Source of the DNA: Bacteroidota bacterium
GTDB lineage: Bacteria > Bacteroidota > Bacteroidia > M30B66
Reading direction: 5' to 3'
Length of the DNA: 64,000 nt
NCBI GenBank assembly: GCA_027483445.1
Contig: JAIXUS010000045.1
Location: forward strand, 1-64,000
Shown: piece after piece, positions 1 through 64,000 of the stretch
How positions within the stretch are numbered: the first letter of the stretch is position 1
Layout of the letters: each line of letters opens with the position of its first letter
The notes under the pieces: generated by a model
Seen by the model: the letters and a program-made list of their open reading frames with translations, nothing else
What the model was told of the DNA's origin: nothing
The model's database searches: none
Made by a program: the position numbers and the translations under genes

Positions 1-449
1 AGGTTGACGAACCAGATCGCCGGGCGGCCGATGAAGATCAGCGGCTTGATGATGAACGAGGCCGGTAGCGCAATGCGCTCCGGGTAGGTTGCGCCGATCA
101 CCTTCGGCGTGATCTCGGCGAACACGATCAGGAAGAACGCGACAACGGCGGTGGCCACGGTGATGACGGTCTCGTCATTGCCGAACGTGGAAATCGCAAT
201 CGACGTCACCAGCGCCGTGATCAAGGCATTGACGAGCGTGTTGGCTATCAGGATCAGCGACAGCATGCGGTCGGTGCGATCGAGCAGCCACAAGGTAGTC
301 GCCGCCAGCCGCGAGCCGCGCCGCGCCAGATGCTTGACCCGATGGCGGTTGAGCGCCATCAGGGCGGTTTCGGAGATCGAGAAGAAGGCCGAGGTGGCCG
401 TCAGCAGGGCGAGGGCGAGGAGTTGTACCCACAAGGGGACGGAGTCCAT
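1..449 (-). CDS. CNNM/CorC (HlyC/CorC-type) membrane protein, 5' part only
   Basis: The gene runs off the left edge, so only the N-terminal ~149 residues are visible. They read as a DUF21/CNNM transmembrane domain. A hydrophobic helix starts a few residues after the initiator, followed by the family-typical SAFFSISETALMALNRHR stretch, a second hydrophobic segment (LSLILIANTLVNALITALV), a third (VATAVVAFFLIVFAEITPK), and the conserved Glu-Ile-Thr-Pro-Lys and Tyr-Pro-Glu pieces. CNNM/CorC proteins are inner-membrane transporters or regulators linked to Mg2+/Co2+ efflux; the CBS and CorC_HlyC domains would lie beyond the window. The start ATG (449-447) precedes the first membrane helix directly. 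It appears to be a core chromosomal gene bordering the accessory region. Confidence 0.85.
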   Translation of the reverse strand, partial: MDSVPLWVQLLALALLTATSAFFSISETALMALNRHRVKHLARRGSRLAATTLWLLDRTDRMLSLILIANTLVNALITALVTSIAISTFGNDETVITVATAVVAFFLIVFAEITPKVIGATYPERIALPASFIIKPLIFIGRPAIWFVN

Positions 450-632
450 GGGGGGCGCGGGGGAAGTGACGACGGCAAATTATACAAGGCTGCCCAAGAG
501 GCCATGGGTATACCGCATGCAGCGCCCAAACCGCAGTAAGGGGCTTGGTTTTCGTAGGGCGATCCAAGGGGGCGGACTTTTGAGGTGCTGTGCTCGGAGG
601 CACACCTGAAAAGCGCGCAGTGCCAAAAGACA
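450..632. other. intergenic stretch, nothing recognised
   Basis: This spacer lies upstream of the CNNM gene and presumably contains its leftward promoter. No convincing gene, hairpin or repeat was seen in it. Open frames here have no family resemblance. Confidence 0.5.
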
Positions 633-680
633 ATCGACCGTCGCTCGCGAAAGGCCCTGTTCAACCCGGAACGGAACCGG
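633..680. repeat. 48-bp direct repeat, copy 1
   Basis: The stretch 633-680 recurs at 2021-2068 in the same orientation with 5 mismatches; the last 29 bases (652-680 and 2040-2068) are identical. The two copies bracket the parDE pair and the wbpM remnant. Copy 2 begins where the wbpM coding similarity stops and copy 1 ends exactly where a jetD-like scrap begins, so the repeat marks rearrangement junctions. Its origin is unknown. Confidence 0.8.
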
Positions 681-721
681 CGGCCATGCGGCGTCGCTGA
701 TGATGGGCCGTGCCACGCCCG
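681..721 (+). pseudogene. 41-bp scrap matching an internal part of jetD
   Basis: Bases 681-721 match 8794-8834, inside the jetD Toprim-like domain, with 2 mismatches in 41. The similarity stops abruptly on both sides. No open gene is left here. It is either a remnant of an earlier Wadjet copy or a small duplication made during the rearrangement that produced the adjacent 48-bp repeat. Confidence 0.7.
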
Positions 722-752
722 TGGTGCTGCAGCACGGTTTTGTCAAATAGCC

Positions 753-1106
753 TCACAGCGTCTGATTACTAGCGCCCGACACATGTCGGGCCAAATCCAT
801 GCTGTCATGCAGTAGTCGGAGCACGTCAATGTTCTGCCCATTCGACACCTTGAAGACCACAAAGTGGCGACCTTTCCTACCCTCCCGGGCAACATGCAAG
901 GTACGTATTCCAAGCCCGATATCGTCATCTCGGGCCTTGGCCCCAAGTATTTCCGGGCCATCGTGCAAAGCCTCAAGGGCCAGTGTTACGGTCTCCGCGT
1001 AGAACTCCGCCTGGCTACGGCCGAAATTTTCGGCTGTCCATAGAGTGATGTCGAGCAAATCACGCTCTGCTTGCTCAGCCAAACGAACATGCCAAGCCAA
1101 GCTCAT
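753..1106 (-). CDS. RelE/ParE-family toxin
   Basis: The 117-residue protein has the ParE layout: an N-terminal helical pair (LAEQAERDLLDITLWTAENF), a central basic region, and a C-terminal beta segment with RHFVVFKVSNGQNIDVLRLLHDSMD, typical of ParE/RelE toxins. ParE proteins poison DNA gyrase; RelE proteins cut mRNA on the ribosome. The resemblance here is nearer ParE because of the RHH-type partner just upstream and the VLRLLH...D ending. It overlaps the antitoxin stop by 4 bp, so the two are translationally coupled. Toxin class is inferred from sequence only. Confidence 0.85.
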   Translation of the reverse strand: MSLAWHVRLAEQAERDLLDITLWTAENFGRSQAEFYAETVTLALEALHDGPEILGAKARDDDIGLGIRTLHVAREGRKGRHFVVFKVSNGQNIDVLRLLHDSMDLARHVSGASNQTL

Positions 1107-1384
1107 GCAGCCGCGATCGCATTTGCGGTGATCAACTCAAGATGCGAGCGTAAAGACGCCTTGGATTCAAAGGTCTTGAATCGACCCGCCTCAATATCTG
1201 CGAGGCCAACTTGCGTAGCGGAGCGAAGCGCCTCGAGGCGGCATGCATCTTCAGTTTCGCGTTGCTCAACGAGTCGAAGTCCCTCACGCAGCACTTCACT
1301 GGCGTTTTGGTATCTGCCGCTGGTGACCAGCTGTTCAACTAGTATGGCCTGATGGTCTGTAAGAACGACATTGCGTGTGGGCAT
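1103..1384 (-). CDS. ParD-type ribbon-helix-helix antitoxin
   Basis: The 93-residue protein begins MPTRNVVLTDHQAILVEQLV and continues SGRYQNASEVLREGLRLVE, the beta-strand plus two-helix RHH DNA-binding fold of ParD/CopG antitoxins, then a C-terminal toxin-neutralising tail. The start at 1384 is chosen because a strong GAGGAG ribosome site lies just upstream and the RHH strand begins at once. It is the first gene of a parD-parE operon. A perfect 27-bp palindrome 18 bp upstream is the likely autoregulatory operator. Confidence 0.85.
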   Translation of the reverse strand: MPTRNVVLTDHQAILVEQLVTSGRYQNASEVLREGLRLVEQRETEDACRLEALRSATQVGLADIEAGRFKTFESKASLRSHLELITANAIAAA

Positions 1385-1401
1385 TTCAATCTCCTCTATG
1401 G

Positions 1402-1428
1402 GCGCATTGGCATAGTATGCCAATGCGC
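1402..1428. promoter_or_regulatory. perfect 27-bp palindrome, probable ParD operator
   Basis: Two 12-bp arms (GCGCATTGGCAT and its exact complement) are separated by 3 bases. The site sits 18 bp upstream of the antitoxin start codon, where RHH antitoxins bind to repress their own operon. The assignment as operator is an inference from position and symmetry. Confidence 0.7.
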
Positions 1429-1686
1429 TGTGGCGCGTCAATCTACACCTTCTACAAGTTGGCATGCCCGGCCTGCAGGCACTGCCGCGAAGACCATCTA
1501 TAAAAGCTCCCAGTCGATGGCAGCATAATCTCCGCATTGATCCCGGGTCTCGCAACCGTTACATGGACTCGGTCGCCGACTTCTGGCGATAGTTCGGGTA
1601 CTTGCATAACAATGACCGGCACGAACCCATCGGCTTCATTCGCGAATGGTTCTCGGTCAGATCAGTCGACAAGTCCCACAGCATTG
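1429..1686. other. spacer between toxin-antitoxin operon and wbpM remnant
   Basis: No gene with family resemblance is visible in this stretch. It may contain the parDE promoter next to the palindrome. It lies downstream of the wbpM-like remnant's stop codon, and its codon content looks degenerate. Confidence 0.4.
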
Positions 1687-2018
1687 CTACCCCCCAGCAT
1701 CAATCGCCTGCGCCTCCGCTTCCTGCTCCAGATACACCCAGTCGACAATATCGTCACTGGGCGTATACCCCGCGACCAGCTCTTTCATCATCACCCGGAT
1801 GATGCCCACATCGTTGATATTCAGCGCCATGTGCAGAGCCGACAGCTTTTCCTCCAGCGCGGGCCACGCAAGAAATTCCTCATGCGCCTTCATGATCGGC
1901 GGGTGCGAGGTCGGTTGCGGGTTTTCGCCGATGAGCAGTTCCTCGTACAGCTTTTCTCCGGGGCGCAAGCCCGTCACCTCGATCTTGATATCGCCGTTGG
2001 GCTGGGCCTCATCCCCTA
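1687..2018 (-). pseudogene. C-terminal remnant of a WbpM/FlaA1-like nucleotide-sugar dehydratase
   Basis: The minus-strand frame reads DEAQPNGDIKIEVTGLRPGE, then KLYEELLIGENPQPTSHPPI and ends in a Glu-rich tail (IVDWVYLEQEAEAQAID). This is the C-terminus of membrane-bound polysaccharide epimerases/dehydratases of the WbpM/CapD/FlaA1 family, which make UDP-sugar precursors for O-antigen or capsule. The membrane helices and the NAD-binding Rossmann domain are missing; similarity ends near 2018, beside the second 48-bp repeat. It can no longer be functional. It shows that this locus was once a surface-polysaccharide cluster. Confidence 0.8.
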
Positions 2019-2020
2019 CC

Positions 2021-2068
2021 ATCGACCGTTTTCCGCGATAGGCCCTGTTCAACCCGGAACGGAACCGG
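2021..2068. repeat. 48-bp direct repeat, copy 2
   Basis: Same-orientation partner of 633-680 (5 mismatches; last 29 bases identical). It starts immediately after the truncated wbpM-like coding sequence and is followed by about 230 bp of non-coding DNA before the Wadjet operon. Confidence 0.8.
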
Positions 2069-2300
2069 TTGGTAAGCCTCACCGGGCACATACAATATCG
2101 CTCGGGCATGCATGCGTGCCCGGCGGGTTCGGACTACTCCCCCGGCAACGACTGTTGCTTTGCATGACCGGAGTCGTCTCCAGATGAATGCACCAAGCGG
2201 CAGGTAGGAGCATGGATCGTGCAATGACAAACTACATCATCGCGAACACAAGGGGCGGCCCGTCCGGCGTCGATCGTCACAACTCCGGGCCTCGGGTCTC
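2069..2300. promoter_or_regulatory. leader region of the Wadjet operon
   Basis: A non-coding stretch between the repeat and jetA, which must hold the operon promoter. A short inverted repeat (GGGCA...TGCCC) spans 2106-2123. I could not identify a convincing -35/-10 pair or a regulator site. Confidence 0.4.
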
Positions 2301-3755
2301 GTGATGCTCGATTTCGCCACGCTCGACGCACTGCGCGCTCATCATCCAGCGTGGCGCCTGCTGCGCTCGGATCATGCGCCACTGGTGGCCAGCTTCCTGT
2401 ACCGGGTGTTCGTGGCACCCAATGTGCGTGTCATGCCGGCAGCCGACCTGGCCGAGGCCCTCGAGGATGAGCTGTATGCGCTGCGCCTGCATTTGGGCGA
2501 GTCCGCCTTCCCGCGAGCGGCGCTTGATTACCTGAATGACTGGGCCTCGGCTGACAGAGGCTGGCTGCGCAAATTCTACAAGCCCGGCACCGACGAAGCG
2601 CAATTCGATCTGACGCCCGCCACCGAGAAAGCGATTGCCTGGCTGACCCAGCTCGCACAGCGCCAGTTTGTCGGCACCGAATCGCGCCTGCTCACGCTGT
2701 TCGACCTGCTCAAGCAGATGAGCGAGGGCAGCGAGGCAGACCCGGCCAAGCGTCTGGCCGAGTTACAAAAAAAGCGCGACGAGATCGATGCCGAGATGGC
2801 GCGTGTGCAATCGGGCGATGTCGCGCTGCTGGACGATACCGGACTCAAGGATCGCTTCCAGCAGTTCACCCAAGGTGCGCGCGAACTGCTCACCGACTTC
2901 CGCGAAGTGGAGCATAACTTTCGTCAACTTGACCGGCGCGTTCGCGAGCGTATTGCCTTGTGGGAGGGCAGCAAGGGTACGCTGCTGCAGGCAATCATGG
3001 GCGAGCGCGATGCGATTGCCGACTCCGATCAGGGCAAGAGTTTTCGTGCCTTCTGGGATTTTCTTCTGTCCAGCCGCCGCCAGGAGGAACTGACACAGTT
3101 GCTCGAGCGGGTGCTGACATTGCCGGCCGTGGCCGCCCTGCAGCCGGAGGCGCGCATTCGGCGCGTACACTACGACTGGATGGAAGCCGGCGAGCACACG
3201 CAGCGCACAGTGGCCGTGCTGTCGCAGCAGCTGCGCCGCTTTCTCGACGATCAGGCTTGGCTGGAGAACCGCCGGATCATGGACCTGCTGCACGGAATCG
3301 AGAGCAAGGCGCTGGCACTGCGCGGCACGCCACCACCCGGCACCGTGATGGAGGTGTCGCAGCCGGGTACCGATATCGAGTTGCCGATGGAGCGTCCGCT
3401 GTTTACACCCGCCACCCGGCCTGTCATCGCGCGGCTTGTGTTGCAGGCCGGAGATGAGGACATCGACGCTGCTGCCTTGTTCGAGCAGGTGGTAGTGGAC
3501 AAAGCGCGGCTGTCGCGTCATATTCGGCAGGCCTTGCAGGATCGATCACAGGTGACCCTGCATGAATTGCTGAGCCGGCAGCCGCTGCAACAGGGCTTGG
3601 CCGAGCTGGTAGCCTACCTGCAGATTGCCAGCGACGACTTTCGCACCGTGGTGGACGAAGCCATGCCCGAGCCCATTCTCTGGCAGGCGGTAACTGTCGA
3701 TGGCGAGCCCATGACGCGCTCGGCCCGCTTGCCGCGCGTGATCTTCATTCGATGA
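2301..3755 (+). CDS. jetA: Wadjet protein JetA (DUF3375, kleisin-like)
   Basis: The ~484-residue protein opens with LDALRAHHPAWRLLRSDHAP and carries the DUF3375 pattern of Wadjet JetA, the MukF-like kleisin of the complex. N-terminal winged-helix-type segments are followed by a coiled-coil linker around residues 150-240 (LAELQKKRDEIDAEMARVQ) and a C-terminal winged-helix region. JetA bridges the two JetC heads and binds JetB. Wadjet recognises and cuts small circular DNA such as plasmids. The start is GTG 2301 or ATG 2304; both give essentially the same protein. It is the first gene of a tightly packed four-gene operon and overlaps jetB by 4 bp. Confidence 0.95.
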   Translation: MMLDFATLDALRAHHPAWRLLRSDHAPLVASFLYRVFVAPNVRVMPAADLAEALEDELYALRLHLGESAFPRAALDYLNDWASADRGWLRKFYKPGTDEAQFDLTPATEKAIAWLTQLAQRQFVGTESRLLTLFDLLKQMSEGSEADPAKRLAELQKKRDEIDAEMARVQSGDVALLDDTGLKDRFQQFTQGARELLTDFREVEHNFRQLDRRVRERIALWEGSKGTLLQAIMGERDAIADSDQGKSFRAFWDFLLSSRRQEELTQLLERVLTLPAVAALQPEARIRRVHYDWMEAGEHTQRTVAVLSQQLRRFLDDQAWLENRRIMDLLHGIESKALALRGTPPPGTVMEVSQPGTDIELPMERPLFTPATRPVIARLVLQAGDEDIDAAALFEQVVVDKARLSRHIRQALQDRSQVTLHELLSRQPLQQGLAELVAYLQIASDDFRTVVDEAMPEPILWQAVTVDGEPMTRSARLPRVIFIR

Positions 3756-4465
3756 TGGCCACCAATCAGGAGCTGAACCGCATGAACCGGGATGTCGCCG
3801 ACATTGATCCTGCCGCGCCGACCACGCCGACCACGCCAGCGTCCGAGCCCGACCTGTCGGTGCTGCTCATCCACCTGCTGAAGGGCGTGCTGTACCGCGA
3901 CCATGACGGGCGCCAGTGGGCAGCCCTGCTGCAATTGCAGGCTCGTGTGCGCGATTATGCTGGCGTACTGAACCTCGAGCTGGTGCTCGATGAGGTCGAA
4001 GGCTATGCTTTTCTCAAGAGCCGCCCCGACCCGGCACCGGAGGATCCGGCCGCGCCGTTGCCGCGGCTGGTTGCGCGCCGGCCGCTGTCGTTTCCGGTCA
4101 GCCTGCTGCTGGCCCTGCTGCGCAAGAAGCTGCTGGAATTCGATGCGGCTGGCGGCGAGACCCGGCTGGTACTGTCTTTTGACGAGATCGTCGAGCTGGT
4201 GCGCGTCTTCCTGCCGGAGGGGTCGAACGAAGCCAAGCTGATGGATCAGCTCGAAGCCAATGTCAACAAGGTGATCGACCTCGGTTTCCTGCACAAACTC
4301 AAGCCTTCCCCCGGCTTGCCGACGGGCGCGTCGGTCTACGAGGTGCGGCGCATCCTCAAGGCCTTTATCGATGCGCAGTGGCTTGGCGAGTTCGATGCCC
4401 GGCTGGCGGCCTACCAGGCCACGTTGTCGGTCAGCCCGCCGACCGGGGAGGCGAGCAATGAATGA
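3752..4465 (+). CDS. jetB: Wadjet protein JetB (DUF4194, KITE-like)
   Basis: The 237-residue protein matches DUF4194, the MukE/KITE-like subunit that dimerises and binds the JetA kleisin. After a low-complexity N-terminus (runs of Ala, Pro and Thr) come [40 protein letters not shown] and a C-terminal winged-helix segment ([25 protein letters not shown]). Order and coupling (4-bp overlap with jetA, 8-bp overlap with jetC) are those of a canonical type I Wadjet operon. An earlier in-frame ATG would shorten only the disordered N-terminus. Confidence 0.95.
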
Positions 4466-7400
4466 CGCCGTCGCTGCAGGGCTGGATTTTGTGGCCGATG
4501 ACAGCTTGTCGGGTTTTCGGCTGTCCCGGCTGGAGGTGTTCAACTGGGGTACCTTCGACGCCAGGGTCTGGACACTGCAACTGGATGGCAAAACCGGTCT
4601 GCTGACCGGCGACATTGGCTCCGGCAAATCAACGCTGGTCGATGCCATCACCACCTTGTTGGTGCCGGCCCATCGGATTGCCTACAACAAAGCTGCTGGC
4701 GCAGACAGCAAGGAGCGCAGCCTGCGCTCTTATGTGCTCGGGCATTACAAGTCCGAGCGCAACGAGCTTACGGGCTCGGCCCGCCCGGTCTCGTTACGCG
4801 AAGCCGGCAGTTACAGCGTGATCCTCGGCGTCTTCCGCAATGCCGGTTACGACCAGACCATCAGCCTTGCGCAGGTTTTCTGGATGAAGGACGCCCACGG
4901 CCAGCCTGCCCGCTTTTTCGTCGGCGCCGAGCGCGACCTGTCGATCGCGTCGAACTTCGCCAACTTCGGCGCCGACATGACTACCCTGCGCAAAAAATTG
5001 CGCGGGCTCGGCGCCGACTTGCATGACAGCTTTCCGCCGTATGCAGCCTGGTTCCGCCGCCGCTTTGGTATCGAGAACGACCAGGCACTGGAACTTTTCC
5101 ACCAGACCGTATCGATGAAGTCCGTGGGCAACCTCACCGACTTCGTACGCAGCCATATGCTCGAGCCCTTCGACGTGGCGTCGCGCATCGCGGCCCTGAT
5201 CGGGCATTTCGACGACCTCGACCGCGCACACCAAGCTGTCCTGAAGGCTCAGCAGCAAGTCGAGCAGCTCGTACCGCTGGTGGAAGATTGCAACTGCCAC
5301 CGCGCGCTGTCCGTCGAAGTAGAGCAGTTGCGCCACTGCCGTGACGGCCTGCGCGGCTATTTCGGCCAACTGAAACTGGCGTTGCTGGACAAGCGGCTCG
5401 AGCTGGTCGAGGACGAGTGGAACAAGGCTGATGCGCAGGTCGGGCGCCTTGATGTAGCGCGCGACGAGCAAGTCGCCCGCGTGGACGAACTCAAGCAGGC
5501 CATCCACGACAACGGCGGTGACCGGCTCGAGCGTCTCGCCGCCGAGATCCGCAGGAAAACGCAGCAAAGGGATGCGCGTCAGGTCAAGGCCGCGCGCTAC
5601 CATGGCTTTGCTACCCGGCTGGGCGAACTTGTGCCCACAGATCCGGACACGTTTGCTTCTCAGCGCAAGCGCATCGAACAGGCGCGCGACGACATCGGTC
5701 ATCGCGAGGCTGACCTGCAGAACCTCCTGACCGAGCGCGCCGTGAGTCTGCGCCAGGGAAAGCAGGAGCACGAGCAATTGACATCGCAGATCGACAGCCT
5801 CAAGCAGCGTCTCAGCAACATCGATGACCCCCAGATCCGTATCCGCACTGCCCTGTGCGCGGCACTGAGGATCGACGAGCGCGACATGCCGTTTGTCGGC
5901 GAGCTGATCGAAGTACGTGATGACGAGCGCGACTGGGAAGGTGCCGCCGAACGTCTATTGCGCGGCTTCGCTCTGTCGCTGTTGGTACCCGAAGCACATT
6001 ACAAGGCAGTGGCCGAATGGGTAGATGGAAATCACCTGCAAGGACGCCTCGTCTACTTTCATGTGCGTGCTCGCAAATCGGCCGAGCTGCCTGATTTGCA
6101 TCGCGACTCGCTGGTTCGCAAGCTGTCGATCAGGCCCGACTCTGCGCACTACGACTGGCTCGAGCGCGAACTTGCCCACCGCTTCGACGTCGCCTGCTGT
6201 GTAACCCAGGAACAATTCCGCCGCGAAAACCGCGCCATCACGCGCGCTGGTCAGATCAAGGACCCGAGTGGCCGTCATGAAAAAGATGACCGGCACCGGA
6301 TCGACAACCGCAGTCACTATGTGCTGGGCTGGGACAACAGCGGCAAGATCGCAGCACTGGATGCCAGCCGCCGGCAACTCGAAGCACGCCTCGGCGACCT
6401 GGCTGATCATCTGGGCCGGCTCGAAGCCGAGCGCCGGAACCTGCAAGAGCGCCTGGATGCGCTGACGCGGCTAGAGGAATTCACGAGCTTTGATGATATC
6501 GATGTGGCCAGTCTCGCTGCCGAGATCGCCATGCTCGAGGCCGAGCGCCGGCAGCTCGAGCAGGCCTCCGACACGTTACGGCAACTGAACGAGCGACTGC
6601 AGGCAGAGCAGCAATCGCTACGCGAGATCGAAGCGAACGGGCAGGCAGCACGTGAACGTCGCGCCAAAGCCGAGCAACGCCGTGCCGATGCACAGGCGTT
6701 ACGCGAGCAGACACTGCAGCGGATCGACGAGAGCGGGCTTGATGCCGGTTTGTCCGGCATGCTGCAGGCACTGTGCGTTCAGGCTCTGGGCGAGCATCAG
6801 CTGAGTGTGGAGTCCTGCGACAACCGCGAGCAGGAAGTTCGCGCGTGGCTGCAGGCCCGGATCGATGCCGAAGACCACAAACTGAAGCGCCTCGCGGAAA
6901 AGATCATCAAGTCGATGGCCGCGTTCAAGAACTCCTTCAAGCTCGAAACCGCCGAGATCGATGCGAGCCTGGAAGCCGCCTTTGAATACGAGGGACTGCT
7001 GGCGCGACTTCATCGCGATGACTTGCCGCGCTTCGTCGATCAATTCAAGGAGCTACTGAACGTCAATACCATCAACGAGATTGCAGCATTCAACGCCCAG
7101 CTGGCGCGGGAGCGGGAAACCATCCGCGAACGGATCACCCAGATCAATCAATCGCTGAGCAGCATCGACTACAACCCGGGACGTTACATCGTTCTCGAAT
7201 CCCAAACCAGTTCGGATGCCGAGATCCGCGACTTCCAGCAAGACCTGCGCGCCTGTACCGAGGGCGCAGTGACAGGCTCGGACGATGCACAGTACTCGGA
7301 AGCGAAGTTCTTGCAGGTGAAAGCCATCATCGACCGCTTCCGCGGCAGAGAGGGGTTGTCGGAGCAGGACAGACGCTGGAGTGCCAAGGTAACGGACGTG

Positions 7401-7847
7401 CGCAACTGGTTTCTGTTTGCGGCCAGCGAGCGTTGGCGCGAGGATGACACCGAGTATGACCACTACTCCGACTCCGGGGGCAAATCTGGTGGCCAGAAAG
7501 AAAAGCTGGCCTACACCATCCTGGCCGCCAGCCTTGCCTACCAGTTTGGCCTCGAGTGGGGTGCGGTGCGCTCCCGTTCTTTCCGCTTCGTTGTCATTGA
7601 CGAAGCCTTCGGGCGCGGTTCGGACGAGTCGGCTCAGTACGGGCTGCGCCTGTTCCGGCAGCTGAATTTGCAACTGCTGATCGTCACACCGCTGCAGAAG
7701 ATTCATGTCATCGAGCCCTTCGTCGCCAGCGTGGGCTTCGTGCATAACGACGGCGGACGGGCGTCGAAGTTGCGCAACCTGTCGATTGACGAATACCGGA
7801 CACAGAAGGAGAAATCCGCGCCGACTGGCGAGGGCCTGCAGCGATGA
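4458..7847 (+). CDS. jetC: Wadjet protein JetC (SMC/MukB-like ATPase)
   Basis: The 1129-residue protein is the SMC-type motor of Wadjet. Walker A is GDIGSGKST at about residue 50, followed by two long coiled-coil arms rich in Glu/Arg/Gln around a hinge near residue 500. The C-terminal head holds the ABC signature [11 protein letters not shown] (about residue 1004) and Walker [12 protein letters not shown] (about 1042). The ATG at 4458 is chosen because it overlaps the jetB stop (ATGAATGA); the upstream in-frame extension lies wholly inside jetB. JetC extrudes DNA loops as an ATP-driven dimer of dimers with JetA and JetB. All key ATPase motifs are intact, so the system looks functional. Confidence 0.96.
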
Positions 7848-9025
7848 CCTGGAGCAGCCCGGCCGATCTGAAGTCGCAACTGATGCGGCTTTGGGAGCGC
7901 GGCGACCTGATGCGCGATGCGCTCTCGGGCCAGACACGTTTTCCGTTACGGCTGACACTGCGCTGCCCGAACTCGGCGGACCTCACCGAGCGTTTCGTTG
8001 CTGTGCGCGCCTGGGTGAGCGAATTGACGTTATTGCCTGCCGTACGGCTCGAGTGGCAGGAGGTAAGACATCGCGTGCAAGGTGTGCAGCGGCTGCCGGC
8101 GGCAGCCTGGGTCGATACGGTGGACGAGGCGCTGCGCTGGATCGGCAAGCGTGCCGAGTGGCAGCGCTGGTGCGCGCTCGCCGACATGACACGGCGACAG
8201 TGCCCTGCGCTGTTGCCGTGGCTGCAGCGACGGCCCCTGCAGGCATTGGCGCTCGAAGCCGCATGGCCGCGCCTGCTGGCTGTCGTGGACTGGCGGCTGC
8301 GCCATCCGCAGCCGGACATCTATCTGCGCCAGATCGACCTGCCCGGGGTGCACACCAAGTTCATCGAAAGCCATCGAGCGGTCTTGAGTGAACTGCTCGA
8401 TCTGTCCTTGCCCGGCGGGCCGACGGACCCGCAGCAGACCGGTATCGCGCGCTTTGCTGTTCGCTATGGTTTTAGAGACAAGCCACTGCGCATCCGTCTG
8501 CGCGCGCTCGATCCCGATATCAGGCTTCTTGTCGGCGTTGATCATCCGGACATGACACTCGACGCTGCCAGCTTTGGTCGACTTGCGGTAGACGTGAAGC
8601 GGGTCGTCATCACCGAGAACGAAACCAATTTTCTTGCCCTGCCACCGCTGCCCGGCACCCTTGGCCTCTTCGGTGCGGGCTACGGATGGGAGGCACTAGC
8701 GCAGGCGCACTGGCTGGAGCGCTGCGCCCTGCATTATTGGGGAGATATCGATACCCACGGCTTTGCCATCCTCGACCAGCTGCGTGCGCATTTCGGCCAT
8801 GCGGCGTCGCTGATGATGGACCGTGCCACGCTCGAGGCGCACAGGGATTTCTGGGGCATGGAAGACCAACCGTACACGCGTGACCTGCATCGCTTGACGC
8901 CTGATGAGCAAGATTTGTACAACGACCTGCGCGACAACCGTTTCGGCAAGCAGCTGCGCTTGGAGCAGGAGCAGTTGGGTTTTGGGTGGGTGCGGGAAAG
9001 CCTGGGGCGGTTGGTGGGGGCGTGA
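7844..9025 (+). CDS. jetD: Wadjet nuclease JetD (DUF3322-DUF2220, Toprim-like)
   Basis: The 393-residue protein has an N-terminal DUF3322 DNA-binding region and a C-terminal DUF2220 Toprim-like nuclease domain related to topoisomerase VI subunit A. The metal-binding acidic residues are visible: [11 protein letters not shown] (Glu at about residue 257) and [12 protein letters not shown] (Asp residues near 301-303). JetD cleaves DNA after JetABC has extruded a small circle. It overlaps jetC by 4 bp (ATGA) and closes the operon. A 41-bp piece of this gene recurs at 681-721. Confidence 0.95.
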
Positions 9026-9094
9026 ACGCCAAGGTGTACAACGAATGGAATGCGCCTTTTGTGACGATGCTTATCAACCAAGCTTGGTGAAGTT

Positions 9095-9303
9095 TCATGT
9101 CCGGGCCAATCGCCGAGCGTCCTTGTGCAACAAGATCAGTTGCCGTTCTTGGAGTGGCGTCGGTTCAAAACCAAAGCGCCGATAAAACGCATCGGCTGCA
9201 GCATCGATGAGGTGGGTCAGCAGCGCCCGAATGCCGGCCTGATCGGCAATCACGATGGTGCGAGTAATGGCGTCTTGCAGCAGGCTGAAACCCAGACCTG
9301 TTT
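9095..9303 (-). pseudogene. C-terminal remnant of a GNAT N-acetyltransferase
   Basis: The minus-strand frame reads GLGFSLLQDAITRTIVIADQ, then HLIDAAADAFYRRFGFEPTP and ends ILLHKDARRLART-stop. This is the last third of the GNAT fold, close to the acetyltransferase toxins paired with RHH (DUF1778) antitoxins. The N-terminal half with the rest of the acetyl-CoA site is missing. At about 9303 the frame is joined directly to the wbjB-like fragment, so two unrelated gene ends have been fused. Confidence 0.8.
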
Positions 9304-9552
9304 CAATGCCGCCGCATGAAATACATAGTTCACCCCCTTCATGGCCTGCCGCAAGCTTGCCTCATCGCGTACATCGCCGATGTAGAACCGTAGCTTGGGA
9401 TGATTGAGCGCAATGCGCATGTCTTCCTGCTTTTTTTCATCCCGGCTGAAAATGCGGATCTCCTTGACATCCGTATCCAGAAAACGCTTCAGCACCGTTT
9501 GCCCAAAGGAGCCGGTGCCACCAGTGATCATCAGGGTTTTGTTGTTGAACAA
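9304..9552 (-). pseudogene. N-terminal remnant of a UDP-GlcNAc 4,6-dehydratase (WbjB/CapD-like)
   Basis: From a TTG start at 9552 (preceded by GGAAAG) the frame reads LFNNKTLMITGGTGSFGQTV, RIFSRDEKKQEDMR and GDVRDEASLRQAMKGVNYVF, ending HAAALKQ. This is the Rossmann NAD-binding start of soluble CapD/WbjB/FnlA dehydratases for aminosugar precursors. The intact protein is over 300 residues; here it stops after ~83, just before the conserved catalytic region, and runs into the acetyltransferase scrap. The TITGGTGSFG-like NAD loop is intact but the enzyme cannot be. Confidence 0.85.
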
Positions 9553-9563
9553 TGTCTTTCCTT

Positions 9564-9753
9564 TCACCGGAACTCTCGCATTTGCGCGATCAAATCTGGC
9601 CAATTAGGTGCTATGTAGCCCGTTGCCTCCAGAAACCGGTTGGCATTCAGTGATCGATCAATTTTTAAATGGTCGTCTGGCTCGATGTTCAATCCTTTGC
9701 CGTACTCGTGGTTCACCATGTGCAGCAAGTCGTACTTCGATAAGGGATTTTTG
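9564..9753 (-). pseudogene. C-terminal remnant of an RmlD-like sugar-nucleotide reductase
   Basis: The frame reads NPLSKYDLLHMVNHEYGKG, LNIEPDDHLKIDRSLNANRF and ends TGYIAPNWPDLIAQMREF-R-stop. This matches the extreme C-terminus of RmlD-type SDR reductases in O-antigen clusters. Everything upstream has been replaced by the start of hisH on the other strand. It ends 11 bp before the wbjB-like start, the order of an intact sugar-nucleotide operon. Confidence 0.7.
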
Positions 9754-10150
9754 ATGTCGAAGAAAGTGGTCATCGTCGACTATGGTGTCGGCAATCTGCT
9801 GAGCGTGGCACGGGCGTTCGAGCATTGCGGCGCAAATGTTGTGTTGGCGGAAGATGCGGCGCAGCTGTCTGGTGCCTCGCGCCTGGTTCTTCCAGGAGTC
9901 GGCGCGTTCGGCGACTGCGTTAGTGCTCTGCGCGCTCGTGGATTAGATAATGCGGTCCTTGAACACGTGGCGAAGGGACGTCCTCTGCTGGGCATCTGCG
10001 TCGGGATGCAGATGCTGCTCGATGCCAGCGATGAGTTTGGTCAACAGTTGGGGTTAGGCATCATTCCGGGAGTTGTCCAAGCAATACCGTCCAGTGATGC
10101 TGAAGGTCGGCTGCGAAAGATTCCACATATTGGCTGGTCTACACTGGGGC
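9754..10150 (+). pseudogene. truncated hisH-like glutamine amidotransferase
   Basis: From ATG 9754 the frame gives VVIVDYGVGNLLSVARAFEH and PGVGAFGDCVSALRARGL, with the glutaminase nucleophile Cys82 in RPLLGICVGMQML, ending at IPHIGWSTL. HisH delivers ammonia to HisF in histidine synthesis; paralogues in O-antigen loci feed amidation of sugars together with a WbpG-type partner. The complete protein is ~205 residues and needs a C-terminal His-Glu pair, absent here because the frame is cut at about residue 130. In this context the polysaccharide-type paralogue is more likely than the histidine enzyme. Confidence 0.8.
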
Positions 10151-10154
10151 TGCC

Positions 10155-10312
10155 TTCCTGATTTCTTCATAGCGCTTGGGCTGCTTGCCTTGGTGATGGC
10201 TTGGTTTGGCTCGGTTCCGGGGCACGAAGTTATGCTTCTGCCAATTCTGATGCTTCTCGTACTGCTTACGTCCTTTGCCATTTCACTATGGTTACCAGTG
10301 AAGGTTGCCTAT
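10155..10312 (+). pseudogene. fragment of an ABC-2 type (polysaccharide export) permease
   Basis: One frame reads DFFIALGLLALVMAWFGSVP followed by a long hydrophobic run (MLLPILMLLVLLTSFAISL) and LPVKVAYW. This resembles two membrane helices of ABC-2 permeases that export O-antigen or capsule. It is joined to truncated hisH on the left and to another unrelated fragment on the right, with no start codon of its own. Confidence 0.5.
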
Positions 10313-10319
10313 TGGACTG

Positions 10320-10830
10320 GGACGGTCGCACGGCAAGCGGATGTTCGACAGCAATTGCCCTCGGCGTCCCGGCAAACAAGCTTGTGGTTACTGGGCAAAG
10401 CTCGATGGATTCGCTCTTCGCTTCGCGCGAAGCTCCGGCTGCGATCCGCAGAGCTCTGTTGGCGGAATACTCGTTACCGAAAGAGAAGAATTTCATCATA
10501 TGTGCAGTGCCTCAGTATCTGGAACATGGCATGCTCGAAGCGCGCGAACATTGGCGCCTGACTGAGCAGATGCTCGCGAGCCTAGCACGGACGGGAGCCA
10601 ATGTCTTGCTATCGCTGCATCCTCGTTCCAGGCGCGACGACTATGCATATCCAGTTCACTACAACACACCGCTAGGCTCCAGGTACGGCTTGCAGTTGCA
10701 CGTTATTGCTGCCACTGGCAGTCTGCCCGGGCTCGCCGATGCATTAAACGCAGGCAATCCGGTACCGCCATGCCGTTTCACGATCAGCAAGCGCGGTCAG
10801 CGGGTTCTAGCAGGGAGTCCAGAGCAATAA
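10320..10830 (+). pseudogene. fragment resembling a surface-glycan biosynthesis enzyme
   Basis: The plus-strand frame contains LGVPANKLVVTGQSSMDSLF, EYSLPKEKNFIICAVPQYLE and NVLLSLHPRSRRDDY. The spacing (a 'GVP..KLVVTGQ' turn, then a 'LLSLHP' strand) resembles GT-B-fold enzymes such as polysaccharide glycosyltransferases or UDP-sugar 2-epimerases. No start codon or N-terminal domain is present, and the tail after about 10690 looks scrambled. The exact family is not certain. Confidence 0.45.
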
Positions 10831-10940
10831 AGTGCGGCAAAGAGTGCTACCGCAGGTTCGACGGACGAACAGGATTCTGCCAGATTTTCATGACCTTGAG
10901 AAAGGTTTTTTGCCAAACAGGCAATGGCGAGGCAGGTTTG

Positions 10941-11444
10941 TCAGCTCGCCTTGCGCAAGCTGGCCGGTGCGACACGCACGGCCACGGGCTTGCTCAGAAT
11001 CTCGATCAGCACCATGACCCGACGCTCGCCATCGGCCATTTGGTAAATACCTTCGATGCCGGCAAACGGCGCCTCCGTAAGGCGCACACGCTCACCTGGC
11101 TTGAACAACCGCTCCGGCTCAGTCTGAACCGACGCTTCCTGTGTTCGCAACAGTTCGATCAGGCCATCATCCACCCGCGCGGGTTCGATCCCGAAGCTGA
11201 CCAGACGGCTGACGCCCTTGGTCGAACGGACGGGCGCCCAGCTCTTGGCTGTGTCGTCCATGCCCAGCCGGATGAACAGGTAGCGTGGAAACAGGGGCTC
11301 GTCCGCCACCGTCAGCAATCCTTGCCGGAGCTTTTCTAATGGGAGGGTCGGGAGGTAGCACTGATAACCCTGCCGGTGGAGGTTTTCCAGGGCGCACTTT
11401 TCCTGCCTGGGCTTGGTATGAACGAGATACCAGTGCATCGCCAC
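10941..11444 (-). CDS. RfaH/NusG-paralogue transcription elongation factor
   Basis: The 167-residue protein has the NusG N-terminal (NGN) domain: WYLVHTKPRQEKCALENLHR at the start and LFPRYLFIRL near residue 57, both typical of RfaH-like specialised NusGs. The C-terminal KOW region reads FKPGERVRLTEAPFAGIEGI. RfaH binds paused RNA polymerase at ops sites and prevents early termination, usually in long polysaccharide or other surface operons. It could be the regulator of the ruined polysaccharide locus to its left or part of the prophage to its right. An intergenic gap of 89 bp separates it from the parB-like gene upstream. I found no ops-like site placed to support either option. Confidence 0.85.
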   Translation of the reverse strand: MAMHWYLVHTKPRQEKCALENLHRQGYQCYLPTLPLEKLRQGLLTVADEPLFPRYLFIRLGMDDTAKSWAPVRSTKGVSRLVSFGIEPARVDDGLIELLRTQEASVQTEPERLFKPGERVRLTEAPFAGIEGIYQMADGERRVMVLIEILSKPVAVRVAPASLRKAS

Positions 11445-11533
11445 CTCCGAAGGTTATCTTTATTGTCAGCATTTTACCCCTCGGTATTGCAGCGCGGCAA
11501 TGACATTTCCATCGGTCATTTCATGTGTGCTTC

Positions 11534-12655
11534 CTATTCGGTGGCGGCGTCGCCTCCCAGCGCTTGGGGTTCGTTGTCTTTTTCGGAATCGGAAAGCGCG
11601 CTTTCTGCAGCGGGCTGGTCATAGCTGTCAGGGTCGTCTTCGAATTCGCCATCGGCCTCGAGTTGCTGCTGCACGGCCTCTTCCATGCTGACCGTGTTCA
11701 CCACCAATTCGAAATGCTCGAGAATTTCGGGCTCGTGCCGGGTGATGTAGCTTTTGACGGCGTCGTTGCCGAGCAGCTTGGTCAGGTAGCCCTTGGCCAC
11801 CACCAGATTGAGCAGGTCGGACCCGTAGTTTTCTTCAGCATCCTTGTACTGGGTCTGGACCTGGCTCATTTCCTTTTCCAGTTTGACGATCTGCTCGATG
11901 GGCGCCAGTTGCTTGTCGCGCTCAGTGGGTTTGAAGTCGGTACGCTGCTCTGGTGGCGTAGCCTTAAGCAAGGCATCGGCGTGCGCCACGGTGATGGTGT
12001 TGCTTGCCACCATCAACTCCACCGCCTCCACCTGCCGGGCGGCTTTCATGTTGCGCAGCACCCGGGTCACGTCCGGGGTGAACTGTTTGTCCTGCAACCG
12101 GGCGATCGCGTCCGGACAGATGCCTTCGAGCAGGTTGATGCGCCGGTTGATGGAGCTCAGGTTCACCCCAAAGGCCCGGGCCAGGCGCTCCTTGCTCACC
12201 CCGCGATCGATGGCGCGGCGGATCATGTAGTGCTCCTGGATGGTGGAGAGCCGGTTTATGCGGTGGTTGTAGGTGTAGGTCTCGTCGTCCTTGGCCAGCA
12301 GGCAGGGGGCTTCGTGCACACCGAGGTCCTTCAGTGCCAGGACGCGCAAATGGCCATCGAGCAAAATGAATTCCGACTTGGAAGGGTCATGCTGGATCAC
12401 CGACAGGGGTTCGATCAGGCCAATTTCATGGATGGACGAGACGACTTGCTTGTACTTGCGGGTGCTCATCACTCCGTCCGGGATGCGTTTACTGGGCATC
12501 AGGGTGTCGAGCGGGATTTGATAAGTCTCCAGATCGAATCCGAGCAAGGTGTTAAGCGGGGCCTTCGGCAGGTCGGGACCGTCTTCCGCGTCCGACTGGT
12601 TGATGCCGGGGTACATCGGTGTGATGTTGGGTTGGGCGTTCATGGCGGGGTTCAT
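11534..12655 (-). CDS. ParB/RepB-like DNA-binding protein 1
   Basis: The 373-residue protein carries a ParB-type N-terminal domain (SFDLETYQIPLDTLMPSK-like start, then SKSEFILLDGHLRVLALKDLG and HRINRLSTIQEHYMIRRAID) and a helix-turn-helix (VSKERLARAFGVNLSSINRRI). It ends in an acidic tail. It resembles the RepB C-terminal-domain partition proteins often found next to phage-type serine recombinases. The start at 12655 overlaps the stop of the upstream parB-like gene (ATGA). No parA ATPase gene is visible nearby, so a role in classical partition is doubtful; transcriptional or recombination control is possible. Confidence 0.8.
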   Translation of the reverse strand: MNPAMNAQPNITPMYPGINQSDAEDGPDLPKAPLNTLLGFDLETYQIPLDTLMPSKRIPDGVMSTRKYKQVVSSIHEIGLIEPLSVIQHDPSKSEFILLDGHLRVLALKDLGVHEAPCLLAKDDETYTYNHRINRLSTIQEHYMIRRAIDRGVSKERLARAFGVNLSSINRRINLLEGICPDAIARLQDKQFTPDVTRVLRNMKAARQVEAVELMVASNTITVAHADALLKATPPEQRTDFKPTERDKQLAPIEQIVKLEKEMSQVQTQYKDAEENYGSDLLNLVVAKGYLTKLLGNDAVKSYITRHEPEILEHFELVVNTVSMEEAVQQQLEADGEFEDDPDSYDQPAAESALSDSEKDNEPQALGGDAATE

Positions 12656-13551
12656 GCGGTGGCTCCATTTAGGTTGTCGATGCGCTCAGCGAGGTACTTG
12701 GGCAGGGTGTCCAGCCCCTCGGCACGCAGCAGGTTGACGAAATGCTCGTCGGCAAACAGCTTCTTTAACCCTTGCACCACCAGCAGTAGGCGCTGGTGCG
12801 CGTGCTCGGCCTTGAGGACCATCTTGCGTTGCCGCTCGACTTCCCGCTGATAGGTGCGCACCAGGCTGTAGCTGGAAGTGGGCGGTTTGATCTGACCGGG
12901 GTTGGGTGAGCCGGGGCCATGCTCCTGCCGCTTCTCCACCAGGCGCTTGGTCTCGATGATCTGGCGCCGGTTGAGCTGGCCGTTCTCATAGGCTTCCTGG
13001 AGCATTCCGCCCAGACTTTCGTCGTCATCCTTGGCGCGGGCGATTTCAAGGGCAGTGGTCAGCGGGATGGCGCCGCGCTGCACGCCCTCGATCAGGCGCT
13101 CCTCCCCCTGATCCAGCAGGAAGACAATGTCCTTGACGTACTTGGGCGAGAGGCCGGTTTTATGGATGATGGTGTCGGCGTCATAGCCGCGCTTGCGCAG
13201 GATTTCGATGTCGGCCAGGATTTCCAATGGCCGGTGGCCACGCCGAGCAATGTTCTCTGCCAGGCTCATGATGAAGGCGTCTTCATCGCTGACATCGACA
13301 ACCAGGGCGGGGATGTGAGTTTCTCCCAGGATGCGGAAAGCGTTCAGGCGTCCCTCGCCGCAGACCAGCAGGTATTTCGGCTGGCCATCGTCGCCAGGGC
13401 GCTCGGTGACGGTGATGGGCTTCTTCAAGCCGATCGATTTGATGTTCTCGACGATCTCCTCGAAGATTTTCATATTGCGTTCGCGGGAGTTGAGGATTTC
13501 AACCCGCACGATCGGGATCAGGGTGACGGTTTCGGGGGTGCCGGTTAGCAT
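12652..13551 (-). CDS. ParB/RepB-like DNA-binding protein 2
   Basis: This 299-residue ParB/RepB/Spo0J-type protein has the ParB box in the form SLAENIARRGHRPLEILADI, an upstream sulfiredoxin-like fold segment (LLVCGEGRLNAFRILGETHI) and a helix-turn-helix (DTIIHKTGLSPKYVKDIVFL). A helical C-terminal region follows, as in RepB proteins. A GGAGG ribosome site precedes the ATG at 13551. It is translationally coupled to the second parB-like gene and lies 84 bp downstream of the serine recombinase. It shares the ParB fold with its partner but is clearly diverged from it. Confidence 0.85.
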   Translation of the reverse strand: MLTGTPETVTLIPIVRVEILNSRERNMKIFEEIVENIKSIGLKKPITVTERPGDDGQPKYLLVCGEGRLNAFRILGETHIPALVVDVSDEDAFIMSLAENIARRGHRPLEILADIEILRKRGYDADTIIHKTGLSPKYVKDIVFLLDQGEERLIEGVQRGAIPLTTALEIARAKDDDESLGGMLQEAYENGQLNRRQIIETKRLVEKRQEHGPGSPNPGQIKPPTSSYSLVRTYQREVERQRKMVLKAEHAHQRLLLVVQGLKKLFADEHFVNLLRAEGLDTLPKYLAERIDNLNGATA

Positions 13552-13635
13552 GGTGTCCTCCAGTGGGTTTGTGGATCAGGGCGGTGAGGTGTCATGGCGG
13601 GGTTCCTTTCTGGGTGCGTGGTTTGTGGAATCGGA

Positions 13636-15210
13636 TCAGATGCGCCGCTGCAGGCGCTCCCGCTCGGACATGCCGTAGAAGAAGTTCAGGTCGTCAAAGC
13701 GGAAGCATTCGATCTCGGCACTGTTTCTGGCCGTGACCTGCAGTTCCTGGTTGGGCAGGTCGAGGCGTGGTAACAGGTAGTAGTCCAGTTCGGAGGCATT
13801 GCCGGGATCAAGCCGTACCGCCACCGTGATGTCCGGGTGGTAGCGACTGGGGTCAAAGCGGATGCGCCAACGCTGCAGGCCATTGGGCAATTGCTGGCAA
13901 CGTGCGAGCACCAGGCTGATGACCAACTCCTGGTTCAGATGCAGCAGGTCGGTTTGCGGGTCCCGCCAAATCTCGCCACCCAATTCGGCAATGGTGTGCT
14001 GGGTGCGTTCGACGATTTCTGGGTGGAGTTGTCGCAGGCGCCGGTTGATTTCGAGGAATTCAAGATCACGCCCCGGGCGGAAACCGACCAATTCATAGGC
14101 CTTGCTCAAACTGCCGAAGCGCTGGATGTAAGTCGCAGCACTCGGCAGTGCCGGCGCCTCGTTGATGATCAGGCCCGAGAGCGTGCCGCGTTCCTGGTAG
14201 AGCAAGCGTAGGTGTTCGAGCAGTTCTTCATCGGAGAAACGCCGACTGCGATCAGTCAGGATTTCCTGCGCGGCCATGAAGGTGTCGAGGGGCACGATGC
14301 CTTCGAACGCACCTTGCTTGCGGATCCACATCTGCGGCGGGTTGTCGACGTGTTTTTTCTTGAGCTTAAAAGAGTGGCGGTTGTAGACGTTGTTGCCGAT
14401 GTACTTCTCGTTGGTCAGCACCTGGCGCACCGTGCTGTAGGTCCAGGGGCAATCACGATCGGTGTAGATGGGAATATCGTTGAGCCGCTGGGCGATTTCA
14501 GACAGCGGCAGGTCGTCTTCGACCAACCAGCGGTAGATCTGATGGACTATGGCGACTTCCTGCGCGGGGCCAGGCACCAGGATCACCCGGTCGGTTTGCA
14601 GGCTTTTGTGCTCGCCGGGTTTCAAGGTGGCTTTGATGGCGCCGCTCTGGTCGATCAGCACCCGGCGCAACCCAAAACCGGCAGGGCCACCCTGGCGAAA
14701 GCCAAGCTCGATCAGGCGACATTGGCCTGCAAACACCTTGGCCGAGAGTTCGCGGCTGTACTCGCCGGCCATGGCGCGTTTGACGCCTTTGACGATGGTG
14801 GAAACGGGAGAGCCATCGTTCTCAAACTGCTCGGCGACGTAGGCGACGCTGATGCCCTTGCGCTTGCAGATGTATTCGTAATAGGCCGACTCGTCCGCAT
14901 CCTGAAACCGACCCCAGCGACTGACGTCGTAGACTAGGATCAGCTTGAAATCGGTGTTCCCCGATTCGACATCGGCGATCAGCTTTTGCAGGGAGGCGCG
15001 GCCACCGATGGAGAGTCCACTCTTGCCGTCATCGGCATAGGTGCGCACGATCTCAATCCCGCGCTTGTCGGCGTACTCGCGGATCTTGTCGGCCTGATTG
15101 AGGGTCGAGTACTGCTGATGTTCGGTGGACATGCGCACGTATTGCGCGGCACGGAAGGTTTGGTTTTCATTCAGGGTCATGATCTCTCGGAGCTCTTTTG
15201 TTTCGGACAT
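13636..15210 (-). CDS. large serine recombinase, probable prophage integrase
   Basis: The ~524-residue protein has the resolvase/invertase catalytic domain with nucleophile Ser28 in YVRMSTEHQ, the conserved YADDGKSGLSIGGR and LVYDVSRWGR motifs, then a 'Recombinase' DNA-binding domain (NEKYIGNNVYNRHSFKLKKK) and a long C-terminal extension. Such enzymes integrate and excise phages and other mobile elements. The start at 15210 is one of three in-frame options (15228, 15210, 15180); all keep the catalytic domain. It is the only integrase-type gene of the left prophage outside the RIT element. Confidence 0.9.
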   Translation of the reverse strand: MSETKELREIMTLNENQTFRAAQYVRMSTEHQQYSTLNQADKIREYADKRGIEIVRTYADDGKSGLSIGGRASLQKLIADVESGNTDFKLILVYDVSRWGRFQDADESAYYEYICKRKGISVAYVAEQFENDGSPVSTIVKGVKRAMAGEYSRELSAKVFAGQCRLIELGFRQGGPAGFGLRRVLIDQSGAIKATLKPGEHKSLQTDRVILVPGPAQEVAIVHQIYRWLVEDDLPLSEIAQRLNDIPIYTDRDCPWTYSTVRQVLTNEKYIGNNVYNRHSFKLKKKHVDNPPQMWIRKQGAFEGIVPLDTFMAAQEILTDRSRRFSDEELLEHLRLLYQERGTLSGLIINEAPALPSAATYIQRFGSLSKAYELVGFRPGRDLEFLEINRRLRQLHPEIVERTQHTIAELGGEIWRDPQTDLLHLNQELVISLVLARCQQLPNGLQRWRIRFDPSRYHPDITVAVRLDPGNASELDYYLLPRLDLPNQELQVTARNSAEIECFRFDDLNFFYGMSERERLQRRI

Positions 15211-15310
15211 GTTTGCTTCGAAGGCCACGGCGTATCAAGGTCATGTGGGGTAGATCGTCGACATAAAGTGACGCTGGCGGGCAGGTTGAAGGAAGGCGCT
15301 GCGTCATGGC

Positions 15311-16216
15311 TCACCCCACCTTGCGCAGACTGGCAGCGTCGATCGTCATGGCCACAGGTTTGCTCAAGAGATCGAGCAGCACCATGGCGCGGCCCTCGGC
15401 ATCGTTCATCTGGTAGATCGCTTCCAGCCCAGCAAAGGCGCCTTCGGTGATGCGCACGTTGTCGCCATGGGCGAACAAGGTGGTCGGCGTGGCCTGCTGG
15501 GCGGTCTCGCGCTCACGCAGGGTGGCGATCAAGGCGTCATCGACCCGCGCGGGCCGGCTGCCGAAGCACACCAACTCGCTCACGCCGACGGTGGAGCGGA
15601 TCGGGCTCCAGCTCTGCCCCTTCCCTGTGGTGTCGAGCCGCACGAACAGGTAGCGCGCAAACATCGGTTCTTGCACGACGGTCGATTTGCGGCGGACGAG
15701 TTTTTCGCTGGCGAACAGGGGGAGATAGGACTCGTAGCCCTGACGTGCCAGGTGGGTGAGCGCCACCGATTCCTGCCGGGGTTTGCTGCGCACGAGGAAC
15801 CAGACCATCGTGCTGGGCGAGGGGTGACTGGTGGGTTTTAGCGGCGTAACAGGAACTGAATCGGTTTCTACCAGCATGGGCTGCGGCACCAGCTTGGGTG
15901 AAATCGAAGGCGGTGGTGACTTGGGTTTCGGAGCCGGCACTGGAGCAGGCAATCCATCTCCTGGTGGCGGCGAATGCAGTAACTGCGCCAAGGCGCGAAT
16001 CAGCGGCAGCGGCCGTGCCGTGGCCAGCACCTGCTCGACCAGGGCCAGCATTTCACTGCGCTCGTACGCCTGGATGTCATCGAGCTGGTAGCCGACCTGC
16101 AGGCCGGTCTGGGTGATGGCCAGACCCTCGTCGGCATCGCGCAGTTTGTAAAGCGCCTGCACAGGCAGGCCCAGACGCTCGGCGGCTTGTGGCGAGGTCA
16201 GCAGGCGCGGGGCCAT
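15311..16216 (-). CDS. HTH domain fused to an RfaH/NusG-like elongation factor
   Basis: The ~301-residue protein has three parts. Residues ~1-65 form a MerR/excisionase-like helix-turn-helix (TSPQAAERLGLPVQALYKLR). A Pro/Ser-rich linker covers ~70-135. The last ~165 residues are a complete NusG-type NGN-KOW unit (MVWFLVRSKPRQESVALTHL, MFARYLFVRLD, FAHGDNVRITEGAFAGLEAI). The last part is about half identical by eye to the rfaH-like gene at 10941-11444. It lies downstream of the holin and after a strong terminator, as an independent unit. A DNA-binding domain on a NusG paralogue suggests sequence-specific recruitment to phage promoters, possibly late-gene antitermination; this is inference. Confidence 0.8.
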   Translation of the reverse strand: MAPRLLTSPQAAERLGLPVQALYKLRDADEGLAITQTGLQVGYQLDDIQAYERSEMLALVEQVLATARPLPLIRALAQLLHSPPPGDGLPAPVPAPKPKSPPPSISPKLVPQPMLVETDSVPVTPLKPTSHPSPSTMVWFLVRSKPRQESVALTHLARQGYESYLPLFASEKLVRRKSTVVQEPMFARYLFVRLDTTGKGQSWSPIRSTVGVSELVCFGSRPARVDDALIATLRERETAQQATPTTLFAHGDNVRITEGAFAGLEAIYQMNDAEGRAMVLLDLLSKPVAMTIDAASLRKVG

Positions 16217-16319
16217 GGGGCGTGGGTCAAGGTGAACATGCCTCCATGAAGGCGCTGTTCGCGAACAAAGCCAAGGCCATCTGGTGAGAGATGTGCATAT
16301 TTCTGGCGCACAAACGACA

Positions 16320-16375
16320 AAAGACCCCGCCTTCATCGGCCACCTAAAAGGGAAGCGGATGAAGACGGGGTCTTT
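16320..16375 (-). terminator. hairpin terminator after the late operon
   Basis: The arms 16320-16337 and 16358-16375 (18 bp, one mismatch) enclose a 20-base loop. On the minus strand the hairpin is followed by CTTTTGTCG. It lies 48 bp beyond the holin stop codon and separates the structural operon from the HTH-NusG gene. The A/T runs on both sides would allow bidirectional function. Confidence 0.8.
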
Positions 16376-16422
16376 GGTTTACGTTTGCAGTCGCTGGCGA
16401 TCAATCGCCTGCCAGGGTATGC

Positions 16423-16851
16423 CTACCTGGGCACACCGCGCCACTTGTCGAAACTGCGCGCACCGGTGTAGCCGAGGTAGCCAGCACCGAAGAGCCACCA
16501 CAAGCTCTCGGGCACCGCATTGAGCAGCTTCGAGAGGTTCTCGGCCGCCTGGAACACTTCGGCGGGCCACCAGATGCCAATGATGCTGCCGATCACTGAC
16601 AGCAGGATCACGCCGTAGATCACGTACAGAAAGGTCGGGCGGGCCCGGCTGGTCCACGGGTCGGCTGAGTTGGCTTCGGCCAGGATGGCCGAGAGGCTCA
16701 CCTGCATTTCCTGCAGGGCCTGCTGACCTTCAGCTTGAAACAAGGCGAGCTTGGCCTGCTCGCGCTGGGCCGGATCGGGAATCAGGCGATCGATCAGTTT
16801 GGCGCCGGCTTCGAAGAGACCGGGGGCGAGTGTGGTGAAGATCGGGTTCAT
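16423..16851 (-). CDS. 3TM-type phage holin
   Basis: The 142-residue protein has a soluble helical N-terminus (LFEAGAKLIDRLIPDPAQRE, then QALQEMQVSL), then two hydrophobic segments (FLYVIYGVILLSVIGSIIGI and LWWLFGAGYLGYTG). This matches the 'holin of 3TMs' family that makes the inner-membrane lesion releasing phage lysins. It overlaps the upstream DUF6127 gene by 4 bp and ends the structural operon. No endolysin gene was recognised beside it. Confidence 0.85.
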   Translation of the reverse strand: MNPIFTTLAPGLFEAGAKLIDRLIPDPAQREQAKLALFQAEGQQALQEMQVSLSAILAEANSADPWTSRARPTFLYVIYGVILLSVIGSIIGIWWPAEVFQAAENLSKLLNAVPESLWWLFGAGYLGYTGARSFDKWRGVPR

Positions 16852-17138
16852 TGCGGGCCTCCGAACAGTTTGATTTTGACGATGGTGCCGGCGAGCAAGG
16901 CTAGAACCAAGCCGGTGACCAGCATCTTGACCAGGGTGAGGCCAGCGGTTTTCTTGGCCTCGTTGAAGGCGTCGAGCAAATTCCTGAGTTCACGAATGTC
17001 GTTTGCGGCATCCGGGCCATCCAGGCCAACATCGGACAAGGCGTGACGCGCCCCACGCTCGGCGGCGCGCTCCAGCAGGGTTTCAAATTCGTCATGGGGC
17101 ATGACCACCATGCCATCCATCAGGTGGGGTTCGTTCAT
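16848..17138 (-). CDS. DUF6127-like membrane protein
   Basis: The 96-residue protein has a soluble N-terminus with MPHDEFETLLERAAERGAR, a helical middle, and one C-terminal membrane segment (LVKMLVTGLVLALLAGTIV). It resembles DUF6127, a small phage protein of unknown role commonly found between the tail-tip gene and the holin. The 4-bp coupling to the holin gene suggests a part in lysis control, possibly as a holin partner. Confidence 0.7.
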   Translation of the reverse strand: MNEPHLMDGMVVMPHDEFETLLERAAERGARHALSDVGLDGPDAANDIRELRNLLDAFNEAKKTAGLTLVKMLVTGLVLALLAGTIVKIKLFGGPQ

Positions 17139-17149
17139 CTTCTTTCCTT

Positions 17150-19453
17150 TCAGATTGGGGCGGCACTGCTGTCGGCGCTATGCACTGCCGGGTGCTCGGC
17201 CACACAGGTGATTTCCACCTGCTCGCCACGCGGGCGCACCGCGATCACCCGGGCCAGCAGGCTCCATTGCTCGGCGATGCCAAACGCAAAATGGGTGCGC
17301 TCGGCCGACAGGCCGGTTACGATGGGGATGTCGGGCAGGTCGGCAAAGACCACCTGCTGCGCATCGCTGCCTGGTGTCACCGCATGCGGGCCGCTGACCC
17401 CGCCATCGCGGCGGCGCAATGCCATCACGTGTGGTGTGTGCGGCTGACCATCCGTGAATTGGATAGGCTCGGACAGCGTGGCGGTGTGGGTGTCGGCATC
17501 CCAGGCAACGATCTCGCCGCCCGAGCCCCAACTGGGCATGTCATGGGCAATGGCGATCAGGTCGCCATAGGTCGGAATCAGGCCTTCGAGCTCGGTGCGC
17601 AAGGTGATGATGCGACGGCGGTAGCGGTTGGCCGCCGCCAGATACAGCCCCTCGCGCACCGCATGGGCTTCGGTGGTGCAACCAAAGAGCCGCAGCTTGG
17701 CCGGATTGGTGCTGCTGGAGCCCGGCAGGCTCACCGTCACTTCATCGGGCTTCCAGGTGCGACTGCTGAAGAACTCCACCGTCACCGCGTCCGCCGTCTC
17801 TTCGCCCGGCATCACGTACTGGATCTTGAGGCTGTTCTTGACGATGTTGCGCGGACTGAAGAGCGCCACGGGCAGTAGCCGTGCTTCGTCCCGCACCAAG
17901 CGCACAATGCCGCCCTGTAGGAAGGGCACCGCTCGCCCACAGCGGGCCACCCGGGTCAGGGCCTCCCAGACCGTGACCTGCTGATCGAACGCGCCATCGA
18001 ACTGGTCGCCCCGGCTGGCCCAAACCTGATCGAGTTGCGCCAGGGCGGCCAGATCGATCCGGGCATCCGGCAACTTGGCGCCGTAGCTGGTGCGCAGGAT
18101 GTCGGCAAAGGCCCAAGCGATCGAACGCGTGTGCATGGCAGCGGACCAACCGGAGTCCACTGACCAGACCGGCAGCTTGCGTGTGACGATGCAGTTGATG
18201 AGCCGACTGGAGCGCTGCGACAGGTTGTCGGTGGCGCGCATGCGGATGGCGAGCAGTGTGACGTTATCAGGGAAAGTGATACCGCCGGCCAGATAGCCCC
18301 TGGCCTCGCCCCAGCGCACCTCATGCCCGGCACGTGAGTTGTTGTCTTTGCTATCGAGCCGTGTGGCACGCACTTCGTATCGCCCCGCAGCGACGGGATA
18401 AAGGTAGGTGCGCCGCTGTGGCGTGGTGGTGGCAGCGGTCAGGCTCTCACTGCCCAGCGTAAACCAGTCGTTCAGTGGATCGCCCTCGGCATCGATGGCC
18501 CGGGCTTCGACCTTCCAGCTGGCACTGCGGCTGTCCAGGCCACCGGCATCATTGGCGTAATACAGCCCGCGCGGCAGCAGGATGTCGATGCCAATGTGCG
18601 TTACCTCACTGTCCGCCGGATTGATGGCAAAGCCTCCGGCCCAGTTGCCAGCCAGCAGTTCCTGCCCGGCGACCTCGGGGGCGGTCACCACATCCGGATT
18701 GAAGAGCGTGACTGGACTGCCTGGGGGCACGATCTGATAAGTGACCTCCTCGAACGAGGCCATGGGTGTGTCCTCGATACGAATCTGCTCGATGTCGTAT
18801 TCGCCCAGGCCGATGCAGTGCAGTTGGTGCAGGAACTGTTCATTGCCCTGATATTCGCCATAGGGGGTGGCGGCCAAGTCCGGATAGACCAGATGGCGAC
18901 CGTAGATGACCGGAATGGGCTGGGCCAGCCGCGCATAGTTGCCCTGACCCTGCAGGCTGTAGGTGGGCGATGGTTGCGCCAGGCTCCCGCCCGACCCCGC
19001 AAAGGACGGCATGTTGGGCGTGGGGAGCGGCACCAGGGCGCTGACCAGGGCAGAACCTGCCGTCATGATGATGGCCGAACCGACCGCTGTGGCCAAGTTG
19101 CCGCTAAAGCCCAGGCTCGCGCCCAAGGGGCCGCCATAGACCGTGGCGACCACCATCACCGCGATCATCAGAACCGTGCGCAACGGGTTCTTGCCACCGC
19201 CCCCACCACCGCCCCCGCCCTGCGGCAGGGTGATGAAGAGCACCACACCATCGATGGGCGTGACTGCCCAATCGGCGCGCAGCACCGGCGTGCCGTTTTT
19301 GATGCAGACAGTGGATTGGTCGAACTCGGCAATGCCCTGGGCACCGAGCCACTGGCGGATGGTCTGGCTCGGGTGGGCCACCATCACTTCGCGCTGGCTG
19401 GGCTGGAAGGGGTTGCGCAGCAGAATCACCGCGCTCTGGTTGGCTTCGCTCAC
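17150..19453 (-). CDS. TipJ/gpJ-like tail-tip host-specificity protein
   Basis: The ~767-residue protein begins at a GTG (19453) overlapping the stop of the peptidase gene (GTGA). The N-terminus resembles a ubiquitin-like tail-tip domain, followed by a run of nine Gly, two hydrophobic stretches (MIAVMVVATVYGGPLGASLG; IIMTAGSALVSALVPLP) and large beta-rich central domains with tail-hub motifs (YGRHLVYPDLAATPYGEYQG, WAFADILRTSYGAKLPD). TipJ/gpJ proteins cap the tail hub and contact the receptor. It is the last tail gene in the lambda-like order (peptidase K then J). Confidence 0.85.
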   Translation of the reverse strand: MSEANQSAVILLRNPFQPSQREVMVAHPSQTIRQWLGAQGIAEFDQSTVCIKNGTPVLRADWAVTPIDGVVLFITLPQGGGGGGGGGKNPLRTVLMIAVMVVATVYGGPLGASLGFSGNLATAVGSAIIMTAGSALVSALVPLPTPNMPSFAGSGGSLAQPSPTYSLQGQGNYARLAQPIPVIYGRHLVYPDLAATPYGEYQGNEQFLHQLHCIGLGEYDIEQIRIEDTPMASFEEVTYQIVPPGSPVTLFNPDVVTAPEVAGQELLAGNWAGGFAINPADSEVTHIGIDILLPRGLYYANDAGGLDSRSASWKVEARAIDAEGDPLNDWFTLGSESLTAATTTPQRRTYLYPVAAGRYEVRATRLDSKDNNSRAGHEVRWGEARGYLAGGITFPDNVTLLAIRMRATDNLSQRSSRLINCIVTRKLPVWSVDSGWSAAMHTRSIAWAFADILRTSYGAKLPDARIDLAALAQLDQVWASRGDQFDGAFDQQVTVWEALTRVARCGRAVPFLQGGIVRLVRDEARLLPVALFSPRNIVKNSLKIQYVMPGEETADAVTVEFFSSRTWKPDEVTVSLPGSSSTNPAKLRLFGCTTEAHAVREGLYLAAANRYRRRIITLRTELEGLIPTYGDLIAIAHDMPSWGSGGEIVAWDADTHTATLSEPIQFTDGQPHTPHVMALRRRDGGVSGPHAVTPGSDAQQVVFADLPDIPIVTGLSAERTHFAFGIAEQWSLLARVIAVRPRGEQVEITCVAEHPAVHSADSSAAPI

Positions 19454-19890
19454 GACGACTCCACAAATCGGTAGTAGCCCTCCACCCGCCAGCCGTGCAG
19501 CAGTAGTTCGGGCAGCTTCTGGAACACGACACCGGCGTCCTTGACCGCGTGAAGCACGCCACCGCCGTCGACCACGAGCCACACGCCGACATGCACCGGG
19601 TGGCGGGACTGGCGCAGCAGCACGGCATCGCCTTCGGCGGGTTGCGCCACGGCCACCCAGCGTTGTCGCTCGGGGTGGTCGCGGAAGGTGGTCATCACGG
19701 TGCGCAGGTCGCTGGAATTGACGGGGATTTCGGGCAGGTCTCGGCCAAAGTGCTCGCGCTGGATGGCGAGGAACAGGCCCCAGCAGTCGAACACATTCGG
19801 GCCACGTGCACCGGCGTGCCAGGGCCGCCCGATGTAGTGGGTAGCCCAGTGAACGGACGATCCCGAGTTGATCCGTACATGATTTGACAT
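19450..19890 (-). CDS. NlpC/P60 (C40) tail peptidase, gpK-like
   Basis: The 146-residue protein has the C40 cysteine-peptidase fold. The nucleophile is Cys36 in PNVFDCWGLFLAIQ, with downstream histidines in HPVHVGVWLV and GGGVLHAV. Tail-tip peptidases of this family cut peptidoglycan cross-links during DNA entry or help process the tail tip. Placement directly before TipJ matches lambda K-J. The gene upstream in transcription order is DUF1833, but a toxin-antitoxin pair on the opposite strand has been inserted between them. Confidence 0.85.
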   Translation of the reverse strand: MSNHVRINSGSSVHWATHYIGRPWHAGARGPNVFDCWGLFLAIQREHFGRDLPEIPVNSSDLRTVMTTFRDHPERQRWVAVAQPAEGDAVLLRQSRHPVHVGVWLVVDGGGVLHAVKDAGVVFQKLPELLLHGWRVEGYYRFVESS

Positions 19891-19918
19891 GGAATCACTA
19901 TTTCACTAATATCGACGC

Positions 19919-20242
19919 ATGCAGACCAACTTCAAACGGCCCTTCGCTCAGTACGTCAAGAAGGCGCACAAACCTTTGCGGCTGGCGATCGAGGACGAGG
20001 TGGAGGTGGTGTGCGAGGCGCTGGAAGTGGGCGAACTCAAGGTGGGCGACTTGGCCGGCATCCGGGTTCACAAGTTCCGCTTCAACCGGCAGGAATACCT
20101 GATGGCCTACCGGCCACCGACCAAGAACGCGCCCGTGGAGTTTTTGATCATCGATTTCTACCAAGTCGGCGTTCACGAGAACTTCTACGATGAACTGAAA
20201 CAGTATTTGCGACACGAGAAGCCAACGGGAGAAACACCATGA
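19919..20242 (+). CDS. RelE/ParE-superfamily toxin
   Basis: The 107-residue protein starts QTNFKRPFAQYVKKAHKPLR and continues with AGIRVHKFRFNRQEYLMAYR and VEFLIIDFYQVGVHENFYDE. This is the alpha-alpha-beta-beta-beta order of the RelE/ParE fold, of the type whose antitoxin is encoded downstream. It is on the plus strand, opposite to the surrounding tail genes, and overlaps the next gene by 4 bp. It is a phage 'moron' inserted in the tail-tip cluster; it probably stabilises the prophage or acts in defence. Confidence 0.8.
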   Translation: MQTNFKRPFAQYVKKAHKPLRLAIEDEVEVVCEALEVGELKVGDLAGIRVHKFRFNRQEYLMAYRPPTKNAPVEFLIIDFYQVGVHENFYDELKQYLRHEKPTGETP

Positions 20243-20559
20243 ACCATGCGCTCACTGCCGAGGACCTCTACACCGAGATGAAGCGGATGCCGACCACCGA
20301 GCGGGTTCGGTTTTTTTCTCTCTTGGCCAGTAACGCCTTTCGGGAAGAAGACTTCACCCATGACCAGGTGTTTGGCGAAACGCACCAGGAACCTTTCTCA
20401 GCCTGGGAAGCGGCCGAGTATCTAGAAGTGTCCGTCCCAACGCTGCGCCGCTATGTGCAATCGGGCAAGCTCGTACCCAGCCATGTTGTGGGGCGCAACC
20501 AGATGTTTTCTGCACAAACTCTGCGTGCGTTCAAGCGCAGTCGCGGGTCGCGCGGATAA
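20239..20559 (+). CDS. helix-turn-helix antitoxin
   Basis: The 106-residue protein has a C-terminal DNA-binding segment WEAAEYLEVSVPTLRRYVQS with downstream GKLVPSHVVGRNQMFS, a MerR/excisionase-type helix-turn-helix. The N-terminus (TEMKRMPTTERVRFFSLL) is likely the toxin-binding part. It is translationally coupled to the RelE/ParE-type toxin in toxin-first order, as in HigBA-like pairs. Regulation by autorepression is expected but I saw no clear operator. Confidence 0.75.
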   Translation: MNHALTAEDLYTEMKRMPTTERVRFFSLLASNAFREEDFTHDQVFGETHQEPFSAWEAAEYLEVSVPTLRRYVQSGKLVPSHVVGRNQMFSAQTLRAFKRSRGSRG

Positions 20560-20586
20560 GCAGTGCGACTTTGCCGATCTTCCCTA

Positions 20587-21132
20587 TCAGCGCGTCAGGC
20601 CCGGGAAGGTTTTGGCGGTATAGCTGATGCCCGGAAACGCCTTGTTGCCCACATCCAGCATGCGGGCACGCCCTGTCACCCGAAAGATGTCGGCTTCGAC
20701 CTCGGTCAGCACCAGGTGGATAGGTGGGTCCATCTGTGGCCCTTCCAAATCGGTGGACAGGTACGGCCGGTAAGTCACCTCGATCACCGACTGCGACTCG
20801 GCGGCCGCATCCAGGTGGCGCACGATTTCGCGCGACACGTTGTCGAGCGTCACAGTGATTTCCGGCACCGGCATGGTGTCCACTGGCGGCAAATCCAGCT
20901 CAAAGCCCATCGCCACGAACTGCACGCGCTCGCCGGCTTGCAGCGGCGCTTGCGATTCCAGCCGAGCCCACAGATCACCGGTGTCGCGCACCACGCGAAT
21001 GGCGACCTGCTGACCGTCTTCATCGACAAACGCAGGATGGCGCAACTCCAGCGTGTGCAGGATGATCTGCTCCGATGGCGCGCTGGCGTAGGCTTCCTTG
21101 ATGGCCTCAGACAATGCGGCGTTCGGCATCAA
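20587..21132 (-). CDS. DUF1833 phage tail protein
   Basis: The 181-residue protein has features typical of DUF1833: LHTLELRHPAFVDEDGQQVA, an aromatic/acidic middle, and YRPYLSTDLEGPQMDPPIHL. DUF1833 proteins stand next to the C40 peptidase in lambda-like tail clusters, in a place comparable to gpL. Its exact structural role is unknown. It is coupled by a 4-bp overlap to the upstream RCC1-repeat gene. Confidence 0.8.
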   Translation of the reverse strand: MMPNAALSEAIKEAYASAPSEQIILHTLELRHPAFVDEDGQQVAIRVVRDTGDLWARLESQAPLQAGERVQFVAMGFELDLPPVDTMPVPEITVTLDNVSREIVRHLDAAAESQSVIEVTYRPYLSTDLEGPQMDPPIHLVLTEVEADIFRVTGRARMLDVGNKAFPGISYTAKTFPGLTR

Positions 21133-22775
21133 AGGATCACCGGGTAAGGCACGTAGCTGGTTTCGCTGTCGTCCTCGGGCAACTGCGCCTCTCCGGCATA
21201 GCCGCTAGCCAGCACCTGACCATCGTCGAGCAGAAACACCAGTCCCTGCTCGGAGCTCGAACCGTAGGACGAGAGGTCCATCACGCGACGCTGCGCAATG
21301 CGCACCAGTTCCACACTGCTGCGGTTGGTGGCATCGCCCAGTCCCAGCGCCCCGTTGCCGTTGTAACCCCAGGCGTAGACGGTGCCGTTTTCCAATAAAG
21401 CAGCGCCATAGTTGTAGGAGCCGGTGCCGCCATGCACGGCTTTGACTACGGTATTGCCTACCGGCACTTGCACAAAGTTGCCGCTGTTGCTGCCGTTGGC
21501 GTTGCCCCAGTACGCCCCCGCACCGCAGGCCCACAAGGTCTTGTCGGTTTTCTTGAGGTAGGTGAGCGGATAGTCGTAACTGCCGGTGTAAGCATCGGCC
21601 ACGTTGGTGGCCACCTGTACCGGGGTGAACTGGTTGGCAAGATTACCGTTTCCCAATTGCCCGTAGTCGTTGGTGCCCCAGGCGTGCAGGGCACCGGTGC
21701 TGTCCAGTGCGAAAGCATGAACATAAGCCCCGAACACCTTGACGATGGTTTTGCCGGCGAGACTGCCACCCGCACGCGGCATGGCGACGTTGGCCTGGTT
21801 GCTGCTGCCATCTCCCAGCTGCCCGTTGCCGTTGTATCCCCACGAGTACAGGGTGCCATCGTTCTTGACGGCGTAATGGGCGGTGTAACGCTCCCGCCCG
21901 GCGGCAATCTGGGTGATGCCGGCAAGCACCGGCAACTGCACAAAGTTGTTGCGCTGGGTGGTGTCGCCCAAGCCCAGCTGCCCGTAACCGTTGTAGCCGC
22001 AAGCATGCACAGTGCCATCGCTGCACAGGACCAAGGTGCTGTTGTAACCCTCAGTGCCGCAGTTCAGTGCCAGCTGGATCACGGTTTTGCCGGCAATTGA
22101 GTTGCTGGCATTGGCACTCATGTTGTACGGCACCGGCTGGTTGGTCGTGCTGCCAGTACCGAGTTGGCCGTAACCGTTATAGCCCCAGCCCCATAGCTGC
22201 CCGTTCTTGTCGATGCAGTAGCCGTTGGTGTCCTGGCTGTAATAGAGCTTGGCCGCCCCTGGAAACCCGGGCGGAAACGCGGTACGCGCCGGGTACGAGC
22301 GCGCATAGGTGGTGCCATCGCCCAGCTTCCAGTTGGCGTTGCGTCCCCAGGCACGGATGCTGCCATCGGTCATGATGAGGCCGAACTGGCGGTAGCTATT
22401 GGGCTGTGTGTTACTGGCGTTCTCCGGCAACTTCTGCGCCTTGGTGCCGGAGCGCACATCGGGTGTCGCCCACACCGGTACGCCCTGTGCACCCATAGTA
22501 AGCACCTGCCCGGCTTGGCCGACGGGCAAGGCGACCAGCTGGTTGCCATCGCAGTAGATGACCTCCCCCGGCAGGCTCGAGACCCCTTGGGTGCCTTGCG
22601 CAAACAGATCCCAGGCAGGGGAGTTGGCGTGCGGCGCCACGCCCGTGGTCGCATCGGTACGGCATACAAAGCTATCGCCGTTGTGGCCGACTACATCTTG
22701 GCGGGCGTAGGTGGCGCTGGCGTCATATGCACCGCGCCAGGTAAAGGCAATCTTGCCCAGAGAAACGGTTCCCAT
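21129..22775 (-). CDS. RCC1-repeat (beta-propeller) tail fibre protein A
   Basis: The 548-residue protein has a ~100-residue N-terminal part with a carbohydrate-binding-module-like piece (WRGAYDASATYARQDVVGHN), then repeated RCC1/ATS1 units recognisable by WGYNGYGQLGTGST, YGQLGLGD, WGYNGNGQLGDGS, WGTNDYGQLGNG and WGYNGNGALGLGD. Seven such blades would form a propeller, a surface well suited to binding a receptor. It lies between the fibre N-terminal gene and DUF1833, in the host-recognition module. The right prophage has an unrelated module here. Confidence 0.85.
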   Translation of the reverse strand: MGTVSLGKIAFTWRGAYDASATYARQDVVGHNGDSFVCRTDATTGVAPHANSPAWDLFAQGTQGVSSLPGEVIYCDGNQLVALPVGQAGQVLTMGAQGVPVWATPDVRSGTKAQKLPENASNTQPNSYRQFGLIMTDGSIRAWGRNANWKLGDGTTYARSYPARTAFPPGFPGAAKLYYSQDTNGYCIDKNGQLWGWGYNGYGQLGTGSTTNQPVPYNMSANASNSIAGKTVIQLALNCGTEGYNSTLVLCSDGTVHACGYNGYGQLGLGDTTQRNNFVQLPVLAGITQIAAGRERYTAHYAVKNDGTLYSWGYNGNGQLGDGSSNQANVAMPRAGGSLAGKTIVKVFGAYVHAFALDSTGALHAWGTNDYGQLGNGNLANQFTPVQVATNVADAYTGSYDYPLTYLKKTDKTLWACGAGAYWGNANGSNSGNFVQVPVGNTVVKAVHGGTGSYNYGAALLENGTVYAWGYNGNGALGLGDATNRSSVELVRIAQRRVMDLSSYGSSSEQGLVFLLDDGQVLASGYAGEAQLPEDDSETSYVPYPVIL

Positions 22776-22807
22776 GAACAGTCCTTGAAGAAATGGAAGA
22801 TCGGAAT

Positions 22808-24478
22808 TCAGAACAGGATCGGTGACGGCGCGAAACGATGGTCGCTGTCGTCGTCACCCGTTTGGCCGTAGCTGCCGTAACCGGTCGACATCACCTGACC
22901 ATCGCGGGTAAGGAAGTGATAGGCACCGTAGTGGTATTCGCCACCTTCGCCGCAGCCCATCACGCCCGAGCGCGAGAAATCGACAATCGGCCTGTCTACC
23001 AGCACGAAACGGTTGGGCGAGTTGCCCGAATCGGCGTAGCCGTTGCCGCATTGACCGGCACCACCCATGCCCCAGCCCACCGCCTTGCCGTCAGCTCGCA
23101 GTGCCATGGCCGATGAGCCATAACTGCTGCCGTACATGCGCAGCTTGGTCACTTGCGTCAGAAAGTCGCCGCCGACGGTGGTCCACTGCGTGCGATTGCC
23201 ATTACCACCCCCCAGGTTGTATCCGTCGTAACCTGTATGGCGCACGGTGCCATCCTGCATCAGCACGAGCGTTCGCCCATAACCACCGGACACCGCGTAA
23301 GCATCCGCCACGCCATCGAGTACTTTGTACGGGAACAGCGCATGGCCGGAGAAGATGGAGCCGGTGTACCCGGTGCCCCAGATGCCAGAGGTCTGACCTT
23401 CGTCATGGCCCCAACGGAAAAGCGCGCCATCTTCGAGGATGACGCCATAACTGCGGTAGTACTGACTGCCCGCCACCCAATGAGCATCGGACTCGGAGCA
23501 GAACACTTTCTTGACCCGCTTTTCTGTGCCCCAAGGCATCCAGAGGCGATGCGTGGTTTGGTCGCTGCCGAAGCCACAGGAATTCGACTCCCCGGCAACC
23601 CATAATTTGCCAGCAGTGTCGATCAGGTAACTGGCGGCATAGGTACCGCCTGACAGGAACACCGCTTTGATCGGGGTGTCTGCAGTGAATGGTACAAGTT
23701 GCGGCGTGGTCACCACTGCAGTGTGGCCCAAGCCTAGGCTGCCCTGCTGGTTGGCGCCCCAAACATAGACCCGACCTTGTGCGTCCAGGCATGCGAGCAT
23801 GCGGTAGCCATACCAGTCATGGCCAGTGACCATCTGTTTGACCACCGCGTTGGCCGGCAATTGGCCGACCCCATTGACACGTCGGGGTACCGGATTGGCG
23901 CTCGCCGTCGGTGAGCTATAGCCGCTGTTGCCCCCGGCGTGCCAAAGTCCACCCTCAGCATCGATAAAGTAGGTGTCATCCCACAAGCAGGTCACCGACA
24001 CGACGCGGGGCGTGCCGGGTGGGAACGCCACCCGCGCGGGGAAGGTGCGGCCAATGTCGCCGGTATTGCCAGTCCCTTGCTGCCCGGAGAGCGCGCGCCC
24101 CCACGCGCGTACCGAGCCGTCGTTCATGACGGCGGCCATGAAGTAGTTCGAGCTGTGATAGTCCGCAGCCGCGCGGTCTGTGTTCATCAAGGCTGTGGCA
24201 ATCGTGCCGTTGCGGTCGGCCATGAAACGAAATTCCACACCATCCGCGCCATTGGCGTGGAGCACCATGCTGCCGATGCCGCCCACAGACACGCCACCGG
24301 TCAGCAAATGCCCTTTGAGCACAGCGTCTTGCTGGCCGAGTGCAAACGGCTGCGGCTGCCCGTGGCGGATCACCCAGGCCCCACCCTCCTTGAACACCAC
24401 ATCACCATCGCGGTAACTGAGATACGGGGAGTAGATGCCACACCAGCGATAACCGAGCGCTGAGATATCGAGATTCAC
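22808..24478 (-). CDS. RCC1-repeat (beta-propeller) tail fibre protein B
   Basis: The 556-residue protein is a diverged relative of the adjacent RCC1 protein. Degenerate repeats include AWGRALSGQQGTGNTGDIGR, WGANQQGSLGLGHT, WGHDEGQTSGIWGTG and GWGMGGAGQCGNGYADS, ending in TGYGSYGQTGDDDSDHRFAP. Both proteins share the closing pattern (S/T-G-Y-x-x-x-x-Q-x-x-x-DDS...PxPIL). This suggests tandem duplication followed by divergence. It overlaps the upstream fibre-base gene by 4 bp. Confidence 0.8.
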   Translation of the reverse strand: MNLDISALGYRWCGIYSPYLSYRDGDVVFKEGGAWVIRHGQPQPFALGQQDAVLKGHLLTGGVSVGGIGSMVLHANGADGVEFRFMADRNGTIATALMNTDRAAADYHSSNYFMAAVMNDGSVRAWGRALSGQQGTGNTGDIGRTFPARVAFPPGTPRVVSVTCLWDDTYFIDAEGGLWHAGGNSGYSSPTASANPVPRRVNGVGQLPANAVVKQMVTGHDWYGYRMLACLDAQGRVYVWGANQQGSLGLGHTAVVTTPQLVPFTADTPIKAVFLSGGTYAASYLIDTAGKLWVAGESNSCGFGSDQTTHRLWMPWGTEKRVKKVFCSESDAHWVAGSQYYRSYGVILEDGALFRWGHDEGQTSGIWGTGYTGSIFSGHALFPYKVLDGVADAYAVSGGYGRTLVLMQDGTVRHTGYDGYNLGGGNGNRTQWTTVGGDFLTQVTKLRMYGSSYGSSAMALRADGKAVGWGMGGAGQCGNGYADSGNSPNRFVLVDRPIVDFSRSGVMGCGEGGEYHYGAYHFLTRDGQVMSTGYGSYGQTGDDDSDHRFAPSPILF

Positions 24479-25113
24479 AGTTGCACCTCCAGCGCGTTGT
24501 CATGGATGGCAAAGCTGACCCCCTCGGCGAGCGTCCAGGTCAGGAAATTTGCGGCAATGAAATCGGTATCACGCCCTTCGGTGAGCAGCAATTCTGAGCC
24601 GTCGCTGGACAGATGGAATCCATAGAAGCGCGGCAGGGCTGCGGTGTTCACCAGCTCATAGCCGGATTCATCGGCCTTGACCTTGAGCAGCATGCCGTGC
24701 GCACCGATCAAGGAGTCGGGCAGCCCCACAGCCAGCAATCGGGCGATGACTTGCTGCAGCACTGCTTCGGCATCCACGAGGATTTGATTACCGCTGGTCT
24801 GAACCAATTGCAGTACGGTATGCGTGTCAGTCACACCTTGGCTGGCCGCAGACTGCGCACGATCGGCTTCACTGGAAGCCAACTCGGCTGAGGTCAGCGC
24901 ATCTTGGGCGGCCGACTGGCTTTGCGCGAGAATGCCCCCTGCAGATGCATTGATGCGCGTATCGGCGTCATGCAGCAGTTTGGCCACGGTGACGACCAGG
25001 CCACTTTCGGTACTGACGGTGTCCTGTGTGCTGCCATGCACAACGGCATGCAGCAGCGCACTGTCAGCCGTCACCTGTGTCACGGCGTTGTGCAGATCGG
25101 TTTGTAGGCTCAT
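24475..25113 (-). CDS. tail fibre attachment protein (N-terminal fibre domain)
   Basis: The 212-residue protein begins SLQTDLHNAVTQVTADSALL, HAVVHGSTQDTVSTESG, a segment that reappears at the start of the 902-residue fibre of the right prophage (57901-60609). A helical Ala/Ser-rich stretch follows (AQSQSAAQDALTSAELASSE). The shared N-terminus is probably the tail-docking domain, to which each phage attaches its own receptor-binding part: RCC1 proteins here, a long fibre in the other phage. Confidence 0.7.
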   Translation of the reverse strand: MSLQTDLHNAVTQVTADSALLHAVVHGSTQDTVSTESGLVVTVAKLLHDADTRINASAGGILAQSQSAAQDALTSAELASSEADRAQSAASQGVTDTHTVLQLVQTSGNQILVDAEAVLQQVIARLLAVGLPDSLIGAHGMLLKVKADESGYELVNTAALPRFYGFHLSSDGSELLLTEGRDTDFIAANFLTWTLAEGVSFAIHDNALEVQL

Positions 25114-25127
25114 GTCAATTTTTCGAG

Positions 25128-25613
25128 TCAGATTTGAATAGGCAGATGTCGCGGCAAAGTGACATGCACCAACTGGTGCAGCTCGCCGCGCATCGCGAAC
25201 AGGTCGTCAGCGTTCAGCTCCAGCACCAGATTGAGCGCACCTTCATCGAGCGTGGGCCGCTCTCGGATTTCCAGCTCGCCCTTGACGTCCCAGCGTCGGG
25301 CCGAACGAAGTTGGGCTTCAAACTGGCGGGTGAAACGAGCTTCATGGGGCAAGAGGCCCAGGCCGCCAAGCAAGGTGATCTCGAACCACTGCCCGCCCTC
25401 GTCGGCGTGGTACTTGTACCAAGCCTCGAACAGGGCGAACTCAAACTCACTAAACAGCCAGCGCACGGTAATACGCGTGGGCGTTTGCCGAAACCGGCGA
25501 CGCTGGCGCGCCGGGCCCGATTCCATGTCAGTGCGCAGCACAGCCTCTTGCGGCGTGAGACCATAGCCTTCGACCGAGGGCAGCGGCAGTGTTGTGGGCC
25601 AGGTGATATTCAT
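25128..25613 (-). CDS. conserved tail protein downstream of tape measure
   Basis: The 161-residue protein (TWPTTLPLPSVEGYGLTPQE; VRWLFSEFEFALFEAWYKYH; WDVKGELEIRERP) has a clear counterpart at 57376-57876. Its place, immediately after the tape-measure gene with a 4-bp overlap, is that of gpM-type tail-tip proteins in lambda. I recognise no named family for it. Confidence 0.6.
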   Translation of the reverse strand: MNITWPTTLPLPSVEGYGLTPQEAVLRTDMESGPARQRRRFRQTPTRITVRWLFSEFEFALFEAWYKYHADEGGQWFEITLLGGLGLLPHEARFTRQFEAQLRSARRWDVKGELEIRERPTLDEGALNLVLELNADDLFAMRGELHQLVHVTLPRHLPIQI

Positions 25614-28231
25614 CGCATCGCGCCTGCGGCTGGATTGAGTCCATAGCGACGCTCCAAGGTTGGCGCCAAACCGGAACCTTGGGAAATCGACCGGGCCATG
25701 CGCGCTTCCATCTGTTCGACGATGACATCGAGCCGGGTGCTGCCATCGGGCTGCTGTTGCTGCTCGACGCGGGTTTCAACGCCACTGGCACGGTTGATCA
25801 CATTAACTTCCACGTTGACCTGGGGCTTTCCCGCCACGGCACCGCCCAAGGCACGCAACTGCCCCGGCGTGAAGACGGCCTCACCCTGGCGGGCGATGAT
25901 CGGTACTTCACCCGACACCAGGCCACCGGTGTGGAAGCGGCGCGCACCGGCGAACAGGGTGGCACTGACCTGACGCGATGGCAGGCCGTCGCCCCCGAGC
26001 AGGCCTCCGCTGTGCGCGATATTGGCGTTCACCCCCATCAGGTCACCCGAGCCCAAGGGCAGGGCGGCGCTGGCCGCCGGCGCAAACAGGCTCATCGCAA
26101 AGTTCGCCAAAGGCAAGGTGATGGCGCGCTGGATCTGGATGCGGATTAGGTCGCTGATGATGGAGTTGGCCAGGCTATTGAAGTCCAGCTTGCCGGTCAT
26201 CACAAACTGGGTGAGCGCATCCTCCATAGACTTGAACGCCCCGGTCACCGCGCGCTCGGCCTGCTTGGCGGCGTTGGTGGCATCCTCGATATAGGTACGC
26301 AGGGCCGCCTTGGCACCGAACTCCGCACTGCGCTGGTAGTCGGCGTTAGCGCGGGTAAGGTTTTCAAGAATGGGGAGTTGGCGCGCCAAGGCGTCGTTGA
26401 TGGCCTCGATGGTCTGGGCGCGCAGATCGGCGTCCTGGATTTGGCTGGCTTCCTTGCGCGCGGCCGCCGCGGACTTTTCCAGTTCGTTGCGGGCTTGCAG
26501 GACAGCACGTTCGCTCGCCGACAGTTCCAGCATCTCGCGCTGCAGCTGCAAGGTCTCGATGCGCTGACGGTTGCTGCCGATCAGCCCTTCGGTGATCTTG
26601 CGGGCGGCCGCTTCTTCTTTTTCGTAAGCCTCGAAGGCCTTGTCTTTCTCTTTCTGGCGCTCGATAGATTCCAGCACCTGAATGTATTTCTCTGCTTCGA
26701 CCGAGACACCCTTGTAGCCCTTGGCTTCGATCTGCAGGGCGCGGGCACGCAGTTCAGCGGCTTCGCCCTCTTGCGTTCGGGTCAGGCGCGAGCGCAGTTG
26801 GTTGAGGAAAGCTTCGCCTTCGTTGAGCTTTTCTGCCGGCTTGGATTTCTCGAAGCCGGAGAGATCCAATGCCGGGCGTGCCTTCCTGGGCAGGGTCGGC
26901 AGGAACTTGTCGTAGATCGCCTGGACTTCCTTGGCCTGAGCCTCGGTGTCGAGCACAAATTTTTGGCCCATGACGCGCACGGTGCGGCGCTGCTCGTCAA
27001 AGAACTTGGCGACCCGGTCGGCGTAGCCTGGGTTTTGATTGATGTTGAAGAGCCGGTCATTTGCGGCACGCACATAGTCGTCACGTGCCGTTTGCAATTT
27101 GGCGATTTCGGCATCGATGGCCTTAGGGTCCAACCCCATCGCCTTGCCCGAGCGCAGCATGTCCGTCTTGAACCAGGTCTCAATGTCCTTGCCGACCACC
27201 GACAGGCTGTCAAACGGTTGGGCAATGACGCGCTTCAAGAGCACAGCGGACTCGGCAATGAAGGCCAGACCCGATGCAACGGACTCGAGGAAGGTAATAG
27301 TGGCCTCCCGGTTGGCCGTGATGCGCTGCAGCTCGTTGCTGAAACTGCCCGTTTCAGTCTGCGCCAGGATGACCTGCTCAGTGAAGTCCGCCAGGATGGG
27401 GATGATCGCTGCGCCGATCTGGCGCTGTACGCCTTCGAAGAGGGCCGACAGGCGCGTGAGGTTGTCGTTGAAGACCTCGGATGCACGGGCGACGTCTTCG
27501 GACATCACGAGGCCCAGGCGCTGGGCTTCTTCCATCAGCGCCGTAATGCCCTCTCGTCCCTGGTTGAGGAAGGGAATGATGGCCAGACCTTCCTTGCCGA
27601 AGAGCTTGACAGCCAGTGCAGCCTTGTCCGCACCATCCGGCATGTCGGCGAATTTTTCGGCCAGGTCGAGCAGCACAGCTTCAGTCGGGCGGATTTGTCC
27701 ATGCGCATCCGTGGCTGAGACGCCCAAGGCCTTTAGGGCGGCGCTGCCTTCATCGCCATTCACCTGGGTGTCGAACATGGCAACTGACAGTTTCTGTAGC
27801 GCCTTGGTCAGTCCTTCGGTGGTGACATCCGACAGCTTGGCCGCGTAGTCCAGCGCGGTGAGCGCTTCTACGGAAACGCCAGTCTTTTGCGAGAGTTTGA
27901 AGAACTCGTCGCCGACCCGCGCCACCGGCATGACCAAGGCCGTGATACCCACACCCAAGGCAGCGATGCTGGCGCCCGCAATCAGACCCGCTGGCCCGAG
28001 TTTGCCCAAGACCGAACCCAACAGACCCAGACGCTCGGTTGCGGCTTCGAGCTGGAATTTCGCATCGTTGGCTGCAGACGACAACAGTCTCAGACCACCA
28101 GACGCTGGCGTGGCAGCCGCCTCGATTTTTTTGAGCGAGCGCTCCCCCTTTTCACCAATCTCGGACAGTTCGGCTTTGACCTTGCCGCCGTCGACCACGG
28201 ACAGGCGGATGGAGAGGTTGCGTTCGGCCAT
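25610..28231 (-). CDS. tail tape measure protein (gpH-like)
   Basis: The 873-residue protein starts AERNLSIRLSVVDGGKVKAE, typical of lambda-type tape measure proteins. It has a hydrophobic stretch near residues 95-125 (LGPAGLIAGASIAALGVGIT), a long helical central region with coiled-coil character (residues ~430-640), and a Gly-rich end with GEVPIIARQGEAVFTPGQL. Such proteins set tail length and are injected with the DNA. The order tail tube - G/GT - tape measure confirms identity. About two-thirds of residues match the right copy by eye. Confidence 0.92.
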   Translation of the reverse strand: MAERNLSIRLSVVDGGKVKAELSEIGEKGERSLKKIEAAATPASGGLRLLSSAANDAKFQLEAATERLGLLGSVLGKLGPAGLIAGASIAALGVGITALVMPVARVGDEFFKLSQKTGVSVEALTALDYAAKLSDVTTEGLTKALQKLSVAMFDTQVNGDEGSAALKALGVSATDAHGQIRPTEAVLLDLAEKFADMPDGADKAALAVKLFGKEGLAIIPFLNQGREGITALMEEAQRLGLVMSEDVARASEVFNDNLTRLSALFEGVQRQIGAAIIPILADFTEQVILAQTETGSFSNELQRITANREATITFLESVASGLAFIAESAVLLKRVIAQPFDSLSVVGKDIETWFKTDMLRSGKAMGLDPKAIDAEIAKLQTARDDYVRAANDRLFNINQNPGYADRVAKFFDEQRRTVRVMGQKFVLDTEAQAKEVQAIYDKFLPTLPRKARPALDLSGFEKSKPAEKLNEGEAFLNQLRSRLTRTQEGEAAELRARALQIEAKGYKGVSVEAEKYIQVLESIERQKEKDKAFEAYEKEEAAARKITEGLIGSNRQRIETLQLQREMLELSASERAVLQARNELEKSAAAARKEASQIQDADLRAQTIEAINDALARQLPILENLTRANADYQRSAEFGAKAALRTYIEDATNAAKQAERAVTGAFKSMEDALTQFVMTGKLDFNSLANSIISDLIRIQIQRAITLPLANFAMSLFAPAASAALPLGSGDLMGVNANIAHSGGLLGGDGLPSRQVSATLFAGARRFHTGGLVSGEVPIIARQGEAVFTPGQLRALGGAVAGKPQVNVEVNVINRASGVETRVEQQQQPDGSTRLDVIVEQMEARMARSISQGSGLAPTLERRYGLNPAAGAMR

Positions 28232-28267
28232 GGAAAGAAGAAATCCGATATCGGGTGAGTCGTGGGT

Positions 28268-28570
28268 CTATGTGTCTTGTTGCAAGGTACTCATCAGGCT
28301 CGCCTCGACCGCTGGGAAGAGATCGATCGCAGTGGCTTTGTCCAACCCGGTGCACTCGCAGGCCAGCATCCAGGCATTGAGATCGAGCCCCACCACGCGG
28401 CCTTGCGCCATGCGCAACTGACCGGCACAGATTTCAATCGCACTGGCCGCTTGCCAGCCTTCCAGGCTCTCGGGCGCGTTCATGGTGTAGGGGCACTCGG
28501 GACATGATTCAGGGCAGGCACTGCAATAGCTCGGCCCGCCACCGAAGTGCCATGCGGTGCGGGCCTTCAG
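28268..28570 (-). CDS. frameshift extension of the tail assembly chaperone (gpT-like)
   Basis: This frame carries ARTAWHFGGGPSYCSACPES, then CPECPY and a helical end (WQAASAIEICAGQLRMAQGR, LFPAVEASLM), giving a CxxCxxxCxxC metal-knuckle pattern. An ATG at 28483 would omit the Cys cluster, which is conserved in the right copy. The frame instead joins the end of the upstream gene in the -1 phase at A_AAA_AAC, so it is best read as the T part of a G-T fusion. A CTG at 28570 overlapping the upstream stop could give independent initiation. Confidence 0.75.
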   Translation of the reverse strand: MKARTAWHFGGGPSYCSACPESCPECPYTMNAPESLEGWQAASAIEICAGQLRMAQGRVVGLDLNAWMLACECTGLDKATAIDLFPAVEASLMSTLQQDT

Positions 28571-28917
28571 ACGTTTTTTTCAGAATCCAGGGCGTAGAGG
28601 CCGGCGAGGTATTCGCGTTCGAAGGCATCGGCCAGCAGCCAGTGCTCCATCAGGGCGGCGACACCCTCGGGGGTAACGGCGGCCGGTTTGCCCTTGTCGT
28701 CGGCCACACCTTCCCAGGCCAAGACAGCCAGCTTGGCGAGTTCCGTGATGAGCGTCGCGGTGCGTTCACCGGCCGCAGCGGTATCGGTGCCGGTGACTTT
28801 GGACGCGGCATGGCGCGCGGCCATGACCAGCGCGGTAGTCGCGGGACGCACCTGCAGGCGCACGCCAGCGGCCAGCGTGATCCAGTGCGGTTCACGCGGG
28901 AGATTGAGTTTGATCAT
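28567..28917 (-). CDS. tail assembly chaperone (gpG-like)
   Basis: The 116-residue protein (IKLNLPREPHWITLAAGVRL; ATTALVMAARHAASKVTG; LADAFEREYLAGLYALD) lies between the tail tube and tape measure, exactly where lambda G lies. The start at 28917 is chosen by conservation with the right copy. The last codons GAA AAA AAC GTC TGA contain a slippery heptamer that would let part of the ribosomes continue into the next frame. Tail chaperones bind the tape measure protein and bring tube subunits. Confidence 0.85.
   Translation of the reverse strand: MIKLNLPREPHWITLAAGVRLQVRPATTALVMAARHAASKVTGTDTAAAGERTATLITELAKLAVLAWEGVADDKGKPAAVTPEGVAALMEHWLLADAFEREYLAGLYALDSEKNV
28573..28579 (-). promoter_or_regulatory. 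-1 ribosomal frameshift site A_AAA_AAC
   Basis: The heptamer is in the correct zero-frame phase (gaA AAA AAC) four bases before the G-like stop codon. A -1 slip gives AAA AAA CGT CTG AAG, which continues directly into the T-like frame. The right prophage keeps an equivalent site at the same spot. Placement and phase match lambda-type G-GT frameshifting. Confidence 0.8.
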
Positions 28918-28937
28918 GGGAAACCTCGGTCGGGATA

Positions 28938-29876
28938 TCAGTAGGAAGAAACATCGTTCACCAGTTCGACGGTGAACATGCGGACCACGCTGCTGGCCTT
29001 GGCGGCCTGCCACTCGAAGGTAGCCTGGATGCCGCCGGGCCCGGAGATGGACAGCTTGGGTTTTGGCAGGTAGACCTCGTGCGCGATGAAGGTCAGGCGC
29101 CGAGCGGCGTCGATCGCGTAGCCAAAGGTCAACTCCAGTGGCGTGTTGTTGGTGGCGGCATCGATCAGCGTGGTGTCGGCAAACCTCACTTCCAAGTTGC
29201 CGGTGAGGCTGGCCACCGTCGGATCCGCGCCGTCGATCTTGCCGTCGGAACGGATGGTTTCGATGCGTTCCAGGTTGTTGGCATAGGTCAGCTGCGCCGA
29301 GACCACGTTGCCCAGCGCCTGGCCTTCACGCAGGATTTGGCCTTGGAACTGGTTGAAGCGATGTAAGTCAAGGGTGCTGGGCGTGTCATCCAGCGTTGCT
29401 GTGCGGCGCACCTCGCCCTGGGCCACCAGACCGACCGTGGCATTCGCGGCTCCCGAGCGGGCGAAGCCCACCTGCAGGCTGTTGACCATGACGCCGGAAG
29501 CGACAAACCAGGCCGGGATATCCGGCAGACCCGTTTCCAGGGTGAGGCTGGGCAGGCTTGGTTTGCCAGAGGTGAAGGTGTGGGTCATCACGCCCGTGCC
29601 ACTGGTAGCAGCTTCCCCGAGCAAGGCTTTGAGCCACAGGCCGATGTGGCGCACATCCAGCGGCACGACCATGTCGCCTTCGACTTTGATGACATCGCGA
29701 ATCGGCGCACTCGGATCGCGCCCCAGACCGATCAGGTCATTGGCGATCAGCCCCTGTTCAGAGCCGAGTGAGGTGGAGACAAAGGGCAGCTGCCAGTAGC
29801 CATCTACTGGGGTGCTGCCATAGGTGGATTCGAACGCGGCCAAGAGGCTGGCGTTCGCGCCGTAGGCACGGGCCAT
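28938..29876 (-). CDS. phage tail tube protein (gpV-like)
   Basis: The 312-residue protein starts ARAYGANASLLAAFESTYGS and contains GLIANDLIGLGRDPSAPIRD, then ends in an Ig-like segment (LTFIAHEVYLPKPKLSISGP). It matches the tail tube family of lambda-order siphophages. Position before G and after the U-like gene supports the role. The copy at 53135-54073 is roughly three-quarters identical by eye. Confidence 0.88.
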   Translation of the reverse strand: MARAYGANASLLAAFESTYGSTPVDGYWQLPFVSTSLGSEQGLIANDLIGLGRDPSAPIRDVIKVEGDMVVPLDVRHIGLWLKALLGEAATSGTGVMTHTFTSGKPSLPSLTLETGLPDIPAWFVASGVMVNSLQVGFARSGAANATVGLVAQGEVRRTATLDDTPSTLDLHRFNQFQGQILREGQALGNVVSAQLTYANNLERIETIRSDGKIDGADPTVASLTGNLEVRFADTTLIDAATNNTPLELTFGYAIDAARRLTFIAHEVYLPKPKLSISGPGGIQATFEWQAAKASSVVRMFTVELVNDVSSY

Positions 29877-29901
29877 AGGTTTTTCTCCTTGGGAAGTTGG
29901 T

Positions 29902-30333
29902 TCAGTTCAGTGGCCCGGCACTGCTGTAGTGCAGGAGCACGAGCAGCAGGCAGGCCTTGATGCCACTTGTGCCTTCGGGGGCCAGTTCATCGAACTTCGG
30001 CTGACCGATTTCGGCGTAATCGACGACACCGGCGAGCGTCCGGTCGGCTTCGATCAGGGAAGCCAACTCGGTGAGCAGGCCATCCATGCGCGCGTCGCGA
30101 GTGCTGGCATCCGGATCAGCCACAAACAGTTCGATGACCACCTGGTGCTGCCAGTGGTAAGTCAGTGGCGAGAGCGATACCTCGGGTTCGCCCATCTCGC
30201 CGTCGCGCAGAATCGCCATGGCGTGGTCCGCGAGGCGCTCGGGCAAGGCGGCGTTGCGCTTGACCATCGTGCCCAGTGACAACTGGCCGAGTACGGCGAA
30301 CAAAGCACCGATGGCGTTTTCACGTTGGCTCAT
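29902..30333 (-). CDS. minor tail protein, gpU-like position
   Basis: The 143-residue protein (SQRENAIGALFAVLGQLSLG; EVSLSPLTYHWQHQVVIELF; GTSGIKACLLLVLLHYSSA) has a clear counterpart at 52653-53099. Its place between Z-like and tail-tube genes is that of the lambda tail terminator U. The family name is not certain. It overlaps the upstream gene by 4 bp. Confidence 0.65.
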   Translation of the reverse strand: MSQRENAIGALFAVLGQLSLGTMVKRNAALPERLADHAMAILRDGEMGEPEVSLSPLTYHWQHQVVIELFVADPDASTRDARMDGLLTELASLIEADRTLAGVVDYAEIGQPKFDELAPEGTSGIKACLLLVLLHYSSAGPLN

Positions 30334-30992
30334 GACGTTGCCCCTTTGCGGTCGGCTTTATCGAAACGGTTGGCAATGCGCTGGTCCAGCGTGCTGATCC
30401 AGCGACGCGCGCTGCGGTCGATGTCGAATTTCTTCTTCAGGGTCACTTGGGGAATGAGCAGGAACATGGGAACAGTGACCAGGCCACGTCCGGTGGCTTG
30501 GGCCTTTTGTGAGGCGGCCGAGAAACCGCCGCGTTGGCCTTGGCGGGCGCGTTGGTTCTCGGCCACCAGTAGCGATGGCTTGCCCCGGCGGTAAATGAAA
30601 CGCAGGCGTTGACCACGCAGCTTTTCCCAGAGGCCTGGCGTCATGCGTTTGCCACGTGGGCCTTTGCCGGCCGCCGGCAGCGGGATCGCCAGCCAGAAAC
30701 CATCCTTGGATCGGATGGTGACACCCTGATCATGCGCACCGACGATGACGGGTGCGCGGCTATAGACCAGGCCCGCCGCCTTGATGCTCAGTTTGCCTTT
30801 GGGATAGACCTCGCCACGCCATGTGTTGGCCAGGCGCTGGCCGAGGCCTGCGCCGGTGATCTGGCTGCGCAGTTCGGTCTTCAGCCCATCGGTGGCTTCG
30901 CGGATCGAATGCGTCACCGCCTGTTCGGCAATGTGTAACTCATCCGCCAGCATTTGGTCCAGGTCGCCCGAGAGCGCCGCCAGCAACTTCAT
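30330..30992 (-). CDS. DUF6441 phage protein (gpZ-like position)
   Basis: The 220-residue protein carries LRSQITGAGLGQRLANTWRG, EVYPKGKLSIKAAGLVYSRA and a basic Gly/Arg-rich middle (KGPRGKRMTPGLWEKLRGQR). It matches DUF6441, which stands for gpZ, the head-tail or tail-completion protein, in many lambda-order prophages. Coupling is by 4-bp overlaps on both sides. Function is inferred from position. Confidence 0.75.
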   Translation of the reverse strand: MKLLAALSGDLDQMLADELHIAEQAVTHSIREATDGLKTELRSQITGAGLGQRLANTWRGEVYPKGKLSIKAAGLVYSRAPVIVGAHDQGVTIRSKDGFWLAIPLPAAGKGPRGKRMTPGLWEKLRGQRLRFIYRRGKPSLLVAENQRARQGQRGGFSAASQKAQATGRGLVTVPMFLLIPQVTLKKKFDIDRSARRWISTLDQRIANRFDKADRKGATS

Positions 30993-31306
30993 ACCGGTGC
31001 TCCCGTTAGCGTCCAGACCAAGCGATCCCGATCAGCCATCGGCTCGCCCACCACCTGCCAGCTTTTGCCGTTGACGGTAAAACGGTCCCCCATCTGCGGA
31101 TCCGGCACATCCCTCGAGAGAAGATCGAAACGATGCGCACCCATTACCAGCCGGGTGTCGCCGAAGGACTCGACGACATCCGGGGATTTGGCAATGAATC
31201 GCGTGGCGACCTCCGCCCCATCGGCACGCCGGTAGGTGCCCGGCGTGCTGAGGTGCAGAAAGGTGCTGACCAACAGGCGCGCAAATGGCTGTACGGGATT
31301 GCCCAT
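30989..31306 (-). CDS. head-tail connector (gpFII-like)
   Basis: From ATG 31306, whose A is shared with the capsid stop TGA, the ~105-residue protein reads GNPVQPFARLLVSTFLHLST and ends GKSWQVVGEPMADRDRLVWT. The short beta-rich layout and position after the major capsid fit FII-type head-tail connectors. The start is supported by the matching gene at 51654-51989. A longer upstream frame lies inside the capsid gene and is not conserved. Confidence 0.7.
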   Translation of the reverse strand: MGNPVQPFARLLVSTFLHLSTPGTYRRADGAEVATRFIAKSPDVVESFGDTRLVMGAHRFDLLSRDVPDPQMGDRFTVNGKSWQVVGEPMADRDRLVWTLTGAPV

Positions 31307-32322
31307 CACGCCATGGTCAGCTTGACCAACACACCCGGACGATGGCACATCGGCAGCGGATTGCTCTGGGTGTGCAAATCCGTACCCCGGTCGAACTTGC
31401 GCGGCTCCTGCTTGGCGTAGAGCGACTGGCCCAGGGTATTGACCGTTTCGTTGAAGTCGGCTGGCGCGAAGTAGGTGCTGAAGGTGTCGACCGTGCCCAG
31501 CGGGAAGGCGTGCGCCTCGCCCTCGGCAATGAAGTCGCGCGTCTGGGCGGTGCCGGCGCCATCGAGATAGCTCGCCTTGCCCAGGTACTCCTCGAAGACA
31601 ATGCCGCCAAACGCAAAACCATTGCGCACGTCGTCACGCAGCATGGCGCCCTGGGCATAGTTCTCATAGGCCTTCTCGACCTTGGCGTGGCCGGTGAGCT
31701 TGGCAAAGAAACTGGGCGAGCACAGCACGCGCACGCCGGTCATGAATTCCCCGCGCAGGTTCTCGGTGATGCCGCGCACCACATCCGCACACTTGTTGCG
31801 CACATTGGTGGTGTCCGCATTGAGCTGGAAATTGACCGTGCTCGGGTTGAGCTTGAAGACCTCGAACAGGTCATGAAGCACACTGCCATCGGCATCGAGG
31901 ATGACGCCCTTCAATGCCCCCATACGCAGATGCTCCAGGGTGATGGCGTGCTTGTTGCGCATGGACTCCAAGTGCTGGGCCAGCACCTGCGCCACGGTGT
32001 CCATCTCGGTCTCAGAGCCGAAGGCGCGCACGCCCTGGACTTCTTCCGGCAGCACCACGTCTTCCAGCGGGATGTGCGGAATCACGAAGGAATGCAGTTG
32101 GCGCTTGTCGTGCTTGTTTTGCGTGGCGGCGCTGCCCACCGGCAGGCTGGGCAGCAGATTCAGCGTGCCATTGCGCGACTCGATCACCACCGATCGGGTG
32201 CGCACAGGCTTGGCCGGAAAAAGGTTGAGTTCCTCCAGCCGACCGTAGCGGTTGGGAATGAGGTTGATGGCCGCCGTGAGGCTGGCCATCGAGAACCCGG
32301 GATTCTGGAAAGGGTTTTGCAT
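31306..32322 (-). CDS. major capsid protein (gpE family)
   Basis: The 338-residue protein has NPFQNPGFSMASLTAAINLI, IPHIPLEDVVLPEEVQGVRA, MRNKHAITLEHLRMGALKGV and the ending ...TQSNPLPMCHRPGVLVKLTM, all hallmarks of the lambda gpE family. About 415 copies of such a protein build the icosahedral shell. It follows the decoration gene D, as in lambda. About 75% of residues match the right copy by eye. Confidence 0.95.
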   Translation of the reverse strand: MQNPFQNPGFSMASLTAAINLIPNRYGRLEELNLFPAKPVRTRSVVIESRNGTLNLLPSLPVGSAATQNKHDKRQLHSFVIPHIPLEDVVLPEEVQGVRAFGSETEMDTVAQVLAQHLESMRNKHAITLEHLRMGALKGVILDADGSVLHDLFEVFKLNPSTVNFQLNADTTNVRNKCADVVRGITENLRGEFMTGVRVLCSPSFFAKLTGHAKVEKAYENYAQGAMLRDDVRNGFAFGGIVFEEYLGKASYLDGAGTAQTRDFIAEGEAHAFPLGTVDTFSTYFAPADFNETVNTLGQSLYAKQEPRKFDRGTDLHTQSNPLPMCHRPGVLVKLTMA

Positions 32323-32408
32323 AAGAGCGCTCCAATAAAAGGAACGGCCCGCGGAATGACCGGCGGGCCGAGGGGATGTCGGAAAGGAATCTGTGAGGTA
32401 GCTGGGGG

Positions 32409-32786
32409 TCAGGCAGCGTCGCGAACCAGAATGCCCCGGTCGCGCAGGTGCGCGATGGCCGCCGCCATTTGCTCGGCTGTGATGGCCGCTGGCCAGATCA
32501 GAGCATCGCGCAAGACGATGGCGTGACGGACCACCACCAAGGCGTCCGGGTTGTCAGCACCAGTGGCATCGCAGTCGTTGATCAGCACGCCGCTGGCCTG
32601 GCTGAGCGAACCCGTATCGGCCGGATCAAGCGGGGCGATCTTGCCGGTAGCGGTATCGGTGGCGATGACTGTGCCCAGCGTCAGGTTGTTGCCAGCAGCG
32701 AGGGTGACGCGTTCACGGGAATAGCGGCTCTCGGCTTCGAAGCGCAGCAGGTCGGCGAGGTCGTTCGGTTGGGTAATGACGGACAT
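32409..32786 (-). CDS. head decoration protein (gpD-like)
   Basis: The 125-residue protein carries DLLRFEAESRYSRERVTLAA, NLTLGTVIATDTATGKIAP and RHAIVLRDALIWPAAITAEQ, the gpD pattern of a trimeric capsid-stabilising protein. It lies between protease/scaffold and major capsid, as in lambda. A homologue is at 50269-50646. Confidence 0.9.
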   Translation of the reverse strand: MSVITQPNDLADLLRFEAESRYSRERVTLAAGNNLTLGTVIATDTATGKIAPLDPADTGSLSQASGVLINDCDATGADNPDALVVVRHAIVLRDALIWPAAITAEQMAAAIAHLRDRGILVRDAA

Positions 32787-32801
32787 GGGGGCGTTCCTTT
32801 C

Positions 32802-33146
32802 TTAAGCGGTGCCAGTGAGTTTCTTGACGGCAGCGACGATGGGTGAGGTTTCTGGCTGACTGGGGATGGCCGTGCCGGCCTCGGCAGTGATGGTCGAACG
32901 GATCTCCGTCGCTTCGGTCTGGGCCGCCCGTGCATCGATCAGCGCGCGGCGTACCTCGGCTTCAGTCTTGCCAGCTGCGATGAATTGAGCCGCACGGTCG
33001 GGACAACCGGCCAGCATGCAAACTTCGGCAATGGCCTGAGCGCTTTGGGTCACTTCGCGGCGGGCTTGTGCAACCAGAACAGCGGCTTCGTCGACGCCGA
33101 TGGTTTCGGACAAGGTTTCTTCGGGGGTGTCTTGTGGGTCAGACAT
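32802..33146 (-). CDS. internal-start scaffold protein (Nu3-like)
   Basis: Within the protease gene an in-frame ATG at 33146 is preceded by AGGAG six bases upstream. It would give a 114-residue helical, acidic protein (SDPQDTPEETLSETIGVDEA). This repeats the lambda C/Nu3 arrangement, where the scaffold is made from an internal start. The right prophage keeps an equivalent start with an even stronger AAGGAG. No direct evidence of expression exists. Confidence 0.65.
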   Translation of the reverse strand: MSDPQDTPEETLSETIGVDEAAVLVAQARREVTQSAQAIAEVCMLAGCPDRAAQFIAAGKTEAEVRRALIDARAAQTEATEIRSTITAEAGTAIPSQPETSPIVAAVKKLTGTA

Positions 33147-34049
33147 GATTAACTCCTGTAGAGGATGTGCCGCCTCAGCACGGATGACGCCCCGCACCTG
33201 AGACGGCGAATGGGTAAGGGCGTTTTTTGGGGCGTTGATGAATCGATGGAATTCGGCCAGCGTGGACTCGAGTGTTTGGACGCCATCGGCCAGACCTTGC
33301 GCCACGGCATTGCCGCCGAAATACAGGCCGGCCTCGGTGGCGCGAACCGCATCAAGCTTCAAGCCACGCATGGCTGCGACGTGTTCGGTAAAGATCGCGT
33401 AGAGCCGATCGACCTCGCTTTGCAGGTCGGTCTTGGCGCTGTCCGACAAAGGCTCGTGTGGCGAGTAGTCGTTCTTGTGGGCGCCTGCGGTGATGGCCGT
33501 GAATCGATACCCGTCATTAGCATCTTTGACCGATTGATCCACATGCAGGGCGATAACACCAATGGAGCCGACGCCACCGGTTTCGGTGATGAACAAGCGC
33601 TGGGCGCTGGCCGCGATCGCGTAAGCCGCCGAGTACGCGGCATCGTTGGCCTCCGCCCAGACAGGTTTGATGGCCGTCGCCTCACGCACGCGGCGCGCCA
33701 ACTCGAAACTGCCTGAAGCTTCTCCACCAGGAGAATCGATGTCCAGCAGGATGCCCCTGACCTGCGGGTCGGCCAGGGCGGAGTCCAGCATGGCCGCGAT
33801 CTCGCCATAGGACGTCAGGCCCGACGCAGCCTCAAGACCGAGCGAGCGTTTGACGAGCGTGCCGTGAACCGGGATGACCGCGATGCCGGCAGGCGTTGCT
33901 GTTGCAGGTTTCTGCGGGGGTAATGCCAGGTCAACGGACGGCACAGCCAACCCCAGGCGTTCGCCCATCACCGCCAGAATGACGTCGAGTTTGGCACGAT
34001 GAACGAGCAAGGGCGTCCCGAACAAGCGGGAAGCAAGGTGAGGCAGCAT
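32802..34049 (-). CDS. S49-family prohead protease with scaffold tail (gpC-like)
   Basis: The 415-residue protein has the S49/ClpP-like fold. VIPVHGTLVKRS is an early strand, ILLDIDSPGGEASGSFELAR precedes the catalytic site, and the nucleophile Ser lies in NDAAYSAAYAIAASAQ. GGVGSIGVIALHVDQS follows, with the catalytic Lys probably in AGAHKNDYSPH. The last ~114 residues form a helical scaffold-like tail with its own start codon (33146). It overlaps no neighbour but lies 3 bp from the portal stop. gpC-type proteases mature the prohead. Confidence 0.9.
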   Translation of the reverse strand: MLPHLASRLFGTPLLVHRAKLDVILAVMGERLGLAVPSVDLALPPQKPATATPAGIAVIPVHGTLVKRSLGLEAASGLTSYGEIAAMLDSALADPQVRGILLDIDSPGGEASGSFELARRVREATAIKPVWAEANDAAYSAAYAIAASAQRLFITETGGVGSIGVIALHVDQSVKDANDGYRFTAITAGAHKNDYSPHEPLSDSAKTDLQSEVDRLYAIFTEHVAAMRGLKLDAVRATEAGLYFGGNAVAQGLADGVQTLESTLAEFHRFINAPKNALTHSPSQVRGVIRAEAAHPLQELIMSDPQDTPEETLSETIGVDEAAVLVAQARREVTQSAQAIAEVCMLAGCPDRAAQFIAAGKTEAEVRRALIDARAAQTEATEIRSTITAEAGTAIPSQPETSPIVAAVKKLTGTA

Positions 34050-34052
34050 AAA

Positions 34053-35579
34053 CTACTCCAGAGGGGGTTCGATTGAAAGGTCGGTCGCAGTGCCTGCACT
34101 GGCCGACGGTGGCGGGGTGGTAGCGGGCATGGGTTGGTCGTAGCGGGGGTCCGAATCGAAGACCAATCCCAGGTCATCGGCCCGGGCGTTGTCGGCGGCG
34201 ATTTCCCGATCCACGTCCTCAGCGTCGTAGCCGTTACCAGAGATCGCTTCCGAGCGACTCATGAGGCCCGCGCGGATGGCGAGCTTCATGGCGTTGTATT
34301 CCTTTTGCGGATCCACCCACTTCCAACCCTGGGGGATCCACTTGGCCGCCTGGTACTGGCGCTGAGATTGGCGATATCCAGTCAAATTGAGCGTGCCCTC
34401 GAGCACCGCCTGGTCCATCCAGGCGCGCCAGATCGGCCGGCACAGCTGGTGCACGATCACACCGTGTTGCAGGGCTTCGCACCGACGGCGAAACTCCAAC
34501 AGGCCAGCACGAATGGAGGAGTAATTCACCTGCGTCAGGTCCCCCGTGAGCATCTCGTAGGTGATGCCCATGGCAGCGGCCACCGCGCGGAACTGCTGGC
34601 GCATGAATTCGGCGTAAGACGATCCCACATCAGCAGGGGCTGAGAACTTGATGTCTTCGCCTGGCTCCAGGATTTGCAGCGTGCCAGGCTCCATGCCCGC
34701 GAGCGCCACACCGTTGGCATCTGCCGCCGACTCGCCCATCAGGTTGTCTTCGGGTGCCATACGGGTGATGAAGCCAGCGAACATGGCGGCGGTTTTTTTG
34801 CGGACCAGTTCGGCATCGTCGTACTGGTCTAGCTCGTTGAGCTTCACGAGCGCTCGGGTGAGCCACGGCTCTCCCCGGATTTGGCCAGGGCGCAAGGGGC
34901 GGAACAGGTGAATCACCTCGCTGGCGTCGATTCGCACAGTCTCCATGCCACCACCGCCAGCATTGCTGGACATCGGGGCCAGCAAGCCATCGTTGGGGTG
35001 CGTGCGATACAGGTGGTAGGCCATCCGACGACCCAGACGGTCGAACTCGATGCCAGCGCGAATGACATTACCGCCGGGCAGATCCCGATTCATGGAGGTT
35101 GGCAGGTGCTCGGCTTCCAGCACCTGGATCTGCATGGCCACCGGCAGACCATCTTCGGTGCGGCGGTAACGCAGTCGGATCAGTGCCTCGCCGCCTTCGA
35201 GCATGGCGCGGGTGGCCAGGGCCTGCAGACCGTAGAAGTCGGTCAGTCCTGCAGCATCGGCCTGTTCGCACCAGTCCCACCAGAGGCTGTGGATGGCTTC
35301 GCGGGTGGTCTGATCCTCGACCATGCTCTGCGGCTTGATGCCAGTACCGATCGCGTTGGCCACAAAGGCTTCGATACCTGCGGCGGCCCAGGCGTTGCGC
35401 CGGACCAGGTCACGGCTCTTGGCGCGCAGTTCGTCTTGGGCCAGCGACAGGGCTGCTACGGCGCCTGGGTTGCTGGGCATCCAGGCCAGGGCGCGCCGCC
35501 CGCCACCGGTGCCGTCATAGACCGGCGTGCCACCGAACATGCGCCGGCTGATGCGGGTCATCGTTTTGAGCCAGGTCAT
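34053..35579 (-). CDS. portal protein (gpB, lambda family)
   Basis: The 508-residue protein carries LVRRNAWAAAGIEAFVANAI, GTGIKPQSMVEDQTTREAIH, VIHLFRPLRPGQIRGEPWL and YEMLTGDLTQVNYSSIRAGL, all diagnostic for the lambda-type portal. Twelve copies form the DNA gate at one capsid vertex. It shares a base with the gpW stop. A right-hand homologue is at 47340-48842. Confidence 0.95.
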   Translation of the reverse strand: MTWLKTMTRISRRMFGGTPVYDGTGGGRRALAWMPSNPGAVAALSLAQDELRAKSRDLVRRNAWAAAGIEAFVANAIGTGIKPQSMVEDQTTREAIHSLWWDWCEQADAAGLTDFYGLQALATRAMLEGGEALIRLRYRRTEDGLPVAMQIQVLEAEHLPTSMNRDLPGGNVIRAGIEFDRLGRRMAYHLYRTHPNDGLLAPMSSNAGGGGMETVRIDASEVIHLFRPLRPGQIRGEPWLTRALVKLNELDQYDDAELVRKKTAAMFAGFITRMAPEDNLMGESAADANGVALAGMEPGTLQILEPGEDIKFSAPADVGSSYAEFMRQQFRAVAAAMGITYEMLTGDLTQVNYSSIRAGLLEFRRRCEALQHGVIVHQLCRPIWRAWMDQAVLEGTLNLTGYRQSQRQYQAAKWIPQGWKWVDPQKEYNAMKLAIRAGLMSRSEAISGNGYDAEDVDREIAADNARADDLGLVFDSDPRYDQPMPATTPPPSASAGTATDLSIEPPLE

Positions 35580-35785
35580 CAGAGTGCCTTGCTCGTGGTC
35601 ACGCGGATCTGGCGGGATTTGGGTGCGCCGGAATCACGAGCCATGGTGGCTTCGACTTCAGCAATCGCAGCCTTCAAATCGGACACGCTGCGGTACTCGA
35701 TGCTCTTGCCCTCGTAGGTCACGCGGTGCTCGCCACTGGCCAGCGCTTCGCGCAAGGCCTGCAGGTGTTCTGGTGTGTAGGTCAT
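35579..35785 (-). CDS. head-tail joining protein gpW
   Basis: The 68-residue protein (LREALASGEHRVTYEGKSIE; SVSDLKAAIAEVEATMA) has the gpW fold pattern with two helices and a beta hairpin. It lies between terminase large subunit and portal, exactly as in lambda. Its homologue at 47129-47338 is about 70% identical by eye. Confidence 0.9.
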   Translation of the reverse strand: MTYTPEHLQALREALASGEHRVTYEGKSIEYRSVSDLKAAIAEVEATMARDSGAPKSRQIRVTTSKAL

Positions 35786-35798
35786 ATTCTGGTCATCC

Positions 35799-37775
35799 TC
35801 AATTCATCCATTTGCTGCGCACCACCCGGCGCGGGTTGGGTTTGGCGCCGCCAGAAGTAACGAGGCCACCGTCGAACTGCTGTTCTCGGGTGGCCTCGGG
35901 GGTTGTGATTTGTTTGGCAACGACTGGTGGGTCGGTGCCGAGTTGTTTTTCGAGTTCTTGCCAGTGCCGGTCTTCGAACCGGTCCAGTCCTGCCGCCGCT
36001 GCCGCCGCGCGGGCGTAGACATAGCAGTCGAGCGCTTCATTGCGCTCACGCATCTTTTGCCACTCTCGGTGGGCAAAGCCGTTGCGGTCGCGCCGGGTGA
36101 TTAACTGCTCGGCGCACAGCTGCTGCAGGTATTCGGCATCTACCTTGGGCAGGTGCACGAAGCCAGCCGGGTAGATCGGCGTGATGCCGTCTTCGGCCAC
36201 CTCGGCGCTTTTGCGCAGGTTGTTGTAGAACTCCAGCTTGGCAATGCCGCCAGCCACCGGGAACACCTTGATGCCCCGGCGCAGCTTCTTGCCGCTGGCG
36301 GTGGCATCCACCGCCGTGGGCGTTCCGATCAGCGCCGCGCCTCCAGCGATGCCCTTGATCGGCATGAGCCGGGCATCGCGGACGCTGCGAACGAAGGCAT
36401 AGGCCTCCTGGGTGGCGTAACCGGTATCCAAGGCCAGGCGCGCCAGGATCAGCTGGCAACCACTGCTGTGCGTCCAGGTCTCGCTCATCAGCTTGGCCAG
36501 GGCTGACCAGACCTCGGTGCGCGCCGTATCCCCCATCAGGACCCGGTGCTCTACCAGCCACGCAGCCTTACCGCGCCCGAAGGCCCAGACCGAAACCTCG
36601 ATGCGGTCCTTCTGTACATCTGCACCGGCGGTCAGCAGCAGACCACCGGCAGGGACGCTGCCGATGCGGTAGTCTTCGCGGCGTTCCAGCAGGCGCTGCC
36701 AATCCGGGGCTTCGCCTTCTTCGACCCAGATCTCACCCAGTTCGGTGTTCTTGAAGGTCTTGATGGCCGAGGCCGAGCGGGAATCCGACATGGCAGCCGA
36801 TTCCCAGGCCCTGGCGATCTCGATCCAGCTGCGCCAGCCCACTGGGCTGTACAGGCTGGAGAGGTGGAACCCGGCCGTGCGTCCAGCTTGTTCTGGCGCG
36901 CAAGCGTGCCACTGGCCGTTTTCCAACATCCAGGTCTTGTGGTGTTCGGCAATCGGTTCACCACAGCCTTCGCAGATGTAGGCTGCTGTTTCTGGCTGGC
37001 CACGCTCCCAGCGAAGCTGCTCAAACCGCAGCCACTGGCGGTGATCGCAATGCGGGCACGGCACAAAGTAGCGGCGCTGGTCCGTTGCTTCGAACTCGCG
37101 CTCCACCGCACTGGCGCCGGCAATCGTCGGGGTCGAGACGATCAGGATCTTGCGCCGGGCAAAGGTGCGGGTGCGCGCCTCGGCCAGGGAGATCGCGTCG
37201 CCTTCACCTTCCACATCCAGCGGGTAGCCGTCGACTTCGTCCAGGAACAGATAGCGCACCGGCATGGAGCGAAGACCCACCGCGCTGTTGGCGCCGGTCA
37301 TCACCAGCACGCCACCATGGAACTCTTTGGCCAGGATGGTGTTGCCGGAGTCCCGACTGCGCGCCGGGGCAATGCGCTCCTGAATGGCAGGGCTTTCCTC
37401 GATCAGCGCGTCAATGCGCTGCTTGGAGGCCCGCTTGGCCATCTCGACCGTGGGCCACACCGCCATCATGGGACCCGGGGCGTGGTGGATCACATAGCCT
37501 ACCCAATTCAGTCCCAGTTCCGTGCCGCCCACCTGGGCGCCTTTCATGAACACCACCCGCTCAATCGGTGACATGGGCGACAAGCAATCCATGATCTCAC
37601 GCAGGTAGGGCGTGCGGCTGGTACGCCAGCGGCCAGGTTCGGAGGCGGCCTTGCTGGAGAGCACGCGGTGCTTGTCGGCCCACTCGGACACCGTGAGCAG
37701 CGGATCGGGGGTGAGACCCTCGCGCCAAGCGCGCTCGATGGCGTCCCAGCCTTCGTAGTAAAGCTCTTCCATCAT
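35799..37775 (-). CDS. terminase large subunit (gpA family)
   Basis: The 658-residue protein has an adapted Walker A VFMKGAQVGGTELG (about residues 76-89), a Walker B RYLFLDEVDGYP, a zinc-ribbon with CPHC and CEGC pairs, and a C-terminal nuclease domain (LALDTGYATQEAYAFVRSVR). gpA-type terminases cut and pump concatemeric DNA into proheads. The start is ATG 37775 (tandem ATG at 37772). It follows the small subunit by 11 bp. The right copy is at 45189-47129. Confidence 0.95.
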   Translation of the reverse strand: MMEELYYEGWDAIERAWREGLTPDPLLTVSEWADKHRVLSSKAASEPGRWRTSRTPYLREIMDCLSPMSPIERVVFMKGAQVGGTELGLNWVGYVIHHAPGPMMAVWPTVEMAKRASKQRIDALIEESPAIQERIAPARSRDSGNTILAKEFHGGVLVMTGANSAVGLRSMPVRYLFLDEVDGYPLDVEGEGDAISLAEARTRTFARRKILIVSTPTIAGASAVEREFEATDQRRYFVPCPHCDHRQWLRFEQLRWERGQPETAAYICEGCGEPIAEHHKTWMLENGQWHACAPEQAGRTAGFHLSSLYSPVGWRSWIEIARAWESAAMSDSRSASAIKTFKNTELGEIWVEEGEAPDWQRLLERREDYRIGSVPAGGLLLTAGADVQKDRIEVSVWAFGRGKAAWLVEHRVLMGDTARTEVWSALAKLMSETWTHSSGCQLILARLALDTGYATQEAYAFVRSVRDARLMPIKGIAGGAALIGTPTAVDATASGKKLRRGIKVFPVAGGIAKLEFYNNLRKSAEVAEDGITPIYPAGFVHLPKVDAEYLQQLCAEQLITRRDRNGFAHREWQKMRERNEALDCYVYARAAAAAAGLDRFEDRHWQELEKQLGTDPPVVAKQITTPEATREQQFDGGLVTSGGAKPNPRRVVRSKWMN

Positions 37776-37786
37776 CAATCCACTGA

Positions 37787-38368
37787 TCAGTCCACTTTCG
37801 GCTGCAGGTCGCCCAGGTCCTGCAGTTGCTGGCGCACGGCGGCGTCCAGCGCCACATGCAAGGCATGCGGATCGACACCGAGTCCGGCGGCCATCTGTGA
37901 CGAAATGCGCGCTGGCCAGTTGAGCCAGGCATCGCGCTCGGCCCGGGCCAGCTTGAACACATGGGCCACGGCCTGTGATCGATCGACCAGTTCACCCTTG
38001 AGGCGGGCAAGGCGCACCTTGTTGGTCTGCGCCTTGACCACCTCGTTGACGGTGCGGGCCTGGAGCAGTGAAGTACCGCCACTCGAGAGCGCTGGGGTGG
38101 GAGGCTCTGTCGTATCCCTTTGTGGACGTGTGGCAGCCTGCGGAATCTCGCTGGCAGGTGCGGAAACCTGCGGAGCCGGTTTATCGCTGGGCAAGTCCGC
38201 TACCGACCTCCGGGTCGGTGTGGTGTTGGCCGCCCATTGGGCATCGGCCACCACCGGATCGATGGTGCCATCCGGCAACTGGCTGATGCGCCCGGTGTCG
38301 ATGGCCTTCTTGACGGCCACGTGCGACACGCCGCGATGGCGCGCGTAGGCGCGAATGGACAGTCCCAT
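37787..38368 (-). CDS. terminase small subunit (Nu1-like)
   Basis: The 193-residue protein starts GLSIRAYARHRGVSHVAVKK, a winged-helix DNA-binding segment. A long low-complexity linker follows, then a conserved helical end (LARLKGELVDRSQAVAHVFK; ERDAWLNWPARISSQMAAGL) of the small-terminase type. It recognises the packaging site and hands DNA to the large subunit. Its promoter region is shared with the divergent small-gene operon starting at 38524. Confidence 0.85.
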   Translation of the reverse strand: MGLSIRAYARHRGVSHVAVKKAIDTGRISQLPDGTIDPVVADAQWAANTTPTRRSVADLPSDKPAPQVSAPASEIPQAATRPQRDTTEPPTPALSSGGTSLLQARTVNEVVKAQTNKVRLARLKGELVDRSQAVAHVFKLARAERDAWLNWPARISSQMAAGLGVDPHALHVALDAAVRQQLQDLGDLQPKVD

Positions 38369-38523
38369 GTGTTGTTCAACTCAGTGCAATTGGGTGGCCT
38401 CCTCGATGTATGGGTCAGGCAAAGGCGAGTGAATCACCCCGGATTAAAAAGCGCTTGGCTTCTGTGGCGCACAGCGCGTGAATGCGGATGTCGATTGACA
38501 AGCAACCCACCAAGGAGCCCCAC

Positions 38524-38799
38524 ATGGCCAAACCCAAGCAACCCACCGCACTCTCCCCTGACGAGATCGAGCTCTTGCTCGAATCGATCGCATTGGACCA
38601 CCTGTTCATCGAAACTCTGCAAACCCGCCACCGCGACAGCCTGGACTTCCACGACGTCAGCGTCTGGGGCGTGAAGAGCGCCTTGCAAGCCGCGTTTGAT
38701 GCTGGATTGCGTGCCGCCGGCGGCGCGCCGAAGCAGACCGTGCACCGCGTGCGCAAAGTCCATCCTGGCAACGGCAGCGCCGCCGCCCTGCAAGCGTGA
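38524..38799 (+). CDS. DUF6900 small phage protein
   Basis: The 91-residue protein has the DUF6900 core IALDHLFIETLQTRHRDSLD, FHDVSVWGVKSALQAAFDAG. The ATG at 38524 is chosen because AAGGAG lies just upstream (38511-38516). Proteins of this family occur near DUF3489 genes and serine recombinases in mobile elements; their job is unknown. First gene of a rightward operon divergent from the terminase genes. Its counterpart is at 44269-44502. Confidence 0.75.
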   Translation: MAKPKQPTALSPDEIELLLESIALDHLFIETLQTRHRDSLDFHDVSVWGVKSALQAAFDAGLRAAGGAPKQTVHRVRKVHPGNGSAAALQA

Positions 38800-38806
38800 G
38801 GGCACC

Positions 38807-39379
38807 ATGACCAGCGCACTCAACCCCAATCAGCAAGTCATCCTGGAGCACGCCGTACAACACAGCGGCGGCAAGATCGTCTGGTTTCCCGAGCACATCA
38901 AGGGCGGCGCCCGCGCCAAGGTGCTCGAGGCTTTGTTCAAACGCGCCCTGATCACGCCCGACGGCGATGACTGGGTGGTGGCCGCCGAGGGCTACGACGC
39001 CTTGGGCCTGCCCCGACCGGGCGCATTGCCACCAACCATCACGCTGGACGATCCGGAACTGGAGGCCGATGTCGCCACTGCCGAGGCCAGTTGGCAGAAG
39101 GCCGCCAAGGACAAGCCGGTTCGCACCCGAGCCGACAGCAAACAGGCCCTGGTCATTGGCCTGCTGAAGCGCCCCGAGGGCGCCACCATCGCGCAGATCA
39201 TGGAGGCCACCGGCTGGCAGCAGCACACCGTGCGCGGGACCCTGGCGGGCACGCTCAAAAAGCGCCTGGGGCTGACCATCAGCTCCAGCAAGGAAGCCGG
39301 CGGTCAGCGCGTTTACCGCATCGATTCCACGGCCACTGTCAATACCACCGCCACCACCACTGAATCGGAGGCTGCATGA
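38807..39379 (+). CDS. DUF3489 protein
   Basis: The 190-residue protein combines an N-terminal helical segment (LNPNQQVILEHAVQHSGGK, FPEHIKGGARAKVLEALFKR) with the C-terminal DUF3489 unit ATIAQIMEATGWQQHTVRG, TLAGTLKKRLGLTISSSKE. The latter looks like a winged-helix fold. It probably binds DNA, but the function is unknown. It overlaps the next gene by 4 bp. The right prophage copy (43771-44217) is shorter in the linker. Confidence 0.75.
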   Translation: MTSALNPNQQVILEHAVQHSGGKIVWFPEHIKGGARAKVLEALFKRALITPDGDDWVVAAEGYDALGLPRPGALPPTITLDDPELEADVATAEASWQKAAKDKPVRTRADSKQALVIGLLKRPEGATIAQIMEATGWQQHTVRGTLAGTLKKRLGLTISSSKEAGGQRVYRIDSTATVNTTATTTESEAA

Positions 39380-39735
39380 ACGTCCGACCCAACTTGGCGC
39401 GCCTCGACGAACTCGGGCAGCGCCTGGCCGACCAGGCGTTTCGCACCCTGATCAGCCTGTGCCCCGAAATCCGCAGCGCCAGCCCAGCGCGCCAGGAGGC
39501 GGTGTGTGCCGCGATGCGGGCCAAGGTGGCACCGGTCACCGACAGCCTGCTCGAAGACGCGCGGCTTGCGCCCTGTTTGGCCGAGGCGGCGTTTCACAAC
39601 GCCGTGCTGACCCTGGCACTGGCGGGCGTCGAAGCCTTGCAAGCCAAAGCCATGAGCCCCATGTACCGATCAACCAGCCCAACCACCACACCAACCAGAA
39701 AGGCCCGTCATGCCCAGCATGTCCATCACCATTGA
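39376..39735 (+). CDS. hypothetical small phage protein
   Basis: The 119-residue protein (LARLDELGQRLADQAFRTLI; RAKVAPVTDSLLEDARLAPC; HNAVLTLALAGVEALQAKAM) appears wholly helical with a basic, low-complexity tail. It is coupled to DUF3489 by ATGA and overlaps the next gene by 26 bp. There is no counterpart in the right prophage, where the flanking genes are directly adjacent. Function unknown. Confidence 0.55.
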   Translation: MNVRPNLARLDELGQRLADQAFRTLISLCPEIRSASPARQEAVCAAMRAKVAPVTDSLLEDARLAPCLAEAAFHNAVLTLALAGVEALQAKAMSPMYRSTSPTTTPTRKARHAQHVHHH

Positions 39736-40072
39736 ACGCACCCCGCTGACCCTCCAGTGGGAGGGCCAAGATATCCAGGTCGAGCAGCTCGGCATCCGGC
39801 TGCCCTTTGCGCGCAAGCCGGTGGATCTGAGGGACATGAGCGCCAGCGGCGACTACATCGTCTACGTCACCGAGACCCGGACCATGACACCCGAGGAGTT
39901 CGATGGCTTTGCTGCCAACCTGCTGATCTCGCGCGACTGGCTCGCGGGCAAGGGTGGCTACGTGGGCAATGGACGCCTGTGCGTGGAAGTCCACGCCCCC
40001 AGTCGCCCGTACCTGTTCGTCGATCCGTCTGGCGGGGACTACGGTCGTTATGTTGCGGCCATATTTATGTGA
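39710..40072 (+). CDS. hypothetical phage protein whose end lies in the RIT terminus
   Basis: The 120-residue protein starts PSMSITIERTPLTLQWEGQD, holds SASGDYIVYVTETRTMTPEE and ends PSGGDYGRYVAAIFM. Its last 9 codons lie within the 26-bp RIT inverted repeat, and the stop straddles the repeat's inner edge. The mirror gene at 43380-43763 ends the same way from the other side. So the natural C-terminus may have been removed and replaced. No family name recognised. Confidence 0.7.
   Translation: MPSMSITIERTPLTLQWEGQDIQVEQLGIRLPFARKPVDLRDMSASGDYIVYVTETRTMTPEEFDGFAANLLISRDWLAGKGGYVGNGRLCVEVHAPSRPYLFVDPSGGDYGRYVAAIFM
40046..40071. repeat. left outer inverted repeat of the RIT element
   Basis: These 26 bp are a perfect inverted copy of 43402-43427. 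They begin CGTTATGTTGCGG and end ATTTATGTG. An inner block ACATAATTTC lies 54 bp further in (40126-40135), mirrored at the other end 52 bp in (43340-43349). At this end the inner block reads CAACATAA, the exact complement of TTATGTTG in the outer repeat. That gives paired recombinase-type arms at the terminus. Confidence 0.85.
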
Positions 40073-40176
40073 TCCAAGATTGGTTTCTCAATAGAAAGGG
40101 CATCTCCAACCCGTGTCTTGACACAACATAATTTCAGCGTTCAGCTGGCAGGTCCACCAACTTTTGGAGACTTGCC

Positions 40177-41397
40177 ATGTTTGACTACCTATACGCCAAG
40201 CAATATGCCATTCAGAGGCAGCGCGATGGTTTATTCGCTCAGGAACGTGAGCGCTATCTACAGCACTGTCATTCGACGGGAAGCACGCGTGTCACCTTAC
40301 AGGGCAAAGGCCAGGCACTTTTGCGATTTGCCAACCACATGCGAATCAGCGATCGAAATGGCATGGATCGACAGCGATTTGATGAAATTGTCGGTCTTGT
40401 CACGGAAAGCAATCCGAGCCCTGGTGCAATTTATGGAGTGAAAAAATGCAGTCAGCCATGGCTCCGATTTCTTGGCTGGCTGGTAGAGCCAGAGAATCCG
40501 AAATTTTTCATCGAGGAGCTTGAAAGCTACGTATCTTGGATGCGCGACGAACGAGGTCTGTCCTCTTCGACAATCGAGCAGTGGACAGAACGACTGACAT
40601 CATTTCTTTGTTGGTATGGTGGCAGGGGGAAAAAATTCTCACAGATCAACATCCATGACATCGACGCTTATTTCGTGGAAATGGGTAAAAACTGGGGGAG
40701 AACCTCATCCGCATACATAGTCACCATGCTGCGGGTCTTTCTGCGACATGCTGCTTCCACGGGAAAATGTGATGCTCGTCTATCCACACTGATTGATCGC
40801 CCTCGAATTTACAGGGATGAAGGGTTGCCTTCAGCACTTGAATGGCCCGACGTCCAGCGTCTACTGGCAAATGCGGATTCCGGCGCTTCGAATGACATTC
40901 GAGATCGGGCCATCATGATGCTGATGGCCATTTATGGGTTGCGTACATGTGAGGTAGCTTCCTTGCGTCTCGATCAAATTGATCGAAAAAATTCAACGCT
41001 GTTGATTCAGCGCGCCAAGAATCGAAGACCGCAGATCTATCCGCTGATCGGCTCTGTGGCAGACGCTCTAGATCAGTACATCAGTACCGTTCGACCTGCA
41101 GTCGAATGCCCAGAAGTTTTTATTCGATTTGCAGCCCCACTATCTCCGATATCTCGAGCGGGATTGAGTACAGCAGTACATCGCAGAATCAAAGAACTTG
41201 GCGTATCAATCAAGCGATCAGGTCCACATTCACTCCGTCACGCATGTGCCGTCAGGCTGCTCTCAGAGGGGTTCAATCTAAATGAAATTGGTGATCACCT
41301 TGGTCACCAGAGTGCATCTGCAACCAGGGTGTATGCCAAGACAGATTTGAGGGCATTGCGTGAGGTTGCTGCATTTGATCTGGGAGACTTGTCATGA
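40177..41397 (+). CDS. ritA: RIT tyrosine recombinase A
   Basis: The 406-residue protein has an N-terminal SAM-like DNA-binding domain and a C-terminal tyrosine recombinase domain. Catalytic residues visible are Arg in AIYGLRTCEVASLRLDQID, the His-x-x-Arg box in GPHSLRHACAVRLLSEG, the downstream His in IGDHLGHQSASATRVYAKTD and the Tyr of RVYAKT. GGAG precedes the ATG at 40177. First of three overlapping recombinase genes, the defining layout of Recombinase-in-Trio elements. Gene name used by analogy with that family. Confidence 0.9.
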   Translation: MFDYLYAKQYAIQRQRDGLFAQERERYLQHCHSTGSTRVTLQGKGQALLRFANHMRISDRNGMDRQRFDEIVGLVTESNPSPGAIYGVKKCSQPWLRFLGWLVEPENPKFFIEELESYVSWMRDERGLSSSTIEQWTERLTSFLCWYGGRGKKFSQINIHDIDAYFVEMGKNWGRTSSAYIVTMLRVFLRHAASTGKCDARLSTLIDRPRIYRDEGLPSALEWPDVQRLLANADSGASNDIRDRAIMMLMAIYGLRTCEVASLRLDQIDRKNSTLLIQRAKNRRPQIYPLIGSVADALDQYISTVRPAVECPEVFIRFAAPLSPISRAGLSTAVHRRIKELGVSIKRSGPHSLRHACAVRLLSEGFNLNEIGDHLGHQSASATRVYAKTDLRALREVAAFDLGDLS

Positions 41398-42338
41398 AAG
41401 TCTCTCAAGTCATCAGCTGCTATCTCGTGTCGCGTCGATCGGTCGGTGTCAGATTGGAAAGCGCTGAGCGCACGCTTTACCAATTCGCCAAGACAGTGGG
41501 CGACTGTGAATTTAAGAAGGTCTCACCTAAATCAGTGTCCAAATTCCTCATGGGATCTGGCTCAATTAGCAACTCTTGGTACCTAAAATACAAACTCTTG
41601 AATGGACTGTACCGATATGCCATAGCTCGTGGATATGTTGACAAGGCACCACTGCCGAGCGATATCCCGGCATTGCCGCCATCGCTGACGCCGCATGTTT
41701 ACTCGACTGAAGAGATTCAACGATTACTTGATGCCACAGTGGTCATCAACAATCCGTGCTGTCCATTGCAAGCATCTTCTTTGAAGTCGCTTCTGATCTT
41801 GTTGTATGGCACGGGACTTCGTGTCAGTGAAGCTTTGTCGCTGAAGATTTCGGACATCAATCTTGCTGAAAAAATCATCACAGTACGTGATACCAAGTTC
41901 TACAAAACGCGGCTGGTCCCACTGGGTGAAAGGGTTTCAGAGGAGCTCAAGCACCACATAATCCGACGAAATTCTCTTCCAATGCCAGACGGAGTGGATT
42001 CAGCTGTATTTGCCATCCGATCTGGTTCTGCACTTGGGTACAGGCAGGTCAACGATTGGTTTGTTCAAGTTAGAAAGGCTGCAAGAATAGGTGCCCCACC
42101 GGGTGAAAAAAAGCCGCCGCGATTACATGACCTCCGTCACACTGCTGCAGTGCACAGAGTCATTCACTGGTATCGATCTAACGAGGATGTACAACGTCTA
42201 CTTCCCCATTTGGCGACGTATCTCGGCCACATCAAAATTAAATCCACACAGCGTTATTTGACGATGACTCCAGAACTCCTGGAGGAGGCAAGTCTCAGGT
42301 TTGCTGTGTACGCCGAAATGGAGGTCGATCATGCGTGA
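41394..42338 (+). CDS. ritB: RIT tyrosine recombinase B
   Basis: The 314-residue protein carries YGTGLRVSEALSLKISDINL (catalytic Arg), RLHDLRHTAAVHRVIHWYRS (His-x-x-Arg) and LATYLGHIKIKSTQRYLTMT (His and nucleophilic Tyr). It overlaps ritA by 4 bp (ATGA) and ritC by 8 bp. RIT elements need all three enzymes; how they share the work is unresolved. Base composition is clearly more AT-rich than the prophages on both sides. Confidence 0.9.
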   Translation: MKVSQVISCYLVSRRSVGVRLESAERTLYQFAKTVGDCEFKKVSPKSVSKFLMGSGSISNSWYLKYKLLNGLYRYAIARGYVDKAPLPSDIPALPPSLTPHVYSTEEIQRLLDATVVINNPCCPLQASSLKSLLILLYGTGLRVSEALSLKISDINLAEKIITVRDTKFYKTRLVPLGERVSEELKHHIIRRNSLPMPDGVDSAVFAIRSGSALGYRQVNDWFVQVRKAARIGAPPGEKKPPRLHDLRHTAAVHRVIHWYRSNEDVQRLLPHLATYLGHIKIKSTQRYLTMTPELLEEASLRFAVYAEMEVDHA

Positions 42339-43329
42339 TCTCAACCTCCTCGGCCCGTGGATTCGTCGATTTCTGCTTGAGCATTTGGTGGCTGAGAGGA
42401 ATCTGTCGCACAACACCCAAATCAGCTATCGCGACACCTTGTCATTGCTATTGCCATTTGCAGGTACCAAGATGCGCAAATCAGTTGACCGCCTTAACGT
42501 CTTTGATATCTCGCCTGGTGTCATTAGATCCTTCCTAGAAACGATCGAATCGGTCAGAAATTGCAGTGTCGCGACAAGAAATCAGCGCTTGGGCGCCATT
42601 CATTCCCTTGCAAAATTTATCGGGATGCGCTCGCCAGAACATGTTTCGTGGTGTGCAGAGGTAAGGTCAATTCCGTTCAAAAAATCGGCCAAGCCAATGA
42701 TCGGCTATCTGGACAAACCTGAGATGGATGCGTTGTTGAATCAGCCGCTCAGATCTACAGTCCAGGGTGCACGGGACTATGCCTTACTACTGTTCCTGTA
42801 CAACAGTGGGGCTCGTGCTGATGAGGCCGCAGGTCTCACCATCGATTGCGTACAAGTGGGTACATCACCTTGTGTCCGCATTCTTGGCAAAGGCAACAAG
42901 TTGAGGTTGTGCCCCCTTTGGCCCTTGACGGTGGCAGCACTTAAGCCGTTGATTTCTGACCGAGATGGCAAGGATCGTGTATTCCTTGGTCGAACAGGCG
43001 ATCCAATAACACGGTTTGGGATCCATCGACTGGTCACAACTTATGCTGCGCTGGCCCTTGGAAATCAAAAGCCACTGAAATGCACACGTGTAAGTCCACA
43101 CACCATCCGACACACAACAGCCGTTCATCTACTTCGAGCAGGCGTAGACATCAATACCATCCGTGCCTGGTTGGGGCATGTCTCGATTGATACCACTCAC
43201 ATCTATGCCGAGGTAGATCTTGAAATGAAGGCCAAAGCCTTGGCCAGTGTGAATATTGAGTCGCTGCCCAAACCCTCAAGCAAGAGAGGGTCAAACAATT
43301 CTGTGATGACCTTTCTGAGCACCTTGTGA
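42331..43329 (+). CDS. ritC: RIT tyrosine recombinase C
   Basis: The 332-residue protein has an N-terminal core-binding domain (LLEHLVAERNLSHNTQISYR), Arg in LYNSGARADEAAGLTIDCVQ, the His-x-x-Arg box SPHTIRHTTAVHLLRAG, and AWLGHVSIDTTHIYAEVDLE with the nucleophile Tyr. ATG 42331 overlaps ritB by 8 bp; a longer upstream frame lies inside ritB. Last gene of the trio, ending 11 bp before the inner right-hand repeat. Confidence 0.9.
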   Translation: MRDLNLLGPWIRRFLLEHLVAERNLSHNTQISYRDTLSLLLPFAGTKMRKSVDRLNVFDISPGVIRSFLETIESVRNCSVATRNQRLGAIHSLAKFIGMRSPEHVSWCAEVRSIPFKKSAKPMIGYLDKPEMDALLNQPLRSTVQGARDYALLLFLYNSGARADEAAGLTIDCVQVGTSPCVRILGKGNKLRLCPLWPLTVAALKPLISDRDGKDRVFLGRTGDPITRFGIHRLVTTYAALALGNQKPLKCTRVSPHTIRHTTAVHLLRAGVDINTIRAWLGHVSIDTTHIYAEVDLEMKAKALASVNIESLPKPSSKRGSNNSVMTFLSTL

Positions 43330-43379
43330 CGCAATGTCAGAAATTATGTGCGCACGATTGCCTTTGCCTCCTCTGAGAG

Positions 43380-43763
43380 TCAAGTGGCGTGGTGATCTGT
43401 GCACATAAATATGGCCGCAACATAACGCGGGTAATCCCCGCCAGATGGATCGATGAACAGGTAGGGGCGACCGGGCGCGTGCACTTGGACGCACAAGCGT
43501 CCTTCTCCTAGGTAGCCGCCCTTACCCTTGAGCCAGTCGCGGGACTTGTAGAGGTTCATGGCGAACCCGTCGAACTCTTCGGGTTCCATCTCTCGGGTCT
43601 CTGTGACGTAGACGATGTAGTCGCCGCAGCCTGCGATGTCGGTGATGTCGCTGGGTTTGCGCCCGAATGGCAGGCGGATGCTTAGCTCTTGGACCTCAAT
43701 CTCTTGACCGTCAAATTTCACGGTCAGGGGTTTGCATTCGATGGTAAGGGTGATGTTCTTCAT
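43380..43763 (-). CDS. hypothetical phage protein, mirror copy at RIT right end
   Basis: The 127-residue protein (NITLTIECKPLTVKFDGQEI; AGCGDYIVYVTETREMEPEE; DPSGGDYPRYVAAIFM) is the homologue of 39710-40072. After the shared VAAIFM it reads seven extra residues (CTDHHAT) inside the RIT element. The start is the ATG at 43763, preceded by GAGG. Like its partner, its end is set by the RIT terminus. Confidence 0.7.
   Translation of the reverse strand: MKNITLTIECKPLTVKFDGQEIEVQELSIRLPFGRKPSDITDIAGCGDYIVYVTETREMEPEEFDGFAMNLYKSRDWLKGKGGYLGEGRLCVQVHAPGRPYLFIDPSGGDYPRYVAAIFMCTDHHAT
43402..43427. repeat. right outer inverted repeat of the RIT element
   Basis: Perfect inverted partner of 40046-40071. 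It lies within the 3' end of the gene at 43380-43763, encoding its YVAAIFM segment. Inner block GAAATTATGT at 43340-43349 mirrors the left inner block. The two ends define an element of about 3.38 kb. Confidence 0.85.
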
Positions 43764-43770
43764 GTGAGCC

Positions 43771-44217
43771 TCAGGCGATGCGGTAGGTGCGTTGTTGTCC
43801 ATCGGCTTTCTCGGAAACGATGCTCAAACCGAGCTTCTTTTTCAGGGCTCCGGCCATGCAGCCCCTGACCGTGTGCTGTTGCCATCCGCTGGCCTTGACC
43901 ATCTGCTCAAGCGTCGCCCCCTCCGGACGTTGAAGTAATTCGATCAGCGTTGCCTGCTTGGTGCCCTCTCGTTTGGATGGTGTTGCCTTGGCTTCGATCG
44001 CAATGCCGAGGGCGCTGCGCCCTGCGTCGGTGATTGCAAATTGCGTGGTGCCGTCCTCGGCATGGCTGTGGGCGGCAATGAGATTGGCGTTGGCCAGGGA
44101 TGTCAAAACCTTAAGCCGCGCACCCCCTTTTAGATTGGCCGGGAAGTCGGTCAGCAAGTGCTCTGGATGCTGGGCCGCTGCGATGAGCAGATTGGTTTGG
44201 GTCTCGGAGAGTTTCAT
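43771..44217 (-). CDS. DUF3489 protein, right copy
   Basis: The 148-residue protein has LSETQTNLLIAAAQHPEHLL, FPANLKGGARLKVLTSLANA and the DUF3489 core GATLEQMVKASGWQQHTVRG, then CMAGALKKKLGLSIVSEKAD. It is shorter than the left copy in the linker. Next gene follows after 7 bp; the 119-residue gene found between these two in the left prophage is absent. Confidence 0.75.
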   Translation of the reverse strand: MKLSETQTNLLIAAAQHPEHLLTDFPANLKGGARLKVLTSLANANLIAAHSHAEDGTTQFAITDAGRSALGIAIEAKATPSKREGTKQATLIELLQRPEGATLEQMVKASGWQQHTVRGCMAGALKKKLGLSIVSEKADGQQRTYRIA

Positions 44218-44243
44218 GGTTTTCCTTTAAAAATGGTGATGTG

Positions 44244-44257
44244 ATGAACGCTTCATT
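44244..44257. repeat. 14-bp repeat with palindromic core, copy 1
   Basis: ATGAACGCTTCATT, containing the palindrome TGAACGCTTCA, occurs here and again at 44536-44549. The two copies bracket the DUF6900 gene and the second lies in the divergent promoter region before the terminase genes. A repressor operator is one possibility. Confidence 0.5.
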
Positions 44258-44268
44258 CCGCTCGCTTA

Positions 44269-44502
44269 TCAAGCGATTTCTGAATCTTTTTTCTTCCCCT
44301 GTGGCTTCTTCGTCTGCGCCTTCAGGCCAGCTTGATAAGCCGCTTGCAGAGCAGCCTCAATTCCCCAAACCGACACGTCGTGAAAGTCCAGCCGGTCCGA
44401 ATGCTGCGTCTGCAGCGTCTGGACAAAAAGGTGCTCGCGTGCGATCTGCTCCAAAAGGCAAGAAGGCGCGTTGATGGCGTTGGTGGTTTTCTTGTGGTTC
44501 AT
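44269..44502 (-). CDS. DUF6900 small phage protein, right copy
   Basis: The ~77-residue protein carries LLEQIAREHLFVQTLQTQHS, DRLDFHDVSVWGIEAALQAA, matching the left copy's core. ATG 44502 gives the start NHKKTTNAINAPS. It ends in a basic Lys-rich tail. First gene of the leftward operon pointing at the RIT element. Confidence 0.75.
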   Translation of the reverse strand: MNHKKTTNAINAPSCLLEQIAREHLFVQTLQTQHSDRLDFHDVSVWGIEAALQAAYQAGLKAQTKKPQGKKKDSEIA

Positions 44503-44535
44503 GCGGCGCTCCAAAAAACGTTGATTGATGACCGT

Positions 44536-44549
44536 ATGAACGCTTCATT
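44536..44549. repeat. 14-bp repeat with palindromic core, copy 2
   Basis: Second copy of ATGAACGCTTCATT, 292 bp from the first, in the intergenic region between the divergent DUF6900 and terminase genes. No equivalent was seen in the left prophage. Confidence 0.5.
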
Positions 44550-44597
44550 TCCGAACAACATCAAGTCAATTTCTTAGCCAGACTCTTTCACTTGGGT

Positions 44598-45149
44598 ATG
44601 ACCGATCGACTCTCAATTCGGGCCTATGCGCGCCACCGAGGGGTGTCCGATACGGCGGTGCGCAAGGCCATTGAGGCCGGGCGGATCACCCCCAACGCAG
44701 ACGGCACGATCAATGCGGCGCTGGCCGACGCTCAATGGAGCAAAAACACAGATGCCGCGCAGCAACGCGGTAAACACAAGCCCGTCTCCAATGAGGCGAT
44801 TGCGGGGATACGGGAAACGCTGGGTGAGTCTGCGGGCTCGTTTGAACCCAAAGGCGGTGGCACCACGTTGCTGCAGGCGAAGACCGCCAATGAGGTGCTC
44901 AAGGCGCAGACCAACCGGGTGCGCCTGGCCCGCCTAAAAGGGGAGCTTGTCAACCGTGACCAAGCCGTCGCACACGTTTTCAAGATGGCGCGGGCCGAGC
45001 GCGATGCTTGGTTGAACTGGCCAGCGCGTGTGGCTGCCCAGATGGCGGCTGACCTCAATGCCGATGGGCATACCTTGCATGTGCTGTTGGAAAAAGCCGT
45101 GCGCAATCACTTGATCGAACTAGGCGATTTGGCTGTTCGGTTGGACTGA
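44598..45149 (+). CDS. terminase small subunit, right prophage
   Basis: The 183-residue protein begins TDRLSIRAYARHRGVSDTAV, the same winged-helix start as 37787-38368, and shares the end LARLKGELVNRDQAVAHVFK, ERDAWLNWPARVAAQMAADL. The middle linker differs completely in sequence, as expected for a spacer. The ATG at 44598 is preferred over a TTG two codons upstream. Confidence 0.85.
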   Translation: MTDRLSIRAYARHRGVSDTAVRKAIEAGRITPNADGTINAALADAQWSKNTDAAQQRGKHKPVSNEAIAGIRETLGESAGSFEPKGGGTTLLQAKTANEVLKAQTNRVRLARLKGELVNRDQAVAHVFKMARAERDAWLNWPARVAAQMAADLNADGHTLHVLLEKAVRNHLIELGDLAVRLD

Positions 45150-45188
45150 GCCCTACTGTGGGCTTGAGGTTTTACGGAATGCAGGGAT

Positions 45189-47129
45189 GTGTTGGAACAC
45201 TATGACGGATTTGATGCCATTGCTGAGGCGTGGCGCGAGGGGCTCACCCCCGACCCACTGCTGACTGTGTCTGAATGGGCCGACCAGTACCGAGTGCTCT
45301 CGGGGAAGTCGGCCTCGGAGCCTGGCAAGTGGCGAACCAATCGCACGCCGTATCTCAAGGAGATCATGGACTGCCTCTCCCCGACGTCTCCCATCGAGCG
45401 TGTGGTGTTCATGAAGGGTGCACAGGTCGGTGGCACTGAGTGCGGCAACAACTGGATTGGTTATGTGATCCATCTGGCCCCTGGCCCCATGATGGCTGTT
45501 GCGCCGACGGTCGAGATGGCCAAGCGCAACTCCAAGCAGCGGATTGATCCCCTTATTGAAGAAAGTCCGACGCTGTCGAGTTTGATCGCACCAGCACGGG
45601 CACGTGACTCAGGCAACACCATCCTGGGCAAAGAGTTCCGTGGTGGCGTGCTGGTGATGACGGGCGCAAACAGCGCCGTTGGCCTGCGCTCCATGCCGGT
45701 GCGCTATTTGTTTTTGGATGAGGTCGATGGCTACCCAGGAGACGTTGAGGGAGAAGGCGATGCGATTGCACTGGCTGAGGCTCGAACCCGAACCTTTGCA
45801 CGCAGAAAAATATTCATTGTCTCGACGCCAACAATTTCTGGATCGTCACGCATCGAACGCGAGTACGAGCAAACGGACCAGCGACAGTTCATGGTCCCTT
45901 GCCCGCATTGCGAGCACGAGCAAGTCCTGATCTTCGAACAACTGATCTGGGAAAAAGGTCTGCCCGAGACAGCGCACTACAGGTGTGAGTCGTGTGAGCA
46001 GCCCATCTACGAATACCAAAAGACTGAAATGCTGGAGCGGGGTCGATGGCAGTCGTCGATTCCTGATTACGTGGGAAAGACGGTGGGGTTTCACCTCTCC
46101 AGTCTGTACAGCCCAGTTGGTTGGCGCAGTTGGGCCGACATCGCTGCAGCATGGGAAGCAGCACAAGGATCTGCAACTGCCTTGAAAGCATTTAAAAACA
46201 CAGAGCTGGGCGAGACCTGGGTCGAGCAAGGTGAAACCCCCGAGTGGGAGCGCTTGCTCGAGCGTCGTGAAGACTATCGAATCGGCATTGTGCCAATTGG
46301 GGCGGCTTTGCTTTGCGCTGGGGTGGACGTTCAGAAGGACCGCATTGAGGTCTCGGTCTGGGCATTCGGTCGGGGCAAAGAGGCCTGGCTGGTGGAGCAT
46401 CGTGTGCTCGCTGGCGACACCTCCCGCGATACGGTCTGGCAAAGACTGCGTGAAATGATCGATGAGTCCTGGACCCATGCGTCGGGGGTGCAGTTGCGCC
46501 TGAGTCGCATCGGCCTGGACACAGGATATGCCACACAAGAGGCCTATGCCTTCGTGCGCAAGTTACGTGACTCCCGGCTGCTGCCAATGAAAGGCGTGGC
46601 TCGTGGTGCTGCGTTGGTCGGATTGCCGACCGCTGTGGACCTGACCGTGGGCGGCAAGAAGCTGCGCCGGGGTGTTCGGGTCTATTCGGTGGTGGGTGGC
46701 ATTGCCAAGCTGGAGTTCTATAACCACCTGCGCAAGACCATGGAAGTGACCGAGGACGGCGAAATCCTCTATCCAGCTGGATACATCCATTTGCCCAAGG
46801 TCGATGCCGAATTCGTGCAGCAGTTGTGCTCTGAGCAGTTGGTCACGCGTCGGGATCGCAATGGCTATCCGGTGCGCGAGTGGCAAAAGATTCGAGAGCG
46901 CAACGAAGCGCTTGATTGCTACGTCTATGCGCGGGCGGCTGCCAGCCTGGCTGGTCTTGACCGGTATGAGGAGCGTCACTGGCGCGAATTGGAAAAATCG
47001 TTAGGCGTGGCAGGACCACCTGAAGACGCCCAATCAACCAAGCAAGAAGCCACCCTCAGCGGTGGCTTCGTTGTTTCTAAAGGACCACAACGCGGCAGGC
47101 GCTTGATTCGCAGCCGGTGGATGAACTGA
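45189..47129 (+). CDS. terminase large subunit (gpA family), right prophage
   Basis: The 646-residue protein has Walker A VFMKGAQVGGTECG, Walker B RYLFLDEVDGYP, Cys pairs CPHC and CESC in the zinc-ribbon position, and the C-terminal nuclease-domain segment IGLDTGYATQEAYAFVRKLR. The start appears to be a GTG at 45189 after CAGGGA. It shares the last base of its stop with the gpW start. Well conserved with the left copy, roughly three-quarters of residues by eye. Confidence 0.95.
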   Translation: MLEHYDGFDAIAEAWREGLTPDPLLTVSEWADQYRVLSGKSASEPGKWRTNRTPYLKEIMDCLSPTSPIERVVFMKGAQVGGTECGNNWIGYVIHLAPGPMMAVAPTVEMAKRNSKQRIDPLIEESPTLSSLIAPARARDSGNTILGKEFRGGVLVMTGANSAVGLRSMPVRYLFLDEVDGYPGDVEGEGDAIALAEARTRTFARRKIFIVSTPTISGSSRIEREYEQTDQRQFMVPCPHCEHEQVLIFEQLIWEKGLPETAHYRCESCEQPIYEYQKTEMLERGRWQSSIPDYVGKTVGFHLSSLYSPVGWRSWADIAAAWEAAQGSATALKAFKNTELGETWVEQGETPEWERLLERREDYRIGIVPIGAALLCAGVDVQKDRIEVSVWAFGRGKEAWLVEHRVLAGDTSRDTVWQRLREMIDESWTHASGVQLRLSRIGLDTGYATQEAYAFVRKLRDSRLLPMKGVARGAALVGLPTAVDLTVGGKKLRRGVRVYSVVGGIAKLEFYNHLRKTMEVTEDGEILYPAGYIHLPKVDAEFVQQLCSEQLVTRRDRNGYPVREWQKIRERNEALDCYVYARAAASLAGLDRYEERHWRELEKSLGVAGPPEDAQSTKQEATLSGGFVVSKGPQRGRRLIRSRWMN

Positions 47130-47338
47130 TGACGACCTATACCCTTGAACATGCCCAAGCACTGCGAGAGGCCATTGCCAGTGGTGAGCATCGGGTGACC
47201 TACGACGGCAAGACCATCGAGTACCGCACGGTCTCCGATCTCAAGCTGGCCTTGGCCGAAGTGGAGGCGGCGCTCGCCTCAGACAGCGGAAAAACCAAGA
47301 CTCGTCAGATCAGGATCACTACATCCAAGGGGTTCTGA
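47129..47338 (+). CDS. head-tail joining protein gpW, right prophage
   Basis: The 69-residue protein (LREAIASGEHRVTYDGKTIE; TVSDLKLALAEVEAALA) is the counterpart of 35579-35785. ATG 47129 overlaps the terminase stop by one base, and the portal follows after 1 bp. Confidence 0.9.
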   Translation: MTTYTLEHAQALREAIASGEHRVTYDGKTIEYRTVSDLKLALAEVEAALASDSGKTKTRQIRITTSKGF

Positions 47339-47339
47339 G

Positions 47340-48842
47340 ATGGCCTTTTGGAAAAAACTCACAGCCTATGTGGGCTGGAATTCCGTTCACGAGGTCGCAG
47401 GCTCAGGCCGCAGATCTCGTGTCTGGAATCCTGGTGACCCGGGGGCGGTCTCGGCGATGCTGGCCACGGGCAATCAACTGCGGGTCAAGTCTCGGGACCT
47501 GGTGCGCCGAAACGCTTGGGCGGCTAACGCGGTCGACAGCTTTGTCTCGAACGCAATTGGCACTGGAATCAAGCCGCAATCCTTGGTGGATGACCCCAAG
47601 TTTCGGGAGCGAATTCACGCGTTGTGGTGGCAGTGGGTGGAGGAGGCAGACAGCAACAACCTCACCGATTTTTACGGCCTGCAGTCACTAGCCTGCCGTG
47701 CCATGGTCGAGGGCGGCGAATGCCTGATTCGTATCCGCAATCGGCGACAAGAGGATGGCCTGAGCGTGCCGATCCAGTTGCAAATTCTGGAGCCCGAGCA
47801 CCTGCCTTTAAGCCTGAACACTCTCAGTGCATCGGGTAACCCAATTCGTAGCGGCATCGAGTTTGATACCCTTGGACGTCGGGTGGCCTATCACCTTTAC
47901 CGCGAGCATCCGGGTGACCCGAGTTTGACGGTCAATGGCAACGACCTGGTACCTGTTCCTGCTGAGGAGATCGTTCACCTGTTTCGACCACTGCGGCCAG
48001 GTCAGATTCGTGGCGAGCCCTGGCTGTCGCGGGCATTGGTCAAGCTCAACGAACTCGATCAATACGATGACGCTGAGCTGGTTCGGAAAAAGACTGCGGC
48101 CATGTTCGCTGGCTTCATCACGCGCCAGTCGCCAGAAGACCAACTGCTGGGAGAGGGCGAAGCGGATGAGCTGGGCGTAGCGATGGCGGGTTTGGAGCCG
48201 GGAACACTGCAAGTCCTGGAGCCGGGTGAGGACGTGAAGTTTTCTGATCCAGCGGATGTTGGTGGTTCCTACGCGGAGTTCCTGCGGGTGCAGTTCCGTG
48301 CAGTCGCTGTAGCCATGGGCATCACCTATGAGCAGTTGACCGGCGATCTGTCGGGCGTGAACTACTCGTCGATTCGTGCAGGGCTCCTGGAATTCCGTCG
48401 CCGATGTGAAGCCATCCAGCATGGCGTGATCGTGCATCAGATGTGTCGCCCGATTTGGCGTGCATGGATGGATGCGGCAGTGCTCAATGGTGCCCTGGCT
48501 GCGCCGGGATATGCCAAAAGCCGTCAAGCCGCCCGAGCATGGCAAGCGGCGAAGTGGATTCCCCAAGGCTGGCAGTGGGTGGATCCTGAAAAGGAATTCA
48601 AAGCCCTGCAGTTGGCCATTCGATCCGGATTGATGAGCCGCTCCGAAGCGATCTCTTCATTTGGCTACGACGCCGAAACGATCGACAAAGAGATCGCAGC
48701 GGACAACGCGAGAGCCGATGCGTTGGGGCTCGTATTGGATACGGACCCCAGGCAAGTAGCTCGCAATGGTGCGACCAACTCGGCAGCACCCTCTCTCCCT
48801 CCTGACTCACCAAGCGCGCCCTTGGTGGATCAGCAAACCTGA
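47340..48842 (+). CDS. portal protein (gpB, lambda family), right prophage
   Basis: The 500-residue protein includes LVRRNAWAANAVDSFVSNAI, GTGIKPQSLVDDPKFRERIH, IVHLFRPLRPGQIRGEPWL and YEQLTGDLSGVNYSSIRAGL, as in the left copy. The C-terminal 40 residues are low-complexity and differ between the copies. Identity of the core is high by eye. Confidence 0.95.
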   Translation: MAFWKKLTAYVGWNSVHEVAGSGRRSRVWNPGDPGAVSAMLATGNQLRVKSRDLVRRNAWAANAVDSFVSNAIGTGIKPQSLVDDPKFRERIHALWWQWVEEADSNNLTDFYGLQSLACRAMVEGGECLIRIRNRRQEDGLSVPIQLQILEPEHLPLSLNTLSASGNPIRSGIEFDTLGRRVAYHLYREHPGDPSLTVNGNDLVPVPAEEIVHLFRPLRPGQIRGEPWLSRALVKLNELDQYDDAELVRKKTAAMFAGFITRQSPEDQLLGEGEADELGVAMAGLEPGTLQVLEPGEDVKFSDPADVGGSYAEFLRVQFRAVAVAMGITYEQLTGDLSGVNYSSIRAGLLEFRRRCEAIQHGVIVHQMCRPIWRAWMDAAVLNGALAAPGYAKSRQAARAWQAAKWIPQGWQWVDPEKEFKALQLAIRSGLMSRSEAISSFGYDAETIDKEIAADNARADALGLVLDTDPRQVARNGATNSAAPSLPPDSPSAPLVDQQT

Positions 48843-48855
48843 AACCAGAGGACTT

Positions 48856-50256
48856 ATGAACCACATCTCGTCGATGCCACATTTGGCATCGCGAATCTTT
48901 GGCACGCCCCTGCTGATTCACCCCAGAAAGTTGGATGTGATTCTCTCGGTGCTTGGCCCCCGTTTGGGATTGGCCATGTCAGACGATTCGCAAGCACTCA
49001 TCAAGCACTTGGCTGCGCAAGCCCCGCCTGTTAATTCCACAGCACTGACATCAAACATCGCTGTCATCAGTGTGTCCGGAACATTGGTACGTCGAGCGGC
49101 AGCAGTCGATGCGGCCTCGGGTCTGACCAGCTACACGGCCATCAGTGCGCAGCTTGCGCAGGCCGTGCTTGACCCTGCTATCAACGCGATTTTGCTGGAC
49201 ATCGATTCACCCGGCGGTGAAGCCGGTGGGGCTTTTGATCTGGCGGATCAAATCATGGCGGCTCGGCAAATCAAGCCCATCTGGGCAGTTGCCAACGACG
49301 ATGCGTTCTCGGCTGCATATGCCATAGCCAGTGCGGCCAGCCGGGTCTACGTCACTCGGACCGGCGGTGTGGGGTCTGTTGGAGTTATCGCGTTGCACGT
49401 GGATCAGTCGCAGCGGGACGCCATGAGCGGACTTCGCTACACAGCGGTGTACGCCGGGGACCGCAAGAACGATATGTCTCCCCATGCGCCGCTGTCCACC
49501 GATGCGGCGCAGGCCCTACAGGCCGAAGTGGACCGGCTGTATGGCCTGTTCGTGTCGACGGTCGCAGCCAACCGAAACCTTTCTGAACAAGACGTTCAAG
49601 ACACCGAAGCAGGGCTGTATTTCGCGCAAGACGCGATTGATGCCGGTCTAGCCGATGTGGTCGGGACGCTTGACGACGCACTGCTCGCTCTGAGTGAAGA
49701 GCTCCACACGCAATCGACATCCATCGCGCGAATTCAAGGTTCGGGCCGCGAGATGGGGATCTCTACGCCCGGATCGTCCATGAAAAGGAGTGTTTGCATG
49801 CAAAACGATGCAACTCAAGCTGCCGATGGGCAGACAACCCAAGAAGATCAATCTCAACTAGCCAATCAGCCGAGTGCTGGATCTGAGCCTGCCCAAGGCA
49901 ACGATACCTCGCAAGACGCAGGGGGCGAAACCGGTGCGCAGGTGCAAGCAAGTGCCGCCATCCAAGGCCATGACATCAGGGCAGCCAGTGCTCAGGTGCT
50001 GGCCATTGCTGAGATGTGTCTTCTGGCTGGGAAGTCCGAGATGACAGCGGGCCTGATTGAGCGCGGTGTTTCGGTTGACCAGGCGCGCAAGGAGCTTCTG
50101 GCGGCCAAGGCCTCTGGATCCCCCGAAATCTCCAGTCGCATCTTGCCCGAGGCAGGAACACAAGCCCAAACCAAGCCCGAAGACAGCCCTGTCGTTCGAG
50201 CAGCGAAGCAGCGCGCTCAAAGCCAGCGTGACGCAGCGCAACTCAACCACCGTTAA
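48856..50256 (+). CDS. S49-family prohead protease with scaffold tail, right prophage
   Basis: The 466-residue protein has AILLDIDSPGGEAGGAFDLA, nucleophile Ser152 in NDDAFSAAYAIASAAS, and GGVGSVGVIALHVDQS; the Lys in AGDRKNDMSPH is the likely base. The ATG at 48856 is chosen by match to the left copy; an upstream frame overlaps the portal. The scaffold tail is longer than in the left copy and rich in Gln, Asp and Thr. Confidence 0.9.
   Translation: MNHISSMPHLASRIFGTPLLIHPRKLDVILSVLGPRLGLAMSDDSQALIKHLAAQAPPVNSTALTSNIAVISVSGTLVRRAAAVDAASGLTSYTAISAQLAQAVLDPAINAILLDIDSPGGEAGGAFDLADQIMAARQIKPIWAVANDDAFSAAYAIASAASRVYVTRTGGVGSVGVIALHVDQSQRDAMSGLRYTAVYAGDRKNDMSPHAPLSTDAAQALQAEVDRLYGLFVSTVAANRNLSEQDVQDTEAGLYFAQDAIDAGLADVVGTLDDALLALSEELHTQSTSIARIQGSGREMGISTPGSSMKRSVCMQNDATQAADGQTTQEDQSQLANQPSAGSEPAQGNDTSQDAGGETGAQVQASAAIQGHDIRAASAQVLAIAEMCLLAGKSEMTAGLIERGVSVDQARKELLAAKASGSPEISSRILPEAGTQAQTKPEDSPVVRAAKQRAQSQRDAAQLNHR
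49798..50256 (+). CDS. internal-start scaffold protein (Nu3-like), right prophage
   Basis: An in-frame ATG at 49798 inside the protease gene is preceded by AAAAGGAG (49783-49790), an almost ideal ribosome site. It gives a 152-residue acidic, helical product starting QNDATQAADGQTTQEDQSQL. The same arrangement in both prophages, with poorly conserved protein sequence upstream of the core, supports use of the internal start. Confidence 0.7.
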   Translation: MQNDATQAADGQTTQEDQSQLANQPSAGSEPAQGNDTSQDAGGETGAQVQASAAIQGHDIRAASAQVLAIAEMCLLAGKSEMTAGLIERGVSVDQARKELLAAKASGSPEISSRILPEAGTQAQTKPEDSPVVRAAKQRAQSQRDAAQLNHR

Positions 50257-50268
50257 TAGGAGAACCTG

Positions 50269-50646
50269 ATGACTGCAATTACCAACGACCTCACCTTGGG
50301 CGACGTGCTCAAGTACGAGGAAGAAAACCTCTACTCCCGCGACCAGGTCACGGTGGTGTCCGGGCAGAACTTGAAGCTCGGGACCGTGATTGGCCGAGTG
50401 AGTGCGACGCAAAAAGTCAAAGCCCTCGACCCTTCTGCGACCGATGGTTCAGAAGTCGCCGCTGGCGTGGTGCTGCAAAGCATCGATGCCAGTGCCGCAG
50501 AAAAAAACAACGGCCTGATTGTTTCGCGTCAAGCCATCGTGGCCGATCACGCGCTGATCTGGCCCGCTGCCATCACCACGGAAGAAAAAACCGCAGCTAT
50601 CGCTCAACTCGAAGCGATCGGCATCCTCGTTCGTCAAGGAGTCTAA
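50269..50646 (+). CDS. head decoration protein (gpD-like), right prophage
   Basis: The 125-residue protein (VLKYEEENLYSRDQVTVVSG; NLKLGTVIGRVSATQKVKAL; RQAIVADHALIWPAAITTEE) matches 32409-32786 in length and pattern. It follows the scaffold by 12 bp and precedes the capsid gene by 3 bp. Confidence 0.9.
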   Translation: MTAITNDLTLGDVLKYEEENLYSRDQVTVVSGQNLKLGTVIGRVSATQKVKALDPSATDGSEVAAGVVLQSIDASAAEKNNGLIVSRQAIVADHALIWPAAITTEEKTAAIAQLEAIGILVRQGV

Positions 50647-50649
50647 GCA

Positions 50650-51654
50650 ATGAACAACCCTTTCCAGTCCCCTGCGTTTTCGATGACGGCGCTTACTGCT
50701 GCCATCAATATCCTGCCCAACCAATTCGGAAAACTCGATCAGCTCAACTTGATGCCTGCTCGCCCTGTGCGCTTTCGTCAGATTGCGGTGGAAGAGCGAA
50801 ACGGCGTTCTGAACCTGCTGCCCACGCTGCCCGTAGGTGCGCCTGGCACGGTGGGAAAGCGCGGTCGCCGTACTCTGCGCTCGTTCATCATCCCGCATAT
50901 TCCGCACGACGATGTGGTGCTGCCAGAAGAGGTTCAAGGCCTGCGCGCCTTTGGCTCTGAGACCGACACCGAAACCATCGCAAACGTGATGACCGAGCAT
51001 CTGCAGTCGATGCGCAACAAGCACGCCATCACGCTAGAGCATTTGCGCATGGGCGCACTCAAGGGCGTGATTCTGGATGCTGATGGCTCGGTCCTCTACA
51101 ACCTCTTCGATGAGTTCGGTATTGAGCCCAAGGAATTCAACTTCGCGCTCAACAACGAAAAAACCGATGTCAAGAAAAAGTGCCTTGATCTCAAGCGATA
51201 CCTTGAACTCAACCTCAAGGGCGAGTACATGACCGGTGTTCGCGTACTGGTCTCGCCGGAATTCTTCGATCTGCTGACCGCCCACCCCAATGTGGTCAAG
51301 GCCTATCAGTGGTATCAGGAGAGCCTGGCGCTGCGTGCAGACCAACGCACTGGCTTCACCTTTGCGGGCATAACCTTCGAGGAGTATCTTGGGCAGGCCT
51401 CTGATGTGGATGGCAATGTGCGCAAGTTCATCGCTTCTGGAGAAGGTCATGCCTTCCCCGAGGGCACCTTGGACACTTTTGCCACGTACTTTGCACCGGC
51501 TGACTTCAATGAGACGGTCAATACGCTGGGGCAGCCCCTGTACGCCAAGCAAGAACCTCGAGAATTTGGTCGCGGCACGGATCTGCATACGCAGAGCAAT
51601 CCGTTGCCGATGTGCCATCGCCCGGGGCTCTTGGTCAAGCTTTTGGCCAGCTGA
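50650..51654 (+). CDS. major capsid protein (gpE family), right prophage
   Basis: The 334-residue protein carries NPFQSPAFSMTALTAAINIL, IPHIPHDDVVLPEEVQGLRA, MRNKHAITLEHLRMGALKGV and TQSNPLPMCHRPGLLVKLLA. Length and motifs equal the left copy. Its stop shares a base with the next start. Confidence 0.95.
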   Translation: MNNPFQSPAFSMTALTAAINILPNQFGKLDQLNLMPARPVRFRQIAVEERNGVLNLLPTLPVGAPGTVGKRGRRTLRSFIIPHIPHDDVVLPEEVQGLRAFGSETDTETIANVMTEHLQSMRNKHAITLEHLRMGALKGVILDADGSVLYNLFDEFGIEPKEFNFALNNEKTDVKKKCLDLKRYLELNLKGEYMTGVRVLVSPEFFDLLTAHPNVVKAYQWYQESLALRADQRTGFTFAGITFEEYLGQASDVDGNVRKFIASGEGHAFPEGTLDTFATYFAPADFNETVNTLGQPLYAKQEPREFGRGTDLHTQSNPLPMCHRPGLLVKLLAS

Positions 51655-51989
51655 TGTCCCGCGATCCGTTTGCACTGGGTGTCAAACGGCTGTTCGCAAG
51701 TTTGGGATCCCCGGCGCAGTACAGCACTGTGACCGGGGAGACCATCGAGCTCAAGGTCATCAGTAAGGCACCGGATTCGGTACAAGAGTTTGGCCAGTCG
51801 CACCTTGCGGTGACCTCGAATCGGTTTGACTTGCAAGCGGCAGATATCACCCGACCTCAAGAGGGCGATCGTCTGACGTGGCGGGGTGTCATCTATGTCA
51901 TTCAAGGCGATGGGCTTGTCGATCGTGATCGCTTGATCTGGACTGTGAGTGCCTATCCCTTACCTGACTATTCGCCGACGGCGAGCTGA
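51654..51989 (+). CDS. head-tail connector (gpFII-like), right prophage
   Basis: The 111-residue protein (SRDPFALGVKRLFASLGSPA; EGDRLTWRGVIYVIQGDGLV; DRDRLIWTVSAYPLPDYSPT) is the counterpart of 30989-31306. The ATG shares an A with the capsid stop, the same coupling as in the left prophage. Confidence 0.7.
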   Translation: MSRDPFALGVKRLFASLGSPAQYSTVTGETIELKVISKAPDSVQEFGQSHLAVTSNRFDLQAADITRPQEGDRLTWRGVIYVIQGDGLVDRDRLIWTVSAYPLPDYSPTAS

Positions 51990-51991
51990 GC

Positions 51992-52651
51992 ATGAGCGTT
52001 CGACTTCTGGCTGCTCTTCAGGGCGACCTCTCCAAGATGATGGAGCAGGAATTGACCTCGGCGCGGGTGGCGGTGACCACCGGCGTTAGAGAGGCGACAC
52101 AAGGGCTCAAGAGTGAGTTGCGCTCGCAAATCGAAGGGTCTGGCCTAGGCTCGCGCCTGGCCAATACATGGCGGGGGGAGGTGTACCCGAAGGGACGCCC
52201 CAGTCTCGGATCGGCAGGGCTTGTTTACAGCCGCGCTCCTGTTGTCGTCGCGGCGCATGACCAAGGCGCGTTGATACGTTCTAAGAACGGGTTCTGGCTC
52301 GCCATCCCGCTCCCTGCGGCAGGCAATGGGCCTCGCGGCAAACGAATGACGCCAGGCCTTTGGGAGCGCATGCGTGGTCAACGACTGCGCTTTGTCTATC
52401 GCTCTGGAAAACCGTCACTGCTGGTGGCGGACAACTTTCGAGCCAAAACAGGCAAACGCGGCGGCTTTGCGGCGGCATCTGCCTCTGCTCAGAAATCAGG
52501 ACGGGGGCTGACCACAGTCCCCATTTTTTTGCTGGTGCCGCAAGCCCAACTCAAGAAGAAATTCGACATCGCCAGTGCCGCTCAACGGTGGCAAGACCGG
52601 CTGATGGTGTTGGTCACGCAGTCGTGGCCAGAAGAACGCTCGGACAAATGA
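51992..52651 (+). CDS. DUF6441 phage protein (gpZ-like position), right prophage
   Basis: The 219-residue protein has LRSQIEGSGLGSRLANTWRG, EVYPKGRPSLGSAGLVYSRA and GPRGKRMTPGLWERMRGQRL, nearly the same as the left copy. It follows the connector by 2 bp. Confidence 0.75.
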   Translation: MSVRLLAALQGDLSKMMEQELTSARVAVTTGVREATQGLKSELRSQIEGSGLGSRLANTWRGEVYPKGRPSLGSAGLVYSRAPVVVAAHDQGALIRSKNGFWLAIPLPAAGNGPRGKRMTPGLWERMRGQRLRFVYRSGKPSLLVADNFRAKTGKRGGFAAASASAQKSGRGLTTVPIFLLVPQAQLKKKFDIASAAQRWQDRLMVLVTQSWPEERSDK

Positions 52652-52652
52652 A

Positions 52653-53099
52653 ATGACGATGAAAGCAAGCCAACGAGAAGCGGCACTGGGGGCCTTGTTC
52701 ACGCTGATGGACGGACTTCCCTTGCAGCCCAATGCCATACGCAGAAATTCATCCTTGCCTGAGCGGCTCAGTGAACACGCGATGGTGTTCCTGCGCGATG
52801 GTGACATGACGCAGGTCGATGTCACCTTGTCGCCTGTGACCTACCTTTGGGAGCACGCTGCAAGCATCGAAATATATGTCGCGCATCCCGAAGCATCTGC
52901 CAGAGACGCGCGCATGGACGAGCTGCTTCAGGCGCTTGGCACCTTGATCTTGGCGGATCCGACTTTGGCTGGACAGATCGACCATGCCGAAGTGATGCCG
53001 CCCAAATTTGAAGACGTCACCCCAGATGGGTCTGTGGGCATCAAGGCCTGCACGCTGGATGTGGTGATGCATTACGCGAGCAGCCATCCCTTGGCCTGA
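52653..53099 (+). CDS. minor tail protein, gpU-like position, right prophage
   Basis: The 148-residue protein (ASQREAALGALFTLMDGLPL; QVDVTLSPVTYLWEHAASIE; GSVGIKACTLDVVMHYASS) is the homologue of 29902-30333. Its place before the tail tube suggests the tail terminator, but the family is not certain. Confidence 0.65.
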   Translation: MTMKASQREAALGALFTLMDGLPLQPNAIRRNSSLPERLSEHAMVFLRDGDMTQVDVTLSPVTYLWEHAASIEIYVAHPEASARDARMDELLQALGTLILADPTLAGQIDHAEVMPPKFEDVTPDGSVGIKACTLDVVMHYASSHPLA

Positions 53100-53134
53100 T
53101 CGCAACACAAACCTTAACCACTTGGAGATTCACC

Positions 53135-54073
53135 ATGGCTCGTGCTTATGGCGCGAACGCCAGCCTATTGGCTGCGTTTGAACCCACCTATGGAACTACA
53201 CCGACTGGAGACTTTGGAAAAATTCCTTTTGTCTCCACCACCTTGGGCTCAGAACAGGGCTTGATTGCCAACGATCTGATTGGCCTGGGGCGAGACCCGA
53301 GTGCGCCCATCCGTGACGTGATCAAGGTCGAGGGTGACATCGTTATTCCCATCGATCTTCGCAATATCGGCATGTGGCTCAAAGCCCTGCTGGGAAGTCC
53401 TGTGAGCCTTGGAGATACCGTGCACACTCACACTTTTGTATCTGGCAACTCAGGGCTGCCGAGCCTCTCACTGGAGACGGGACTGCCGGACATTCCGGCG
53501 TACTTCCTGGCCTCTGGTGTGATGGCCAACTCGCTGCAAGTGAAATTTGCTCGCTCTGGCGCAGCGGACGCCACTTTGGGTTTGATTGCTCAAGGCGAAG
53601 TCAAGCGTACTGCCAGCGCAGACGCCACACCCACGACCTTGCCGATCACTCGCTTCAACCAGTTCCAGGGTTCGATCAAAAAGAATGGCCAAGCCTTGGG
53701 TAACGTGGTCGCAGCGCAGTTGACCTATTCAAACAATCTGGCACGCATTGAAACCATTCGCTCCGACGGAAAGATCGAAGGGGCTGACCCCACGGTGGCC
53801 AGTTTGACGGGCAACTTGGAGGTGCGTTTCGCGGACACGGAATTGATCGATGCCGCGACCAACAACACGCCGCTGGAGCTGACATTCAGCTATGTCATTG
53901 ACGCCACCAAGAGCCTGACCTTCATCGCGCATGAGGTCTACCTACCCAAGCCCAAGCTCTCAATCTCTGGCCCCGGCGGCATCCAGGCCACCTTTGACTG
54001 GCAGGCGGCCAAGAACACCGCAGCCGGGCACATGCTGACCGTGCAACTCGTCAATGACGTGGTTGCGTACTGA
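53135..54073 (+). CDS. phage tail tube protein (gpV-like), right prophage
   Basis: The 312-residue protein begins ARAYGANASLLAAFEPTYGT and contains GLIANDLIGLGRDPSAPIRD and LTFIAHEVYLPKPKLSISGP; the same length as the left copy. GGAG lies upstream of ATG 53135. It is among the best-conserved gene pairs of the two prophages. Confidence 0.88.
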   Translation: MARAYGANASLLAAFEPTYGTTPTGDFGKIPFVSTTLGSEQGLIANDLIGLGRDPSAPIRDVIKVEGDIVIPIDLRNIGMWLKALLGSPVSLGDTVHTHTFVSGNSGLPSLSLETGLPDIPAYFLASGVMANSLQVKFARSGAADATLGLIAQGEVKRTASADATPTTLPITRFNQFQGSIKKNGQALGNVVAAQLTYSNNLARIETIRSDGKIEGADPTVASLTGNLEVRFADTELIDAATNNTPLELTFSYVIDATKSLTFIAHEVYLPKPKLSISGPGGIQATFDWQAAKNTAAGHMLTVQLVNDVVAY

Positions 54074-54088
54074 ATTTAAGAGGCAAAC

Positions 54089-54439
54089 ATGCTCAAACTC
54101 AATCTGAAACGTGAGCCGTATTGGCTCGACCTGGTCCAAGGCGTGCGCATCAAGGTCAAGCCTGCGACCACCGCACTGGTCATGGCGGCGCGCCATGCTG
54201 CAGCCCTCATCGATGGCAAAGACCATGCGGCAGCCGGAGAGCGAACCGCCACCCTGATTACCGAGCTGGCCAAGGCTGCCATCTTGGCTTGGGAGGGCGT
54301 GGGCGACGACAAAGGCAAAGCCGCAGCCGTGACGCCGGACGGCATCGCTGCGCTCATGGAGCTTTGGCCAGTGGCTGATGCCTTTGAGCGTGAATATCTG
54401 GCCGCGCTTTATCTCTTGGATGCCGAAAAAAAAGGTTGA
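54089..54439 (+). CDS. tail assembly chaperone (gpG-like), right prophage
   Basis: The 116-residue protein (LKLNLKREPYWLDLVQGVRI; ATTALVMAARHAAALIDGKD; VADAFEREYLAALYLLDAEK) ends GAA AAA AAA GGT TGA. It has the same length as the left copy and the same A-run before the stop, for a -1 shift into the next frame. Confidence 0.85.
   Translation: MLKLNLKREPYWLDLVQGVRIKVKPATTALVMAARHAAALIDGKDHAAAGERTATLITELAKAAILAWEGVGDDKGKAAAVTPDGIAALMELWPVADAFEREYLAALYLLDAEKKG
54427..54433 (+). promoter_or_regulatory. -1 ribosomal frameshift site A_AAA_AAA
   Basis: The zero-frame phase is gaA AAA AAA GGT TGA. A -1 slip gives AAA AAA AGG TTG AAG, entering the next frame without a stop. It corresponds exactly in place and phase to the site at 28573-28579. 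Confidence 0.78.
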
Positions 54440-54756
54440 AGGCCCGCACTGAGTGGCACCACGGTGGCGGGGCTACGTACTGCGAGGCATGCGAGACGAC
54501 TTGTCCTGAGTGTCCGTACCAAGTGAATTCACCTCAGACCGAAGAGGGCTGGCAGGCCCTCGCGGTACTGGATGTTTGTTCATCCCAAGTGCGAGCAGTT
54601 CAAGGCGCAGTACTGGGCATGGACTTCAATGCGTGGCTGTCTGCCAGCCAGGCACTGGATGCAGACCCCGCTGCCATGACCCATTTTTTTCCTGCCGTAG
54701 AGGCGGGCCTGACGCAAGCATTGAACAAACCATCTCCGGATATTCCACATGGCTGA
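54436..54756 (+). CDS. frameshift extension of the tail assembly chaperone (gpT-like), right prophage
   Basis: The 106-residue frame carries KARTEWHHGGGATYCEACET, TCPECPYQVN and a helical end (WQALAVLDVCSSQVRAVQGA, HFFPAVEAGLTQAL). The CxxCxxxCxxC knuckle is the same as in the left copy. A TTG overlapping the upstream stop (TTGA) is the only close start, so expression as a G-T fusion is more likely than separate initiation. It overlaps the tape-measure start by 8 bp. Confidence 0.75.
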   Translation: MKARTEWHHGGGATYCEACETTCPECPYQVNSPQTEEGWQALAVLDVCSSQVRAVQGAVLGMDFNAWLSASQALDADPAAMTHFFPAVEAGLTQALNKPSPDIPHG

Positions 54757-57379
54757 ACGCAACCTATCGATTCGACTCGCTGTCATTGATGGCGGAAAAG
54801 TCAAAGCCGAACTGGCAGACGTGGGTGAGGCCGGAGAGCGTTCTCTCAAGAAAATCGAGTCTGCATCGCAACCAGCATCGGCTGGTCTGAACCTGTTGTC
54901 CAAAGCGGCCAACGACGCTTTCGTGCGCATGGAGGACGCCACTTCCCGTCTCGGGATGCTGGGCAGCGTACTCGGTCGCCTTGGTCCCGCAGGACTAATC
55001 GTGGGTGCATCTGTTGCTGCGGTCGGTTACGGCATGCATCAACTGGTTGTTCCGGTCGCTGAAGTTGGCGAAGAGCTCAACAAGCTTTCCCAGAAAACCG
55101 CAGTCTCAGTCGAGGCCTTGTCGGCGTTGCTGTATGCCTCAGAGTTGTCGGATGTGAGCGCTGAGAGCCTGACCAAGGCGCTCAAATTCCTCTCGACTGC
55201 CATGTTCGACGCCAAAGTCAAGGGTGGGGAAGGCAGCGCGGCGCTCAAGGCATTCGGAGTCTCGGCGCTGGATGCACAAGGGCAGATTCGTCCGACGGAG
55301 CAGGTGCTGTTGGACCTGGCTGAGAAATTCGCGGCCATGCCTGACAGTGCAGAAAAGGCAGCCCTGGCTGTCAAGCTGTTCGGCAAGAACGGACTGGACA
55401 TGATTCCCATGCTCAACCAAGGGCGCGATGGGCTGACTGAAATGATGGAAGAGGCCAAGCGCCTCGGCCTGGTAATGTCTGCTGATGCAGCACGCGCTGC
55501 AGAGGAGTTCAACGACAACATGAAGCGCTTGCACGCGGTCAACGAAGGCGTTCAGCGCCAAATCGGATCCGCGTTGCTGCCGATCCTGGCTGACCTGACG
55601 GAGCAGATGTTTCTGGCCAAAACCGAGGCCGGAGGATTCACGAGTGAGTTGCAAGCGATCACGCACAACCGTCAGCAAGTCCTGACCTTCCTTGAGGAGG
55701 TCGCAACTGGTCTTGGGTTCATCGCCGAGTCGGCTGTGCTTGCCAAGCGCGTGATCAGCCAACCGTTTGACAGTTTGTCTGTCGTCGCCAAGGACGTCGA
55801 GACTTGGATCAAGACAGATCTTCTTCGATCCATGAAGTCGATGGGTTATGACGAGGGACAAATCAACGCTGAAATAGCCAAACTGCAAGCAGCTCGCGAT
55901 CGATTTGTGGAGGCCGCCAACGATCGATTGATGAATCTCAATGACAACCCTGGGTACGTCAACCGTATCGAAAAGTTCTTTGATGAACAGCGACGCACTG
56001 TTCGAGTCATGGGTCAGAGGTTTGTTCTGGATACTGCCGAGCAAGCCGCGCAGGTCCAGAAAATCTATGACGAATTCCTTCCCAAGATGCCTCGTAAGCG
56101 GCCAAGTGGTTTAGACCTAACAGGGTTTGAGAAGAACAACGAGGGCTTGCAGTTCTTGAAACAACTTGAGCAGCGTGCGACGCGAGTAACTCAAGGTGAA
56201 GGCGCTGAACTCAGAGCGCGAGCTTTGGAGCTGGAACGCAAGGGATATTCGGGGGTGGTCAAGGAGGCCGAAAAGTACATCGACATGATCGAGCGTATAG
56301 AGAAGCAAAAGGAGGCCGACAAAAAGTTCGAGGAGTACGAGAAGGAGCTACAAAAGGCCCATCAAATCACCGAGAACTACATTGGCAACAACCGCCTCAA
56401 GCAGGAAGAGTTGCAGCTCAAGCGTCAGCTTCTGGACGTCGGCGAGATCGAGCGGGCTGCCTTGCAGACTCGCTTCGAGATGGAAAAAGCCGCAGTCATG
56501 GCATTACGCCAGGCCGAGCAAATCAACGATCCCGGGCTCAAAGCCGAGGCCATCGCTGCGATCAACGATGCCTTGGCGCGGCAGTTGCCGATCGTCGAGC
56601 AGCTCGCTCGGGCCAACGTGGAATACCAGCGCAGCTTTGACTATGGAATTCGGAGCTCTCTGCGCACCTACATTGAGGACGCTACCAATGCGGCCAAGCA
56701 GGCTGAACGTGCCGTGACCTCCGCCTTCAAAGGCATGGAGGACGCGATGGTCCAGTTTGTAACGACCGGCAAGGTGGACTTCAACAGCTTGGCCAACTCG
56801 ATCATCGCGGACCTGGTACGCATCCAGATCCAAAAAATGATCACCTTGCCTCTGGCCGGTTGGATGAGTGGACTGAATTTGTTTGGTGGTTCCAGTGGCG
56901 GTAACGGAATTGGTGGGGCATTCCCTGCTGGTGCCACTGACCTGATGTCAGGCGGAACGATGGTGGCTCACACCGGTGGATTGATTGGCAGTGATGTACT
57001 GGCAACTCGATCAGTCGGACTGCATCACTTTGATGGAGCGCAGCGGTTTCATACCGGTGGAGTGGTGGCGGGCGAAGTACCCATCATTGCTCAGCCTGGC
57101 GAGGCGGTATTCACGCCTGGTCAGCTTCGATCGCTGGGAGGCGCACTGGCTAAAAACAATCCGTCACCAGTCAAGGTGCTGGTCAATGTCAACAACCACG
57201 CACCAGGGGTGGATGCCCGAGTTCAGACCAGCCAGCAGCCAGACGGAACCACCCGCCTGGATGTGATGGTTGAGCAGATCGAAGCACGCATGAGTCGATC
57301 TATCAATCAAGGTGTGGGTATAGCGCCCACTCTGGAACGACGTTATGGCCTCAATCCCGCAGTAGGAGCCTTGCGATGA
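54749..57379 (+). CDS. tail tape measure protein (gpH-like), right prophage
   Basis: The 876-residue protein starts AERNLSIRLAVIDGGKVKAE, has a hydrophobic segment near residue 70-95 (LGRLGPAGLIVGASVAAVGY), a long helical centre (KYIDMIERIEKQKEADKKFE) and the end GEVPIIAQPGEAVFTPGQLR, LERRYGLNPAVGAL. Almost the same length as the left copy (873), so the two phages should have tails of about the same length. Confidence 0.92.
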   Translation: MAERNLSIRLAVIDGGKVKAELADVGEAGERSLKKIESASQPASAGLNLLSKAANDAFVRMEDATSRLGMLGSVLGRLGPAGLIVGASVAAVGYGMHQLVVPVAEVGEELNKLSQKTAVSVEALSALLYASELSDVSAESLTKALKFLSTAMFDAKVKGGEGSAALKAFGVSALDAQGQIRPTEQVLLDLAEKFAAMPDSAEKAALAVKLFGKNGLDMIPMLNQGRDGLTEMMEEAKRLGLVMSADAARAAEEFNDNMKRLHAVNEGVQRQIGSALLPILADLTEQMFLAKTEAGGFTSELQAITHNRQQVLTFLEEVATGLGFIAESAVLAKRVISQPFDSLSVVAKDVETWIKTDLLRSMKSMGYDEGQINAEIAKLQAARDRFVEAANDRLMNLNDNPGYVNRIEKFFDEQRRTVRVMGQRFVLDTAEQAAQVQKIYDEFLPKMPRKRPSGLDLTGFEKNNEGLQFLKQLEQRATRVTQGEGAELRARALELERKGYSGVVKEAEKYIDMIERIEKQKEADKKFEEYEKELQKAHQITENYIGNNRLKQEELQLKRQLLDVGEIERAALQTRFEMEKAAVMALRQAEQINDPGLKAEAIAAINDALARQLPIVEQLARANVEYQRSFDYGIRSSLRTYIEDATNAAKQAERAVTSAFKGMEDAMVQFVTTGKVDFNSLANSIIADLVRIQIQKMITLPLAGWMSGLNLFGGSSGGNGIGGAFPAGATDLMSGGTMVAHTGGLIGSDVLATRSVGLHHFDGAQRFHTGGVVAGEVPIIAQPGEAVFTPGQLRSLGGALAKNNPSPVKVLVNVNNHAPGVDARVQTSQQPDGTTRLDVMVEQIEARMSRSINQGVGIAPTLERRYGLNPAVGALR

Positions 57380-57876
57380 GTGATGTGACCTTACCGGCGG
57401 GGATTCCCGTATGGCCGGACACCTTGCCGTTGCCTCGTATTGAGGGATATGGGTTGGCCCCGCAGTCAAACGCCATTCGAACCGACATCGATTCAGGGGC
57501 TGCTCGGATGCGATTGCGATCTACCAGCACGCTCTACCGGGTTCGCTCAGAGTGGCGCTTCTCGCAAGAGGCGTTCGCAGTCTTTGATGCTTGGTGGATG
57601 CATGTGCTCAATCAAGGGGTGCTGTGGTTTGCGATGCCACTCACGGCTGGGTTGGGCGTTCAGGCAGTTCAAGCGCGATTCATTGCGCCATGGGACACCG
57701 AGCTTTTAGCGGGAAACAGGTGGCAGGTGAAAGCGCAACTAGAGGTGCAAGACTTTCCTCGGCTAAGTCCTGATGAGGTTCAGGTGGCCGCAGTACTTGG
57801 ACCAGATGCCATCGCGCTGGGGGATCGCCTACATGCCTGGCTCAATCAAACCATCGTGGCATCGGACTACTGGTAG
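57376..57876 (+). CDS. conserved tail protein downstream of tape measure, right prophage
   Basis: The 166-residue protein (VWPDTLPLPRIEGYGLAPQS; EWRFSQEAFAVFDAWWMHVL; WQVKAQLEVQDFPRLSPDE) is the homologue of 25128-25613 and overlaps the tape measure stop by 4 bp. Role inferred only from position. Confidence 0.6.
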   Translation: MSDVTLPAGIPVWPDTLPLPRIEGYGLAPQSNAIRTDIDSGAARMRLRSTSTLYRVRSEWRFSQEAFAVFDAWWMHVLNQGVLWFAMPLTAGLGVQAVQARFIAPWDTELLAGNRWQVKAQLEVQDFPRLSPDEVQVAAVLGPDAIALGDRLHAWLNQTIVASDYW

Positions 57877-57900
57877 CCATAGACACTAAGGAAATCAAAC

Positions 57901-60609
57901 ATGACCCTCAAGACCCGGCTCGATCAAGCTGTGGGAACGATCGAGGGGGATGCAGGCTTACTCCATCAGATCGTCCACGGGGATGATCAGACAACCGTCA
58001 CCACGCAAGGTGGTCAGGTCAAAAGTGTGGCCAACGTCATTCATGGAGTGCAGACCCAGCTTGATGCTTCCCGACAAGATCTGACCAATCAGGTTGCCAC
58101 TGCAACTCAGCAAGCCACCAGCGCCGCGCAATCGGCCAGCAATGCCGCAAGCTCTGCGACGACAGCCAGCACCAAAGCAACGGCAGCCACTGACTCCGCG
58201 ACCAGTGCTGCCAGCTCCGCTACTGCGGCGGCCACGTCGGCGGCGACTGCCAGCACCAAGGCCAGTGATGCCAGTAGCAGCAAGACGGCAGCAGCAGCGT
58301 CTGCCACCAATGCTGCGACGAGTGCCGCTAATGCGGCTGGTTCTGCGACTGCTGCTTCGACCTCAGCGAGCACTGCCTCTCAAAAGGCAACCGATGCAGC
58401 TGTAAGTGCCAGCTCCGCATCTGCCTCGGCACTCACGGCCACCAATAAAGCAGCGGACGCGCAAACTGCGTTGACTGCTGCGCAGGCGCAAGCCACCTTG
58501 GCATCCGATTGGGCGCAAAAGACCACGACCACAGTCGATGGTGCCGGTTATTCGGCTAAGTACTGGGCGGGTCAGGCGGCAAATTCTGCAGCCGTGGTCA
58601 CCACCAATACGGTGATTCCGGCGGAGGTGTTCACTGGTGATGGCGTCAAGACAGACTTCACTCTTTCACACCCAGTGGCGTACCCCGGCGCGTTGATGGT
58701 GACAGTGGCTGGTGTGCCTCAGGCCCCCATCGATGCCTATTCAGTCCCGACCACAACGACTCTGCGCTTTGTCTCGGCACCGACCAACGGCGTGGCGATC
58801 AGTGTTCGATATTTGGACAAAGAGTCACAGTCTGGCGCAGCAGCTGCTCAAGAATGGGCCACCAAGACAAGTGGTGTTGTATCGGGGTCGACCGAATATT
58901 CGGCTAAATACCATGCGCAGGCTGCTGCCGCGAGTGCCACGTCTGCTGCAGGTTCTGCATCAGCCGCATCGGGGAGCGCGACTGCGGCGGCGGGCTCGGC
59001 AACTACCGCCACGACCAAAGCTGCAGATGCTGCAACTTCGGCAACCAACGCTGCATCCTCGGCAACAACAGCCAGTACCAAAGCGACAGATGCAAGCGCA
59101 TCGGCCACCAGTGCGGCAACCAGTGCAAGCGGGGCATCTACTTCGGCCACTACGGCGTCCAGTAAAGCCACGGATGCAGGCAACAGCGCATCAGCGGCAG
59201 CAGGCTCAGCAACAAGTGCGGCCAGCAGTGCCACTGTGGCTCAGGACTGGGCAATCAAGACGTCGGCACCGGTCAGTGGCAGCGACTACTCTGCGAAATA
59301 CTACGCACAGTCGATTTCTGCCTCAGCAGCTACCGCCTCTCAAAAGGCGACAGACGCTGCAACGAGTGCAACAGCGGCGGCATCTTCGGCCACTGCGGCA
59401 TCAAGCAAGGCTTCTGATGCAGCGACGTCGGCCACCAATGCTGCATCGTCGGCGAGTACGGCATCTGCCCAAGCAGTCGCGGCGGCAAGTTCAGCTACCA
59501 GCGCGGCATCGTCTGCCATGGCAGCGGCAGGTTCTGCAACAACGGCCAGTACCAAGGCTTCGGATGCAGGCAATAGTGCCAGCGCTGCAGCCACCTCGTC
59601 CAGCAATGCCAGCACTAGCGCTGCCAACGCGTCGAGTTCAGCCAGTGCTGCGTCTGTATCGGCGGCAACCGCCAGCACAAAAGCGGCAGAGGCTTCGACC
59701 AGTGCGTCGGCAGCAGCTAATTCGGCCACTGCTGCTTCTGGCAGTGCCGCCAGCGCAGCAAGTTCTCTGACTGCGTCTCAGACGCAAGCAACCTTGGCTG
59801 CTGACTGGGCGCAAAAGACGACTGGAACGGTTGACGGAAGCGGCTTCTCGGCCAAGTACTGGGCAGGACAAGCAGCAGGATCTGCAGCAGCAGTGACTGC
59901 CAATACGGTCATTCCAGCTGATGTGTTCACGGGCGATGGCGTCAAAACTGATTTCACGATCAGCCGACCTGTCGGATACCCGGGCGCACTCATGGTGACG
60001 GTGGCTGGGGTGCCACAAGCCCCCCTGGATGCGTACATCACACCGGCGACCACGACATTGCGTTTCACCTCAGCTCCGGCCAACGGGGTGGTGATCAGCG
60101 TGCGATACCTGGACAAGGAGGCGCAGTCTGGCGCAGCCGCAGCCGAAGAGTGGGCAAACAAGACGTCAGGCCCTGTTTCTGGATCGACCGAGTATTCAGC
60201 CAAGTACTACGCGCAGTCCATTGCTGCCAATGCTGCCATCGCAAGTCAGCAAGCAACCAGCGCGGCGAACTCGGCAACGGCTTCGGCGGGTAGTGCCACT
60301 GCATCAGCGAACTCTGCGACGGCTTCAGCCGCCTCGGCTACCCAGGCCCAGAGCTACATGAGCCAGGCGCAGGGATATGCCGCTGCGGCGGGCGGATCCA
60401 ACGTCGCTCCGCAGGTCTTTACAGGCAACGGTTCGGCTACGGATTTCAGTCTGAGCACAGCAGCATCCAGCGTCCATAAATTGATCGTGACGGTCAATTA
60501 CGTGGTCCAGGACTCGCTCGATGCCTACGTCCTGGTCAATTCCGGGGCGACTTTGCGATTCACATCGGCACCAACCGCCAGCGCGCGGATTGTGGTGCGT
60601 TACATCTAA
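57901..60609 (+). CDS. long Ala/Ser/Thr-rich tail fibre
   Basis: The 902-residue protein begins TLKTRLDQAVGTIEGDAGLL, HQIVHGDDQTTVTTQGG, the docking domain shared with 24475-25113. Long runs of Ala/Ser/Thr repeats of the ATSAASSA type (residues ~55-195, ~345-440, ~470-625) look like an extended helical, trimeric shaft. Two globular modules of ~150 residues (about 198-345 and 628-780), exactly 432 residues apart in their central parts, contain FTGDGVKTDFT, VTVAGVPQAP and RYLDKE. A third related module closes the protein. GC-rich repeats produce many antisense frames of no meaning. Confidence 0.85.
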   Translation: MTLKTRLDQAVGTIEGDAGLLHQIVHGDDQTTVTTQGGQVKSVANVIHGVQTQLDASRQDLTNQVATATQQATSAAQSASNAASSATTASTKATAATDSATSAASSATAAATSAATASTKASDASSSKTAAAASATNAATSAANAAGSATAASTSASTASQKATDAAVSASSASASALTATNKAADAQTALTAAQAQATLASDWAQKTTTTVDGAGYSAKYWAGQAANSAAVVTTNTVIPAEVFTGDGVKTDFTLSHPVAYPGALMVTVAGVPQAPIDAYSVPTTTTLRFVSAPTNGVAISVRYLDKESQSGAAAAQEWATKTSGVVSGSTEYSAKYHAQAAAASATSAAGSASAASGSATAAAGSATTATTKAADAATSATNAASSATTASTKATDASASATSAATSASGASTSATTASSKATDAGNSASAAAGSATSAASSATVAQDWAIKTSAPVSGSDYSAKYYAQSISASAATASQKATDAATSATAAASSATAASSKASDAATSATNAASSASTASAQAVAAASSATSAASSAMAAAGSATTASTKASDAGNSASAAATSSSNASTSAANASSSASAASVSAATASTKAAEASTSASAAANSATAASGSAASAASSLTASQTQATLAADWAQKTTGTVDGSGFSAKYWAGQAAGSAAAVTANTVIPADVFTGDGVKTDFTISRPVGYPGALMVTVAGVPQAPLDAYITPATTTLRFTSAPANGVVISVRYLDKEAQSGAAAAEEWANKTSGPVSGSTEYSAKYYAQSIAANAAIASQQATSAANSATASAGSATASANSATASAASATQAQSYMSQAQGYAAAAGGSNVAPQVFTGNGSATDFSLSTAASSVHKLIVTVNYVVQDSLDAYVLVNSGATLRFTSAPTASARIVVRYI

Positions 60610-60621
60610 CTAGGAGAAATC

Positions 60622-61176
60622 ATGGCGATTACGCGCATCCCCAAAGCGGGGTTGGATGATGCTCTGCAAACTGAGCTGAACGGCAAGTTGGACAAGGCTG
60701 GTGGAACCATGACAGGTTCCATCACGATGACCAACGGAGCCCTTTTCAAGAGCAGTGTGACAGGCGACGATGCTCGCAACACGGGCTACAAGATGGGCGA
60801 TGGTCAGGACATCGGTGAGATGAACCGTTCGAGCCAGTATTACGACGACCGTGCAAGCAATTGCAACGGCTATCTGCCTAACGGCAACTGTGCCGGTAAT
60901 GGCAACTGGAACCCGCCAAATGGCAACTGGTGGACTTGGGGCGTCAGTGGTGTTCCTACCGGCAATTGCGCCAACTGGGGAAGCTATGACGGAGCAGGCG
61001 GTACGAGCCAGGTTTTCAATGCGGTGTCTGTAGGGTTCAACTACGACGGGTACTACGAGGCGGCCAATGAAATTGGCGGATCGGAATACCACCGCTGGTA
61101 TCGGAACTGCAATTGCGGTGCATTCAATTGCCGAACCAACTGCAATTGCAACTGCGCTTGCTGTGGCTGCTGCTGA
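60622..61176 (+). CDS. small fibre-like protein with Asn-Cys-rich C-terminus
   Basis: The 184-residue protein starts with a typical fibre segment (LNGKLDKAGGTMTGSITMTN). A Gly/Asn/Trp-rich middle follows (GNCAGNGNWNPPNGNWWTWG), and the end is extraordinarily Cys-rich. It has 13 Cys in total, 10 in the last 23 residues, and 9 Cys are preceded by Asn (for example RNCNCG, TNCNCNCACC). The N-terminus indicates a tail-fibre tip or accessory protein. The C-terminus suits metal binding, dense disulfide bonding, or enzymatic modification. The next genes include three oxygenase-like proteins. No named family recognised. Confidence 0.7.
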   Translation: MAITRIPKAGLDDALQTELNGKLDKAGGTMTGSITMTNGALFKSSVTGDDARNTGYKMGDGQDIGEMNRSSQYYDDRASNCNGYLPNGNCAGNGNWNPPNGNWWTWGVSGVPTGNCANWGSYDGAGGTSQVFNAVSVGFNYDGYYEAANEIGGSEYHRWYRNCNCGAFNCRTNCNCNCACCGCC

Positions 61177-61185
61177 GGAGGTGAG

Positions 61186-62019
61186 ATGAAGGTCTATATC
61201 ACCCGCCCCCCCGCCTATGCCAGTTCACCTGATCACGTCGTGCGTGTTTCTGTGGATTCGGCCAGGAAGCATGTCGGAGTGGAGATGTGCATTGTTTTCT
61301 CGCCCAACCCCAGCGAGCCATTGCCCGATGACGAAACCGTCCTGCAAAGCGGCGAGAAGTTTTACAAGGTCATCGCAGTCAGTGAGTTTGACTATGAGTT
61401 GCTCAAAAAAAGCACCGGTTGGGCAGATCGTCAAGCTTGGCATCTGACTTTCCGATGGGACGTTCGATCCTTTACCGATCCGATCCCACTCTATACCTAC
61501 TCGATGGCAACCAAGATGTCTGCACCCGAACTGTCGCGAACGACCTATCAGAACAACCTATCCGTAGGGTTCGTGGTTCCGTTTGCAGACTCGTTGTTCG
61601 AGGAGTGCGCAGTGACCGTGAACATCAACCCCGATGTGAACAAAGGCGATTGCGTGGTTCTTGGGGTCGATACGTCGGACATTGAGCGCACAGACTATTC
61701 AGCCAGCGCCCAGGTGCGCGAGTTGATCTTGCTGCCTGGTGTTCAAGTGTCTGCTCCTGCGAGCTGCACAGCTAACGGACAAGTCGATGTGCATTTGCAG
61801 GTTGTAGATGCCAACGACCAGCCCCTTGAGCGCGATGCAGAGATATTTCTGGAGGCAATCAATGGTTACCTGCCAAAGACTCGAATTAAAACCGTCAATG
61901 GACAGGCCAACGTTGCGTTTATAGCGCTGGGATTGAATGCGGGAGATTCGGCTCGCGTCAAGGCTGGGTTCAAGTATTTCAGCGGAGCCTCTGATGCGTC
62001 CATCCAGATCCGTGACTAA
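61186..62019 (+). CDS. hypothetical protein with C-terminal Ig-like region
   Basis: The 277-residue protein reads KVYITRPPAYASSPDHVVRV, has a central segment FRWDVRSFTDPIPLYTYSMA, and a C-terminal ~90 residues with an Ig-like, invasin-type pattern (VQVSAPASCTANGQVDVHLQ; VDANDQPLERDAEIFLEAIN; GQANVAFIALGLNAGDSARV). GAGGTG lies ahead of the ATG. It stands between the Asn-Cys protein and the oxygenases and overlaps the first of them by 26 bp. Function unknown; a scaffold or adhesin within the fibre module is possible. Confidence 0.55.
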   Translation: MKVYITRPPAYASSPDHVVRVSVDSARKHVGVEMCIVFSPNPSEPLPDDETVLQSGEKFYKVIAVSEFDYELLKKSTGWADRQAWHLTFRWDVRSFTDPIPLYTYSMATKMSAPELSRTTYQNNLSVGFVVPFADSLFEECAVTVNINPDVNKGDCVVLGVDTSDIERTDYSASAQVRELILLPGVQVSAPASCTANGQVDVHLQVVDANDQPLERDAEIFLEAINGYLPKTRIKTVNGQANVAFIALGLNAGDSARVKAGFKYFSGASDASIQIRD

Positions 62020-62620
62020 GGAGCTGTTTGGCGCGCGGGTGTACGTTGGAATGCACTCATTTGATCCTGAATTGATGACGACGATGTGTATTCAGGCGCT
62101 GACCTTGCATGAACACACCAATCTGCACGGTATGCCTTGGTCGCGTGGCACGCGAGAAAGTCTGCATCTGCTGCCTGCATTTGATCCAGTCATCCGGTTG
62201 ATCGAGAGTGTTGTAGCGCAGGAATACGGCTGCAGTGTGAGCGAAATGACAGGACGCGAGGTAGTGGTCAAGCGGGGTCAGTGCTTGCCATTGCACTGCG
62301 AGGATGCGGATTTGTCTGCGGTGTTCATCCTAAGCACCCAGGCACAACCGGATCCCTCGCGCAGCGACTACTCCGGAGCCTTTGTGCTGGTCAATCCGAG
62401 TGGGCCATTCGGTTTCAAGAACTTGCCGTGGGAAGGCTTGCGATCGGAATTGATCTACCCGGCATCAGGAATGCTCCTGATCTTTCCTAGTTACTTGGCG
62501 CATCACACCCACCCCTATAACGCAGAGGAGCCCGCCGTTGAGTTGCACTTTGAACTCAGGGTGGCCGATAACCATGCAAATCAACGTTTACGACAACCTA
62601 GCTTCCCCCGATCTCTTTGA
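61994..62620 (+). CDS. Fe(II)/2-oxoglutarate oxygenase-like protein 1
   Basis: The ~208-residue protein has a double-stranded beta-helix pattern. REVVVKRGQCLPLHCEDADL holds a likely metal His101 with Glu103 or Asp104, SAVFILSTQ and SGAFVLVNPSGPFGF follow, then SGMLLIFPSYLAHHTHPYNA gives a distal His (170-173), ending VELHFELRV. The layout recalls TIGR02466-type putative 2OG oxygenases. The usual co-substrate Arg is not evident, so activity is less certain than for the next protein. ATG 61994 follows GGAG. Confidence 0.6.
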   Translation: MRPSRSVTKELFGARVYVGMHSFDPELMTTMCIQALTLHEHTNLHGMPWSRGTRESLHLLPAFDPVIRLIESVVAQEYGCSVSEMTGREVVVKRGQCLPLHCEDADLSAVFILSTQAQPDPSRSDYSGAFVLVNPSGPFGFKNLPWEGLRSELIYPASGMLLIFPSYLAHHTHPYNAEEPAVELHFELRVADNHANQRLRQPSFPRSL

Positions 62621-63161
62621 AGCTGCCCGCGCGTGGCTTCTGGCTCAAAGCCCGATCTTTGGCTGGCGCGCTCATGCTCAGGCCCCTGGTACGTTTTGGC
62701 ATCGAAACTTTGTGTTGCCTGGAACGCATCAACACCACTATGACGATGGTGCATGGAATTCGGATTTGAGCTATGAGTCCTTTTTGAAAAATTCAGGACC
62801 CTTTGCCGATGTAGCAGAAATAGTTCGCCGCGAGCATTTTGGAGATGTCGCCTTGACTCGTGTTTGGGCGAACTTCCAGACATTTGGCGATGAATCCGCA
62901 TTTCATCGTGACTTCCCGGCGCAGTATTCAAAATCGGCCCGAACGGCGATTTGGTATCCGGTGATGCGTTGGGATCGCGACTGGGGAGGCGACTTTGTCA
63001 CCCTTGATGAAGAAGGCGAGGTGAGTGCTTGTACCTTGATCAAGCCCAATCGTCTGGTGGTTTTCAACGGTACACAAACACACGCAGCACGACCGATATC
63101 CCGGTATTGCAACGAGCTGCGCATTGCAGTCTCTTTTGGATGCGAGGTTGCTCATGATTGA
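62574..63161 (+). CDS. Fe(II)/2-oxoglutarate-dependent oxygenase 2
   Basis: The 195-residue protein carries the full facial-triad pattern: His111-x-Asp113 in ESAFHRDFPAQYS, distal His170 in FNGTQTHAARPISRY and co-substrate Arg183 in CNELRIAVSFG. This is like the prolyl-4-hydroxylase/PhyH-type phage oxygenases. Such enzymes hydroxylate amino-acid side chains or small molecules with O2 and 2-oxoglutarate. ATG 62574 lies inside the end of the preceding gene (47-bp overlap), which implies tight coupling. Confidence 0.75.
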   Translation: MQINVYDNLASPDLFEAARAWLLAQSPIFGWRAHAQAPGTFWHRNFVLPGTHQHHYDDGAWNSDLSYESFLKNSGPFADVAEIVRREHFGDVALTRVWANFQTFGDESAFHRDFPAQYSKSARTAIWYPVMRWDRDWGGDFVTLDEEGEVSACTLIKPNRLVVFNGTQTHAARPISRYCNELRIAVSFGCEVAHD

Positions 63162-63819
63162 ATATTTATGGAGTACGCCTGTCCTGCATGAAGCCTCGCC
63201 ATTCACAGTGGACCAAATCAATGAGCTGAAGGCGTTTACGACGGAGCGCTTTAAGAATCACAAGGCCCATCCTCCGCGACATGCAATGCCTGATGTGCCA
63301 GTGAAATTGCGCACCCAATTGAACCTCTTTTTGCCAGAGCATGAAATGCAGGCCCCACCTGTCTGGTTTGAGTTCAAAAAGTGGGTCGATAAGACCTACC
63401 GTACTTATTTGCAAGAGGCTCACGGGGTCAGGAATGCAAGTGAACTCGATGTGCTGGCGCGCTGCATTCCTGTCTGCTACCAAAAGGGGATGCGGGCTCA
63501 GCCGCACTATCACCACACAGGTGACCACGTTCTTTGCCTGTACCTCGACTGTGGCCGAGAGCGAAGTCCTCCAGAGAACCGTGATTGGACGGTTGGAGAT
63601 GGAGAGTTGCTTTTACAGGATCCCCGCCCGATGGCGGGGTTTCCGTTTTGGGAAAAGGTTCGATACATCGAAACCAATCCTGGGCTGGTTGTTTTGCATC
63701 CCTCACGAATTTGGCACGAGACCAACCCATTCAATGCTCCCAGTGGGGAGCGCGTCCTGTTGGTCGTCACTTTCCGCGTGGCCTCCCACAACTACACAGA
63801 GCTTTACACCCAGCTATGA
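63154..63819 (+). CDS. Fe(II)/2-oxoglutarate oxygenase-like protein 3
   Basis: The 221-residue protein has an N-terminal helical region and a C-terminal cupin-like core: RAQPHYHHTGDHVLCLYLDC (His118/His120 as candidate metal ligands), VGDGELLLQDPRPMAGFPFW, GLVVLHPSRIWHETNPF (distal His188) and GERVLLVVTFRVAS (Arg200). The His-x-His in place of His-x-Asp is unusual for the superfamily, although TIGR02466-like proteins resemble it. It overlaps the preceding gene by 8 bp. Third member of the oxygenase cassette. Confidence 0.6.
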   Translation: MIEYLWSTPVLHEASPFTVDQINELKAFTTERFKNHKAHPPRHAMPDVPVKLRTQLNLFLPEHEMQAPPVWFEFKKWVDKTYRTYLQEAHGVRNASELDVLARCIPVCYQKGMRAQPHYHHTGDHVLCLYLDCGRERSPPENRDWTVGDGELLLQDPRPMAGFPFWEKVRYIETNPGLVVLHPSRIWHETNPFNAPSGERVLLVVTFRVASHNYTELYTQL

Positions 63820-63831
63820 GCTGGGCAGGAG

Positions 63832-64000
63832 ATGACCTTGATTGAGAAAACCATAGAGCTCGTTGATGACGAGCATGTCTTGTTTACCGTAACAGTCTTG
63901 GATGGTGAGCGCATCCGCTCCCGCCGTGAATATCACTTGGCCAAGTTTGCACACCAGAGTGCGCAGGAGGTGTGCCGTCAGGCATGCCCTGAGGCTTTTG
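63832..64000 (+). CDS. hypothetical protein, 5' part only
   Basis: From ATG 63832 (preceded by AGGAG) the first ~56 residues read TLIEKTIELVDDEHVLFTVT, VLDGERIRSRREYHLAKF and a Cys-containing piece (EVCRQACPEAF) before the window ends. It follows the third oxygenase gene by 12 bp and belongs to the same operon. Too little is visible for a family call. Confidence 0.5.
   Translation, partial: MTLIEKTIELVDDEHVLFTVTVLDGERIRSRREYHLAKFAHQSAQEVCRQACPEAF

Follow-up and report, generated by a model that had tools for sequence, protein, structure and literature searches.

The NusG paralogues known so far are directed to their genes by paused RNA polymerase together with the non-template strand or the nascent RNA. 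The protein described here, encoded by a gene of 301 aa on the minus strand (15311-16216) of the window, i.e., the whole stretch of 64,000 nucleotides that was analyzed, carries a predicted winged helix-turn-helix (HTH) in front of a NusG-type elongation factor. The closest solved relatives of its NusG part are E. coli RfaH (phmmer E value of 3e-25; PDB 2oug, 5ond, and 8phk), with which it shares the NGN-KOW type (TIGR01955), residues F56, E48, and R138, and the Rho-contact loop. In comparison with RfaH, the fusion adds the N-terminal winged HTH and a linker, has a hydrophobic equivalent of R73, and is phage encoded. RfaH-like genes in phages are already known (PHROG 6386 and annotated phage RfaH), and the transcription antiterminator family PHROG 6386 (phage RfaH/NusG) matches the NGN-KOW part with an E value of 1.2e-19; however, this match begins at residue 134 and leaves the HTH and the linker uncovered. 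RdfS (8dgl) and other HTH_17-type excisionases share the predicted HTH fold and a weak sequence match with the fusion, but those are small stand-alone proteins, whereas here the HTH is joined to an elongation factor. The lambda Q antiterminator offers a functional analogy only, no relation being claimed: the fusion would likewise bind DNA and load on RNA polymerase for long transcripts. Our literature searches found no report of a NusG/RfaH fusion with an HTH or other DNA-binding domain, and the phages that carry this conserved arrangement may steer an elongation factor to their own genes in a manner not described before.

Domain make-up and conservation of the fusion

The coordinates that the sequence-only reading had given for the open reading frame proved exact, and the combination it had proposed, an excisionase-like HTH, a Pro-rich linker, and a complete NGN-KOW unit in one frame, was borne out by NusG/RfaH and HTH profiles, AlphaFold2, and 19 distinct homologues. 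The NGN domain (residues 137 to 236; 15509-15808) scores 66.6 bits against Pfam NusG (cut-off of 22.2), and the KOW domain (residues 244 to 301; 15314-15487) remains sub-threshold in Pfam (14 versus 22.3). Together they match the NCBIfam RfaH family TIGR01955 with 162.3 bits (cut-off of 144.5) over profile positions 1 to 158 of 159, and the structure search aligned the model of the fusion with E. coli RfaH (8pen_P) over 101 residues with a Z score of 14.1 and an rmsd of 1.7. By sequence and predicted fold, the NGN-KOW part is of the RfaH type. The model, built from a 51-row alignment (an 11-row alignment gave a mean pLDDT of 42 and was set aside), has a pLDDT of ~80 to 94 in the NGN and folds the KOW as a beta barrel; regarding the KOW alpha-to-beta switch, it displays the beta form only.

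The structure-search lists were filled by NusG-type domains, so that the HTH fold of the N-terminal domain was hardly probed there. AlphaFold2 predicts a winged HTH for residues 1 to 66 (16019-16216; pLDDT of ~77), with helices at residues 8 to 15 and 19 to 27, a two-strand wing (34 to 37 and 40 to 44), and a long helix (45 to 66). Pfam HTH_17 is below its cut-off on the window copy (20.9 versus 27 bits) and is a weak match in all 11 fusion members scanned, 10 of which also match the PHROG 66 excisionase weakly. The top natural PDB match of the HTH profile is the recombination directionality factor RdfS (8dgl; E value of 0.0047), and the sole better PDB row is 8vd6, named cap repeat, without a single passing stretch. 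A conserved segment follows (residues 67 to 85; 15962-16018; consensus RPLPLIRAMAQLL), the end of which is modeled with low confidence; this helical segment adjoining the HTH is about as conserved as the HTH itself. It leads into the Pro-rich linker (residues 86 to 136; 15809-15961), which varies in sequence and length; the model is disordered over residues 79 to 134, with a pLDDT below 50 in the linker.

The same fusion, sought elsewhere, was found as 19 distinct full-length proteins, many of them in phage elements. The loci gathered comprise, besides the window gene, a second copy on the same contig, five viral contigs, four betaproteobacterial genomes, L051 (a further genome copy that looks identical to L041), and a distant second type (type II, L309 to L317, 41 to 48% identity). 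Eleven of the distinct fusions are of type I and eight of type II; L308, which runs off the contig end, was left outside the count. L045, from the isolate genome of Tepidicella baoligensis B18-50, has a module that looks intact. Identity in the HTH ranges from 41 to 95% among the 19 fusions, and the recognition helices differ between type I and type II. All the complete HTH homologues found carry NGN-KOW. The pN/pS ratios of the HTH, NGN, KOW, and linker are 0.16, 0.155, 0.18, and 0.67 in type I and 0.17, 0.10, 0.11, and 0.58 in type II. In these alignments, the HTH and the NusG parts are under comparable purifying selection and the linker alone drifts; the conservation of the HTH in both types thus argues that the fusion is not due to chance.

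RfaH determinants and phylogeny

We compared the fusions with the published determinants of RfaH (PMC5995543 and PMC7593976). In the 13 fusions tabulated, the polymerase-binding F56 is kept, as are E48 and R138 among the autoinhibition residues, with I or V at I93 and a conservative change of F130 to Y, and the Rho-contact loop is RfaH-like. Among the ops-reading residues, the fusions retain K10 and R23, have H or N at H20, and lack R73. This last position is V, I, or L in all 19 fusions and K or R in 16 of the 19 unfused relatives examined; the sister short RfaH in these elements carries K there. In E. coli RfaH, replacing R73 by alanine strongly compromises recruitment at ops (PMC5995543). 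Because this tested residue is absent, the fusion is, on its sequence, not a canonical ops-reading RfaH, and it probably works like RfaH at RNA polymerase. A search of the window for ops elements gave 98 loose matches versus 87 expected by chance.

In the NGN-KOW tree, a single clade (100/100) unites all the fusions with three HTH-less members (L053, L054, and L069). L069 is a plasmid copy beside capsule genes and has L at position 73; the neighbors of L053 look by sequence like polysaccharide export genes (judged without a family-library search). In the flanking DNA of L053 and L054 (loci L070 and L071), no window phage protein has a match except the NusG ones. The placement of L053 inside the fused subclade suggests that it lost its HTH. 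Since position 73 is not basic in the three HTH-less clade members either, the loss of R73 follows the clade and not strictly the HTH. Hence, the suggestion that a built-in DNA-binding domain goes with a different mode of recruitment is only partly sustained: the lost R73 equivalent fits it, but this loss is common to the HTH-less members of the clade.

Genomic setting, terminator, and promoter-like motif

The gene directly downstream of the fusion encodes a large serine recombinase with Resolvase and Recombinase domains (13636-15228), followed on the same minus strand by two ParB/RepB-like proteins recognized by profile matches, A (12652-13551) and B (11534-12655), and by a second RfaH-type NusG paralogue of 167 aa without HTH (10941-11444; TIGR01955, 168.4 bits), the one with K at the R73 position. 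On the other side lies the late operon, delimited by gene matches from the terminase small subunit to the holin (16423-38368, minus strand), which is a candidate target. As far as the contigs reach, the type I order is tail J, DUF6127, holin, HTH-NusG, serine recombinase, ParB A, ParB B, and short RfaH; the exceptions are L046, without a holin or tail J match, and L047, with tail J and without a DUF6127 or holin match. The order is mostly the same in type II, with extra DNA ahead of the recombinase in L179/L315 and L310; the holin match is absent in several, and L310 has a tape-measure gene just upstream. In the long phage contigs G805, G807, and G810, no NusG gene was seen in the parts read, which end before or close to that region. 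The proximity to the serine recombinase, put forward as a point to check, is thus general: the recombinase adjoins the fusion gene wherever the contig covers that side, with extra DNA between them in a few elements.

Several features of the element were observed beside this arrangement. Two different ParB/RepB-like genes are adjacent (11534-13551 in the window) in every element reaching that far, and no ParA was noticed. Two tandem RCC1-repeat proteins occupy the tail-fiber position (21129-24478), and Wadjet-type defense genes (DUF3375/JetA, SMC-like JetC, and JetD) lie near the prophage end (2301-9025).

The contig (C67), filed in a Bacteroidota assembly, is probably a mis-binned betaproteobacterial contig, because its G+C content (58 to 62%) differs from that of stretches of C37 (45%) and C46 (43%) from the same assembly, because the 395 genomes of the assembly's class searched gave no match besides the assembly itself, and because Burkholderiales do give matches.

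The late operon ends in an intrinsic terminator (16320-16375, minus strand; 18-bp stem, -47.6 kcal/mol, z score of -8.2), which separates the holin from HTH-NusG. No other terminator on the minus strand of the 27-kb unit comes near it in strength, and a strong hairpin stands at the equivalent place in the type II copies folded. Just downstream of it, upstream of the fusion gene, lies a promoter-like motif (16246-16275, minus strand), CTTGGCTT-N10-CAGCGC-CTTCAT (TTGGCT, 17 bp, CTTCAT). The window holds two matches versus 0.11 expected, the second (38454-38483, plus strand) preceding the DUF6900/DUF3489 genes in the divergent region next to the terminase gene. Apart from small changes, the motif ahead of the fusion gene is kept in 19 of 19 fusions of both types, which have the layout of terminator, motif, and HTH-NusG in common. 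A scan of viral contigs with the motif itself as the query, CTTGGCTT-N10-CAGCGCGTTCAT, found at least 178 distinct copies; among the matches listed, most have an ATG ~59 to 66 bases past the motif start, and there are up to 7 copies per contig (e.g., L184, L200, and L211).

Other identities considered for this region were set aside. The palindrome TGTTCGCGAACA, considered as an operator, falls within the motif's variable spacer, and L047 and L311 do not retain it. The frame of the conserved upstream block relative to the gene differs between type I and type II, which speaks against a coding sequence, and in the stretches searched Rfam recognized nothing in the motif or in this block, which leaves the block without a match to a known RNA.

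As suggested by the motif, the fusion gene is probably transcribed from a promoter of its own. The gene therefore need not be a late gene, and its position after the terminator, which had been taken to fit a late-gene regulator, says little on late expression; of this proposal, the terminator is real.

Proposed targeting and rival readings

We propose, with a probability that we would place just short of even, that the fusion is a phage-specific anti-pausing/antitermination factor of the RfaH type, for which the HTH supplies or sharpens the targeting. The proposal is based on the RfaH equivalog score and fold, the kept RfaH residues, the lost R73, the layout of terminator, motif, and HTH-NusG common to both types, and an HTH that is under purifying selection, fused in all the complete homologues found, and present in phage elements. 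The sub-threshold Pfam score of the HTH and the R73 loss shared with HTH-less clade members count against it. In this model, the HTH would bind a site in the phage element, and the linker of ~50 residues would let the bound HTH deliver the NGN to an RNA polymerase at work on a phage operon nearby. Once there, the NGN would bind the clamp helices, resulting in less pausing and less Rho-dependent termination; the KOW, like that of RfaH, may also recruit ribosomes. The likely targets would be the 22-kb late operon or terminator readthrough into the fusion's own operon (serine recombinase, ParB A, ParB B, and RfaH), and the sister RfaH, with its basic residue kept at position 73, would probably read a different signal. 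The main action of RfaH-family proteins is on pausing and Rho; it would be unusual for one to affect an intrinsic terminator of this strength.

A more specific version, which we consider possible but hold more loosely, is that the factor is tethered to duplex DNA: the HTH would dock at a phage site and deliver the NGN to an RNA polymerase as it starts or passes by, and this would take the place of non-template-strand reading. Our search of the element found no target site for the HTH. The block upstream of the terminase gene was considered for this role and rejected: it looks alike in type I and in a type II element (L102), though the recognition helices differ, which is mild counter-evidence. 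If tethering holds true, the NusG scaffold would have been put to use for a Q-like way of loading. The conserved HTH-bearing family, with an HTH-less sister RfaH in the same element, offers a natural comparison for target acquisition, and it suggests a class of regulators within a widespread family of beta-proteobacterial prophages.

It is rather unlikely, though worth weighing first among the alternatives, that the fusion regulates its own maintenance/integration operon instead of the late genes, with the HTH acting near its own motif and NGN-KOW keeping the polymerase going downstream. The promoter-like motif shared with the DUF6900/DUF3489 genes, the constancy of the serine recombinase and ParB neighbors, and the strong terminator that sets the fusion gene apart from the late operon would all fit such autoregulation, but an operon of only ~5 kb is short for a dedicated processivity factor, and the operator sought was not found.

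We find it unlikely that the HTH serves the adjacent serine recombinase, or its regulation, as an Xis/RdfS-like recombination directionality factor, with NGN-KOW coupling this to transcription. The rank of RdfS among the PDB matches, the weak PHROG 66 matches, and the usual position of the recombinase gene directly downstream point in this direction. However, the partners of RdfS and Xis are tyrosine recombinases and the one here is a serine recombinase, the HTH family also has many plain transcription regulators, the attachment site was not found here, and the RfaH part would be left unexplained.

The weak HTH scores and the similar conservation of the adjoining helix could also mean that the HTH no longer binds DNA and mediates dimerization or binding of another phage protein, NGN-KOW then being a generic high-affinity RfaH-like factor or a competitor of the host NusG; the conservation of the winged-HTH pattern with two distinct types of recognition helix speaks against this, and we regard it as quite unlikely. 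Finally, it is very improbable that the fusion is an artefact of two separate proteins, for which the Met at the NusG junction of the window copy (M137) could provide a start: this Met is missing in L041, L044, L045, and all the type II proteins, so that a separate NusG start is not conserved, and a single open frame runs through the fusion in 19 of 19, so that, as far as sequence tells, neither of the two grounds named beforehand for abandoning the fusion (a separate NusG start or an HTH frame that is not conserved) holds.

To return to the proposed RfaH-type targeting factor, the window also contains, from 43.4 kb onward, a related prophage whose late operon is similar; near its end, we found neither a NusG-domain gene nor a match to a serine recombinase or ParB, so that such a factor is not universally needed.

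This second prophage of the same late-operon family lies on the plus strand (43380-64000, continuing in L010 over 1-6100) and has holin- and lysozyme-like frames after tail J. Between the two prophages, which are arranged head to head, are three consecutive tyrosine recombinase genes with overlaps of a few bases (40177-43329), and a gene 98% identical to the first of the trio adjoins the same element end in the viral contig locus L181.
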